DNA of 64,000 bases, from the NCBI RefSeq assembly GCF_030463535.1, contig NC_132892.1:33906109-33970108 (forward strand). Reading direction: 5' to 3'. The notes under the pieces were generated by a model. That model was not told the origin of the DNA. It ran no database searches and saw only the letters and a list, made by a program, of their open reading frames with translations. Both the position numbers and the translations under genes were made by a program. Shown in pieces: positions 1-64,000 of this stretch (position 1 is its first letter; every line of letters begins with the position of its first letter). This DNA is from Salminus brasiliensis. Lineage: Eukaryota > Chordata > Actinopteri > Characiformes > Bryconidae.

Positions 1-1518
1 TGTACTATAGTGAAAGTATGGTACTGTATCTCAATCTAACTCAATTAAAAGAGCTGAAACTGTACTATAGTGAAAGTATGGTACTGTATCCCAATCTAAC
101 TCAATTAAAAGAGCTGAAACTGTACAATAATGAAAGTATGGTACTGTATCCTAATCTAACTCAATTAAAAGCTGAAACTGTACTATAGTGAAAGTATGGT
201 ACTGTATCTCAATCTAACTCAATTAAAAGAGCTGAAACTGTACTATAGTGAAAGTATGGTACTATATCTCAATCTAACTCAATTAAAAGAGCTGAAACTG
301 TACTATAGTGAAAGTATGGTACTGTATCCCAATCTAACTCAATTAAAGAGCTGAAACTGTACTATAGTGAAAGTATGGTACTGTATCTCAATCTAACTCA
401 ATTAAAAGAGCTGAAACTGTACTATAGTGAAAGTATGGTACTGTATCTCAATCTAACTCCATTTAAAAAGCAGAAACTGTACTATAGTGAAAGTATGGTA
501 CTGTATCCCAATCTAACTCAATTAAAGAGCTGAAACTGTACTATAGTGAAAGTATGGTACTGTATCTCAATCTAACTCAATTAAAAGAGCTGAAACTGTA
601 CTATAGTGAAAGTATGGTACTGTATCTCAATCTAACTCCATTTAAAAAGCAGAAACTGTACTATAGTGAAAGTATGGTACTGTATCCCAATCTAACTCAA
701 TTAAAGAGCTGAAACTGTACTATAGTGAAAGTATGGTACTGTATCTCAATCTAACTCAATTAAAAGAGCTGAAACTGTACTATAGTGAAAGTATGGTACT
801 GTATCCCAATCTAACTCAATTAAAAGAGCTGAAACTGTACAATAATGAAAGTATGGTACTGTATCCCAATCTAACTCAATTAAAAGAGCTGAAACTGTAC
901 AATAATTAAAGTATGGTACTGTATCCTAATCTAACTCAATTAAAAGCTGAAACTGTACTATAGTGAAAGTATGGTACTGTATCTCAATCTAACTCAATTA
1001 AAAGAGCTGAAACTGTACTATAGTGAAAGTATGGTACTGTATCTCAATCTAACTCAATTAAAGAGCTGAAACTGTACTATAGTGAAAGTATGGTACTGTA
1101 TCCCAATCTAACTCAATTAAAGAGCTGAAACTGTATTATAGTGAAAGTATGGTACTGTATCCCAATCTAACTCAATTAAAAGAGCTGAAACTGTACTATA
1201 GTGAAAGTATGGTACTGTATCCCAATCTAACTCAATTAAAGAGCTGAAACTGTATTATAGTGAAAGTATGGTACTGTATCCCAATCTAACTCAATTAAAA
1301 GAGCTGAAACTGTATTATAGTGAAAGTATGGTACTGTATCTCAATCTAACTCAATTAAAAGAGCTGAAACTGTACAATAATGATTTGATGAGTACTGTAT
1401 TACAGCATACATCACAAGAGAAGAAACTGTGCTGTGGTGAAAGTATGGTACCGTATCCCAATCTAACTCAATTAAAAGAGCTGAAATTGGACTATAGTGA
1501 AAGTATATTAAGGGCACT
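1..1518. repeat. 60-bp satellite/minisatellite array
   Basis: About 25 head-to-tail copies of a unit of 58-60 bp containing GAAAGTATGGTACTGTATC. Single-base variants and 1-2 bp length variants distinguish the units. Positions 301-480 and 481-659 are the same three-unit block, marked by a variant unit with CCATTTAAAAAGCAG, so there is higher-order duplication of about 179 bp. The array decays after about 1370 and runs off the left edge of the window. Short open frames inside it are a by-product of the repeat. Confidence 0.95.
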
Positions 1519-1982
1519 GTATCACATATTTTCCTCTGACAGTTCCTTATATTTTCTCTTTTACGTACATGTAAAGTTTTCTTTAACACCAGATAAAGCA
1601 GAATATCTTACCTGAGATCACGTAGAGGGTAAAAATTAAGATCTTCATCTTTCAGATGTGGCACGCTTCCACATGTCGTACTCTTATAACAGAAGGTCTT
1701 CCTCCTTTGATGTCCTCTGGAAGTTTCTACGGTGGGGTCTGCCTTATAATGGGCTCCTACCATTATAACACAAAGGCCAAACCAGTCATAAACACTGCCA
1801 TCTATTGGAGAACAAATATTAAGGCTACACCACAATTCAGAAGAAAATGCATTTGAACAGAATAATGCTTGAACGAGCTACATTATCTGCAACATGTGTT
1901 TGTTTAATATTCGTATAACACCCTGATCGTCTCAAACTGGGAAATACAAAACATACTGACCAGATTTGAAATTATTTGACTT
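1519..1982. other. Intergenic, nothing recognised
   Basis: Short non-homologous frames occur on both strands. I see no domain, repeat or splice-supported exon. Confidence 0.5.
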
Positions 1983-2397
1983 TATATGTCCAAATGTTTA
2001 TGAACACCCCTTCTAAAAAATGCATTCGACCACTTTAAATTGCACCCATTGCTGACACAGACACATAGACAGCTTGTCTAGTCCCAGGTGTGGGCTAGTG
2101 GGGTTTAAAGCCCCCCAGCATGATGGGTGTTGCTCCATCCAATACTTTTTAGGGATGAGTTGGGGATGGATGACGTGGGGTGGTGATCATCCAACATCCT
2201 GACTTCACCAATGCTCTTTACTGAATCCAGTCAAACCCTCACAGCAATGCTGAAGTAGAAATGTAGTAGAAAGCTTTCCTTCTTTGGACAGTAGAGACAA
2301 TTACTCCAACAAAAGCAGGATCAGCTCTTTTCAATATCCTTGATTTCCAAAGTAGCAATAAATAAACAGGTGTCCCAATACTTTTGTCTACATAATG
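1983..2397 (+). mobile_element. Tc1-like MITE (family A), full-length but eroded
   Basis: The left end resembles TATATGTCCAAATGTTT and the right end CAATACTTTTGTCTACATAA. The two are inverted complements of each other and sit at TA. The body carries the landmarks shared by all copies here: GCTTGTCTAGTCCC, AAGCCCCCCAGCAT, CTCCATCCAATACTTTT, ACAGTAGAGACA. There is no coding capacity, so it is non-autonomous. The terminal sequence and TA site point to the Tc1/mariner superfamily. Confidence 0.8.
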
Positions 2398-3160
2398 TTT
2401 CCCAACGTCCTTCCTTCCTCCCTCCCTCTCGGCTCTGGCACACCTGCAAGGGTTTGATCATTAACTAACAATATCAATATGACACATAACTGCTATGTGA
2501 AGAATTTAGATGGCCTATTTCCCCTTGGTTCATTGTGTGACCCACTTAATCAATGAAAAAACTGATATAGAAATTCAATTTTTTATTTTTATCCAATTGG
2601 ATTCGCCTCAATCCGACAGTCACCAAGATCTAACATCACTTTAGTAACAAGTCTAAACTGAAACAGACTTTAAACAAGCTGAACCATGTAAATAAGCTCT
2701 GAGATGTTGAAACTAAAGAGCCTTTAACAGGTAACGGCATAATAAAACAATGAAACACTCAAATGTCTCATTCTTTTGTCCATTGTCCACCAAAGAAATC
2801 AACACCTTTGGTCTGTGCTCCTCCGGAAACTCTAAGAAGGAAGAGGAAGGTTGAAAGGAAGTCTCAGTAACTATAGGAATTTCATCTGGGCCACCAGTTC
2901 TCATCCTGAAGTCAAGTTCCTCAGCAGGTTCCTCTACCATGAACTATTTTAAACCAAACCCAGTCTGAACGACGGTTTTCCAATCATTAACATTTTGAGA
3001 AATCAATGGAATTCTTCTGGAATTAACTAAATTAGTGCTGGACACTGGCCCTCCAAGACCAAAACCGAGGCCCCGTAAATTGTGCTTGATAACAGTCCAA
3101 AAAGGAACGCATTAGGACACACCTCCCCAATTAAGAGTACAGAGATATCCATCACTATTT
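2398..3160. other. Intergenic, nothing firm
   Basis: An antisense open frame at 2713-2940 looks protein-like but has no recognisable domain. It lies 3' of the broken zinc-finger remnant on the same strand. I do not call it a gene. Confidence 0.4.
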
Positions 3161-3229
3161 CTCCATAATGTCTATAAGCCTCCGAAGCATTAACATCACT
3201 ACGTCAAGTGTTCTTAACCCATCTTCTAA

Positions 3230-3890
3230 ACTCAGAGAAGAACAGGCCAACCCTTTCCATGGTCCGTCCATGGCTACGTTGTCTTTGCAGTGTGTATTTT
3301 CTGAAGGCTTCTCTCCACTATGTTTTCTCTGATGAACTTTGAGGCTGGCTGAGTGAGCGAAGGTCTTCTCACACTGAGAACACTGGTAAGGCTTTACTTC
3401 GGTATGGACTCTGAGGTTGGAACGCCTGGTTTCCCACAGGTAGAGCACTCGTGAGGTTTCTCTCCAGTGTGAACGCTTGGCTAATACCGTTAAATTCCGA
3501 AAACGCCTTCCCACAGACAGAGCACTGGTAGGGCTTTTCTCCAGTGTGAATTCTCTGATGGGCTTGGAGGCCCAAAGGCAGAGCAAGAGCCTTATCACAC
3601 TGGGAACAGCAGTGAGGCTTTTCTTTAGTATGGCTCTGTTAATGCTCCTGCATCACATGTGGTGGGGGTTTTCTCCGGTGTGAATTATCCGCTGCCTTGT
3701 AAACAATGCAGAGTTGGAGAAACACAGTTTTCCAGAGGTCAAGCACTGGTAAGATTTTTCTCCAGTATGTGTTCTCTCATGTGTTTTCAGTATGGAAAAC
3801 AGCGTTGGATGGCTTTTATCTCCACAGAGAGCATCCTGGGTTTCTGTGGTGGTCCATCCATTCTGATGGACACTTAGCTATTACTTCTTC
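3230..3890 (-). pseudogene. Broken C2H2 zinc-finger remnant
   Basis: Read on the - strand, several frames contain pieces of C2H2 fingers and their linkers, such as [31 protein letters not shown] and QCSVCGKAF. The frames shift between pieces (for example around 3420-3480 and 3590), histidines or cysteines are missing, and no long frame survives. It is a decayed finger exon. Two related sequences of about 68 bp, at 3161-3229 and 3890-3960 (sharing AATGTCTATAAGCCTC and ACGTCAAGTGTTCTTAACCC), stand at the two ends. This suggests the finger exon plus its 3' flank was duplicated in tandem before decay. It is probably related to the intact zinc-finger genes downstream, but which one cannot be said. 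Confidence 0.75.
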
Positions 3891-4008
3891 TCCGTAATGT
3901 CTATAAGCCTCAGAGGCATTAACATGACTACGTCAAGTGTTCTTAACCCAGTCTAAAGCATATTAGACTGAACGTTTTACCAACTTTTCAACATTTTTCA
4001 AAGTACAC

Positions 4009-4300
4009 TATATTGACAAAAGTATTGGGACACCTGACTTCTGAAATTTTTTTTTTTTTGGATAATCACCACCATACTTATCCCAAAAGTACTGGATGGA
4101 GCTCCACCACCATCATTCCAGAGAACACAGCTCCTCCACTGCTCCACAGCTCAATACTGGGGGGCTTTATACCCCTCTAGCTCACGCCTGGCATTATTAG
4201 GCAGCATGAAGCCAATAGGTTTATGGTGTTGGAGTCTTATTCTATTGGCAGTACTTCTCCACAGGGACTAGACAAGCTATGTGTGATATGAACACTGGTC
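4009..4300 (-). mobile_element. Family A MITE, partial, reverse orientation
   Basis: Begins with the terminal sequence ACTATATTGACAAAAGTATT. Continues with the reverse complement of the MITE body (CCAAAAGTACTGGATGGAGC, CTCCACTGCTCCACAGCTC). About 80 bp of the body after the terminus is replaced by a T-run, and the opposite terminus is missing. Confidence 0.75.
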
Positions 4301-4399
4301 TGGTACTGGTTTGGTTGGTCAATCATTCTCCTTTAGACCCACTAATGTTGCCACCAGTGTCCTGAACTGAGTCACTTCTGTCTGAAGAGCCTCCAGCTT

Positions 4400-4428
4400 T
4401 GATATATATATATATATATATATTAATG

Positions 4429-4475
<47 letters not shown>
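4400..4475. repeat. (AT)n then (AAT)n microsatellites
   Basis: An uninterrupted AT run is followed within a few bases by about 16 AAT triplets. Confidence 0.95.
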
Positions 4476-4477
4476 TG

Positions 4478-4980
4478 TGGTCTCAATATATTGTATTGTG
4501 TACAAAAGGCCCATTTGTGGGAAAATATATTTCCTGGCCTCAATATATTATATATTTTTGGAAGCCTCAATATATTTATTTGTGGCCTTAATTAATTCTT
4601 TTCTGTCTTTAATATATTTCTGGTGGCTCAATATATTAAGAATAATTATTTTCTGGCCTAAATATATTGTGTTGTGTACACAAAAGGCCCGATTGTGGGA
4701 AAATATATTATATCCTGGCCTCAATGTATTACATATTTGTGTTAGCCTCAATATATTTATTTGTGGCTTTTTTTGTCTTAATATATTATCCTGTGGCCTC
4801 AATATATTATCTTGAGTTCTCAATATATTTCTGGTGGCCTCAATATATTAATAATAATACATTTTGTTGCATAAATATATTGTTTTGTGTACACAACAAA
4901 TATTATTAATAAATAAATTATTTCCTGGCCTCAATATATTATTTATTCATCTTAATATATTATCTCGTGGCCACACCTTA
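4478..4980. repeat. AT-rich irregular tandem repeat
   Basis: The motif GGCCTCAATATATT recurs about ten times at irregular spacing. A longer pair at about 4490-4525 and 4660-4705 (TGTACAAAAGGCCC / TGTACACAAAAGGCCC, then GTGGGAAAATATAT) shows internal duplication. No coding signal. Confidence 0.7.
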
Positions 4981-5194
4981 TTAAAAAACAATTAAGGGAT
5001 TCCTAGACTGGAGATCTGGAGCAGTTATGCAGCGATTGACACTTAAATTGTGTATTTAATTTAGTAAATAATGCTATCAGTGCAGTTTACAGTACATTTA
5101 GAGTCATTTTTATTTAAAAAAAATAATAATAATATTAGTGCAAAAACGAGGTGCCTTGTTGTTGTTATTTGCCTGTCGCATAGCAACCGCCGGT

Positions 5195-5265
5195 GCAGGA
5201 AGTAGCAATGCGGTGAAATTCCAGAAGACCAATCACAAGCCACAACCTGTTCACGCCCACTTTGA
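5195..5265 (+). promoter_or_regulatory. Orphan copy of the zinc-finger gene promoter core
   Basis: AAATTCCAGAAGACCAATCA followed by CAAGCC and CACGCCCAC matches, in order, the block around 5500-5550 upstream of the first zinc-finger gene and the block around 10800-10855 upstream of the second. It keeps one CCAAT box but no recognisable exon follows. It looks like a third, truncated copy of the duplicated promoter. Confidence 0.5.
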
Positions 5266-5504
5266 TCTTGTGAACGACAATGAATTTGGTTGTGTTATTT
5301 TATTGATAAAAATAACACATTTACAGTTTTTTTTTAAATACATTTATATAAAAATCAACACCACACTGCATATTTTTAAAATTAATAATCGTCTTTTGAA
5401 TTGAAGTGAAATTGCACTGTTACATGGCGTGAATATTTTCTAAATAATAAATAATTATTATTTATATATAATAATAGTAATAATTTTCCACCGTGTCAGG
5501 ATTT

Positions 5505-5680
5505 CCGACGACCAATCGCAAGCCGTTTCCTTACGTACGCCCCCTGATTGACACTCAACGCAGCCAATCAGAGCAGGAATGTTAGTGTGACGTCGCGACA
5601 CCGCAGCACAGATTGACGAAGAAAATGGCGAAAGCGTTTTAGAGGCAGTGGAGCTTCGGCGGAGAGCTGAAGATGAGAAT
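5505..5680 (+). promoter_or_regulatory. Promoter and 5' UTR of zinc-finger gene 1
   Basis: A GC- and CpG-richer island in AT-rich surroundings. It carries two CCAAT boxes (5512-5516 and 5564-5568, NF-Y type) and a near-CRE TGACGTCG at 5588. The 5' UTR contains a tiny upstream frame, ATGGCGAAAGCGTTTTAG (5625-5642), which ends before the proposed start codon. The same arrangement recurs at 10795-10978. Confidence 0.6.
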
Positions 5681-7766
5681 ATGGTGAGTTCAGACAGCAC
5701 GCTACTGAGCTGTGAGGATGATCTCCGCACTTTCTGCCCATAATCTGCACTGTTTAGCTAGGTAGAGTTAGCCAGCCAGTGTCCTCCTCCTAGGCTGCGT
5801 CCAGACAGTCAAGTCTGGGTGCCTAGATTTTGCCTGATCTGGTAAGCATGTGGATTGACTTGCATTAGGGCTGAGCCTGTGTGTTCAGGGAGGCTCTGAG
5901 CTGCAGATCAGACAAAATTGAGACAGTAGCCATATCTAGGAGGGTTTATGATGTTATTCTGTAGCTCAAATCAGGTGGGAGAACCCTAAACTGATGAACT
6001 GAGGGTGACACTGTCCTTTTTGGAACCTAAAGCCAAAATTTTTTTAAGCCCTGAGAAATTGCCACCCTCATTTTTTGGCCCAGCTTCCATTACAGTTGGA
6101 TGGTGGACCTGCTAAGATCCCAACCCAAGCCATTGGCAAGGACAAGTGACTGTCCTTCTGTGTTCTTCTACCATATTCCTTCAGTGATCACCTTCCAAGA
6201 TAGCTAATAATTCTGGAAACCTTGTCTAGGAACCTAAATATTGTACGTTTTAAATGTAAAAATCTTTTCTATGTTTATCAAACAGGAATTTCCAGACCTC
6301 AGACCTTCTCCTCTCCCCAAAATGAAACCAGTGCATCACCAAGAAGACGGCGATGGAGACCTGGAGGGTGTGGACAGGGTGTTGGTTGTTATTAAAACAG
6401 AACCAGATCATCCAGAGGGAATCGGTTCCTTCGTTGAAGAGCAGCACGTCCTGCAGCTGCCGGAGAACGCATCCAGTTCGTTCCCCTCGATTCCTGCAGG
6501 GAGGTGGGGAGGTGGATCTGAAAGGGAGAGCCAGCATACACTCGAGGATGATGATGATGAGGAGGAGGAGGAGGATGTACGCAGCTCACTCGTCGTTATT
6601 AAAGTGGAGCCAGATGAACAAGAACTGGGTTCCGGTGGTGACTTCCACGCCCCTCATGAGCTGGAGATGGTGTCCAGTCTGCCAGCTATGGGGAAAAATG
6701 AGCATAACCTTGAGGGAATGCCTTACTTTTCCTACTGTGAGGAAGATCCAGAGCATGAAAACAGCCGAACGTCTCCAATAGAGAATACGAACTTAAATAC
6801 GTCGGGTGAGTGAATGGCTGTAAATGTGAAAATGTAAATAAATAATGCAGTAAATAACCTTGGCTTTGATATTTTTCCATTTCAGGTGAGCAGAGCCAGC
6901 CAGCATCTGTGGCACAGCATAAAGAACCGAGGCCTTATTGCTGCTCTGAGTGTGGAAGGACGTTCTCTAAATCCTCACCCTTTTACAGTCACATGAGAAT
7001 TCACACCGGTGAGAGGCCCTTCCAGTGCTCTCACTGCAATAAGACTTTCATTCAGTCGGCTACCTTTAAAATCCACCAGAGAATACACACCGGAGAGAGG
7101 CCTTACCAGTGCTCAGACTGTGGGAAGACTTTCAAGCGCTTAGATAGCCTTCGGATCCATCAGAGAACTCATACCGGTGAGAAACCGTACAAGTGTTCTC
7201 ACTGTACGAAAACATTTGCCCGGCTAGATATTCTCCAGAACCACGAGAGAACTCACACCGGAGAGAAGCCGTACCGGTGCTCTTTCTGCTCTAAGAACTT
7301 TACCCGGTTGTGCATCTTTCAGATCCACCTGAGAACCCATACTGGAGAACGGCCTTACCAGTGTTCAGCCTGCGGGAAGAAGTTCGTGGACCTTTCGAAT
7401 CTTAAGAATCACGAGAGGATACACACCCAAGAAAGGCCGTATCAGTGCTCCCTGTGTGAGAAGACCTTCATCCAGCTATCCAGCTTAAATAGCCACATGA
7501 GAAAGCACACCGGAGAGAAGCCTTACCAGTGTACCATCTGCGGGAACAGATACAGCGCCTCATATACTCTTCACGACCATAGGAGGAAAAAACACATGGC
7601 TTCCTCCATCGCCGCTCCATCTTCAGCGGTTCTGCTGTCGGGACCTGTTCTACCACCGTTTGAAACGAATGAATCCGTGAGGTACAATCAAATGAGTAGC
7701 ATCCCTGTCCCACACGGTAATGGATCAAATATTGACCCTTCAATAAATACCTCGGGTTTGTTGTGA
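5681..7766 (+). CDS. C2H2 zinc-finger protein 1 (8 fingers)
   Basis: Predicted exons: 5681-5683 (the ATG alone, donor GTGAGT), 6286-6805 and 6886-7766, together 467 residues. The start is chosen because an in-frame stop at 5588 precedes it with no other ATG between, and because the second paralogue has the same arrangement. Exon 2 (residues about 2-174) is acidic, with an Asp/Glu run and two V-I-K-x-E-P motifs of SUMO-acceptor type (IKTE, IKVE). Exon 3 holds eight consecutive C2H2 fingers with TGE(K/R)P(Y/F) linkers, the last ending HRRKKH, then a Ser/Pro-rich tail. Multi-finger proteins of this kind bind DNA in the nucleus. The acidic, SUMO-motif N-terminus would fit a transcriptional regulator, but no KRAB, BTB or SCAN domain is present. 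Exon 2 and fingers 2-8 are almost identical to the neighbour at 10979-14602, so the pair is a recent tandem duplicate. Confidence 0.85.
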
Positions 7767-9169
7767 CCTATGAAATCATTTCCCTTCTCGACTCTATAAC
7801 TCTAAATAAGTGATGGACATAAGATAGAACAAAAAAAAGTGTTGGTTAATATGATGTTTTCACTGTTTGTTGATCAGTCTGTTTGACATAAGTATTGGGA
7901 CGCTAACAACCCAAAGTATGTACGAGTGATTGGGCCAAGTAATTTCTACAAAAATCTCTGATCGGATTGACCCCTCATACATGTTCAGATCTAATCATAA
8001 AATGGGCAGATATGAGCTAAATATTTCCCATTTTCCATCAACCAGTTTAACCATCATATACTCATCTAAATACATCCAATTTATGGTACACAGTTGGTGT
8101 AGTACGACCCTATACAGGGAAAGTGTTCTGTCGCCACTGGTTGGCCTGAAAAGCTCAACTTGGTTATAGAAGCACAACATTGAAGTCTTCCTGGATCGGG
8201 GCCTGGATTGTGGTAGGAGAGCCTGAGGGATGTAATGATCTCGAGGGCTAGGTCAACAGGAGCCGGATGATCCTGGTAGGGTCACCCTAGGCCGAGTGAA
8301 AATCCAAAAACGTCCCCCCAGTCCAATAAAATCCAGAACACCTGCCCAGAGAAGAGTTACTGGGACCTACTCCTGGAGCTAGGCCTATAGGTAGGGTCTG
8401 TAGGCGAGTGCCTGGTGGCCAGGCAGCCCTTGTACGCTGGCTGGACTCTGCTTGCACAAGTAACATGGGAAGACCATGTGGACCCGCCACCCAAAGAATC
8501 TGGATTGGGGATGCGATTCAATGCCCATTGGGCAGAAGGCAGTGGCAGAAGAGACTTGGCGTCATGGACGTCAGCAGTAGAAATGAGCTGTTGGTGCATG
8601 GGAGTGTTCTTGGGTTGGTAAATCCTCTGAGACTGGTGCTTCATGTGTGATCCACCAGCACTTTTAGTCTGAACTGAAAAAGCTTGAGACTGGTGCTTCA
8701 TGTGTGATCCACCAGCACTTTTAGTCTGAACTGAAAAAGTTTGACTTTGTACTCAATTCTGGGTTTAATGATCTCCTAAAGATCTAAAAGTTGGCAAATT
8801 TTGACAGAATTCAGATTGAATTGCAATTGTACTACAAAGCGTCTTATTTGTATTACTGTTATTATTTATTTGTTATTTTTTTTCTAATGTTATTAAAAGT
8901 GTTTTCACACTACAGCTTTTTTCTGGACCCAGCTCGCGGACCTTTGCTCTTCGGGTTCGGGGCGTTTGGTCAAGTGTGAAAGCTGATTTCGAGCCCAGGA
9001 GCTGTTCAGAAAGCTAATCTTCAGTCCTCCTGAAACCTGTGGTCTGGGGTTCGCTTCAAGTGGCTTCTTGTATCCAAGGAAAATAATAATAAAAATATAT
9101 AAATAAACAGATGAATCAGGGTCCTGGGCAGAAAGCCACACGAGCCCAGTGTGAGTCCTGGGAGAGGAC
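7767..9169. other. 3' flank of zinc-finger gene 1, intergenic
   Basis: Contains no gene I can support. Parts at about 8625-8650 and 8790-8870 (GGTGCTTCATG, GACAGAATTCAGATTG, CTTATTTGTATTA) have counterparts in the 3' flank of the second gene (about 14618-14640 and 15298-15370). The tandem duplication therefore included downstream sequence. Mixed frames at 8287-8701 show no domain. Confidence 0.5.
8629..8742. repeat. 57-bp perfect-looking tandem duplication
   Basis: Two adjacent copies of a 57-bp unit starting GAGACTGGTGCTTCATGTGT and ending in GAACTGAAAAAG. They differ only at the 3' end. Confidence 0.85.
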
Positions 9170-9460
9170 TAGGGCTAGGCGATATGGTAAAAATACTATA
9201 TCATGATATTTAAAGACGATATTTATCACGATACATGTAAATCATGCAGATCCTCTGAATACAGTGATTTCTACTCAACATCTGCTGCTCTTCATCTAAT
9301 GAACCCTTCAGTCTAATCACACTGTTAGTAATGAACCCTGCAGCTGATCAGTGTTTATTTACATTAACAGTCTCCTCCATATGATTAGAGAAGTTATTAC
9401 TATCACCATGACCAAAATGTATCACGATACGATAAAATATCATCATATTATCCAGCTCTA
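9170..9460. mobile_element. MITE family B (TAGGGCTGGGCGATATG termini)
   Basis: The left end TAGGGCTAGGCGATATGG and right end CATATTATCCAGCTCTA are inverted complements. The body has CAACATCTGCTGCTCTTCAT and GCAGCTGATCAGTGTTTATT, repeated in two more copies at 17763 and 18241. No coding capacity. This end sequence is common in fish non-autonomous DNA transposons; the superfamily is not assigned here. Confidence 0.75.
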
Positions 9461-10789
9461 GTATGGACTTGTATATTCGGGAACAGATACCACACCCTAA
9501 GGATACTGTGTTATTACTATTATTATTATTATTATTATTATTATTGCCCTAGCCACCTGACGAGGTGATTGCTTATCAAAGTCCTGTCAAAGCCCTCAAC
9601 TGTGGACAGGGAGAACCTGTACATTGGCCATAGACCACACGGATAAGCCAGAAGCCTGAGGTTACTGATTCTTAAGGGGTTCACACTAGTACCTAAAAGC
9701 AAAATTCTACTTTTTTTAGATGACGATTTAATGTTGGGCAGTTTTGCTCAATAAATGAATGTAAAAACTATAAATCTGTATAATTGACTTCTCTTTTCTA
9801 GTTTTAGTGCTATTGAATTCCTAGCAGGTTCAATTTATTGCAAAAGTATTCAAGTATTAAAGTCATTAAAGATAAAAATAAAATTAAAATAAAAATGACG
9901 CCCAGATTCTTTCAGCTAGTATTGTATTGCACACCAGTGTTGTTAATTAAAAATTCCTGACGGCTTAGGAATTATTATCTTCACCCATCCTTCCTGCAGA
10001 TCTCCAATCCTGTGTTGTTTAGCCTTGTGTTTGGGACAGGGCGTGATTTATTTCAGTATTTCCCTGTATTTTGCACCATCTGTCCAATTTTGTTGAGGAA
10101 TGGGCAGTGTTAGGTTAGCTGGGTCACCGATTCTTTCGGGCAAACTCCAAATACGCTGTTATACAGTGTTTATTTATTTATTTATTTATTTATAAATACT
10201 TAGTAATGGCTTTTTTCCCCACCCACCATACAAACCATTTTCATTTAGAGCTTATTATAGTTTGCATTTTTTTTTTTTTTTTCTTGTTTCCTTGTAATTG
10301 GTTTAGATGTATTGGTATGTTTTGGTTGATTGGTTTGTTTCTAGGTTCCCAATATTTTGCTGAAACTGATTAAGAATTCTGGAGGTTTTTTTTATGCATT
10401 CCAGATATATGTCTTTATTTAAAATAGATAAATTTATATGCAAAAAAAAAAACAAAACAATAATAATAAAAAAAATAATAATAATAAAAAATGGAATAAA
10501 GGACCATTGTGTAACCTGCGTTTTTTGTTGTTTGGTTATCTGCTTTTACATCAAATTTACATCAAAAGAAATTAAATATTAAACGCTGTTAAATGTTATA
10601 TTTACTTATTTTATACCCAGCAACACCACATTATACATTACTGATAGTTCTGAATATTGATATTCTGAATATATTGTGTTACATATTTTAAAATCCAACT
10701 AAAAAACTAAACATTTTAGTACTTTTAGCATTTTAATTAAAAACTAAAATTTAAAAATTAAATTAAATAAAATAATTTTCTGTAGAAAT
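9461..10789. other. Intergenic, AT-rich
   Basis: Contains an (ATT)n run at 9511-9545, a TTTA run near 10170 and A/T homopolymers near 10270 and 10441-10490. No gene seen. Confidence 0.55.
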
Positions 10790-10794
10790 GACTT

Positions 10795-10978
10795 CTCGCC
10801 GTGTCGGGATTCGCGCCGACCAATCACAATCCGTTTCCCCACGCACGCACACTGATTGACACCCGGCGCAGCCAATCAGATCGGACTTGTTCCAGTTTGG
10901 TCGCGACACGTCAACAAACAAAAATGGCGAAAGCGGCTGAGAGGCAGAGGAGCTGTGGGCAGAGCTGAAGATGAGAAC
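10795..10978 (+). promoter_or_regulatory. Promoter and 5' UTR of zinc-finger gene 2
   Basis: A duplicated promoter matching 5495-5680. CCAAT boxes lie at 10820-10824 and 10872-10876, with GCGCAGCCAATCAGA conserved between copies. An upstream frame beginning ATGGCGAAAGCG (10924-10968, 14 codons plus stop) replaces the 5-codon one of gene 1. The CRE-like site of gene 1 is not kept. Confidence 0.6.
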
Positions 10979-13900
10979 ATGGTGAGTTCAGACGAGCGCA
11001 GTAACGGTCATTTCAGTCCACAGCCTCCTCACATTTGGGGTTTCCCCCTCGTTTGTGTCCATTTGGACGCGTTATTTCTCCTCCATAACTCCACCAGCTG
11101 GAGATCTGCTACTGTCCAGAAGATATGAGATGAGCAGAAGTAGGAAAGGTGGAGATGGATGGACAGCTCTGCTTCTCAGATCCTCCTCATGTTCTCTACA
11201 AGAGCGAGGAGAACCCAAACTGGAGGGGAATAACACTAGAAGTTGGAGCTTGATGGTGAGGAACAGCCTCAAACTGGAGAACCTTGGAGAACCTCAATAA
11301 TAGGAGTGCATGGGAATGACTGACCGGTCACCCTAGAATTACTGACCGCCTGGTCGTGCACTGTTTAAATGGCAAATGTTTAATACTACAACAAAAAATA
11401 AATAGAAAGTGGGCAAAAGTATTGGGACACCTGCTCATATCCTGTGTTTGTTGGAGTAACTGTCTCTACCAGGGAAGAAGACTTTCTCCTAGATGCTGGA
11501 GGATGTTGGATAATGATGATGATGATGATGATGATCATGATCACCACCCCACCTCATCATCCCCAACTCATCCCAAAAGTACTGGATGGAGCTCCTCCAC
11601 CACCATCATTCCAGAGAACACAGCTCTTCTTCCACTGCTCCACAGCTCCTCAATGCTGGGGGGCTTTATAACACCCCCCTAGCCCACACCTGGCATTATT
11701 AGGCCGCATGGTGCCAATAGGTTCATCTGCTTTTGAGAGTCCCTATTTTATTGACAGTACTTCTCTACAGGGACTAGACAAGCTGTGTGTGTATCTGTCA
11801 GCAATCTGTATGATATGATATACTTTCTATATGTGATTTTTTTTTTTATTGATATATAAGAAATATGATTTAAAAAAAAAAGCTCTGACCGTGTTAATTT
11901 AGCTTTGGTAGACTGATTGGTTGCTCTCTAGGTTCTTCAGGCTGGTTCACTGAGCCGTAGGTCAGTGGCCTTCTACTCAACAAACAAAAATAGCAAAAGG
12001 CAGAGCAGAGAGACGGTGCACTGACCAACAGTAGAGCTGAAGATGAGACTGTCAGCACTAGAGATGGGTCAGTGGGATATACATTTTTCATAGAAAAGGC
12101 GACTGACAAAAACACTGGATTGAGAACGTTGGGCACTGAAGAATCGATGAGGGTTCGTGGAGTAATACGTACTTCTATACCAGGCGTTGGTGGTGGAGCA
12201 GGGCATTTTGCTGTGTGGTTCTTCTTAAATATCTCCAGGAGAGCCCTCAGACCCATGTCCACCCCCCCAACCTCCCTGTTTTCAGAATAAACAGTGCCTG
12301 TTGTGAGTGACCCAAGATCTGACCCCAGTGAGCAGGCAAACTCTTTAGTGACTTGAGTGATCAGTGTGAAGTAAGTAAGCAGTGTGAAGTGAGACTGAGC
12401 TCTGAGGACATCTCCACCAAACATGGGCTACTGACTGGGCCAGTGCCCAGGGGTCCACGACTGTCAGGGACTTGGGACTAGGTAGGTCAGGCTTGATTCC
12501 ATGGCTGGTGGTGGTTAGCCCACCATGCTACACCAATACAAGTCATTGAACAGGACTTCTAACCCTACATTCTCCGGTTAGGTCTTCTATTTCTTCTCAA
12601 AACTATGAATTCTTGAGGATATTGGAAATATTCCTTTGGGATTTCGGTCCATGTTGACATGATTGCATCTTGCAGCTCCTGCAGTTTTTATGCCCTGAAT
12701 CTCCCATTATACCTCATCATAAATGTGTTCTTCTGGATTCAGGTGGATCTGCTGACTGGGAAGAACCACCACCGAAGAGTACTGAACTCATTGTCATTTT
12801 TATGAAACTGATTAGAGAAGACTTTAGCTTTATGACATGGTTCCTCATCATGCTGGAAGTAACTGTTAGAAGATTAACAGTAGGTTAAAATGGTGTCCCA
12901 AGTCTGAGATGACAGGATCTAGGTGGGATAGAGCTAAGCTGGATATATTCTAATGATTTAAGGAGGCATTCACTCCAAATATCAGGGTATGGACCTCTCT
13001 GAACCCTCTGAACTCTGCTGAAGACTAAAGCCTCTGTTCTTAAAGATACAATATTTAATGCTGTGTGTATTTGATTCATATGGTTTCCCTGTGTTTATCA
13101 AACAGGAATTTCAGGACCTCAGGCCTTCTCCTCTCCCCAAAATGAAACCAGTGCATCACCAAGAAGACGGCGATGGAGACCTGGAGGGTGTGGACAGGGT
13201 GTTGGTTGTTATTAAAACAGAACCAGATCATCCAGAGGGAATCGGTTCCTTCGTTGAAGAGCAGCACGTCCTGCAGCTGCCGGAGAACGCATCCAGTTCG
13301 TTCCCCTCGATTCCTGCAGGGAGGTGGGGAGGTGGATCTGAAAGGGAGAGCCAGCATACACTCGAGGATGATGATGAGGAGGAGGATGTACGCAGCTCAC
13401 TCGTCGTTATTAAAGTGGAGCCAGATGAACAAGAACTGGGTTCCGGTGGTGACTTCCATTTTTATCATGAGAAAAATGAGGCAGAACTTCAGGGAATGCC
13501 CTACTATTCTTACTGTGAGGAAGATCCAGAGCATGAAAACAGCCAAACGTCTCCAATAGAGAATATGAACTTAATTACGCCAGGTAAGTGAATCGCATTT
13601 GGATTATATTCCCAGAGAATATAAATTCACTGAGAAATGAGAAGTAAAAGACCTTAAAAGACCTTTGATTGACCGTAATTTCTGATGTTTGCCATTTCAG
13701 GTGAGCATGGCCAACCCTCCAAAGGAGAGCACAAAGGACTGAAGTCTTACTGCTGTTCTCAGTGCGGAAAGACCTTCTCCAAATCGTCTGCCTTTTACAG
13801 ACACATGAGAATACACTCTGGTGAGAGGCCCTTCCAGTGCACTCAGTGCAATAAAACCTTCACCCAGTCGACTTCGTTTAAAATCCACCAGAGAATACAC

Positions 13901-14602
13901 ACCGGAGAGAGGCCTTACCAGTGCTCAGACTGTGGGAAGACTTTCAAGCGCTTAGATAACCTTCGGATCCATCAGAGAACTCATACCGGTGAGAAACCGT
14001 ACAAGTGTTCTTACTGTCCGAAGACCTTCACGCGATCGCATATCCTTCAGAACCACGAGAGAACTCACACCGGAGAGAAGCCGTACCGGTGCTCTTTCTG
14101 CTCTAAGAACTTTACCCGATTGTGCATCTTTCAGATCCACCTGAGAACCCATACTGGAGAACGGCCTTACCAGTGTTCAGCCTGCGGGAAGAAGTTCGTG
14201 GACCTTTCGAATCTTAAGAATCACGAGAGGATACACACCCAAGAAAGGCCGTATCAGTGCTCCCTGTGTGAGAAGAATTTCATCCAGCTATCCGGCCTTA
14301 CTAGCCACATGAGAAAGCACACCGGAGAGAAGCCTTACCAGTGTACCATCTGCGGGAACAGATACAGCGCCTCATCTACTCTTCACGACCATAGGAGGAA
14401 AAAACACATGGCTTCCTCCATCGCCACTCCATCTTCAGCAGTTCTGCTGTCGGGACCTGTTCTACCACCGTTTGAAATGAATGAAGAGTTAGACTCCATG
14501 AGGTATAATCAAATGGACAGGATGCCCATCCCACTCGGAACTGGAACGAGTATTGACCCTTCAACTAATGCCTCAGGTATCCAGGTGTTCCTGGATTGCT
14601 GA
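10979..14602 (+). CDS. C2H2 zinc-finger protein 2 (8 fingers)
   Basis: Predicted exons: 10979-10981 (ATG, donor GTGAGT), 13106-13583 (donor GTAAGT) and 13701-14602, together 460 residues. Same plan as its neighbour: an acidic exon 2 with two V-I-K-x-E-P motifs, then eight C2H2 fingers and a Ser/Pro tail. Against gene 1, the Asp/Glu run is three residues shorter, the end of exon 2 is unrelated for about 20 residues, and finger 1 and the tail are diverged. The rest of exon 2 and fingers 2-8 are almost identical in bases. Intron 1 is 2.1 kb, against 0.6 kb in gene 1, and contains a MITE. Likely a nuclear sequence-specific DNA-binding protein; target unknown. The frame could also continue past CCTCAG/GTATCC at 14573-14582 by splicing, which would change the last few residues. 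Confidence 0.85.
11412..11800 (-). mobile_element. Family A MITE in intron 1 of zinc-finger gene 2
   Basis: Reverse orientation: GGCAAAAGTATTGGGACACC end, then GTAACTGTCTCTACC, CCAGAGAACACAGCTCTTC and GGACTAGACAAGCTGTG. The far end has lost the terminal inverted repeat. It is absent from intron 1 of gene 1, so it inserted after the duplication or was lost there. Confidence 0.8.
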
Positions 14603-16377
14603 ATCTTCTGGGATTGGTGCTTCATGCCTGATCCTCAAACATTAAGAGTTTTCTCCATGTGGCGAGCGTCAGTCTTGCGGCCCAGTTCGTATTCAGAGAG
14701 AGGCAGACACAGATAGACGACCACATGCCATTCCACCTGTGGATTTAAAAAGGTCCTGGCGGGAAGATGGCAGAAGCACTGCCATCAGCCAATGGAATTA
14801 CAGATTTCGGTGAAGCGAAAAATAAAGGAACAACACCTCCTTTAATTGCCCTGTCTTTAGTTTTTCCCCCTTTCTTATTTTTGTGTTTAAAGACTACGCA
14901 AGATGGTCGCTAGCCATGCAGTCTTGCAGTCGTCATGTGTACCATGTAAGAAACATGAGCAGTTTTCCACCTGCTTCTGTTTTTTCATAATGGAAGCAAA
15001 GTGAGACCATCAAGGTCTGGGTGCATCCTCCTTCCATCTTCCTGTCCACTTCTTCTTGACCAGGGTTGGGGAATCATTGGGAACAAAGACAGAAAGGCCC
15101 CCTGGACAGGGCAGCAGTCCATCGCAGGGTGCCATTCGTACCCATTTACTCACACATTTACAACTATGGGCAATTTAGCATTACCAATTTACCTACTGTT
15201 TGGTTTTGGGAGGTCGGAGGAAATTCATGCGAAAACTGGGAATTCTGGGTTTAGTAAGCTAAAAAAAGATCAAAGTCTGCAAGCTCACTTTTACAATTTT
15301 GACAGTATTCAGATTGCATTGTCGTTGTAGTAGAAGGCTTCTTATGCGGTGGTATTATTATTATTATTATTATTTATTGTTGTTTCATAATTTTATTGTT
15401 AAAGAATATTATGTAGAGCTTGACAATGACCTTTACATAACAGTCCAGCCAAGGTTTATAATATTACACCCAAATCTTAATACCATACATATACTAAAGT
15501 TAAAACTGATGGATCTCAGAACTGTCAGTGAAATGTGTCTAAACCAGTGACTGTAGAAAACATGCACACTGTGGTTTCGTTCCCCTTCGTTCTATAGAAA
15601 TGAAGCCAAAACCATCCGCCATGTTGTCAAATCTGGCAGTATCAGACCAAGATTTTGACACACATTGATACATATGTTTAATATGTAAGAACCTACACTA
15701 CAGACCATGTCTTAAGGTGGGGTGGTGCTTGTTGTATTTGAGTGATTGACCATTCTGGGCAGCTCCTGCTTTTTGCTATCTGGCTGGACTCATTTTTTGC
15801 TGAAGACCCATGACATGGGTGTAAGAAGGAAGGGGAAATACTTGTTGAAAGGAGATCTGTGATCTGGGTCAGTGGGCGTTAAAAGGAGGTTTTGGGCATT
15901 TTCTGCCATCTTTGTCATATTCCATACCTGAGATTAGTAATATTATTATTAGTAGTAGTAGTAATTTATTCAACTATTCAAGTGTAATCAGTTTTCATAT
16001 GTTTGTATGTTTGTTTCTAGTTCAAATATTTAACTTAATTTAAAAACAAACACTTAATAATTATATAGTACCAAAATGCTTTGACCAGAAATCATCTTTT
16101 GTGATTTTATGTTATATTTAACATAGCATTTTCCTGAATTACAGAATCACTCTTAATGCCTTGTTTTTCTTATGTGCTGATTTGTACATAAATTACTGTA
16201 GATAAAGTCTAATGAACTTTAAATGCATAACCAACAATGTTTCAAATAAAGACTTTTTTAATTTGATATTTTTTTACATATTTAATACAACAAACTCACT
16301 GGACATCACAACAATAACTTCAATATTTTAGAGTACAATTAACAGTACTGATACAAAGTTTGTCTATCCAAAAACTG
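14603..16377 (+). other. 3' flank of zinc-finger gene 2
   Basis: No further gene. A canonical AATAAA at 16245-16250 in an AT-rich context could be the polyadenylation signal of gene 2, but nearer weak signals exist. The stretch 15098-15240 is a dispersed repeat (see separate entry). (ATT)n at 15355-15375 and 15940-15965. Confidence 0.45.
15098..15240 (+). mobile_element. Dispersed teleost repeat fragment
   Basis: CCCTGGACAGGGCAGCAGTC, then CAGGGTGCCATTCGTACCCA, ACTCACACATTTACAACTA and GGGCAATTTAGCATTACCAA follow the order of a widespread fish interspersed repeat, recognised from memory. Family not assigned. Confidence 0.4.
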
Positions 16378-16811
16378 ATGCCCAAATGTTTGTGGACACC
16401 CCTTCTAATGAATGCATTCAGCTTCTTTAAGTGCTGACACGGATGTCTAGTCTCTGTAGAGAAGTACTGATGAGAAGCCAGTAGAATAACTTCTCTTAGG
16501 TGCAGTAAAACCTGAAAAACCTTGTGGCACCATGCTGCCTAATGCCGGGCGTGGGCTAGAGGGGTATAAAGCCCCTCTGCAGTGCAGAGCAGTGGAAGAA
16601 CTGTGTTCTCTGGAAGGATGCTCTTGTCGCTGAATGCAATCAAATCTCCACAGCAATGCGTCTCCTCCAAAATCTAGTAGAAAGTCTTCTTCTCTGGACA
16701 GTAGAGACAGTTACTCCAACAGAAGCAGGAGAAACTCTTTAATACCCTTGATTTCAGAAAAAATCAAACAATGATTGAGCAGGTGTCCCAATACTTTTGT
16801 CCATAAAGTGT
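16377..16811 (+). mobile_element. Family A MITE, full-length
   Basis: Left end GCCCAAATGTTTGTGGACAC and right end CCAATACTTTTGTCCATAAA. All body landmarks are present. It ends 42 bp from the stop codon of the inverted zinc-finger gene 3, so it probably contributes to that gene's 3' UTR or polyadenylation region. Confidence 0.85.
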
Positions 16812-16852
16812 ATCTTCACCAAACATGTCTTGGGTTGAGTTTAGATGTTCCT

Positions 16853-19800
16853 TTAAGGTTTGTCTCCTGTATGCTTCTTGAAATGTTTGGTGAGGTGTCC
16901 CGACTGAATGAAGGTCTTGTCACACAAAGAACACCGGTACGGCCTCTCCTCCGTATGGGTCCTCTCGTGGTTTCTGAGACTCGACAAGTACAAGAATCGC
17001 CTTTCGCAGACGAAGCACTGGTAAGGCTTTTCACCAGTGTGAATTCTCTGGTGATTCTGATACACATCTAAGCGTGTGAACGTCTTGGCGCACTGAGAGC
17101 ACTGGTAAGGCTTCTCTCCGGTATGAGTTCTGCAGTGGTTCTGATAGATGTGCAGCCGGTTGAAACTCTTCCCACACTGAGAGCAAAGGTAAGGCTTCTC
17201 TCCGGTATGAGTTCTCTGATGGAGCTGAAGGACGTCCGTCCGCGTGAAGGTCTTGCCGCACTCAGCGCACTGGTAGGGCTTTTCTCCAGTATGAGTTCTC
17301 TCGTGGGCCTTGAAAGATCTGGACTGGGTGAAGGATTTGTCACAGTGAGAGCACTGGTACAGCCTCTTACCAGTGTGTATTCTCATGTGACTGTGAAAGG
17401 CTGTGGACTTGGAGAACGTATTTCCACACTCAGGACAGGAGTAAGACCTCAGTCCGCTGTGTTGTTTGTCCCATCGGCAGGAGGCCAAGACACAATCCCT
17501 GTACCTGCCGTCTGCATGAATAGCTTTTCCTGGAATCTGTTGAACGGAAGGTGGTCTGCTCCCATTAGCCAAGGACGACTGACCGGCGTCTCCTGAAACA
17601 TCAAGAAATGACACGCAAATGACAACATGGGGCCAGTTTTAAGCTTTTCCTGGACAGTAGAGACAGTTACTCCAACAAAAGCAGGATCAACTCTTTTAAT
17701 AGCCTTGATTCTGAAGAAACTATGATTGCGCAGGTGTCCCAATACTTTTGTCTATATAATAATAGGGCTGGGCGATATGATAAAAATATAAAATCTCTAT
17801 GTTACCACAGACTAAATACATCAGTAAGATTCTTATAAACTACTATTCAGATCCTCTCCTGTACTGAATACAGTGATTTATACTCAACATCTGCTGCTTT
17901 TCATCTAATGAACCCTTCAGTCTAATTACACTGTTAGTGATGAAACCTGCAGCTGATCAGTGTTTATTAAGCACTGACAGTCTCCTCCATATGCTTAGAA
18001 AAGCTTGTTGCTATCATGTTAACAAAATTTATCATGATACGATAAAATATCATCATATCGCCCAGCTCTACTATATAGAGGACCTTCATTAAACATGAGC
18101 ATGGGGCCAGTTTTAAGCTTTTTCTGGACAGTAGAGACAGTTACTCCAACAAAAGGGGTTCAGGATCAACTCTTTTTAATACCCTTGATTTCAGAAGAAA
18201 CAATGATTGCGCAGGTGTCCCAATATTTTCGTCTGTATAGTAGGGCTGGGTGATATGGTAAAAATCCAAAATCATGATATTTAGACATTTTGTTACAAAT
18301 CAAAATACATCAGTACCGGCAGAATCTTAAAAACGACTATTCAGACCAAATTTATTCAAGATATGATAAAAATATTGTCATATCGCCCAGCTCTACTATA
18401 CAGTGAACCTTCATCAAACATGAGCATGTGGCCAGTTTATGGAGTAAATATAGATAAATCTGATCAATAGATGTCTCATTATCTGCAGAGAACATACTTC
18501 CACACAGAATAGTAGACACCAGAACAAGGCTGAGATGGAGTTTACAGGGCGTTCGATTGGGGAAGAGGAGCTTCAGGCATGGTCCTCCTTCCAAAGACTT
18601 GACATGTGAACCCTTCTTTTCCTTCTCCAAACTCAAGCTAATCTTGGTTGCATCCTTCCAGAGAATGCTGTTCCTGTTCCACTCATGATTGTAGTCGTCT
18701 GACAGTGATCCGGTGATCTGCCTCCCTCAGTGTTATGGACATGACTGGATGTTGTGAAGGGGTATTCCTTCTCCAAGGAAGGACTACTCGTACAGTTGTC
18801 TACCATGGCTTCTTGGTGTTGACATGCTCTGGAGTCAATTCCACTTGTAGGTGGTCTAGGGAGCTCTTACTACGTGATCCAACAAAGAGGTGTTGGTGCA
18901 AGTAAAGTAGGCTATCAACCTTTCAGAGAAGAGATGCACCAGCGAGCTCAGCAACACCAACAGGCCTGGAAAGCCATGGCAGACAACTAAAGTAGATGAT
19001 CAAAGCCCTTTTTCTTTGATCCTTTCAGATTAAAACAGCTTTAATGCACTTCACTTACTTGTAGTTAAGTTCCCGTGGCCTCTCACCAACTCCAGCCTTG
19101 GATTCCAATCCACCTGCTGGACTGACCACGTCTGTACCGGGGTCTGCTTGCCACTGCCGCTGTAAAGAGGCCAAGGAACGTCCGCAGAGTGTGCTTCGGT
19201 CTTACAGAGACAAGGCAGGCAGGGGTCCTCCTGCTGACCCATGAGCTGTTCCTCACGGTCAGATTCACAGTTCATTCTCTGCAGATCTGGCTCTGTTTTA
19301 ACGGCTACCAAACCAGGCACCTGGAGAGGGTGGCGGGCCTCGTCTTCGTCATCCCGCACTGGCAGTGCGTTTGGCACGTCCTCATACCCATGTTGGACGT
19401 GCTGGTCTCCGGCACTTTGTAGAGGTGGACTCAGTTCCTCTGGTTCTATTTTAATGACGAACAGACTGTCCACACCCTCTGGATCCATGTGTTTCTGGTG
19501 CTGTACTTGTGCAGGTGGTCTAGGAGGAGGATACGCTGGCAGTGAAGGACAGGTTTCCTGTTATAGAAATAAACAGAAATCATCAAATTTCTATAATATT
19601 AAATATTCACTATTACCAGCTCTACCACTGGACTATATGTTTAAATGTTTGTGGACGCCACTTCTAATGAAACCATTCAGCTTCTTTGAATGGCACCCAC
19701 AGCTTGTCTAGGCCTTGTAGAGAAGTACTGCCAATGGAATAGACTCTCTGGAGCAGATGCAACATGAGCCGGTTGGCACCATGACTAATGGCAAGCGTAG

Positions 19801-21199
19801 GCCCTAGAGGGGTATAAAGTAACCACCCAACCAGTTAAACATAAGAGTGGATTGGTCATGTTTTGAGCTTGGGTTGTAGCCAATGGTCACTAATGACCCT
19901 GAACACACCTCAAAATCCACAATGAACTCATTCTGGACTCAAGAGGAGCAAACTGAAGGTTTTGCCATGACCCTCCGCTAAATATCATTCAAGATAGACC
20001 TCAAAACAAGAACTGAAATGACCTTAGCTTTTCACAGCTTCTCCAGAGCGACTTACAAAAGTCCTTTGCTATTTACCCAAGAAAAACAAGTTTGAATAGA
20101 CTAGAATTTCAAAGATATCTCTAATCTTGGAGTCTACTAAACACAAGTCAATATGGAGACCATAATACTCTTCTCTTCGCCTGAGTAATCTCAGAAGAGG
20201 AGGAGAGTCTTCAGTCTGGGTTTGAGGACAGTGAGTGTTGGACTCTTCTGTTCGGACACCCAGGGGAAGTTCGTTCCCCCACTTTGGTGCAGGACAGAAA
20301 AAAGTCTGGACGCTCGTCTTCCGTGGATCTTAAAGGATGGCGGGTCGAGCCGAGCCGTACTTGAAGCTGGAAGGGCTCCTGGTGCAGATCGGCTTTTGAC
20401 CTCCGCCATCAAGTAAGATTTACACCAGGTTGCCCAACATTTTGCTCCCTCCAAACCTCCCATTATGATCTAACTGGTTTGGTATGTTTCTGATGGTAGA
20501 AGCTGTACTTCGACTCATCAGCTGTGGTGAGAGAGATCTACCTGCTACCATGATGAGATTTAGGACCGTTGGAGTCTTCTTTACTTGTCTTGAGGTCCTG
20601 CTCTTGGGCTGAACTGGTCGTCTGATCTGGTCATGCTGGTCAGCTGTCCCACTTGTAAATGATTTAGTGGACAGTGGAACAGGGGTTGATCTCTAACTGT
20701 TCTGAGATCTTCTAAAACCCCTTCCATCAACAGACTCCTCTGCATCTCCACCCTTCTTTCTGAAGGCCTCAGAGAGCTCTCTGGATCTGGATCTGACCTT
20801 GATGGTGATCTTCTTCAGCCCTCACTTCAACCATCAATAAAGATCAGACCAGACTAAACGTCTGAGGTTTAATTAAGACTCCAGACTCCTCCAGAATAAT
20901 CCTCTCCAACTATGTTCTGATCATCTGCAGCTGATGAGTCTAATTCTACACATTTGAAGGAGTAATAAATGTGACGGGGGCAGGGGCTGAAGTTTCTCCT
21001 GACAGGAAAATTACTATAATTTCTGTTAATTCCATTTTATAAATGATGATTAAAGGCGTTTCTTCAGTCGTGTGAGTTTAGATCACATGAAGATTAAATG
21101 TCCAGATGTTCAAATACTGAGGTTCTAAGGTTCTAAAGGGATTTCCCAATTGTTTCACATGACAACATCTGTCTGATTCCCAAATAAAATCTCCACCCC

Positions 21200-21270
<71 letters not shown>

Positions 21271-21381
21271 TCATGCAAGAATACAAACCTCATCCTCCTC
21301 AACCTTCACCTTTTCTTCCATGGCATCTTCAGTATCTACTGGGTCCGGCCTCCTGCTGCCCTGTTGACACCACACTGCCAT
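16853..21381 (-). CDS. C2H2 zinc-finger protein 3 (7 fingers), inverted paralogue
   Basis: Predicted exons on the - strand: 21381-21289, 19557-19059 (donor GTAAGT) and 17592-16853, 443 residues in all. Intron phases 0 and 1 match the two + strand zinc-finger genes. The ATG at 21381 is the first after an in-frame TGA; a second in-frame ATG lies at 21321. Exon 1 encodes an acidic start ([10 protein letters not shown]), and exon 2 keeps two SUMO-type motifs ([16 protein letters not shown]). Exon 3 has seven C2H2 fingers. The eighth finger and the tail of the paralogues are absent, because a stop follows HTGDKP. Linker 1 is TGKRLY and linker 6 TEERPY. The exon 1 donor is GTTTGT, weaker than consensus. 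Likely a nuclear DNA-binding regulator from the same local family, duplicated earlier than genes 1 and 2. Confidence 0.82.
17763..18070. mobile_element. MITE family B, full-length
   Basis: TAGGGCTGGGCGATATGATA at the left and CATATCGCCCAGCTCTA at the right are near-perfect inverted termini. Same body as 9170-9460. Confidence 0.85.
18241..18395. mobile_element. MITE family B, internally deleted
   Basis: Both termini are kept (TAGGGCTGGGTGATATGG and CATATCGCCCAGCTCTA). The CTGCTGCTTTTCATC body is missing. Confidence 0.8.
19632..19820 (+). mobile_element. Family A MITE, 5' part only
   Basis: ACTATATGTTTAAATGTTTG end, then CAGCTTGTCTAGGCC, GAGAAGTACTGCCAATGG and TAGAGGGGTATAAAG. The right half is absent. 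It lies 75 bp upstream of exon 2 of zinc-finger gene 3 (intron 1). Confidence 0.75.
20030..20430 (+). mobile_element. Dispersed repeat family C
   Basis: Begins near TTCTCCAGAGCGACTTACAA, a hallmark of fish L2-like and derived elements. Continues with CAATATGGAGACCATAATAC, TCTTCAGTCTGGGTTTGAGG, GAAGTTCGTTCCCCCACTT and GAGCCGTACTTGAAGCTGG. Two other copies are at 28830-29235 (reverse) and 30640-30965. No intact coding frame. Confidence 0.7.
21204..21268. repeat. (AT)n microsatellite beside the exon 1 donor of zinc-finger gene 3
   Basis: About 32 uninterrupted AT pairs. The array starts 20 bp downstream (on the - strand) of the proposed donor at 21288. Confidence 0.95.
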
Positions 21382-21711
21382 GCTGCTGAGATCAGTCAGT
21401 CAGCACTCTGATACTGGAGCTCCAGTTGAGCTGCTCCACTGACACAGTTACACCTAGTCAGCCAGGTGAGGTCAGGTTTGTGGTGGAAAGGGTTTCCTAG
21501 TTCTCCCACTGCTCCCTTCCATCCTGCAGACGCCATGGAAGCTCGGCTGCTTCTTCTGTATATTTACATCAGACTGGACCAGTCTGTGTGTTACTGCCAT
21601 CTACAGTGCAGTCAGTTGATATTAGCAGGTATGACAGTAGAGGGCGCCATAAGCGTTAAAATAAACGCACCACACTCATTCACATATTTAAGGGGTAAAA
21701 ACTGGGGTTTG

Positions 21712-21775
21712 TTATTATTATTATTATTATTGTTGTTGTTGTTGTTGTTTATTAGTAGTATTACTACTATTGATG

Positions 21776-21817
<42 letters not shown>

Positions 21818-21826
21818 GATGTAATG
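21712..21826. repeat. Compound (ATT)n(GTT)n...(AAT)n microsatellite
   Basis: An ATT run, a GTT run and then about 14 AAT triplets, with a short interruption. Confidence 0.95.
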
Positions 21827-21841
21827 GTGTTATAATAATAA

Positions 21842-21934
21842 TGCACTATATGTCCAAAAGTTTGTGGACCCCCCTTCTAATGACTGCATCCAGCTACTTT
21901 AAGTGGCCCCATTGCTGACACAGATGTGTAAATG

Positions 21935-21978
<44 letters not shown>

Positions 21979-22044
21979 AAATAAATAAATAAGCAGGCGC
22001 AATAAATAAGCAGGCGTCCCAATTCTTTTGTCCACATAGTGTAT
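21842..22044 (+). mobile_element. Family A MITE, internally deleted, with (CA)n inside
   Basis: Both termini are present (CACTATATGTCCAAAAGTTT and CAATTCTTTTGTCCACATAG). The whole middle is replaced by a (CA)n run (about 21936-21976) and an AAAT run, so this is a minimal ~200-bp derivative. Confidence 0.85.
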
Positions 22045-22081
22045 GCATGTGTTGTTATTTCTAACAGAAAGTAAGCTCATC

Positions 22082-22123
<42 letters not shown>

Positions 22124-23884
22124 TTATTTATATATTTTTTTGCATTACCCATTAACACACCAGTCTTGTCGCTGGTTAATGATCAATCAAGCCCTTGCTT
22201 ATCTGAAACAGGTGTGTCAGAGCAGTGCAGGTGGGGCCTCCAGAAGTGGCGTTGGGAAACACTAGGTGAGGAACACTCAACACTCAAGCAGAAGCATTAT
22301 ACAAAATATAAAATCTCATCAGATCTTATAAGGTCTGATCATTTTAGATCGGGTCATAATATCCAGTATTTCTCTATTTGAGACTATCTAGTCTGATCTC
22401 ATAGTGATTAGTTTGATCTTCTATATATTTCCACTAGATGTAAGTAAGACATTGCTTGTCTAAATTGTCTGAACATGCTGTTCACGTCTTTACCTGCTCC
22501 CCCATTCCCCACAACAAAATGAATGAGATGAAATATCATTTGAACATGCACTGTGGTGCAGCCTTAAGATCTTAAGATCTCTCCAGTCTTCATGCCGGTG
22601 GTGTTACTCCAGTTTGTCTTCCATAAACTTTCTTTAATTAGTGTTACTTTGGTGTACTTAGTGTGTATATATATATATATATATTGAATCTTGAATCTTG
22701 AAAAAAAAAACAGCAGATCCCACTATTGTGCTGCTCAGAGGCCTTCCCTGCTTTTCCCCTCTTAAACCTGGGGGAACCAACGTTTTGACAATCACATATG
22801 CAAAAGTTCTGCTACCCCTGTTCAAAAGACGTGTAAAGAAATGAACAGATTCCTTTGGAGGGACTTTTTTTATCTTACACATTTAAACATAATTTCTGTT
22901 TATTTACTGAATTGATCAGGTTGGAAAATTACTATTTATTTAATTAATATTATTTTAATAGATTGAAAATGTGGCATGTGTAAAATTAATGCCACAAATT
23001 ATATTAAGCGAATAAACAGTAATTGAAATATGTCTTAGTCTAGAAAGACACTTTACACTGTATTCAAATACACATATTAATCATCATGGGGTGCCCAAAC
23101 ATTTGCATATAGCGCATTATAGCGCTATATGAAACTGAAACTGATTTTATGGCATGTAGCAGAAATGACATGCTCCTCAAAAATGACCAACATGTTCAAC
23201 ATACCGTGTGCCACACATACGTTAGGCCTTAGGTCGCCTTACCCTGGTACCCTTTCGTTTTCGTGTGCAGTCACAGTTTATGATCGCAATAGATATTTTA
23301 ATAAGCCCTGAGGGAAATGTCCAGACACTGCATATTACAGGAATGCCTCCATCTGAGCGAGCGCCTAGGATTTCCTGGAAAGCCTGAGACCACTGGCACA
23401 CTGCTGTAATCTGTAACATGTGCAGTAGTTGATAATATGTATTTAAATATTGCTAAATTAAGTCAGATTATGTTGAACATATTGTCTCCTGTGTGTTTAT
23501 TGCTTATATATTATGCTATATTAAGATTATATTATATATATGATATCATACACAAGGCCATGTATATTTGCTGTAAACTGATAACGGTGACCTTTGGTTC
23601 ACAGCAGTAAGGAAGATATCAAGCAGACCTAAAACAGAGCTGGAACACAAAGGGAAATACACATTCGGCAGTGATACTGGGTAAATATGATATTTTAATA
23701 AAAGTAAAATATCATAAAATGCTGACCTGTATGACGTTGTGTAAATATAATAATGCACCACCTTCACGCTGTAGAGGCTGTTGAGGTGCGATCAGAGAAA
23801 TCTGCAGCTAAATTAGCAAAAGCTATAGAAGTTGTTTACTCGTGTTGCTGTGATAGGCTGAATACCTTCCCTCCGTGACCGACA
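22045..23884. other. Intergenic region upstream of the NLR gene
   Basis: (AT)n at about 22085-22120 and 22665-22684. Fragments such as GGTGCCCAAACATTTGCATA (about 23090) look like ends of other DNA transposons. The 100 bp before 23885 would hold the NLR promoter, but I see no clear TATA box. Confidence 0.5.
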
Positions 23885-26800
23885 ATGGAGTTTGTGTTTG
23901 AACTGCTGGCTGCTCTGCTGATCGTTCTGTCCACCTGGTTCCTAAGTATGACCTTTCAAACCCGGCTCATTGCAGGTAATATTGTTTATGAGCTACTTTG
24001 CTACAGCATGCCAGTTTTATCAACCTATTACTGCATATTTTAACAGTGAGTTCTTACTATTTTGAGGACACCCTATGACAATCTTTGTCTTTTTTTATAT
24101 ATTTAAACATCTGGATGTTATAAGAGATGGAGGAAATATGTGAGGAAAACCTTTGCACACCCTATGCTCTGATAGTTGGTATGTCTCCCCTTGGATGAAA
24201 TAATTTACCAGGCTCTGACATCAACTGGGAGAGAGTGTTTCCCACTCCTCCATGCAGAAATCTTTCAGCTGTGGGACGTTTCAGCTTTAGCTTTTAGACA
24301 GATGGCCTCCCATATCCCTCAAGCTCCCTCTGAGACAGTAAAGAAGTCCTAGGTGATTCTATATGTTGGAGAGATCTCCAGGCCCTACTGCAGGAAAGCA
24401 GCTTCAAACCATAACATGTCCACCTCCATGCTAAACAGCAGAGTTCTTGTGCTCGAATGCTGTGTCTGGTTTACCCCATATGTGTCTCTGTGTCCAAATA
24501 ATTCAGCTTTCGATTAATCTGGCCAAAGCACATTCTTCCAGATGTCCTGGTCTTGTTCTAGGTCTTCTCTTGCTTTGAGGTTCGAATGTCCAGATGTTTA
24601 AATACACTAAAAATACTAAGTATTAATAAAATTAACTTCTGCTGCCTTTTGGATGCTACCACAGCCCAGACTCCATCCATCCAGTCCACCATCGTAGCCC
24701 AGACTCCATCCATCCAATCCACCGCCACAGATGAGACTCCCTGGGTTCAGTCCTCCACCACAGCCCAGACTCCATCCATCCAGTCCACCGCCACAGCCCA
24801 GACACCATCCATCCAGTCCACCGCCACAGCCCAGACTCCATCCATCCAGTCCACCGCCACAGCCCAGACTCCATCCATCCAGTCCACCGCCACAGCCCAG
24901 ACTCCATCCATCCAGTCCTCCGCCACAGCCCAGACTCCATCCATCCAGTCCTCCGCCACAGCCCAGACTCCATCCATCCAGTCCACCGCCACAGCCCAGA
25001 CTCCATCCATCCAGTTCACCGCCACAGCCCAGGCTCCATCCATCCAGTTCACCGCCACAGCCCAGGCTCCATCCATCCAGTCCTCCACTATAGCCCAGAC
25101 CCCATCCATCCAGTCCACCGCCACAGCCCAGACCCCATCCATCCAGTCCACCGCCACAGCCCAGACCCCATCCATCCATTCCACCGCCACAGCCCAGACC
25201 CCATCCATCCAGTCCACCGCCACAGCCCAGACCCCATCCATCCATTCCACCGCCACAGCCCAGACTCCATCCATCCAGTCCTCCGCCACAGCCCAGACTC
25301 CATCCATCCAGTCCACCGCCACAGCCCAGACTCCATCCATCCAGTTCACCGCCACAGCCCAGGCTCCATCCATCCAGTCCTCCATCGTAGCCCAGACTCC
25401 ATCCATCCAATCAACCGCCACAGATGAGACTCCCTGGATTCAGTCCTCCACCACAGCCCAGACTCCATCCATCCAGTCCACCGCCACAGCCCAGACCCCA
25501 TCCATCCAGTCCACCGTTACAGCCCAGACTCCATCCATCCAATCAACCGCCACAGATGAGACTCCCTGGATTCAGTCCTCCACCACAGCCCAGACTCCAT
25601 CCATCCAGTCAACCATTACAGCTCAGACTGGAGGAAGCATCAATGCTCCTGCACTGCACCACAATGTCATACATGGCCCTGTCAGTATTGAAATTTGCTC
25701 AAAACACAAAGATGATTGTAAGTATGACTTTATCATTAAATGTTTTCTGTTAATAATAAACAATTTATTAACATGATAAAGATCTATTATTACCAGAAGA
25801 AATAAATATATCATTATTATTTTTTTTTTTAAAGATTATCCAGATGGAAGAAAACATTCTAATGGTAATGACAACGTTTTCACTCTATAAATGCTAATCC
25901 ACTATTACCTGGATAACAATGATAACCTTAACCTCACCCTTAAATTAACCCTAAATCCTAATCCTAAACTTGACCAAAATCTCAGGGTTAAGATTAGGTT
26001 TAGGGATTATATTCATCTTACAGTTCAGTTGCATTTAATTGAATATTAACTGAATGAGGTGAGGATCTACGAGGCATCCTAGTAAGGTGATACCACTATT
26101 TTCACAATCTCCTGAGTGGTGCAACTGTCTAACTGCCTCATGCTAACCCTTACCCTTCCAGCTTGGTGGCAATGTGTGACGAGGCAGAGACTTAGCAAGT
26201 AAAATTAGCTTGGAGAAAATTGGGGGAAAAAAATATGTTAATGCTGCAAAACTGTTATTAGTAATTATCACTGACACACCAAAAAGCACTTCCCGCACAT
26301 TCTTCACCACATAGCAACCATAATGTCTGGATTTTGCTTTTCCACATATTTCCAAACAGCCACAAGTCCTCAATGGATTTCCACTTAACGAACTGTGCGA
26401 CCTCTTACATGGTCTTGTTTTGCCGAGCCTCCTTTAGGTGATCACACAGGATAAACCCATCGAAAATACTTGCTAAACATCGATGTAGGACATACAGTAT
26501 ATGCCTGCCAGCTGTTCTTACTGACTGCTGCTCTGTTTTCTCAGTTTCAGATACGGCCGATTTGCGCCACATCTGTGTGAAGCTCAAGTCTTCTTTCATA
26601 GAGAAATTTGGCATGATCGACAGCACAGCAATAGAAGGAAAGCAGACACCCCTTGAGGACGTTTATACAGAGCTTTACATCACTGAAGGTGAGAGCGATT
26701 TGGTCAACAATGAACATGAAATATGGCAAATCGAGAGAGCGTCTCGAGTACAGGCATCACACGACGCTTCAATCGCCTGCGATGATATCCTCACACCCTC

Positions 26801-29800
26801 AGAAAGGAGCAAGAAATGTAGGATCGTCCTGACCAAAGGGATCGCTGGTATTGGAAAATCGGTTTCTGTGCAGAGGTTCGTCCTCAACTGGGCGCAGTGT
26901 AAAGCCAAAAAGGATGTGGATCTCGTGTTGTACATGCCCTTCAGAGAGCTTAATTTGTACAAGGGTCAGTGGAGTCTTCAAAAGCTTCTTTGGAACTTCC
27001 ATCCTGAGCTAGAGGACGTAAAAGCTTCTCCCAACGTGATTTTTAGCAGCAGAATTGTGCTGATATTGGACGGCTTGGATGAGAGCAGACTGCCTTTGGC
27101 TTTTGAAAGCAACCAGCTGTTGTCAGATGTGACAAAACAGACATCCCTTGATGTTCTGATAACAAACATTCTAAAGGGGAACCTACTGAGTTCAGCTCAG
27201 GTCTGGGTGACTTCGCGACCAGAGGCTTCGCTGAAAATCTCCAGATACACTGACCGTGTAACGGAAATAAGAGGCTTCACCGATCAGCAGAAACTTGAGT
27301 ACTTCAGAAAGCAGATTAAGGACGAGACTCTGGCCAATGCAATCATCTCCCACGTTAAGATGTCTCGGAGCCTCCACATTATGTGTCACATACCAGTGTT
27401 CTGTTTGATCCTGGTATCTGTGCTCCAGTCCGTGCCAGCTGAAGATACCGAAATACCGAAAACGTTGACCGAAATGTACATACACTTCTTGATCATTCAA
27501 ACACGCTTGGACAGCAGTAAACATGGAGAAAACCTCCTAATGAATCCTGTAGTGATTTTAGAGTTCAATAAAACCTTAATTCTCAAGCTTGCCAAGCTGG
27601 CTTTTGAGGAACTGATGAAAGGCAACTTGATCTTCTCTGAGAAAGAGCTGAGAGATTTCAACAGTGATCTTAGCAAAGTCTTGATGAGCACGGGACTGTG
27701 TACTGCCATCTTCAAGAGGAGGCGTGGCATCTACAGAGAGAAGTTCTACAGCTTTATTCACATGAGCTTTCAAGAATTTCTCGCAGCTCTTCATGTATTT
27801 CTAGCTTGTGTAAAGAAGGACAGAAGAACACTGGAGATATTTTTAGGAAGTGGCACGGAGCGGGAGAACATGTCCCTGCAGGATCTGCTAAAGAAAACCG
27901 TGGATAAAGCACTCCTCAACGCTCATGGTTCTCTAGATCTTTTCCTCCGTTTCCTCCTTGGCATCTCTCTGGAAGCCAATCAGGACCTCCTGCAGGCCTT
28001 GCTCTTGCACAGAGAGGACAGCGCTGAGGTTATCGAGAGCACCTGCAAGTACATTAAAGGCATTAGGAGGAAGGACATCTCCCCAGAAAGATGCATCAAC
28101 CTGTTCCTTTGCTTACTCGAGATGAATGACAACACACTGCATTTGGAGATCCAAGAGTACCTGCAGTCAGAAAAGCGATCCACCAGAGAGCTCTCGCCGG
28201 CTCAGTGCTCTGCGCTGGCGTACGTGCTGTTGATGTCGGAGGAAGTGCTGGACGAGTTTGACCTGAAGAAATACATCACGTCAGTGGAAGGTCGGAGAAG
28301 ACTGGTACCGGCTGTGAAGTGCTGCAGAAAGGCACTGTAAGCAAACATTATTAAAAAGTCTAGAATTGCTCTATATACAGTGTCCCCAAAAGTATTTGGA
28401 CACATGTATGGGAAAGTGTGGAACGGAATTCCAACCAGACTGCACTAAGCACAAAGGTGGGAATGGAAGGAAAGGAACTGCTCAAGCCATATTTTCGTAC
28501 ATACCAACCACTCTTTTGAAAGGCAAAAATATATCATTATAATTATATAATAATAATAATAATAATAGTAATAATAATAAAAATTCAACTATATTCAATA
28601 TGAACCTTATAAGAACCACTTTCTTTCTTTCTTTCAGTTAGTGACCACTTTTGAGGCCCACCTCCCTTATAGCTCCTCTAGATAGATGTACAGTCACTGA
28701 CTGTAGCCCATTTGTTGCTGCGCTTATCTGCTGCATTTGTGAGCCTCATTGGGCAGTTTCTACATTGTATTTGGGTGGTAGATCCAGACATTGGTTGAGA
28801 TGGTACTGTTCATGGTGTAGCGCTGCTACAGGTTTATCAAGCAAGGATTTGATGGCAATGGTCAAAAGCCGATCCGCACAAAGAGTCCTTCCAGCTTCAA
28901 GTACGGCTCGGCTCGACCTGCCATCCTTTAAGATCCACGGAAGACGAGCGTCCAGACGTTTTACTGTCCTGCACCGAAGTTTTTACTTCCCCTGGGTGTC
29001 CGAACAACGCTCACTGTCCTCAAACCCAGACTGAAGACTCTCCTCATCTGAGAGTACTCAGGCGAAGAGAAGAGTACTATGGTCTCCATATTGACTTGTG
29101 TTTAGTAGAGTCTAAGAGGTATCTTTAAATTATTAGTCTATTTAAACTAGCTGAGGTTTTTCTTGAGTAAATAGCAAAGCACTTTTGTAAGTCGCTCAGG
29201 AGAAGAGATGCCTTACATTTAAATGCCCTTAATGTAAATGTACATTTTATACACATCAGTGTCAATGCTGGCTGTCTCTGACTTTACACCAGCAAAATGA
29301 ACCGACATGCTTATATGTGTATATGTATGACGTATTTCAGGCTCGCAGACTGTGAACTTTCCGAGAAGTCCATTGACAGTGTGGCCTTGGCACTACAGCT
29401 GGCCAACTCGCACCTGAGAGAGTTGGATATGAGTTACAATGATGCAAATGCATCATTCAGCACAGAAAATAAGCGTAACGTAGGGGTCAGCCTGCTTTCG
29501 GATGGTTTAAAGAGTCCAAACTGCAAACTGGAAACTTTGAGGTTAAGTCTTCTCCTTTATACTTATTTATACAAAAACATGCAAATTTCTCTTTTTTTCT
29601 TAATATTTGTGTTGCTAATAATTTGTCAATGTCTAACTATGGACAAAAAGAGCAACCCTTTAACCTAATTCCAATTTGTAAATAATTATATCAGGCTGGT
29701 GAGATGCAATCTCAACCAAGAAAGCTGCAAAGCTTTGACTGAGGCTCTAAGCTTGAAATGGACCTGCCTGAGAGAGCTGGACCTTAGTACCAATGACCTG

Positions 29801-32252
29801 CAGGATTCTGGAGTGGAGCAGCTCTTGAAAGGACTGAAGAGTCCACACTGTAAACTGGAGAAACTCAGGTCAGAATCCGTTGGAACAGTTTTACTCAGTT
29901 AGCGGCAGCATTTATAAAGGTTGAGTAATTGTTGGTGTTTCAGACTTATTGGATGCCATCTTACTGAAGTCAGCGGTGAGACACTGGCCCTAGCTCTCAG
30001 CTCAGACTCAACACTGAGGGAGCTGAATCTGAGTGACAACGACCTGCAGGATTCAGGTGTGAAGCTACTCTCAGTGGGACTGGGAAGTCCACTCTGCAAA
30101 CTGGAGATACTGAAGTAAATATACTGACTTTCACCTTTCTCTCGAAGAATACAGTGTGTGCATGTGGTTCCTAAACAAGCCCTGTTCTCTCTGCAGGTTG
30201 TCGGGTTGTATGATCACAGAGGATGGCTGTTGTTCTCTGGCTTCAGCTCTGAGCTCGAATCAGTCTCAACTGAAAGACCTGGATCTAAGCTATAATCATC
30301 CAGGAGAATCTGGAATGAAGCTGCTGTTGAGCTGTAAGCTGAAGACACTGAAGTGGGTATACTGTAATTCTTATGACGGTGTTCATAGGCACTCTTAGAC
30401 TGTAGGCTTTTGGCTGTTGAGTTGTGTGTGGTAGGAGAAGGTAACTCTGCATGAGTACCAAAAAGAGAGTGGGCATATTTGGCTTCTGCTTTTTATCCCA
30501 TCCATGCAGTAAAAACACACACAGTGGGGCTCAAGGCCCTAACAGTGGCAGCTTGGCGAGCCCGGGTATCGAACCCACAACCCTGTCATCAAGAGCCCGG
30601 AGCTCTAACTGCCGAGCCACCACTGGCACCACAGCATTTAGCAGATGCTCTTCTCCAGAGCGACTTACAAAAGTGCTTCGCTGTTCACTCAGAAAATCAC
30701 AAAAGTCAATATGGAGACCATAATACTCTGCACTTCGCCCAAGTCCTCTCAGAAGAGGAGGGTCTTCAGTCTGGGTTTGAGGACAGCGAGCGTTGGACTC
30801 TGCTGTTTGGACACCGATGGGAAGTTCGTTCCACCACTTCGGTGCAGGACAGTAAAAAGTCTGGACGCTCGTCTTCCATAAAGAATCCTTAAAGGATGGC
30901 GGGTCGAGCAGAGCCGTACTTGAAGCTGGAAGGGCTCTTGGTACAGATCGGCTTTTTACCACTGACATTATTTCCAACCGGCAGACGTAAAGCACATATA
31001 TTAGGCTGTGGATTATAAAGTGGACTGAAAACTGTTCGATTTTTGCATCTTAACAAAAGAAATGTATCATATAACATAACATAAACTGCGAAATGTAATT
31101 GTAGCACACTACAAATAGTTTCTTTCACAATTTCATAGTCATTTATTACATAACACAAATATGCCCCAACTACCTAAGACATCTCCTCAAAGTGGAGGTC
31201 AAATTCCATATACACTCCATAACTTTGGGGAAATCGTGACATTGGATAAAAAAATTACACAAGAAATTATTAGACATTAGATAATTAGACAATAAATCAC
31301 TGCGCTTCTCCTTTTTAAATTGTTAAATTGTTGACTGCTTTCATACATGCATTGGTGAGAACCTGTTTGTTATTATTATGGCCAAAGTATTGCTACAACT
31401 TTTGTATTTAGTAGCGTCTAAGCTTAGATGAATCATTTGGATCCTAGCTGTTAGAAACTAGCTAAGGGTATTTTCTGAGTAAACAGTGAAGCACTTTTGT
31501 AAGTCGCCCTGGATAAGATGTAAATGTAACATTGTTTCCCATAGCAATCCTCTTATCATTGTGTATTTCTTATTGTATATGTAGCACAGACCATGGAGGA
31601 CAGGGCCGGATCAAACCAGGCCTTGCTAAATGTAAGTTCTGAGGAAATTACAATCCTACAGTACCTTCCAATGTACAGTTGTATAGTTAACCCACATCTA
31701 ATTGGCCTCCCATCCTCAGATGCCTGTGAGCTCACACTGGATCCGAACACGACAAACACCAACCTCACTCTGTCTGAAGACAACAGGAGGGTCATACAGC
31801 AAAGACAGAGGACGGAGTATCCCAAACACAGAGAGAGATTCGAGTTCTGTAAGCAAGTCCTGTGCAAGGAGCCGCTGTTCGGACGCCACTACTGGGAGGC
31901 CAAGTGGCATAAGAAAATGATCACTGGTCTGACCTATAAAGAGATCAGCAGGAAAGGACAAGGGGATGACTGCAGTCTGGGGTTTAATGACAAATCCTGG
32001 AGCCTGGAAATTGACAAACTTTGCCAAAGCGTTTGCCACAAGAGTAAGAGCACGGTGAAGGGCGGCTCCACCTCCACCCGGGTGGGAGTGTATCTTGACT
32101 GGCCAGCTGGCACTCTGTCCTTCTACAGCGTCTCCGAACGACGCAAACTGACCCACATACACACGTTCCAGTCCAGGTTCACTGCGCCCCTCTATGCAGG
32201 CTTCAAGCTTGACGTGCCGCAGTCATCAGTTTCACTGTGCAGCGTGGATTAG
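23885..32252 (+). CDS. Fish NLR receptor: hydrophobic N-terminus, 11-aa repeat stalk, FISNA-NACHT-LRR-B30.2
   Basis: Predicted exons: 23885-23975, 24665-25717, 25835-25864, 26545-28336, 29341-29541, 29695-29868, 29944-30114, 30197-30352, 31585-31631 and 31720-32252. Every junction is GT-AG with matching phase, giving 1415 residues and no stop. Residues 1-30 are a hydrophobic segment with Glu before and Arg after it. Residues about 31-350 are about 29-30 copies of an 11-residue Thr/Ala/Gln/Pro/Ser repeat. FISNA begins near residue 396 ([15 protein letters not shown]). NACHT has Walker A GIAGIGKS at 490-497 and Walker B ILDGLDE at 565-571. Four leucine-rich-repeat exons (about 989-1222) and a linker exon ([11 protein letters not shown]) lead to PRY-SPRY/B30.2 (about 1239-1415; [20 protein letters not shown]). 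NLRs are cytosolic innate sensors, and the B30.2 module is a fish addition. FISNA through B30.2 is certain. Joining exons 1-3 rests on phase and splice sites, and an alternative start is ATG 24586 in the same frame as the repeats. The first three introns are phase 1. Confidence 0.85.
24130..24585 (-). mobile_element. Decayed Tc1/mariner-like transposase fragment
   Basis: On the - strand, broken frames give pieces like [25 protein letters not shown] and [14 protein letters not shown]. These follow the order of the central catalytic region of Tc1-like transposases. Stops and shifts are frequent. It lies in intron 1 of the NLR model. Confidence 0.45.
24665..25640 (+). repeat. 33-bp coding minisatellite in the NLR gene
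   Basis: About 29-30 in-register copies of a 33-bp unit encoding [11 protein letters not shown]. Variant units encode [16 protein letters not shown]..., ...I-H-S and ...A-P-S-I-Q-F. A larger block (the D-E-T-P-W unit followed by S-T-T-A-Q units) recurs near the start and twice near the end, so multi-unit duplications have occurred. Because 33 is a multiple of 3, other frames on both strands are open too. Confidence 0.95.
28830..29235 (-). mobile_element. Dispersed repeat family C, reverse, in an NLR intron
   Basis: Reverse complement of the 20030-20430 element: TTCCAGCTTCAAGTACGGCT, CCTCAAACCCAGACTGAAGA, GTACTATGGTCTCCATATTG, and GCACTTTTGTAAGTCGCTC at the end. It lies between the NACHT exon and the first LRR exon. 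Confidence 0.75.
30510..30635 (-). mobile_element. tRNA-derived SINE fragment
   Basis: Reverse complement reads GGTGGCTCGGCAGTTAGAGC with an A-box-like TGGCTCGGCAG, then GGGTTGTGGGTTCGATACCC with a B-box-like GGTTCGATACC. Same element as 37815-38160 and 55965-56230. In the intron before the last two exons of the NLR gene. Confidence 0.65.
30640..30965 (+). mobile_element. Dispersed repeat family C, direct, in an NLR intron
   Basis: AGCAGATGCTCTTCTCCAGA, GCGACTTACAAAAGTGCTTC, CAATATGGAGACCATAATAC, then GAGCCGTACTTGAAGCTGG. Opposite in orientation to the copy at 28830-29235. A remnant of only its tail is at 31405-31525. Confidence 0.75.
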
Positions 32253-32559
32253 CTCCTACTCTGCATTTTAACACCTGTATCAAATCAGAACAGTGCAGGA
32301 ATTATAAATAACAACAATGTGATCATATAATATTCCACAGCACAGCATTACATCCTTTAGTCTCTTGCTTTTTTTTAATCCTTTTCATTTATCAAGGTCA
32401 TTTCACTACAATACGCAGCATGCATTGCACAAATATGTCAATGAACTAAATATGACTGGCCATGAAAGTGAAGACCAACTCTTATATATGCTTATATATG
32501 TGTTTGTCATGGTTTTTTCCTGAATTTTTGTAAGAAGCCAATAAATTAGGCTTACATCT

Positions 32560-32606
<47 letters not shown>

Positions 32607-32767
32607 CAGGATAAATAAATTAATAAATAAATAATATATATATATATATATATATAATAACACATAGTACACCTGCTAACATTTTTTTCTGCATTTTTGC
32701 AAGGAGCCAATAAATTAGGCTAATATCTAGCTTGCATTTTTATGTAATCACATTTGCACTGTCCCTG

Positions 32768-32813
<46 letters not shown>

Positions 32814-33083
32814 CAAGTACAATTTTAAAAAACTACTGAAAGCCCAGTAATGCTATATCCATGTCCTTCATGTTCATAACAAATAACTTCCAACCACTAT
32901 AATAAAAATAAACAAACAATCTAGGTTAGTCTTTTTAAAGCATGTTGTAACATCATAAAACCAACTTGAGTTATTTTAAAGAACAAAAATGGGGGGAAAG
33001 AATCAGTGGTAAATCATTCATGCAATTTTGTATATATTATAAACAATAACGATATTTTTACAATATATATTTAATCATTTTTA

Positions 33084-33114
<31 letters not shown>

Positions 33115-33230
33115 TTATTTATTTATTTATGTATTTATTTATTTATTTTTTCTTTGCTTGTATTTTACTGACTGCTTGATTTGGCTTATACTTCATTATC
33201 TTGGACAGTCTTGGACAGTATTTACCCATG
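32253..33230. other. 3' flank of the NLR gene, AT-rich
   Basis: AATAAA at 32540-32545 is a plausible polyadenylation signal for the NLR gene. The surrounding 30 bp (GCCAATAAATTAGGCT) recur at about 32707. (AT)n at 32561-32600 and 32635-32657, (AAT)n at 32768-32812, (TTA)n and (ATTT)n at 33085-33150. Confidence 0.6.
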
Positions 33231-33469
33231 GCCAGTAATAACACCTCCACTGTTGGCCAGAGGGAGGCGCTTTTGCTCGTTTACCTTCCGCCACCTCCGT
33301 CATTTCCCTCTAGAAGAAGAAGTGGAGCAGACAGGCTGTCTGCGCTGCTTCTGCTGGAGAAGAAAGAAGGCCTCAGCCTGTGTGTTTGCAGAGCTGGGGG
33401 AAGGTGGAGGATTACAGGGAGGTGCTGGTGAGGTGGGTCCAGGCTTGCTCTGCTGCAGCTCTGTTTGCA

Positions 33470-33640
33470 TCTCCTCCTCCTCCTCCATCTCCTCTTTCAT
33501 CTCCTCCTCCTCTTCCTTCATCTCCTCCTACTCCTCCTCCTCCTTCATCTCATCCTACTCCATCTCCTCCTCCTCTTCCATCTCCTCCTACATCTCCTCC
33601 TCCTCTTCCTTCATCTCCTTCTCCTCCTCAGCTCAGTCCC
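33470..33640 (+). repeat. Polypyrimidine (TCC/CTT)n tract before zinc-finger gene 4
   Basis: About 170 bp of almost pure pyrimidine on the + strand with CTCCTCCTC and TCATCTCC motifs. It ends in CCCTTTGCTTCTGCAG at about 33636-33652, a plausible 3' splice site for a 5' UTR intron. Confidence 0.8.
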
Positions 33641-33681
33641 TTTGCTTCTGCAGGCCTCAGGAGGAGAGTGAAGCTCTGAGG

Positions 33682-36600
33682 ATGTCTGTGGAGACCAGTG
33701 GCTGTGAAGATGGAGAGGTCACTATAACCATCCAGCTCACTCAGGAGGAGAGCTCTGCGGACTCTGGTACCTGCACCAGGGCGGTGGGCACTGACCTCAC
33801 CATGATGGACATTGGGATGCTGGAGGACCTGCAGAGTGAGAACATGCAGCTGAGGAGGCTGGTGGCTTCACTGGAGGCCAAATTAAAGTGGAGGGAGGAG
33901 GAGGAGGAGCAGCAGCTAAACACTGAGGTCTGTTAGAGTGCATCATGGTGCTTTAAGGGAGGGGGGGTGGTCTAAGATGGCTAAGGTGAAGGGAAGCAGA
34001 CGTCTGAAGCTCTAATAAAAGCTTCTAATAAAACACGCTGCCGGATGCCTGAGACACTGTTCTACCAGAGTTCTGAGAAGAGCTCGGCTCTAGAACCTGC
34101 TTTTAAAATCAGATCATTAAAATGGTGGAGGGATACATGCTGCAGGGTGTAGTGCGGCTACAGAAAGTAGTCCCTAAAGAAAACCTCACCATCTCAGTTG
34201 GATATCTTGGTCCTGGAGCTTGCCAAACTGCACTCTAGCACTGGATGACACTTGCTGATCATTAGATTAGATTTGTTATTTGAATCTCCCTCTTGGTGGC
34301 GCAGTAGAGCACTGTTTTGAAGCAGTTCTACGACTTCCAGTGACAGCAAACCAGACAAAAGTACAGCCTCCAAACATGGTGGAGGTAGATTCACACACTG
34401 TTACTAGTTTGGTGATACACTGTGTGTCCAAATATTTGTGGACACCCCTTCTAGTGAACCCAAATGTACACACACACATACACTCGGCTTGTCTAGTCCC
34501 TTTAGAGAAGTACTACCAATAGATTAGGACTCTGGAGCAGATCAACATTGTGACCCTATTGGCTCCATGCTGCCTAATAATGCCAGGCGTGGGCTAGAGG
34601 GGTGTAAAGCCCCCCAGCATTGAGCTGTGGAGCAGTGGAAGAACTGTGTTCTCTGGAATGATGGTGGTGGAGCTCCATCCAGTACTTTTGGGATGAGTTG
34701 GGGAGTTGGGGATGATGAGGTGGGATGGTGATCATCCAACATCCTGACCTCACTAACTCTCTTGTTGCTGAATGCAATAAAATTCTCATAGCAATGCTCC
34801 TCCAAAATGTATGTGTCTTCTTCTCTGGACAGTAGAGACAGTTACTGCAACAAAAGCAGAATCAACTTTTTAATACCCTTGATTAAAAAAAAAAAAAGAT
34901 GTTTGAGCAGGTGTCCCAATACTTTTGTCAACATAATGTGGATCTCCTCAGTTGGTGGTAGCTGGTCAGCAGTGTTTTTTTTTTTTAGGTGCTGTTTGAG
35001 GACTTGCAGAGGGCAACAGGGACGGAAGGCAGCAGAGACCAGCCCACAGTACCGGAGCTGGAGGAGGAGCACAGTCTGAACTCCGGTGGTCAGTCTGGAC
35101 TGACCGCCACAGAAACACAGGACAACCATGAAAGTGAAAACCAGTGTGCACCTCTGAAACCAGCTGATATGCCCAGTCCCTTTCCTGCCTGTAACACTGA
35201 CCCAAGCCATGTGGGATTACCTTACCCTGCATACAGAGGAGAGGAACAGCAAGCGCCATTAGACCTCTGTGCAGTGAAGCTGAGGAACAGCAGGAGAACA
35301 GGGGAGCACAAGTCCAGTGATGAACAGTCAGACTCAAGTGAGTGTTTGTGTAGATTCATACTGGATAATAATGTTATTACAAAGATAAGATAGTCCTTTA
35401 TTATTTCCGCAGTGGGGAAATTCATACTGTGGGGAAAGTCATACTGGATATTAATGCTATTAGAGCTTCATTTGGGATATTAATGTTATTAGAGCTTCAT
35501 ACGGGATATTAATGTTATTAGAGCTTCATACGGGATATTAATGCTATTAGAACTTCATACGGGATATTAATGTTATTAGAGCTTCATACTGGATATTAAT
35601 GTTATTATAAGTTCATACTGGATATTAATGTTATTATAAGTTCATACTGGATAATAATGTTATTAGAGCTTCATACTGGATATTAATGTTACTATAAATT
35701 CATACTGGATATTAATGTTATTAGAGCTTCATACTGGATATTAATGCTATTATAAATTCATACTGGATATTAATGTTATTAGAGCTTCATACTGGATATT
35801 AATGCTATTATAAATTCATACTGGTATTAAATGTTATTAGAGCTTCATACTGGATATTAATGTTATTACAGATTCATACTGAATTTTAATGTTATTAGAA
35901 CTTCATACTGGATTTTAAAATGTTGCACTTATCAGGTCTTGTTTCTGTCTTTCTTCAGAAACTACAGGAGAGCCCAGCCAGTTATCCTCTGATTTTGGGA
36001 GTAATCTCTCTTCTTCAGAACTGGTGGACCACCACATGAAACTTTACAGTGGGCTGAAGTTCCACTCACAGTACGGAATCGCCTTCTCAAAATCGCCTCA
36101 TCTCAGAAGATGCGTGAGGTTACCCAGTAGTGACAGACGTTTCCAGTGCTTTCATTGTGGTAAGATGTTTGCACAGCTAAAAGACTTTAAAACCCATTAC
36201 AGAACCCACATCCAAGGGCGGCCCTACCAGTGTTCCCAGTGTGACAGGAGCTTTACATGCACGGCAAGCCTTACCATCCATCAGAAGGTCCACACCGGGG
36301 AGAAGCTGCACAAGTGTGCCCAGTGCAATCAAACGTTCGCTCTCTCAAGAGATCTAAAAAAGCACCGCAAGATTCATATCCGAGAGAAGCCTTACCAGTG
36401 CTCCACCTGTGGAAAGAAGTTCTTGCAGCTGTCGATACTGAAGATCCACGAGAGGATGCACACCGGAGAGAAGCCGTACCAGTGCTCCCAGTGTGGCAAG
36501 ACCTGCACGAGGCTGGACAACCTCAAAATCCATCAACGGATGCACACTGGAGAAAAGCCCTACAAGTGCCCCGTCTGTGGGATGCAGTTTTCCTACTCCT

Positions 36601-37163
36601 CCATCCTCAAAAACCACCAAAGGACGCATACCAAAGAGAAGCCTTACCGGTGCTCCCAGTGCAAGAAGACCTTCACTCACTCGGCAAGCCTTACCAACCA
36701 CCAGAGAATTCATACCGGAGAGAGGCCTTACCAGTGCTCAGAGTGCAACAAGACGTTCATGAGGCTCAGCGACCTCAAAACCCACTACCGGACTCACACC
36801 GGAGAGAAGCCTTACGAGTGCCTTCTGTGCGGGAAGAAGTTCTCCCACCCGTCCAACCTCAAAAACCATCAGCGGACGCACCTGAAGGAGAAGCCTTACA
36901 AGTGCATCCAGTGCGGCAAGACGTTCAGTCGGTCCACGTACCTCACAGCACATCTGAGAACCCACACCGGAGAGAAGCCCTTCCCGTGCTCCCAGTGTGA
37001 CAAACCGTTTGCGAGACTGAGCGACCTAAAAAACCACTACAGAGTTCATACTGGAGAGAAGCCCTGCCTTTGCTCCATCTGCGGAAAGGGGTTCGCCAAG
37101 TCGTCTGCACTTCGCCGGCACAAGCGGACTCATGCAGAGACTAAGAACACGACTATAACGTAA
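33682..37163 (+). CDS. C2H2 zinc-finger protein 4 (coiled-coil N-terminus, 12 fingers)
   Basis: Predicted exons: 33682-33927, 34989-35337 and 35959-37163, together 599 residues with phases 0 and 1. ATG 33682 is the first ATG in a frame that is open from 33181. Exon 1 ends in a short predicted coiled coil (LEDLQSENMQLRRLV and a Glu run), which could mediate dimerisation. Exon 2 is a low-complexity acidic and polar linker. Exon 3 holds 12 C2H2 fingers from about residue 243 to the end, most joined by TGEKPY-type linkers, with variants such as HIQGRPY, HIREKPY and HLKEKPY. Finger 5 has Cys where the core Phe normally sits (KTCTRLD). The N-terminus is unlike those of the other three genes, so it is not part of their recent duplication. 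Likely a nuclear DNA-binding regulator. A MITE lies at the end of intron 1 and a minisatellite fills intron 2. Confidence 0.85.
34416..34940 (+). mobile_element. Family A MITE, longest copy, in intron 1 of zinc-finger gene 4
   Basis: GATACACTGTGTGTCCAAAT at the left and CAATACTTTTGTCAACATAA at the right. About 525 bp, with every body landmark. It ends 48 bp before exon 2, so the branch point of that intron lies in or next to the element. Confidence 0.9.
35418..35930 (+). repeat. ~30-bp minisatellite in intron 2 of zinc-finger gene 4
   Basis: About 16-17 tandem copies of a unit containing TTCATACTGGATATTAATG followed by TTATTAGAGC or TTATTATAAA. The array ends close to the acceptor at 35958. 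Confidence 0.95.
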
Positions 37164-37660
37164 AGTGCTAGATTCTGGCCTCTACTGTATCTCGTATGGC
37201 TAGGTTACTAAGCTGGGCCATGGTTCCCAAAGCCTCTGTAACTTGTAGTAGAGAGAGAGAGTGGGCAATGTGACGCTCGCTCTACCATTTAAGTTGGGGG
37301 ACCCAAGCTTGTTTATCAGTACGATATTTTCAATGATGGGCCAAAACGTTTGTGCCACACTCTTAAAAATGAAGGTGCTACAAAAGGTTCTTTGAGTGAT
37401 GTCATAGGAGAACCATCGTTGGTTCCTTGAAGATCCAATTTGGTAAGAAAGATCTGAGTGTAAAGAACCTTTACATCCACTTCTTAACCCATTAAAAATT
37501 GTGCTCTTCCTGCACAATTCTTCTACACAAATGATGAAGCCCTTTGTAACTTAGTAACTTGTAGTAGAGAGAGAGGGCAATGTGATGCTCACTCTACCAT
37601 TTAAGTTGGGGGATCCACCCCTTTTATATAGATTGCAGTCAAGGATTTAAGATCTAAGAC
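37164..37660. other. 3' flank of zinc-finger gene 4 with a palindromic repeat
   Basis: 37330-37555 carries AGGAGAACCATCGTTGGTTC and CTTTACATCCACTTCTTAA. A related sequence, in the opposite order, is at 40290-40485, so this is a dispersed MITE-like family. AGTAGAGAGAGAGGGCAATG recurs at 37245 and 37563. Confidence 0.5.
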
Positions 37661-37812
37661 ATTTACGGCATTTAGCTGACACTCTTATCCACAGGTTACT
37701 CGTATTACAGAAGTGGGCCAACGTAGTGTTAGGAGTCTTGCCCAAGGACTCTTATTGGTGTAGTGCAGCATAGTCACCCAGACCGGGAATCGAACCCCAG
37801 TCTCCAACATGT
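37660..37812 (+). mobile_element. L2-like 3' end fragment
   Basis: ACATTTACGGCATTTAGCTG, ACTCTTATCCACAGG, then CCAAGGACTCTTATTGGTGT. A second copy lies at 38475-38640. The motif is a common fish LINE-derived end. Confidence 0.55.
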
Positions 37813-37919
37813 AAAGGTAAAGGTGAAGGTAAAGGTGCACGTATTTGTCACTGTACAGTGTACACTGTACAGCGAAATGTGTCCTCCGCATTTAACCCAT
37901 CTGGTAGTGAACACACACA

Positions 37920-37977
<58 letters not shown>

Positions 37978-38160
37978 TTAGGGGCAGTGAGTACACACAC
38001 ACACCCAGAGCGGTGGGCAGCCAACTCCAGCGCCCGGGGAGCAGAGAGGGTAAAGGGCCTTGCTCAAGGGCCCAACAGTGGCAGCTTGCCGAGCCCGGGA
38101 ATCGAACCCACAACCCTGTTATCGATATCCCGGCGCTCTAACCGCTGAGCCACCACTGCC
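37812..38160 (-). mobile_element. tRNA-derived SINE with (CA)n inside
   Basis: On the - strand it begins GGGGCAGTGGTGGCTCAGCG, with an A box (TGGCTCAGCGG), then GTGGGTTCGATTCCCGGG with a perfect B box (GGTTCGATTCC). It continues to ACATTTCGCTGTACAGTGTA. A (CA)n array at 37911-37974 lies inside. The internal RNA polymerase III boxes are the evidence for tRNA origin. Confidence 0.8.
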
Positions 38161-38474
38161 CCATGCCCCATGTTGTGGCAGCTCACTGGCACGTAGTGGT
38201 GTCATCTGTTGTGCGGTGACCTACTTCACTCACCATTACCAGATCGCATACACCGGTCAGCCATAGCATCATAATCACCTGCCTAATATCATCTAGGTAT
38301 CCCTTGTGGAGCCAGACCAGCTCCTTCGTGGTTCATCAATGTCGCCAGGTCACTGGTTTTCCTTTCTTGAACCACTTTTGGTAGGTACTGACTCCCCACA
38401 AGATGGTTTGGAGGCCCAGTCATCTAGACATCACATCCAACTCATTTTTCAGAGAGTTGAATCAAGGATTTAAG

Positions 38475-38640
38475 GTCTAAGACATTTACATTACATTTAC
38501 GGCATTTAGCTGACACTCTTATCCACAGGTTACTCGTGTTACAGAGGTGGGCCAATGTAGTGTTAGGAGTCTTGCCCAAGGACTCATTGGTGTAGTGCAG
38601 CATAGTCCCCCAGACCAGGGCCCAAATCTAATCCCAGTGG
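38475..38640 (+). mobile_element. L2-like 3' end fragment, second copy
   Basis: TTACGGCATTTAGCTGACAC, then CCTAAGGAC-type text read here as CCCAAGGACTCATTGGTG. Nearly identical to 37660-37812. Confidence 0.55.
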
Positions 38641-40740
38641 CAGGTAGTGGTGTTATCTGTTATCTGTGCCACACCAACCACCATAGACCGAATCTTCCAA
38701 AACAAAAGAGTGTAGGATTTTACACTCTTGGAGATTTTGGACCACTGGGCATCACTTCTAAATAAACCAATAGAAAATGAGACCAAATCTGTTCATTAAA
38801 AACATATTTTTCACATTATTGTCACATACATTTATAAGTTTTGGGATTTGCTAGCATCTGCTAGACTTGCTTAAGTTCTTTACTTTGCAGAACATATTTA
38901 TATTTGCTGAGCTGAGCCAAACAAATGGAACGATACTGAAGGTAGTCTATCGGTTTAATTTAATTTAATCTAACCCAAGGCATCCAATCATTTTCAATTC
39001 ACCAACAGGTCATTAAGTACAAGGTTCAGTCTTGTAACTGAGAACTTAGGAATATCTCAATATAGACTGACCGATGTCATAAAGGATCCTCGTTTGATTG
39101 CATGGAGAACCAGGAGTGTAACTTCCCAGAGTAAGAATGCTATGCTGAATTCAGTACATCTGTGTAGTGGTTAAAAACACTGCCCTCTATGTGGCAAACT
39201 GGGGTTCGATTCCCTGGACACACCAGGATACAAATGGAAAAATGGAAATGGGAGCCCAGTGCGTTTCCACTGCACCACCACAGCTTGGAGAGGTGGCAGT
39301 ATAAAAACTGTTTAAAAGCTATGAAGAAAAAAGGGCATGAACTCAAACAAAGGACAATCTAAACCTTTTCCAACTTAATATTTTCTTTCTCTAGTTTTCC
39401 TTTTCGCCACTAATTACAACAAACTTTTCAGCTGTTCACAACTTAACTCTCTAGTTTTAACTTCAGCTTTTCTTCACTGTTCACAACTTAAACTCTTCCT
39501 TTTTAACTTCAGCTTTTCTTTACTGTTCACACCATTGACTTACTTTTAATGTGCACCCCTCTGTGCCGGGGAATTGTGTTTGGCTGGATGTATTTATACC
39601 GTGCCACACAGGTGGGTCTGGTCAGCATTGATTACCGCTTGGGCTTCTGGGGCTTGGAGTTCTTTGCTCCAGCTCCACCAGCTTTCCTACTGTGCTAGCC
39701 AGGCCCCCTGCTGGTGGCTGACGGTACACAGTGCCTGCTTACAAATATGGGCTGATATCCTTTAATCACTGCAAAAAAGTGTGGTTTTGAATCATCTCTC
39801 ACACAATTGGACATCCAACTTCCATTACCCTGCCTAATACACAATGCTGCCATTCTCAGTACTGGGTGTAGGAATGTAAGTTTATTTATTGCTAGACTTT
39901 TTTGATCACACTGTGGAATTGCTGGTACTTAAAGAACACCAAACAATCACGTTCCACCACAAAGAGAACCTAATACATGCCAATACTGACGTGCTTTAGA
40001 TATCACCATGCAGTATTAAAGCCTGTGTGTGAAATTCTGTGAATTGTGTGAAATTCTGAATGTAATGTATTCGTAGTATTTCTCATTTTACACTTTTAAC
40101 TCCAGACCCTGTGGCCCACACTTCTGTACTTTCATAGCTACACTACTGCCATAGTTAACATCAGTTTCATAGGCCCTAAAATAGAACCGTGTGGGACTCC
40201 ACAAGACATGCTAAATTAAGCTGTTACCAAATAGTTATACAATAGTTTCTGTATTAGGATTGTTGAATGAATAGTAAACCTAGGGTTTAATGGGTTAAGC
40301 AGGGCCATATGAGAACCATTTTTGGTTCCCTATAAAGAGAAACATGTGTGTAGAACCTATTAACAGTTTAAGAAGTGGATGTAAAGGTTCTTTACCAGCT
40401 TAAAGATTCTTCACTCTTACACAAATGGTTCTTCTAGGCCTTCATCCAAAGAACCATCTGTACCACCTTTATTGTATAGAGTACTGCACTGTTTTTTGTG
40501 TAAGTATCGTAGTTTGGCCATATCTCACAAAGTCCTTCGTGAAAGAAAGTAAGTGGTGAAATAAAACGGTAACGACATGAAGTTTGGGATTTAAGCATAG
40601 TACCCATCATGTACTTTCAATTCTAATAAATATTGTTCATTCTGTATTTATTTTTTTATGGATAGTGGAAAGTTTAGAGACTTTCCAAAATGTAACATAA
40701 CCAGAAACATGAAGACACTGACCCAACTTCACATGAGATC
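38641..40740. other. Intergenic, repeats only
   Basis: 39155-39300 reads like another tRNA-derived SINE, with B-box-like GGGTTCGATTCCC at about 39202. 40290-40485 is the second copy of the MITE-like family seen at 37330-37555. The open frame at 39574-39765 has no recognisable domain. Confidence 0.5.
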
Positions 40741-41087
40741 CTTTTATTACAAATATAATTTCTGCAAAAATTTATTTATGGTGCATTATGAAGTCTAACC
40801 TTTAAAAAAAAGCTTATCCAGCTGCTGTGTAATGCCATATTTTACAATGTAGGCTACTATAACTATACATCGTTCACTTTTCACAAGGATATGTGTTAAT
40901 GATAAAATCTTGAGGAAACAGTACGATGATGTAAATAGTAGCATTTAGTCCATAAAAAACATATAAAAGGAATTCCCATAAAAATACTTTCACAGCAATG
41001 TTCAATATTGCAGTTGATAAAGTTTGGTCTCTAGATTCTGGTAATATAGGCCTGATTACCTCCCGCATCCCACAACCAATATTTTAA

Positions 41088-41968
41088 TTAATTAAAGGTA
41101 AAGGTTGTTGGGCCAGAGAAATGCCCACCGGAAATAACAGGGGCTGAGACCTTGCCGCTCTCTCCAGCAGTGATAGTCTGCTGGATTCCGGAAGCCCCAG
41201 GAGCCCCAGGAACGTGAGATGTTGTGGAGACAGTGCTGTCTACCACAACTGACTGGTTTTGTACTGCACAAAAGAGAGAGAGAAACACTATTAGAAGTCT
41301 AAATGTGGTTTATATAGTGTGTAAATTGATTTCGATGAAATTGGAGACCCCCAGTATTTACAGTGTATGTGAACCCTTTGGGTCATTGTGTTTCATTTCA
41401 TGACAACTGTTCAAAAACAGCTGCTCAAATAATGCAAAGAAATGATTATTATAATTATAATGTAAAGAAGTTATTATTCAGATTTAAACTCAACACTAAT
41501 ATCTGAACTTGAAGAGCATTCAGAAATCACTATGCTGAAATAACTTCAACGGCCAATCACAGCTCTCATGTCTCGGCAGGCTCTCCACTAGTCTTTCACA
41601 TTGCTGTTGGGAATTAATGCCGTTAAATGGTCTCTTATTTTTTTTCCAGAACTGAATATTGACTCCTGTGTGTGTGTAGTGTTTTGCACTGTTGCTTTAC
41701 CTTGTAAAAGTTTCTTCTGCAGCTGCTCGGCGAGACTGTTCTGTTGCATTTTCCTAAGAATCTCCTCAGCAACTTTCCCAGCATCTTGTTTGTACTGATC
41801 CTTCATCAGGTCCACAGTGTCCTCGCGGTTGGCCTTCTCCAGCTTGCACACAGGTATGGAACTGAAGCTGTTCACCACACCTTCCTTCAAGTACCATTTA
41901 AATTTTTTAAATTCCTCCCCCCGCATGTCCTCCAGGATGAATAGGAGCACTTCTGAGATGGTGGTCAT
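41088..41968 (-). CDS. Short pyrin-domain (PYD) protein
   Basis: Two coding exons on the - strand, 41968-41701 (donor GTAAAG) and 41263-41088, together 147 residues joined in phase 1. Residues about 1-85 form a PYD of the death-fold superfamily (VLLFILEDMRGEEFKKFKWYL, DTVDLM, LRKMQQNSLAEQL, here written in parts). The tail of about 57 residues ends VSAPVISGGHFSGPTTF, a motif I associate with fish NLR N-terminal linkers. No NACHT follows: a stop comes right after this motif, so it is a PYD-plus-tail protein that could act with ASC- or NLR-type partners or inhibit them. A splice acceptor at 41978 just upstream of the ATG implies a non-coding 5' exon. A TTTATT at about 40743 (AATAAA on the - strand) is a plausible polyadenylation signal. 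It could also be a truncated relic of an NLR gene. Confidence 0.8.
41401..41612 (+). repeat. Inverted-pair repeat, left copy
   Basis: GACAACTGTTCAAAAACAGC through TTTCACATTGCTGTTGGGA. The reverse complement, with small changes, is at 43087-43300. This copy lies in the intron between the two coding exons of the PYD gene. Just outside it, GTATGTGAACCCTTTGGG (about 41363) resembles a Tc1-like terminus. Confidence 0.75.
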
Positions 41969-43086
41969 TTTGCCTCACTGTGGGAGAAAGCAGGGATGAA
42001 TATATGCCCAACTGATGTGATGCCAATCCAACTGGTTGACCTGTTTTGCTTCTGCCCAACATGATGTATGTTTTCATTTCAGTTTGATGGTTGAGCTGGT
42101 CTACTAGCATGGCTAGTCTGGTCAATCTGAATGACCATCATGACCAAGCTGGTTGAGCAGCTTGAAAAAACTAGTCCACCACTGTGAGGAGTCTGACCAC
42201 CAGCTTGGTCAAGTTGGTCAAGACCAGTAGGCCCACTGAAGACTAATAAAAACATATGCTACATATGCTAAAACATATGGAAATGTTGGTTCTCTAAACT
42301 TTACTGGAGTAATTCTTTATTTTTCAGACTTTTTACTTCTACTTCTCACATTTTCCCCCAATTATCTGAACTTTCTCCTCACATTTTAAAAACAGCCTCG
42401 TTCTCCTATTTCATTTCCCTTTGTTTTCATTCCGGCTCGTCATCAATAAAAAAACCCTCTCCAGATAAATCTCTCCATCCGGAAAGTGAGAGTCTGTATA
42501 TACAGTATAAACAGACACCATTCTGACTCCCTATTGGTTTATAAGAGATCCATCACACCTGCACACGTCCCGTCACTCTCCAGCAGCTCACAGCAGACGT
42601 CTGTAGTCTAGTATGAAGACTGTGTCCGTGGCAGAGACTCAAGAGAGCTGCAGTGAAACGTCCCGACTGAGCCCCACATTTACATTCCAATAAAGCTTAT
42701 TGATCACACGCCTCTGAAGTCTGACTTTCTGCAGCTTTACAAAACTTCTAGACAACGACTCCTCATATTTTCCTCCGTGAAGCTCATGTTAATGCTCAGT
42801 AGAGCACAGAGACGCTCCTTTAATAGAGCTGATATTACTGAAATGCTTCATTTTCAATGGGCAGATCTGCAGCTGAAACAGGAGCCTAGTGCAGCCCAAC
42901 ATTTTTAACATCAACATTTTAATAGATCATTCTCCTCATTATGGCTTTTAGAGAAATGGAGACCCTGTGGTGCGGCCTAAGCTTTCGGCCTTTGTTTTCC
43001 TTCCATTACTTTTACTTTTCTACTTGAAGTAGTTCTGTATATATATATACATTTATAGAATCTGCAGACTATAAACAGCATAAAGT

Positions 43087-43300
43087 CCCAACAGCAATGT
43101 GAAAGACTAGTGGAGAGCCGGCCAAGACATGAGAGCTGTGATTGGCCATGAAGGTTATTATTTCAGTATAGTGATTTCTGAATTCTCTCAGAGTTCAGAT
43201 ATTGGTACTGTGTTTAAATCTGAATAATAACTTCTTTACATTATAATTCTTATCATCATTTCTTTGCATTATTTGAGCAGCTGTTTTTGAGCAGTTGTCA
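43087..43300 (-). repeat. Inverted-pair repeat, right copy
   Basis: CCCAACAGCAATGTGAAAGA through AGCTGTTTTTGAGCAGTTGTCA read in parts; the inverse of 41401-41612. The pair brackets the PYD exon with 1.5 kb between the copies. Confidence 0.75.
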
Positions 43301-43559
43301 TTTCTGCTATTACATAAATAAATAAATGCTCTAAATAGTAAGATTTTTATTTGGAATTTAGGGGAAATGTTGTCCATGGTCTACATAATGGTAAACTGAT
43401 TATGTAGAGTGGTCTTTTCATTTTTTCCAGAGCTTTATTTACACTCGACACACATTTCAAGAAATGTTTAAAATCAAGAAAGAATTTTTTTTTTAAACTT
43501 TTTATACTAGAAATGAAAATGACGTGAGAATAACGTGATAGTGTCGGTACATCAGCTGA

Positions 43560-43845
43560 AACTCTGACCCAAAACACCAGAGCAAGTCCACAACAGAACG
43601 GCTTATGAAAAACAAAATGGAGCCAAGTCTGAGCCCAGATCTCAACCCTATAGGAATGCCTATAGGAGTCGTCCAAGGAACCTGACCGAGCTAAAGCAAT
43701 TCTACCTAGAAGAAGGGGCTAAAATTTCTCCTGAACGATGAGCAGGTGTGATCCACAGCTACAGGAAGCGCCTGGTTGAGGTTATTGCTGCCAAGGGGGG
43801 TCAACCAGCTATTAATTCCAAGGGTTCACTTACTTTTTCTTACTT
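43560..43845 (+). mobile_element. Tc1-like transposase C-terminal remnant
   Basis: Broken frames give SLSPDLNPIG, LTELKQF-like text and LLPRGVNQLLIPRVHLLFL, in the order of a Tc1-like transposase C-terminus. Then comes AAGGGTTCACTTACTTTTTC, which is the inverse of the terminus near 41363. Several stops. Confidence 0.6.
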
Positions 43846-44593
43846 AAAAGTCAAGTCATGGCAAATTTATTTGTACAGCTTTTTACAACTGTTGTCGTAA
43901 TCACAAAGCAGCTTTACATAATTAGTAATTAATAAAATACAGAAAAAAAGAAATAACGTAAGAAGACATGAAAGATCTAAGACCCCCAGTGAGCAAACCA
44001 ACGGCTAAATAAATTATTGATAAATTATTGATTAAAAAACATCTACAGTGTTAAACTGCTCTGATCTGATAATCAAAATATAATACTCATGGTGTAGTAG
44101 AATATTAATATAGTCATGGCAGTGATGGTCAGAGTAATGATAGTTAACAGTGGCAGATAGTTAAGAGTCTGTTTAGCTAAGCTAAGGCTTAATCTAAGCC
44201 AGCTAAGGTTTAGACAGATGACCCGTGTGGTCATGCTGGTCATAGCTGTCTTACCTCTACAGTCCTACAGGTCCAGCTGGTCAAACTTCGTTGGTAGACT
44301 AAGCTAAACCATCCAACAGTTATCCTCTACACAAGTCAGGATTTTCTTAGAGAACTCTATGGGTTCTCTAAGTATCCTCTATGGGTTCTCTATGGGTTCT
44401 AAGTCCAGACTTTAGTTACCAGGTTTCTCTGGGGAGCGTTTGTATCCTCCTGAAGGTTTGATACACTGAACCAAACCAGAAGAAGCTCTCAGGGCTGGAC
44501 CTGGCTGATCCGGAAGACAGCTTCACAGTCCAGCACAAACACAGTCCAGCTCATTTAGGACGAACAGGTCTGGATCCTGTAATTCTGGCTTAC

Positions 44594-44705
44594 CTCCGAC
44601 CTCAGACCTCCGACCTGAGACAGCGCGACTCCTCTGACTTTTGGGACTTCCTCAACTTCCTTCTGCAGCTACTTTCACTTTTACAGGCGCATCACTTCCT
44701 TTCTG
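44594..44705 (-). promoter_or_regulatory. Possible 5' non-coding exon and promoter of the PYD gene
   Basis: On the - strand a donor GGAG/GTAAGC at 44594-44593 follows a purine-rich segment. AAAAGTGAAAGT at 44671-44684 matches the AANNGAAA core bound by interferon regulatory factors. The acceptor at 41978 needs a 5' exon, and this is the best candidate I see. Confidence 0.3.
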
Positions 44706-44969
44706 TACATTGCATTGTCTGTAACAGACCTACAGTTTAGTGCTGTATACAATCAAACTCAATCAATCAATCCTGATTAAGCCTAATTAAGTTTAATATT
44801 AGTAATATCCGCATGACGTCATATTTGGCTTATCTCTCGTCCTTTACACTGGTGAGTCTCCTTTCTATACATTACAGCAGATCTTCACACGTATCTGTGC
44901 CTCTGAAGCCCCCTGGTGGCCAATGCTAGCATTAGTCCATCTCGTTTATGTGTGTATGTATATATGTAT

Positions 44970-45770
44970 ATTAGTCATAACATTAAAACCATAAAAAATA
45001 ATAAAGAAAGTGTGAAGAACCCTGATGATGATCTGGTTCCAGTGGGTCCATCTGTCCAGGGGTATATCTACAACCGTCAGTTCTTAAAGGTGATGAATCA
45101 GGAAAAATGGACAATCGTAAGGATCTGAGACACTGAGGCGAGAATTCAACTGTGAGGTTCTAGACAATGACTGGGTCAGAACATCTCCAGAACATCAGCA
45201 AGCAGGTCTTGTAGGGTGTTCCCGGTATGCAGTGGTCAGTACCTACCAGAAGTGCTCCATGAAAGGACAATCAACAATGGCCGGCCAAGGTCTTGTGGAG
45301 TCCAGCCTTGACGAGTGGTGGCACAAGGGGGATTTGAGACGAACCAAAGTGTGATGCTCTAGATAATGACTGGTTCAGAACATGTCCAGAACATCAGCAA
45401 GCAGATCTAGTGGGGTGTTCCTGGTATGCAGTGGTCAGTACCTACCAGAAGTTCTCCAAGGAAGGACAATCAACAATGGCCACCCAAGGTCTCTAGACAA
45501 TGACTGGGTCAGAACATCTCCAAAACATCATCAGGCAGGTCTTATGGGATTTGATCTGGTACACAGTGGTCAAAACCTACCAAAAGTGCCACCAGTGGCA
45601 TCTCTGATGCTTGTGCAGGAACCTCCAGGACTTCCTCCAGGATGGTAGTCTTGGTGCCAGATATCTCAGACACCTTCAGAGGTCTTGTGAAGTTTGGTTG
45701 CATGAGGAGGACCTGCACAATGTTAGGCAGGTGGTTTTTAATGTTATGGCTGATTATATCGGTGTATAAT
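44970..45770. mobile_element. MITE family D, with internal duplication
   Basis: Left end GTCATAACATTAAAACCAT and right end GTTTTTAATGTTATGGCTG are inverted. The internal block CAATGACTGGGTCAGAACAT, CTACCAGAAGT and GGACAATCAACAATGG occurs three times (about 45165, 45365 and 45495). Confidence 0.75.
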
Positions 45771-46164
45771 TTAACAAATTCTGCTGGTCCTTCACTTTTA
45801 TGTCTGACCTCCAGGGATGTTTATCATACAAGCCTTCAGATAGCAGTGGATTCAGCTTTACGTGGCATGCTTTCTTTCATGGCCCAATTACTCCATCCTG
45901 ACCATCGGCCTAATCCTGACATTGAGCCTCCCCTTGCTTGTCAGATCAAATCTGCACCCCTGGTGGTAATCCACCTCCTCTCCAACAGAACACGTTCTTA
46001 AACCTCTAACACTGACACTGGCTGATCTGTTCAGGGCCTAAATCCAGAGCTGGACCTTCAGCTTCAGTATCAGGCTGCTCAAAAGAGAAAGGCATGAACC
46101 CAAAAACCACAATGTTTAATCAAACAGTGAAGCAAATGCATTCATAAATAATCATAAAATCATA

Positions 46165-46195
<31 letters not shown>

Positions 46196-46254
46196 TCAAC
46201 AATAGTCACACAGTAAACATTAGTCATTTATATAACAGTACAAATGCTACAAAT

Positions 46255-46670
46255 TATATGTCCAAAAGTTTGTGGACACCCCTTTTCATGAATGCATTCA
46301 GCTACTTTAAGAAGCACCCACAGCTTGTCTAGTCCCTGTAGAGAAGTACTGGCACCATGCTGCCTAAGGCCAGGCGTGGGCTAGAGGGGTATAAAGCCCC
46401 CCAGCATTGGTGGAAGAACTGTGTTCTCTGGAATGATGGATTGTGGTGGAGCTCCATCCAGCATTTATGGGACAAGCAAAAGAGTTGGAGTCCTGTCGCA
46501 ATCAAATCCTCACAGCAATGCTCCTGCTCCAAAATCTAGTAGAAAGCCTTCCTCCCTGGACGGTGGAGACAGTTACTCCAACAGAAGCAGGATCAGCTTG
46601 TTTAATGGTCTTGATTTTAAAAGAAACAATGACTAAGCAGATGTCCCAATACTTTTGTCCATATAGTGTA
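46255..46670 (+). mobile_element. Family A MITE, full-length
   Basis: TATATGTCCAAAAGTTTGTG at the left and CAATACTTTTGTCCATATAG at the right. The best-matched terminal inverted repeats of the family in this window. Confidence 0.9.
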
Positions 46671-46747
46671 TTTTGGAATGTAGCATTCTAGTGAACTCTT
46701 TTGATCTGCTTTATGATATATCTTATCATTTAATCATTCCACAAATA

Positions 46748-47172
46748 CAGATCAGCCAAAACATTAAAACCACTGCCATCTGAAGTGAAGAACACTGATG
46801 ATCTGGTTCCAGTGGCTCCATCTGTCCAGGGGGTGGAGCTACATATTTGGCAGCGAGTGAAAAACAGTCAATTCTTGAAGGTGATGAAAGTGTAGAAGGT
46901 AAAAAATGGACAAGCGTAAGAATCTGAGACACTTTGACAAGAACCCAACTGTGAGGTTCTATACAATGACTGGGTCAGAACATCTCCAGAACATCAGCAA
47001 GCAGGTCTTGTAGGGTAGTCCTGGTATGCAGCACCTACCAAAAGTTCTCCAAGGAACTCCAAGGAAGGAACTTACAGGACCACAGGGCAGCTTCAGAGGT
47101 GGTGTGGAGTCCAGCCTTGACGAGTGGTGGCACAATATTATGCAGGTGGTTTTAATGTTATGGCTGATTTGT
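46748..47172. mobile_element. MITE family D, single-unit copy
   Basis: ATCAGCCAAAACATTAAAAC at the left and TTTTAATGTTATGGCTGATT at the right. The body has TGATGATCTGGTTCCAGTGG and ACTGGGTCAGAACATCTCC. Confidence 0.8.
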
Positions 47173-47450
47173 GCATGGGTTCCTAGTTTTTGCTAGTTCA
47201 CCCGTCCTCCTCTGAGCTTTGTCTCTGATGGACAACAAATCTCCTTATGTGCTTCCATAGCGCTACGTCTCCCTATAGCCTCATGTTAGCAGTGTGGTTT
47301 TATCAGAAACTCTTAGCATCTGACCGCTAATGCTAATGTGAAACAGAAGCATTTCTGGCTGGACTTCAGACAAACAATCAACAGTTCTAATCCAAGACAG
47401 GCAGCCTTTGGGAGTTGAGGGAGGTTTCGGTGGTCCTGGAGATCTCAGTC

Positions 47451-49441
47451 TCACCCCCAAGGCCCGCCCCCTCCGTCGTTCTCATCGTCATCTCCGTCGT
47501 CGTCCCTCCTCTTCTTCTTCTTGTCGTCCACTTTGTATTTGACCCGGCGGATGGGGTCCGTGAGGCTGCGCATTTTGCTGTCGTCGAACTCTTCGTTCAT
47601 CATGAAGTTCCTGTCTATGAGCTCCGCCCCTTCCTGCCAGTTGCGGAAGCAGTCCGGCCCGAGTATGCAGATTTCGGACACAGCGTTCTGAGAGAGGACA
47701 GAGCAGTCTGGCCGCAGGACCACCACCGTGGGCAGGTCTTCCACCTCAAACATCACCCCCAGCTCCCTGTGAAAGAGGCCATCACGCTCATGAACGTATA
47801 CACACCAGCAACCATCCCAACCTCTGACCTCAGGGCGAATGGACCAATAGAAATGCTTCATGCATTGGAATGCATGGTTTCTGACGGTCTAAGCTGGTCA
47901 TGCTTGCCAGCCAGCTTGGTGATGATTGGTTGACCACCATGGTCAAGCTTGGTCATGCTGGTGGTCTCAAACATCAACAGAACCTTATGCTAAACATCTA
48001 AACTGGTTAACCAGTCTACCCAGCTTGACCAGCTTAAGCTGGAGGACAGGACCCCATGTACTTTCTTCATTGGGGTCTTCATCCAGTGAAGCTGAGACCA
48101 CCAGCATGACTAAGCTTGACCATGGTGGTCAACCAATCATCACCAAGCTGGTTGACAAGCATGACCAGCTTAGACCAACTTAACTGTTCATTCCAATGCA
48201 TTTTGAAGCATTTCTATTAGTCCATTCGTCCAGAAATTCCGGTTTTGTTGTGACCGCAGATTAAACAGGTGAACAGGATATGACTGTTTTTAGCAGGTAC
48301 TGTCCTGTAGCTGCTATTTTAAGGAAATTTAACGTAAATGCTATAATTTAGAGCTAACAGTATGATCCTGCAGTTTCTTACAACAGCTTTAAACTGTATT
48401 CCGACCGCAGGGCGATGATGGACAAGTCTAGTGGATAACAACACTGTTCTTCCCATAGCAGACTAGGATTTCATTCCCCATCCAGAACAAACACACCACT
48501 ACACCAATAAGAGGCTCCTAACACCACATTCACTCCACGCTTGAGCCTTGAGCTCTAACTCTAGGATCAGCCTTGATTTGAAAAGAAACAATGGCTAAGC
48601 AGGTGTCCCAATACTTTTGTCACTATATTGTATTTTGGAATGTAGCATTCTAGCGAACTCTTTTGATCTGCTTTATGATTTATCTTATCATTTCATCATT
48701 CCACAAATACGAATCAGCCATAACATTAAAACCACTGCAATCTGAAGTGAAGAACACTGATGATCTGGTTCCAGTGGATCCAGCTGTCCAGACAATCACA
48801 CCACTACACCAATAAGAATCCTTTAGCAAGACTCCTAACACCACACTCACTCCACGCTCATTCCTCATTACTCACACCCTACCCTGGAGGTCTACCACCC
48901 TGCAGAGCTGAGCTCTAACTCTAATCTAATCTAAACCCAAATCAGATAACCGAGGCTTTCAGAAGCTTCACAGCCAGGGATGGTAGATTAAACCCCTCTA
49001 CAACAAACAGAAGATCTGCAGGAGCAGGGCTGAACACCTTCTACCTTCTATACCGTACGGCACGTTCTGCTGCTGAGGCCTGGGGTTCTGGACAGTTTGC
49101 TGATTTCTCTGAGACTGCACTGGGCTCCAGCTCTCCAGCAGGGAAAAGATAAAGTTCAGCAAAGTCTGACCTCCATGTCTTCTCATTGTTCCAAATGTAG
49201 GCAATCAGCCAAGATGAAGTATGGAGAATATCTCAGAATCAGAAACTGTCAGAACTTATATTGACATATATTGATATTGACACTTGAAAAGCAGCGTTTA
49301 CAGGAAAAGTAAATCTCAGTGTACATTTAAAAAAGTTAAATTAATACATTAATTAACCAATTCAATACAATAAAAAAACACCAGATTTTTGGCCAAATAA
49401 CATAAAATGCTCCAGTTTTTTTGTACCAATATAAAATCGTC

Positions 49442-49500
<59 letters not shown>

Positions 49501-49911
49501 CTGGATTAATTCTTTGCACCCTTTAAAAAATAACTACATTTTAAAATATAGTCAATCAGCCAAGACACAATTATAGAGAATATCTAAAAACTAAAACCTT
49601 ATATCTGAAAAAAAAAACAGCTTCTATAAGCAGAGCAATAATCTGAACTTGTTTGAATGTGAGTTAATATAAGATCAAATTACATTTATTCATTTTGGAA
49701 TGAATTCATTTTGGTCTTTCAACCAATAAAAAATGGGCAAATTCCATAGAAAAAAGGATGAATTCTTATGACCAATTAATCTTTTTTAGATAAAGATTTG
49801 AAATTAAATTTTAGAATCAGCCAAGACAAAATTGTGGAGAATATTTAGCAACTAAAACTTAAATTTTGATACTTCCCAAACAATCTGCCAAAAAAAAATA
49901 AAAAAAATAAA

Positions 49912-49983
<72 letters not shown>

Positions 49984-50012
49984 AATAAATAAATAGAAAC
50001 AACAACAATAAC

Positions 50013-50051
<39 letters not shown>

Positions 50052-50990
50052 GTATATTTTCTGGGAAGCAACAATCTGAAATGTTAATGTTAGTTAATTT
50101 AGGCTCTTATTATATTATAAGTTTATTTAATATAAATATTTATTAGTATATTAGTATATAAGTATTTATTCAGTATTTATTATAAGTGATTTTATTATTA
50201 TAAGTGATTATAAGTGAAATGTATCAATTAAAAGAAAATGGATGAATTCTTATGACCAATTAAAAAACAAACTTATAGAATATAGTCAATCAGCCAAAAG
50301 AAGATTATGGATAATATCTAGAAACAAAAACTTAAATTTTTACACAAAACTGCTTCTACAGGAGGAGCAACAATCTGAACTTTTAATTTTAGTTTATAAA
50401 ATACCTTATTTTAAGTGATGAACCAAGCTTTGGAGATACAAGGTTTAGTCTACCCAGCAAAGATATCCAAATCTATCTGAAACAACAACTCATTGAAGTG
50501 TGTGGAATTCTGCAGAGCATAACTTAAGCATGTTATAGTTGATCAACTACATTTGGAGGTTTTTCACTAAACTGTTTCTTTGATCTTCTAGAACAAAGGG
50601 AACCAGTTATAAGAAAATAGTTCATGTATTTCCCTGTAGATTTGTCAAATCATTATACTCATACTTCCTGTAGGTGTCCTCGTAGGGCAGGAACAGGCAG
50701 CGTTTGGGCAGCTCCTTCAGGAACTTCTCCTGCTGGTCCTCTGAGCTGTCCAGCGAGATGTAGAGCAGCACCAGCTGTGCTGACCGCTCCACATAGAACT
50801 CATCGGTCAGCTTTTTGAAGAAGTCCTTGAGCGTGGGGGCGAAGTCCTGACACCTCTCGCAGTCACCTGAGGCGAAGAACAGCATGAGGATCCGGTTTTG
50901 GAGGCGCAGGATGATCTCACGCTCTGTGTCCAGCTCATCCCTGTCCTTGTTGTTCTTCACCAGGACTTTCCCCAAGAACAGGTCTACCAT
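47451..50990 (-). CDS. nxnl1: Nucleoredoxin-like protein 1 (rod-derived cone viability factor)
   Basis: Two coding exons on the - strand, 50990-50665 (donor GTATGA) and 47766-47451, together 213 residues; human NXNL1 has 212. The ATG at 50990 follows an acceptor at about 50999, so a 5' UTR intron is likely. The protein is a thioredoxin fold with an intact CxxC active site (CERC, about residues 43-46), the family signature LKDFFKKLTDEFYV, and FLPYED at the end of exon 1. The exon junction EDTYRK/ELGVMFEVEDLP falls where the human one does. The tail is Lys-, Asp- and Gly-rich. In vertebrates the gene acts in photoreceptors: retention of the intron yields the short trophic form, and the full form acts as a redox enzyme. 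The intron here begins with frame YEYNDLTNLQGNT before a stop, so a short form of about 121 residues is possible. Colgalt1 lies 9 kb away on the same strand, conserved synteny with human 19p13.11. Confidence 0.93.
47835..48230. repeat. Fold-back element in the nxnl1 intron
   Basis: Arms 47835-47969 and 48093-48230 are inverted complements over about 135 bp (GCGAATGGACCAATAGAAAT against ATTTCTATTAGTCCATTCG; TTGACCACCATGGTCAAGCT central), with a 123-bp spacer. It starts only about 68 bp upstream of the exon 2 acceptor at 47767. Related pieces lie at 42000-42250, 58330-58430 and 61160-61340. Confidence 0.85.
48592..48795. repeat. Segmental duplicate of 46628-46830
   Basis: The end of a family A MITE, the unique spacer GGAATGTAGCATTCTAG / GATCTGCTTTATGAT, and the start of a family D MITE appear in the same order in both places. 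This is duplication of a composite, not independent insertions. Confidence 0.8.
49446..49497. repeat. (AT)n microsatellite in the nxnl1 intron
   Basis: About 25 AT pairs without interruption. Confidence 0.95.
49896..50052. repeat. Compound (AAT)n(AAAT)n microsatellite in the nxnl1 intron
   Basis: Two long AAT arrays are separated by AAAT and AAC units. It is T-rich on the transcribed strand. Confidence 0.95.
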
Positions 50991-51069
50991 GGCAGGTTCT
51001 GCCAAGAGAACAGTGGACATATTATCCTCCCACCTTCTTGCAAACTGTCTGGGTGAATTACTGTGGTAT

Positions 51070-51845
51070 TTTGCTTTTTCAGTTCTAAAGTAAATTATTC
51101 AAATGTCTTATTTGAATTGTTCAGTGTCCACTATGAATTATTCAGTATCTACTATGAATTATTCAGTATCCACTGTAAATTATTCAGTATCTACTATGAA
51201 TTATTCAGTATCCACTGTAAATTATTGAGTATCCACTATGAGTTATCAACTATGGATTATTCAATGCCTACTCTGAATTATTTGATATCTACTATGAGTT
51301 ATACAGTATCCACTGTAAATTATTCAGCATCTACTAGAACTCTTCAGTAACTACTATGAATTTGTATCCACTGTTAACTATTCAGGTTCACTGTAAATTA
51401 TTCAGTATCCACTATGAATTCTTCAATATCGAATATGAAATATTCAGTATCCAATATAACATATGCATTATCCACTATGAATTATTCAGTATCTACTATG
51501 AATTATTCAATATCTAATATGAAACACTCAGTATCCACTATGAATTATTCAATATCTAATATGAAACACTCAGTATCCACTATGAATTATTCAATATTCA
51601 ATGTTGAATATGAATTATTCAGTATCCACTATGAATTCTTCAGTATCCTCAATGAATTCTTCTTTATCCACTATGAATTCTTCAGTATCCACTATGAAAT
51701 ATTCAGTATCCACTATGAATTCTTCATTATCCCACATGAACTATCCACTGTGAAATATTCCTTATCCACTCTGAGTTATACAGCATCTACTGTAAACTCT
51801 TCAGTAACTACTATGAATGATCCACTGTTAACTATCAGGTTCTAC
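51070..51845 (+). repeat. ~21-bp minisatellite 5' of the nxnl1 coding exon
   Basis: More than 30 imperfect copies of a unit such as ATTATTCAGTATCCACTATGA, with variants (ATCTACTATGA, ATCCACTGTAA). It starts about 80 bp upstream of the start codon of nxnl1, within the presumed 5' UTR intron or promoter. Reading frames through it are a repeat by-product. Confidence 0.95.
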
Positions 51846-52448
51846 TATATAAAGCCTCTCACAGTTTGCAGAACCTTAAGCAGTACACTTGGTTCAGGTC
51901 TGTTCTACAGAAGCTGTGAACAGTAATCTACAGGGAGGCCTTCCCCACCGGCCCTGAGAAGCATGGCAGGAACCAGAGCCTGACCGCTTACATCCACCAC
52001 TCTCTCTCTCTCTCTCTCTCTCTCACCTTTTGGGTTGAAGCTCCGACACTCACGAGTGGACCTGAGGTTCAGGGCAGACGGTGTTCACAGCTGAAGAGAT
52101 GAGGGCTGGAGTCTGGGTTTCCTGGCCTGGCTGGTGTCGAGCTGTGACGCTGGACGTGCCGTGGCGTCCTCTCCCTCTGAGCGCCCGTGTTGTTGGAGAT
52201 TAGGAGGGTAAATCCAGGCAGCAGACAGAGTTGAGTGTCACTCAGTGTGTAGGTGTGTGTGAGAGCCAGGGACAAGAGCCGGCACTCTGCGCTCCTGGAC
52301 GCGACTCTCTGACCACTAAGGTGTCCACCTAATCCTATTTCCTGGTGGGGGAGAGTCTCGCACAGTCAGAGACATGGGCGGGGGGACGGACACCAGCTTC
52401 CGAAGATCAACCAAGACAGGTTTGGTGTCTGAAATTTGCTTCTTTAGC
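51846..52448 (-). promoter_or_regulatory. Candidate nxnl1 5' region
   Basis: A (CT)n run at 52001-52024, then the least repetitive, most GC-rich part of the upstream region. TAATCC at 52330-52335 matches the core motif of the photoreceptor factor CRX. No firm transcription start can be set. Confidence 0.3.
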
Positions 52449-52944
52449 TATATGTCCAAATGTTTGTGGACACCCCTTCTAATGAATGCATTCAGCTACA
52501 CACACAGCTTGTCTAGTCCCTGTAGAGAAGAAGTACTGCCAATAGAATAGGACCATCTGGAGCAGATCAACATCATGAACCTATCAGCACCATGCTGCCT
52601 AATAACACTAGGTGTGGACTAGAGGGGTGTTATAAAAAGCCCCCCAGCATTGAGGAGCTGTGGAGCAGTGGAAGAACTGTGTTCTCTGGAATGATGGTGG
52701 TGGAGCTCCATCCAGTACTTTTGGATGGGAAGAGTTTGGGGAGTTGGGGATGATGAGGTGGAGTGGGGTGGTGATCATCATCATACAACATCCTGACCTC
52801 ACTAACGCTCTTGTGGCTGAATGCAATCAAATCCTCGCAGCAATGCTCCTGCAGAACCTAGAGGAGCCACATTATCTTCTCTGGACAGTAGAGGCAGTTA
52901 CTCCCAATACAATACTGTCCCAATACTTTTGTCCATATAGTGTA
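52449..52944 (+). mobile_element. Family A MITE, full-length
   Basis: TATATGTCCAAATGTTTGTG at the left and CAATACTTTTGTCCATATAG at the right, with all body landmarks. Confidence 0.9.
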
Positions 52945-53154
52945 TGTGCTTATGTAGGCCACTGTAGGATTCATAAGGCTTTGCTTGTTGTTAGCTACAT
53001 TAGCCTCGTATCTCCAGTGTGAATGAAAGAAGCAAATGTCTGACACCAACTACATTTGGGGTAAAGGTGGGCTGTATTTAGACCCCTTGCTTTAAGCCCC
53101 CCTTAGGAGCTAAAGCCGAGTAGATGTGGTGAAGGTGAGCATTTTGACCGTATG

Positions 53155-53155
<1 letters not shown>

Positions 53156-53190
<35 letters not shown>

Positions 53191-53225
53191 CCCCCTCTCT
53201 CCCTCTCTCTCTCTCTCTCTCTCCC

Positions 53226-53256
<31 letters not shown>

Positions 53257-53259
53257 CCC

Positions 53260-53310
<51 letters not shown>
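53156..53310. repeat. (CT)n with C-tracts
   Basis: Long CT arrays interrupted by poly-C runs of up to about 14. Confidence 0.95.
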
Positions 53311-53311
<1 letters not shown>

Positions 53312-53489
53312 TTTGAGAGGGATTGTGGTGAGTGTTGTCAAAGATCCTCTAAGCTTCCTCGGCCAAAAATACACCTGGGCCTTAATCCAATATAGGGATA
53401 GTGAGAGAGTGAGCGAGTTAGAGGGGGGGCACGAGGGTGTGGAGAGATGAAAAGGATCAATAAACGATAAAAGCACAGTCACTAGCTGG

Positions 53490-53835
53490 CCACTTTATTA
53501 GAAACACTTACATTGTACTTCCACTAACTGGCTTCTTTAATAGAAACACCTACCTTGTCCTTCAACTTGATGGCCACTTTATTAGAAACACCTACCTTGT
53601 GATTTCACTCACTGGCCACTTTATTATAAACACCTACCTTGTGATTTCACTCACTGGCCACTTTATTAGAAACACCTACCTTGTGATTTCACTCACTGGC
53701 CACTTTATCAGAAACACTTACACTGTGCTTCCACTCACTGGCCACTTTATCAGAAACACCAACCTTGTGCTTCCACTCACTGGCCACTTTATCAGAAACA
53801 CCAACCTTGGGCTTGGACTCAGAATGGCTCTACAA
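53490..53835 (+). repeat. 43-bp minisatellite, first block
   Basis: About eight copies of CACTGGCCACTTTATTAGAA followed by ACACCTACCTTGTG and a short TTCCACT piece. The same unit recurs at 54915-55125. Confidence 0.9.
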
Positions 53836-53950
53836 TAGAAGGGTTTCTGATAAAGTGGTCTCAAACTCGGTGTCCAGTCTTCGTATTTATCTTATACTCT
53901 TTGTGTGAAAGTTGCTATTTCGTTACATACGCTAAAGACAGTCTCTCTGC

Positions 53951-53982
<32 letters not shown>

Positions 53983-54399
53983 AGTTGCTTGTTAGTGGTT
54001 TCTGCAGATCCATATTTCTATATGAAGGATGTTTGGGCGCTCATTAACTCCTGCAGGCCTGAAGCGCTCAGCCCGGGAGTCGCAGCCTGTTTAATTTAGC
54101 TCCCTAATTATCACCTGGGTTCTCTGTAATGAGAGACACGGCGCTGATTACACTCTTTATGACCCACAACATGGAGCAGGAAAGTGTGAGTACATGAAAA
54201 GTGTATCACACATGGAGTCTGAAGGGTCTAACATGTGCTTTACAATCTGCTCCGAAAATACAAGAGCTAAAAAAGCACGGTCTGCGCTCGGGTCTGCGCT
54301 CGGGTCTGCGCTCGGGTCTGCACTCTCTAATTACGGGCTGTAAATTTGAAATCATTGCAGTGTCTCCTCCTCCCCACAATGTAAAACAATCAATAAAGA

Positions 54400-54609
54400 G
54401 GCAGCAGTGACACCCTGAGCTACGGTGACGGGTCGAGGTCGAGCGTGTCTCCAGCCCCAGGGACTAGACTTGTCTTCCCGAGGACGAGACTGAAGACAGT
54501 TCCTCCGTCTGTGCAGATCCTCTCCTACTTCACCATGGAGAAGATCCTGCAGTGTCATTATGAACTGTGGATTTATGATAATTCATAATTAGTAAATAAA
54601 TACATTTAA
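54400..54609. repeat. 210-bp segmental duplicate, copy 1
   Basis: Starts GGCAGCAGTGACACCCTGAG. Nearly identical to 55326-55535. Just upstream, GGTCTGCGCTCGG repeats about three times (54281-54320). Confidence 0.9.
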
Positions 54610-54914
54610 TACATTAATACATTCTGACCTTATTTTAGCTTCAGACCTTCGCTTCGCCTCATGCAGAACCAATATGATAGCTTTCCAAACACCACAGAAC
54701 ATTTCTAACCCAGCTAGAACAAAATGAAAAATGGTCAGTTCTATTCAGCCTGTGCTAAATTTTGTTCACAGCAGACTTTATGGTCAACAGAGACCATAAT
54801 TCAGCCCTGACCAGACTGTCAACATGAGTGTTCCTCTAAATTAAAAACAATAAACTATGTATTAAAGTATGGCCTCTTCTCACGACATCACAGTTTCAAA
54901 ACCCAGAAAACTCA

Positions 54915-55125
54915 ATGTTGTTCTGGCCACTTTATCAGAAACACCTACCTTGTACTTCCACTCACTGGCCACTTTATCAGAAACACCTACCTAATGCTTC
55001 CACTCACTGGCCACTTTATTAGAAACACCAACCTAATGCTTCCACTCACTGGCCACTTTATTAGAAACACCAACCTAATGCTTCCACTCACTGGCCACTT
55101 TATCAGAAACACCTACCTCATGCTT
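54915..55125 (+). repeat. 43-bp minisatellite, second block
   Basis: Five copies of the CACTGGCCACTTTAT(T/C)AGAA unit, about 1.1 kb from the first block. Confidence 0.9.
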
Positions 55126-55325
55126 CCACTCTACACTGGGTCTACATTCGGGACTGCGTGCCTGTTCACAGCTCCATCATCATATTAGGGTGTAGATGAC
55201 TCCACCCTGTGATGAGGTGGGTGTACATGGAGGAGATCCAACATCCAGCAGCACAGCATGCCACCAACCGCACCCTCGATATAGACAAGACCACAGCTCT
55301 CATCACGGACCCCCAACAACCCACA

Positions 55326-55535
55326 GGCAGCAGTCACACCCTGAGCTACGGTGACGGGCCGAGGTCGAGCATGTCTCCAGCCCCAGGGACTAGACTTGTC
55401 TTCCCGAGGACGAGACTGAAGACAGTTCCTCCGTCTGTGCAGATCCTCTCCTACTTCACCATGGAGAAGATCCTGCAGTGTCATTATGAACTGTGGATTT
55501 ATGATAATTCATAATTAGTAAATAAATACATTTAA
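55326..55535. repeat. 210-bp segmental duplicate, copy 2, with open frame
   Basis: Differs from 54400-54609 at only a few bases. In this copy an open frame runs 55209-55514 on the + strand (101 codons) through unique and duplicated sequence. The - strand is open for 99 codons as well. I recognise no domain in either. Confidence 0.85.
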
Positions 55536-55964
55536 AATGCTCTCAGTTTTGGTGTAAATTAGTTATTTTGACCCTTTTAAACTGTTACTTACGACCATTC
55601 ACAAACTAAAGGCCTCGAATTTGGTCAAAATGTTGCATTTGTACTATTGATAATTAATATTATCAATGTTATTAATTAATAAAAAAAATAGCCTCAGTAC
55701 ATTTTTAATTCACTTCAATTCAGATTCATTTCTACAGGCTTTTCCACAAAGCAGCTTTACAGAGATCCGGGTCCGAGCCTCTTCTGAGCAGGACTGAAAA
55801 GCCGAACCCGTCCTCCTCAGGTCGACATTATTAATAATAATAATAATAATAATAGTAATAATAATAACAATTACATAAACAATAAAAACAGGAATAAAAA
55901 CAACAACAAAACTAAACTGAATGAAGAAGAAAACAACAAATTATTTAAGAAGAAAGGGGGCAGC

Positions 55965-56149
55965 AGTGGTGCTCAGTGGTCAGAGCTCCGGGCTGTTGAT
56001 AACAGGGTTGTGGGTTCGAGACCCGGGCTCCACAAGCTGACACAGTTGGGCTCTTTGGGCAAGGTCCTTCACCCTCTCTCTGCTCCCCGGACGCTGGAGT
56101 TGGCTGCCCACCGCTCTGGGTGTGTGTGTGTACTCACTGCCCCTAGTTC

Positions 56150-56181
<32 letters not shown>

Positions 56182-56230
56182 TCACTACCACAGACGAGTA
56201 AATGTGGACACATTTCGCTGTACAGTGACA
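55965..56230 (+). mobile_element. tRNA-derived SINE, direct orientation
   Basis: GGCAGCAGTGGTGCTCAGTG with an A-box-like GTGCTCAGTGG, TGTGGGTTCGAGACCCGGG with the B box GGTTCGAGACC, then GCTGTACAGTGACA. Inside is a (GT)n run at 56154-56181. Confidence 0.8.
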
Positions 56231-56689
56231 GATATGTTCACTGTTACCTTTATCAAATGTTCCCTCAAGCCATACGAGAAGAGTCTGAGAGCTGAGATGA
56301 TCAAGTGCAATTTTAGATTGACCCCTTTTTACTGTTAGATAATGGCCTAATTATTGATACAAATTGTATAATTATGCCCTATATTTGACTGAACAAATGA
56401 TAATTCATAATTAGTTTAAAAACAAACAAAAAACAAACAAACAAAAACAAACAAACTTAGTTTTAGTGTAAATGATTTATTTGATTTATGCCCCTTTTTA
56501 AACTGTTTATTGGTGATAATTCACCTCCCCCCCCTCAAAAAAAAGAAAAAGAAAAAAGGGCATCAGTTTTGGTGTGAATTGTATATTTATGCCCTTTATG
56601 AACTGTTTACATATGATAATTCATAATTCACACAGCTGTTGGTCTATAGTTCACACTTTCTTAAACCAAAGAAAATTTTCTAAGAATAT

Positions 56690-56721
<32 letters not shown>

Positions 56722-56898
56722 GAATATTTAAGAATAAAAAAAGTCACCAATTTTGGTGTGATTGTATATTTATGCCCTTTGTGAACTGTTTACATATGAT
56801 AATTCATAATTCACACAGTTGTTGGTCTATAGTTTATACTTTCTTAACCCAAAGAACATTTAAGAAATATTGAATAATAATAAGTAACAATAAATAAT

Positions 56899-56937
<39 letters not shown>

Positions 56938-57280
56938 CAATAATAAATAGCAATTCATAATAATAATAATACATTCATCAGTTTTGGTGTAGAATGTATA
57001 TTTACGCCCTTTATGAACCTTTATAATAATTCACAATTCACACAGTTGTTGATCCATAGTTGATATTTCTACACTTTTTTAACCCAAAGAAAATTTTATA
57101 AGAATATTTCCTGGATTTCAATCTGACCCACAGCAGTGGTGTTGCCGGCCGCTCTGTTACTGTATTACAGTCCAATAAGACGAGAGGGAGCTCACCTCAC
57201 CCTAAACCTGCTGAAGACTTTCAGAACAGACTTTCTACTGGATTCAAGAGAAAACTCTGAAAAGTTTAAGAAACACTCTT
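56231..57280. other. Intergenic, imperfect AT-rich tandem blocks
   Basis: A block of about 180 bp with ATATTTATGCCCTTT and GATAATTCATAATTCACACAG repeats three to four times (about 56560, 56740, 56985), separated by AAT arrays. Confidence 0.6.
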
Positions 57281-57887
57281 TCCTTTATTGTGTGATGTAA
57301 AGGCACGTCTCGATAAATATTCAACGACAAAAGTAACAGAAAGTGAAAGTGACGGACATGAAAAGAAAAGGAGGATGAACGCAGGTATGGGTTACTTTAT
57401 TTTTCTATAACCAAAAAAAAAAAAAAAAGGAAAATTTTACATTTAAAAGAAAAGCAATACAATCTGAACACAACGAGGAAGACAGCGAGAATAAAAAAAT
57501 TAAAATAAAATAAAAAAACAACAAAAAGAAAGAAAAAAAAAAGAAAGAAAGAAAGAAAGAAGAGTCTCCCACTGTGGCCTTTCACCTGTGCAGTTCACAC
57601 ACTGGCCAGCAGGTGGAGAGCTTCTGGCTCTACTTGGCAATCAATCAATCATTCAACACTGTTACTATCTGCTCCGTATTTACAACGACACTGATGAAGC
57701 TGGTTTAGCGGGACGAGCAATAAATTAGTGATCTGCAAGCAGGGCTACTTTACACTGTACGGAGAGGACAGGACAGGACAGGACAGGACAGGACATCTGT
57801 CTGAACCCTAATTATTCCTCAGGCAACATTTTAACCTCCATGGCGCTGATCTAAAATTGCTCAGGTTAGTAGAAAACACCACCTTCT

Positions 57888-57959
<72 letters not shown>

Positions 57960-60271
57960 TGTTTAACAGTTAAAACGAGCGACAATAGAGGATCAGATTA
58001 GTCTCAAACGCTAAACGAGTCCAACAGATGTCTTGAGTCTCGGGTTTTGGTTGGAGGACATCAAGCTGAATCTCTGTTAAATTAGCACTGCGTTAAACCT
58101 TAAGCTTAAACTCTGCATGCAAAGTCTGATGGTCACTTTTATTGGTCTAGTGCCTCAATCTAGCCATTCCCAAACAGGTTTATCAAAAAATAAAAAAAAA
58201 TAAAAAAAAAGTAGTAGCATATCGCCGTCTCACAAAAACCTTGTATCTCCATTATTGTCTTTATGACCTTTCTCCATAACCTGAATCAGGCAGTTGTTGT
58301 TTTCCTTGATACAGTGTATCCCAATCTCCTAAAAAACGGACCCAATAGAAATGCTCCAAAATGATTAGCAAGGTTTTTTTGTTTCCGCATTTTCCTGTAA
58401 ACCTGCTGTTCTGGAGATACAAGGTTTTGATCCGAGAGCAACAGTACGAAGACACCCAAATAAAAAAACAAAATAATAAAATAAAAATAAAATAATGAAC
58501 CAGTTTCTCAGTTCTCCCAAGATGAACAAGCTTCAAAACAAAAGGCTAAAACTGTCCTGAACAAACGTCACAATTATAATTTAGAACCATGCCTGAGGTG
58601 TCAGTCAAGTATTCCAGGCCAACCCCCTGTCCCACACACACCAATCAGGAGCTCACAACCCATCCATAGTCTTTAGGCAATACCGGACCTTTTCAGTCGT
58701 AACAGATCAACGGGAGGATGTTCCTCCACCGCTTTGCAGGAGGGAGCTCCACTATGCTGCAGTTACTATTATGCTCTTACTTATTGGTGGCTTGGCTGTA
58801 GAGCTCTAAGTTATGAACAGCGCCTCAGAAGAACGCAGGAACTCTTCAGAGGAGGGTTCTTTGGAGACCAGCTTTTATAAAAGGTTGAACGAGTGTCAGG
58901 AACCTTTTAAAGGTTTAAAGAACCTCCAACCGCCCACTTCAGAAGGTCTTGACTGGCTGAATGGAGCGTGTTAGATATGGGTTGGAGACCACTGGAGTAA
59001 TTGGTTCCATTGGTATACAACCTAAAGTTCTTTAACGGTTCTTTAGAAGGTTCTTCTAACACTAAAGTCAAACCCTTAATGGTTCTGGAATCTTCTCATT
59101 ACATGAAACTGAAAGTGGCCCATCACATTAGGAATGACGGTCCTTTAAAAAGACCCATCCATTGAAGGTAGAGGCGTTCTTCTGCGGCATCTCCAGGTTT
59201 AAGATGATCTTAGTTAGGCCAGTCTGTGCTGCAGCATCATCCGGAGCTCACTGCAGGTCTGCAGCGTTGATAAAAGTGTATTATATAAAATAGAAACATC
59301 TTAATTACAATAAAGTGTTCTTCAGTATCCTCGCCATCCTGGAACCCCAGTATTACTCCTTTGGCATTGGTCCCTTCTCTTCTACCCAGCCACCCACCGA
59401 AAACCCTCCATATGCCAGGTTTCATATCCCAATGCAGCAATTTTGGTCTCTAGGTCATACACGCTCCAAAAAATAGAGGTTTTACATCGGGTTTGTTGAG
59501 CGATGCCATAAAAGAACCACTTATAATAACCATTTTTTTGTAAAAGAGTAGATTTTTAGGTTTACCGAGCTTTTAGACTCACAGCTCCTTTACAAAAATG
59601 CTTCTTCTAAGGCATCAATCAAAAATCTTTATTTTTAAGAATGCAACTTTTAACTGAGCATAGTCAATTTTGCTATTCTGAGTAATTTTTGATTATTTTA
59701 TTTTTTAAAAAATAATTAATTCTTAGTAATTATCAGATAATAAAATACATTTTTGGTACTTAAAATACTCCTATCAATTAGCATGATGCTAACTGCAGGC
59801 CTAAAACATCCCACACTCCTCAAACTGAGTGGAGATGCTCAGTAATCTCTGCTAGACTTGCTTACAGCACTGAAAAACGACATTAGCAAGTGAAATCCTC
59901 TGAAATGTGGTCTAAATAACTGGCTATTGTCACTGGGAGATCACTCAAGTAATATTTTTAAAATAATTTGATTTGTTTAAGTGATTTTAGCTGCTAAAAG
60001 TGTTGGGCATGATCTGCCAGTGAAATAAAACACTTTCAGTAGATAAAGTGACCCAAAACACTATAGTATAATAATCTTATAATAACCTTATAAAACTGAA
60101 GAATTGACTTACTAGTGCAGCAGCTCGCAGTGCAGCTCATACAACAGTCTTACAACACAAGTCATGGAGACATGGCGAGCATTTGTTATGCTGGATTTAA
60201 GATGATGGCATTTCTTGCAGTGCAGCTCTGAAGACCACCCCCCAACCCCACCCCCAACCAGTCCCAGTCAC
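57281..60271 (-). other. Probable 3' UTR and flank of colgalt1
   Basis: TTTATT (AATAAA on the - strand) lies at about 57284 and at 57396-57401. A 3' UTR of up to 3 kb would be long but possible. The stretch includes a (CA)n array at 57893-57957, a GGACA pentamer run at about 57767, and copies of GAACCTTTAAAGGTT-type palindromic sequence near 58900 and 59040. No other gene seen. Confidence 0.45.
57893..57957. repeat. (CA)n microsatellite
   Basis: About 32 CA pairs. Confidence 0.95.
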
Positions 60272-62008
60272 TCAGAGCTCGTCCCTGGCTGTGCTGTCCA
60301 GCGCTGACTGCAGGACGTCAGAGTTCTGGGCCTCGGAGCTGAGCTCCTCCTGCTCCAGGGTTTTGCGGGAGCGGGCCCGGTCCCAGTCCGTCCGCACCGT
60401 CTCGTTATCCCACACCGTGGACGTCTCCGTATCGCTGATATATCCAGGGTCTCCTGTGTAGTGAGTGGGGAAGACCAGCAGGGGCTCAGCCGAGAAGGCC
60501 TGCAGATCCCTCGGCTCAAACGGCTTCATGTAGTCCTCCCTGCAGAAGAACGGAGAGAGAGGCTTGGTTAGCTGGTCCACCGGCTCAACCCACCTAAACC
60601 CACCAGGTCTTAGTCCACTTCAGGTCAAACTGGGCTTTAGAAATATCTGTTTTTGTAGAACTGACCTTAATATTCAAGAGGAACTTTGGATGGAAGTGGA
60701 TATTGGAAAAGGCAAGGGAGCATTAAAATTTAAAAGGTAGCATAAATTAAACAGACATTTTGCTTGTTGTTTCCATGGTAACACCATAACAATTACCTGT
60801 CTGACAATTATTTTTCCATTTTTCCATTTTTTTTTTCATAATTAAGATGTACAGATGCATTTCTAGAATTGATTTTACCCTAAATGGTAAAATCTCTGAA
60901 TGGATTTATGTATAAAAAAATAATAAAAATAAAAATAGTACATTTAATGTGTATTTATATAAAGAGGATTTTTTCCATAACATATGTTAGCATAAATAAT
61001 GCTATAATGCACAGTTTTAAGTAGTTTGGATCTAAATTGGTAAAATAATTTATAATTTAATAATGGTGTCATAAGTAAACCTTCTGAAAGCATTAATGTA
61101 CAGAGAATGAAGACGTTCACCGTATACATACCCTATATACCTGTAGTTGCTCTGTGTCAATAATTCTGGATGAATGGACCAATAGAAATGCTCTAAATTA
61201 CTTTCGCTTCTCCTGTAAAGTTGCTATTTTGGAGATACATGTTTTTATTAGACATTGACTGTATATTACGCCTATCTAATGCACATTAATGTCAAGAAAA
61301 TTTAGTCCAAGTGATTTGTGGTAATTTCTATTGGGCCATTTATCAGAAAATGTTCACACAATGTAAAAAGCAGCTGCTGGTTTTCTAAAGGTGCAAAGTT
61401 ACCAGTTTAAATATTAGAAAGATTGTAATAAGTAGAGAAATTTCTAAACAGCATAAAATAAATATTTTCACAAAAACAAACAAACAAACAAACAAACAAA
61501 AAACGCTCACCTCAGATTTATCTGAGACGCTAACCGAGATTGCCAACAAACACTGGACTTGGACGGTCACCAACCTTATCTGTAAATCTATGCCAATATC
61601 GTCCTTCATTGGCTTCAAAAATCCACTTAGTAATTTTAGTACTTAAGGTTTAAGTGATTTTACCTACTAAAACTGAGAAATGATGCTTGAAACCAACAGA
61701 ATAATCTGCCAGTGGTTAAAATTAATAATTAATTAATTAATTAATTAATTAATTAATTAATTAATAAATATTATAATATTGTTTCAACAATGTAAAAATT
61801 TGGATTTTTTTAACTAGTGTAACAGTTTGCAGTACAGCTCATATAACAGTCCTAGAACTCAAGCCGGACATGACGGGTATTTGTTATGCTGGATTTAAGA
61901 CGATGGCCTTGGACTTGGACAGTCACATCTGTAACATATATGCCAAAATCTTGGCATTCAAGAAATAACAAAAAAATCCAGTAAAAAGCTTCATTATATT
62001 TATTTAAA

Positions 62009-62044
<36 letters not shown>

Positions 62045-62631
62045 TATTATAATTTGTATTTTAGAATATTATAGTTTATTTTAATATATTAATATTATTT
62101 GTTTATCATCACAAATATAAAACTAAAACTCTGGAGAAGTTCATGTTTGTGTTTATAGACTCAAGTAGGTCACACCTTGTTCACAGAGAGTTTATAGTCC
62201 AGTGTATGTTAGCAGCGCTAGCCTAGCATCTTCCCCTTATGAAATAAAGCAGCACACATCAGATACCAAACATGTCTGACTACATCGTACCTTCAGCTTT
62301 CACTGAACTGGTTCTTTAATCACTGATCAATTATACTGATATTTTATTATTGATTGACGATCTGGCTGGTGTATGAAGCTGTGGACTGAGAATAAACACT
62401 AGCTTAACGCTAAACTCTTCTTACACTGGGTGCTTGTTGTACATCACAGGTAGGAACTCGTCGACTGGAAGCATCTTCTTCAGAGGCTCCGCCCTCAGGA
62501 GCTTCTTAGCACCTTGTAATGAGATCATGTAGCCCAGTGTCCAATAGGAATAGTCCGCTTCCACCAGGTTGTGGATGTTGGGCACGGATTTCTCCGGACG
62601 GTCCACCTGCATCCTCTTCCTGCCGATATAA
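60272..62631 (-). CDS. colgalt1: Procollagen galactosyltransferase 1, last two exons
   Basis: Two exons on the - strand, 62631-62425 (donor GTAAGA) and 60539-60272, joined in phase 2, about 158 residues. They match the C-terminus of COLGALT1: [39 protein letters not shown], then [23 protein letters not shown], and the C-terminal ER-retention signal RDEL. The enzyme (glycosyltransferase family 25) adds galactose to hydroxylysine of collagens in the endoplasmic reticulum. The rest of the gene lies beyond the right edge: the 1.37 kb to 64000 holds only MITEs and unique intron. No frame break is seen in these exons. The intron between them (1.9 kb) holds (AATT)n at about 61725 and (AT)n at about 62010. 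Confidence 0.95.
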
Positions 62632-62825
62632 CTGCATGGGGGGTATATCAGAACACATAAAAGTCAAATGACAGATGAAGAAGCCGCCACCCCTCTCATT
62701 ATCCCCCGGGTGTAATTAAGAGAAATTACACCCTGAGCAATGAGACGAGAGCTAAAAGCATGTGCTAAGACAGACAGACAGAAATCCACCCTACATAGTG
62801 TCTGTAAGGAGAACAGCAGATACAT

Positions 62826-63365
62826 TACGTGTCCAATAGTTTGTGGACACCCCTTCTAATGAATGCATTCTGCTACTTTCATTTGCACCCATTGCTGAAT
62901 TCAGATGTGCAAATGCACACAATGCGACATAGTTTATTCAGTCCCTGTAGAGAAGAAGTACTGCCAATAGAATAGGACTCTCTGGAGCAGATAAACATCA
63001 TGACCATATTGGCTCCATGCTGCTTCCATGCTGAGGAGCTGTGGAGCAGTGGAAGAGCTGTGTTCTCTGGAATGATGGTGGTGGTGGAGCTCCATCCAGT
63101 ACTTTTGTATGGGATGAGTTGGAGATGATCATCATCATTATCATCATCATCCTCCAACAGCCTAACCTCATTAACACACTCATCACTGAATGCAATCAGA
63201 TCCTCACAGCAATGCTCTGCTCCAAAATCTAGTAAAGTCGTCTTCTTCTCTGGACAGTAGAAACAGTTACTCCCACAAAAGCAGGATCGGCTCTTTCTAA
63301 TACTCTTGTTTTTAAAAGAAGCAAGGAATGAGCAGGTGTCCCAATACCTTTGCCAATTTCGTGTA
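62826..63365 (+). mobile_element. Family A MITE in the colgalt1 intron
   Basis: TACGTGTCCAATAGTTTGTG at the left and CAATACCTTTGCCAATTTCG at the right. The termini are eroded and the body is complete. Confidence 0.85.
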
Positions 63366-63789
63366 TTTGGCTGAAGCTCTACTAAGAGTTGGATTACAGA
63401 TATTCAGTCCCAATAAAATTAGTTTCGCACAGCAGTTTAGAGGACACCCGGACTAGCGCAGGAACGTCCTGCTCTGGAATGGAGAGATGAGAAGTTCCTG
63501 CCAGAAGAACCTGGTTTAATTGAGGTTCCGTCTTGTGCCGTCTGGCTTTGAGAAGATCTAGAAATTAGAGCCCCTTTCACACATGAGAATTTACTGCTGA
63601 TTTACCAGAAAGGAGAGAAACCTAATGCAACTCTTAAGACCTGCTTCCTTTGATCTGTTCCCATACACCAACCACTGCCGGTCAGTGTTTCCATGGCAAC
63701 ACTGACCTTTCAAGCACTCCTCCTTTGAACTGTCCCTTTGACCAGATGCTTCTGGCAACCATCATCAACAAGCATGTTTGACTAGCCTG

Positions 63790-64000
63790 TACTACATGTC
63801 CAAAAGTTTGTGGACACCCCTTCTAATGAATGCATTCAGCTCCTTTAAGCTGCACCCATTGCTGACATGGGATGTGCATAGAAGTACTGCCAATAGAATA
63901 GGACTCTCTGGAGCAGATCAACAACATGACCCTATCAGCTCCATGCTGCCTAATGCCAGGCGTGGGCTAGTAGAGGAGTGTATATAAAGCATATGGACAT
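63790..64000 (+). mobile_element. Family A MITE, cut by the window edge
   Basis: TACTACATGTCCAAAAGTTT, then GGACACCCCTTCTAATGAAT and GCCAGGCGTGGGCTAG. It continues to the last bases. Confidence 0.8.

Follow-up and report, generated by a model that had tools for sequence, protein, structure and literature searches.

A fish NLR-C gene of Salminus brasiliensis with a predicted N-terminal signal anchor and an 11-residue repeat spacer

The 64,000-nucleotide stretch of the Salminus brasiliensis genome analysed here (the window; C15:33906109-33970108 in a 1.07-Gb assembly of 103 contigs) contains a gene that is, by its sequence, a fish NLR-C of the order FISNA-NACHT-LRR-B30.2, to which it adds a variant with a membrane-type start and an array of 11-residue units. 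The whole arrangement, in which one gene would join an anchor segment, a repeat spacer and an NLR, is probably real. In the reading favoured here with modest confidence, the effector slot of this NLR-C is filled by a hydrophobic exon that would act as a P450-type signal anchor, tethering the receptor to the cytosolic face of a membrane.

The upstream part of the gene comprises three exons on the forward strand, at 23885-23975 (hydrophobic, signal-anchor-like, 91 nt), 24665-25717 (a Ser/Thr-rich repeat spacer with a linker motif, 1053 nt) and 25835-25864 (a mini-exon of 30 nt that reads YPDGRKHSN, phase 1 in and out), followed by the FISNA-NACHT exon at 26545-28336. The first-pass annotation had joined these four in phase 1 with good splice sites, and the sequence bears this out: the junctions are all in phase 1, and the single open frame runs for 989 codons up to a stop behind the exon 4 donor (ACT/GTAAGC at 28336/28337), or for 988 full codons if that donor is used. 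Exon 1 ends in the donor GCAG/GTAATA, exon 2 lies between the acceptor CTACCACAG/CC and the donor GATT/GTAAGT, the mini-exon between TTTTAAAG/AT and AATG/GTAATG, and exon 4 follows the acceptor TTTTCTCAG/TT. The start ATG at 23885 lies in a good context (A at -3, G at +4), and an in-frame TGA begins nine bases before it, at 23876.

Exon 4 is one large exon whose open frame holds both FISNA and NACHT, followed by the winged helix and HD2 regions (Pfam: FISNA PF14484, 1.8e-21; NACHT PF05729, 3.2e-27; NOD2_WH, 1.8e-11; NLRC4_HD2, 3.8e-29), with the Walker A motif GIAGIGKS. Downstream on the same strand lie an LRR exon at 29341-29541 (201 nt, phase 2, ends read by eye), for which the LRR_6 match (E 2.3e-4, 21.4 bits) is below the curated cut-off of 23.4, and an LRR-like exon at 30197-30352 (156 nt, phase 2, read from the sequence with the donor picked by phase), whose frame has no match in Pfam. 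The PRY-SPRY (B30.2) exon at 31587-32252, joined to the preceding exon only putatively, matches PRY (4e-17) and SPRY (2.2e-11), both above the cut-offs.

Likenesses to teleost NLR-C or NLR-B30.2 genes emerge from the available text of two papers (PMC4852459, PMC6988351): FISNA-NACHT, LRR and B30.2 occupy separate exons, the N-terminal exons are variable and some carry peptide repeats, and C2H2 zinc-finger genes are interspersed, as they are reported to be in zebrafish. The Walker A motif and the exon end come nearest to zebrafish group 3, in which the motif is GIAGIGKT, the pyrin domain is absent and B30.2 is present (PMC6988351, available text). Death-fold domains, repeats of ~30 residues or "X" domains form the N-termini of teleost NLR-Cs in the accounts available, and the window gene has neither of the first two as judged by Pfam and two pyrin queries. 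The undefined "X" N-termini of zebrafish NLR-Cs begin MAEERV or MEDTHS in the part of the source at hand (PMC2268669), and these starts differ from exon 1. Pfam returned no match up to E 10 for the N-terminal exons (most repeat units were omitted from the query and the repeat frame was run separately). It had been claimed that no described member combines a membrane-type segment with such a repeat; in the open-access literature searched, preprints excluded, neither a membrane segment nor an 11-residue array is described in fish NLRs. The claim thus stands for that literature, with the qualification that the available text of one fish review lists "transmembrane" once among NLR motifs, its domain figure legend having CARD, NACHT, LRR, PYD and FIIND only (PMC12436146).

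That exons 1 to 4 belong together is supported by paralogous NLR genes, in which exon order, phase-1 junctions and architecture recur. The NACHT exon as genome query gave 93 matches, with 73 of 204 candidates scored, and the best match besides its own locus is 52% identical. Exon 1 as query returned its own locus only. The hydrophobic exon of a neighbouring NLR gene on C15 (C15:33887325-33887432), first noticed by local comparison, returned relatives on C28, where a tandem pair lies at C28:27921587-27921694 (C28a) and C28:27914837-27914944 (C28b); a C28 copy as query in turn returned the neighbour and both C28 copies. An identical copy of the neighbour's exon is found on contig C70, which is perhaps the other haplotype of the same locus. 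Exons homologous to exon 1 thus occur at three other loci, and the hydrophobic exon is present at at least four distinct loci in searches that score the best candidates only.

In the C15 neighbour, behind the hydrophobic exon come a linker exon with the same motif at its end, then a mini-exon and FISNA-NACHT, and the exon order of one C28 gene (L005) is identical. The second C28 copy has the first three exons together with NACHT matches or fragments in two frames, and is apparently broken. The C28 hydrophobic exons read MESFIELLLAAVLVVLSFWLWRTRALTQ and MESVTELLLAAVLVVLSFWLWRTRALTQ; both have the ATG at the position that it takes in the window gene, where the neighbour exon shows none. A splice acceptor (ctcag) precedes the C28 and neighbour exons and is absent at exon 1 of the window gene, whose 5' end, as read here, is different from theirs.

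When positions 22000-26600 of the window were compared with the fetched C28 and neighbour stretches, the sole alignment at E < 0.1 covered exon 1 and the bases just before it (79 nt, 72% against C28); matches outside exon 1 were short, at E 0.19 or worse. Between the window gene and C28a, exon 1 has dN 0.39 and dS 0.90 on 21 synonymous sites, and between C28a and C28b the values are 0.03 and 0.15; dS is saturated in the two comparisons with the neighbour exon. Since the exon recurs and its substitutions lean towards the synonymous, it is a shared coding exon rather than a chance open frame. In the stretches fetched for the NLR genes on C1 there is no hydrophobic exon, which may sit further upstream.

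The C28 and C15-neighbour genes are sisters in the NACHT tree (100/100). The window gene, on the longest end branch (1.04), is placed in an open fork, so that the tree gives no single origin for the hydrophobic exon. The long branch would be compatible with relaxed constraint, and it is one of three points that agree with a different account, in which real transcripts use another 5' exon, or the gene is decaying, and exon 1 and the repeat exon are remnants unjoined to NACHT. The other two are the missing acceptor, which the C28 hydrophobic exon has, and the array, with little sign of selection. We consider this account unlikely: the ATG, the donor and the acceptors are intact, the frame is open through 29 units and the NACHT exon, and the exon order is kept in paralogues. 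Moreover, two pyrin queries of the whole window at E 0.01 found nothing upstream of the NLR, the sole pyrin-like exon being at 41.7-41.95 kb on the other strand.

L025, an NLR that is less closely related but falls on the same side of the NACHT tree, has a pyrin-type exon upstream, 34% identical (E 2.5e-11) to the Pfam-confirmed pyrin domain of the window. This is apparently the putative N-terminal exon of its NACHT gene, in a slot equivalent to that of the hydrophobic exon.

Exon 1 encodes what is predicted to be a hydrophobic helix of 17-20 residues near the N-terminus, and the three paralogous exons are similar. On the Kyte-Doolittle (KD) scale, its best 19-residue mean is 2.16, compared with 2.22 in C28a, 2.02 in C28b and 2.09 in the neighbour. 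A segment of the NACHT region (residue 670) equals it on this scale (2.18), and hydropathy alone is therefore no proof of a membrane segment. The Hessa sum of exon 1 is -1.71 over 18 residues; that of the NACHT segment is +2.96, and the other five of the six top windows in exons 1-4 are all at least +2.96. The flanking charges follow one pattern, with the helix of each of the four versions coming after acidic residues (E2 and E6 in the window gene) and before basic ones: R27 alone in the window gene, two in C28 (R-T-R) and four in the neighbour (R-M-R-H-L-T-R, histidine counted). By the charge-difference rule, such flanks favour an N-terminus outside and a cytosolic C-terminus, as in microsomal cytochromes P450. 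Exon 1 is accordingly predicted to be a P450-type signal anchor, with its N-terminus lumenal or outside and the rest of the protein cytosolic, an orientation that is less certain in the window gene than in its paralogues given the one close basic residue after its helix.

The opposite topology, with exon 1 as a type II anchor or as a signal peptide that is cleaved off, the stalk and NACHT lumenal or extracellular and the stalk O-glycosylated like a mucin, appears very improbable. Counter to it, the residues before the core are acidic and not basic in the four versions, and in the paralogues the basic residues come after the helix and the Ala-Ala pair that stands behind the hydrophobic stretch of the window gene, a point in its favour, is absent. 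The composition of the array (43% S+T and 9% P over 319 residues) would suit it too, as would a sea cucumber NLR whose NACHT is reported as extracellular in the available text (PMC13133943). The array thus has the Ser/Thr and Pro content that had led the stalk to be called mucin-like, and this fits as a description of composition. In the functional sense the term lacks support: with a single membrane segment, the stalk lies on the same side as NACHT, and should thus be cytosolic and beyond O-GalNAc glycosylation. NACHT needs cytosolic ATP, and both NACHT and B30.2 are cytosolic in known vertebrate NLRs.

Equally improbable is a reading in which the helix at the N-terminus does the effector's work, with hydrophobic helices gathered in a ring that would insert in and permeabilise a membrane once NACHT has oligomerised. 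Plant resistosomes, in which a ring inserts in the membrane, offer the comparison. The hydrophobic exon does occupy the place of another NLR's pyrin domain, and E2 and E6 align between the window and neighbour exons and are present in the C28 copies too; however, the helix looks uniformly hydrophobic rather than amphipathic, and the ~370 spacer residues between the two would break its coupling to the NACHT ring.

For the anchored receptor that we prefer, the following course is proposed. The pyrin slot of other NLR-C genes would be taken by one hydrophobic exon that serves as N-terminal signal anchor, tethering the receptor to the cytosolic side of a membrane that most likely belongs to the secretory pathway, while the sensing and oligomerising domains would be carried on a spacer of about 370 residues. 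The receptor would be pre-placed on the membrane and held there by the tether through oligomerisation; tethering would concentrate it, NACHT would oligomerise at the membrane, and the signal would be passed on via the linker motif. The 29 repeats would lengthen the tether. The first-pass annotation's proposal of a membrane-tethered NLR with an extended spacer has in this way gained a plausible membrane segment and a join backed by paralogues; insertion, topology and concentration by tethering are what we infer from these.

Tandem Repeats Finder resolved the array itself, at 24659-25629, as 29.4 copies of a 33-bp unit (score 1445, 87% matches). Behind the hydrophobic exon it is codon-framed, as 29 head-to-tail units of 11 residues (24665-25620, forward strand) with 16 distinct DNA sequences and neither indel nor stop, which agrees with the earlier count of about 29-30. 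A 23-base unit core with up to 3 mismatches has 27 matches in the 1.07 Gb, of which 26 fall within the array and the remaining one, at 3 mismatches, is on C1, and the reversed-pattern control gave 1 match; within this genome the 11-residue expansion is private to the window gene. Because the other frames of the array are open too, an open repeat frame alone is no evidence of coding. The variation between units comprises 9 synonymous and 12 non-synonymous distinct changes in the coding frame (ratio 0.54), and the two other forward frames give 0.85 (with one stop) and 1.71; it is weakly skewed to synonymous. As a coding test on the repeat units alone yields only this weak skew, it was set aside and the paralogue evidence used in its place. 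The acceptor-like string CCACAG/CCCAG occurs in 22 exact copies at a 33-nt register, the first of which is the real acceptor, and the exon's own acceptor string is present in 21 of the 29 units. In-frame alternative acceptors could, on this prediction, vary the length of the stalk.

Linker length also varies between paralogues. In the neighbouring and C28 NLRs a linker exon occupies the position of exon 2; the neighbour's linker is rich in Pro, Ser and Thr and has no repeats, that of C28 is short, and two C1 paralogues have three and two imperfect 10-residue units, Q-x-x-P-V-Q-T-T-like, before the linker motif, and the NACHT exons of these two follow after 3.6 kb and 7.3 kb. The array is therefore a private expansion within a length-tolerant linker. 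We read it as recent, arising from a pre-existing low-complexity stretch of the linker exon, with no specific function needed. That it is wholly a neutral minisatellite, happening in frame on a short linker of a gene that works like the other NLR-Cs of its group, is a tentative possibility. The array's privacy, the higher-order structure of its almost identical 33-bp units, of a kind expected from slippage or unequal exchange, and paralogues that manage with 0-3 units all agree with this. Against it, no frame-breaking change is found in 29 units, although a young array would look alike, and the shared hydrophobic exon would stay unexplained. As regards the repeat, neutrality is compatible with the anchored receptor; the repeat is probably the less important half of the arrangement, and the shared hydrophobic exon and linker motif weigh more.

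NLRX1 is a vertebrate NLR with an N-terminal organelle targeting sequence, and in this it is like the window gene. It differs in that its sequence is a mitochondrial targeting sequence, not an acidic-flanked anchor, and in having neither FISNA nor B30.2. NLRX1 is also mentioned in a paper on sea cucumber (PMC8699970), where, in the available text of this and a second paper (PMC13133943), AjNLRC4 and AjNLR-new have NACHT with transmembrane segments and are reported at the cell membrane. These NLRs differ from the window gene in having Ig domains and two transmembrane segments, and AjNLRC4 has no LRR (PMC8699970, PMC13133943). Engineered, membrane-directed NLRP3 still responds to triggers according to the part of the source available (PMC12117088); it too differs, being artificial and having a pyrin domain and no long repeat spacer.

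The linker motif (25630-25716, forward strand) lies in the last 33 residues of exon 2, with a consensus of about G-x-T-V-x-A-P-x-x-x-x-N-x-F-x-G-P-V-x-F-N. Its profile was run on the 30 NACHT loci L002-L031, each including 1.5 kb before the NACHT match, together with the additional loci then retrieved. Copies lie upstream of NACHT sequence on C1 (two), in the C15 neighbour (with the C70 copy), on C28 (two), on C14 and at C15:33878042; for a weaker copy at C15:6.91 Mb, the 3-kb locus contains no match to NACHT. Ten of 33 columns are invariant among four copies, and 4 among seven aligned copies. As the sole conserved non-globular element, the motif is the most likely candidate contact surface.

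The same motif ends the linker of a two-exon gene in the window, on the reverse strand. Its first exon (41701-41968, donor ACAAG/GTAAAG) encodes a pyrin domain (PYRIN PF02758, 4.1e-21), and its second (41088-41263) ends in the motif (SGKVSAPVISGGHFSGPTTFTFN), found with the motif profile, and a stop. In a search of the window ORFs with a profile of seven NLR motifs, from which its own motif was excluded, this gene ranked second after the NLR (E 2.3e-6; next ORF 0.24). An earlier six-motif profile gave E 0.26 only, and the strength of the match depends on the C15:33878042 motif in the profile, its nearest relative. Against the seven NLR motifs, with 2000 shuffles each, p was 0 for five, 0.002 and 0.0025. 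Apart from its own locus, the pyrin-gene motif as genome query returned, at E 0.77, only the C15:33878042 motif together with the copy of that motif on C70. The gene at C15:33878042 was considered as a second pyrin-plus-motif gene, beside the neighbouring NLR, and rejected: its motif exon runs to a donor and a mini-exon with NACHT behind, and its first exon is short (MEKEILEETEHDPST, read by eye). The exon before the motif exon is thus a hydrophobic anchor (window, neighbour and C28 genes), apparently a short acidic exon (C15:33878042 NLR) or a pyrin domain (two-exon gene).

In fungi and filamentous bacteria, an NLR with an N-terminal motif and an adjacent effector with the same motif at its C-terminus form an amyloid-templating pair, as set out in the available text of two papers (PMC5485727, PMC7889193). 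The NWD2/HET-S, PP and BASS pairs resemble the present case in that a motif of ~20-25 residues is N-terminal in the NLR and C-terminal in a nearby small effector (PMC5485727, PMC7889193). By analogy, the window could contain a vertebrate pair, in which an anchored NLR without death-fold domain would have a short beta-type motif beside NACHT and, once activated, would template the motif of the pyrin protein and so raise a pyrin signal in trans at the membrane, and this we regard as improbable. The window pair differs from the known ones: in the libraries that were searched it has no match to known amyloid motifs, and its partner has a pyrin domain and lies 9 kb off on the other strand (8.8 kb from the last exon of the NLR). 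The confidence is kept this low also because only one pyrin-plus-motif gene was found, and it could be what is left at the front of an NLR whose other exons have disappeared.

No known amyloid motif was found in the four N-terminal regions among Pfam families up to E 10, a comparison that covered families other than the bacterial BASS profiles, and the open-access literature searched, preprints excluded, describes no amyloid-type motif in fish NLRs. Against PDB sequences, the seven-motif profile gave three matches at E 1.6-8.3, none of them amyloid; these (two thiolase entries and one structural protein) are taken as chance. Should the pair nonetheless be real, the motif exon would serve a small subset of NLRs as their common connector.

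The usual view of vertebrate NLRs is of soluble sensors in the cytosol that are recruited to membranes; NLRP3 is the chief example, and clustering at membranes is believed to drive its activation. Membrane-first NLR activation would find a natural test in a fish NLR subset whose effector slot carried a built-in anchor, within a family of hundreds of genes. Were the linker motif a signalling motif that the NLR has in common with a pyrin-only neighbour, the two-gene logic known from NLRs of fungi and bacteria would extend to vertebrates.

The window contains a two-exon gene on the minus strand (41968-41088) that encodes a pyrin domain and a linker, the latter ending with the linker motif of the NLR and followed by a stop codon. 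Within the 64-kb window, no FISNA-NACHT match was found beyond that of the NLR itself. The linker motif also occurs in a diverged form, AQGGGIANVPFLHENVFYSSVYINFGADSIH, at L061 (C15:6913434), a locus on the same contig that is distant from the NLR cluster, and the 3-kb locus contains no NACHT match.

In the C15 neighbour NLR, the hydrophobic exon (6524-6635 of locus L049) lacks an ATG at the equivalent place. Because the exon begins with TG directly after the acceptor, its sequence is compatible with a possible start codon split over the junction, A|TG. The NLR stretch at C15:33.878-33.890 Mb has a copy at about 3.5-16 kb of contig C70 of the same assembly, with identical or near-identical match scores; this copy may represent the second haplotype, or it may have arisen by recent duplication.

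The window opens, from its first base, with a tandem array of 25 copies of a 60-bp unit (1-1506), and a thioredoxin-like exon (Thioredoxin_8, 1.5e-15) is located on the minus strand at 51098-50622. Four C2H2 zinc-finger arrays flank the NLR, three on the plus strand (6870-7766, 13679-14602 and 35919-37163) and one on the minus strand (16853-17638), an arrangement that resembles the C2H2 zinc-finger arrays described around the NLRs of zebrafish chromosome 4.
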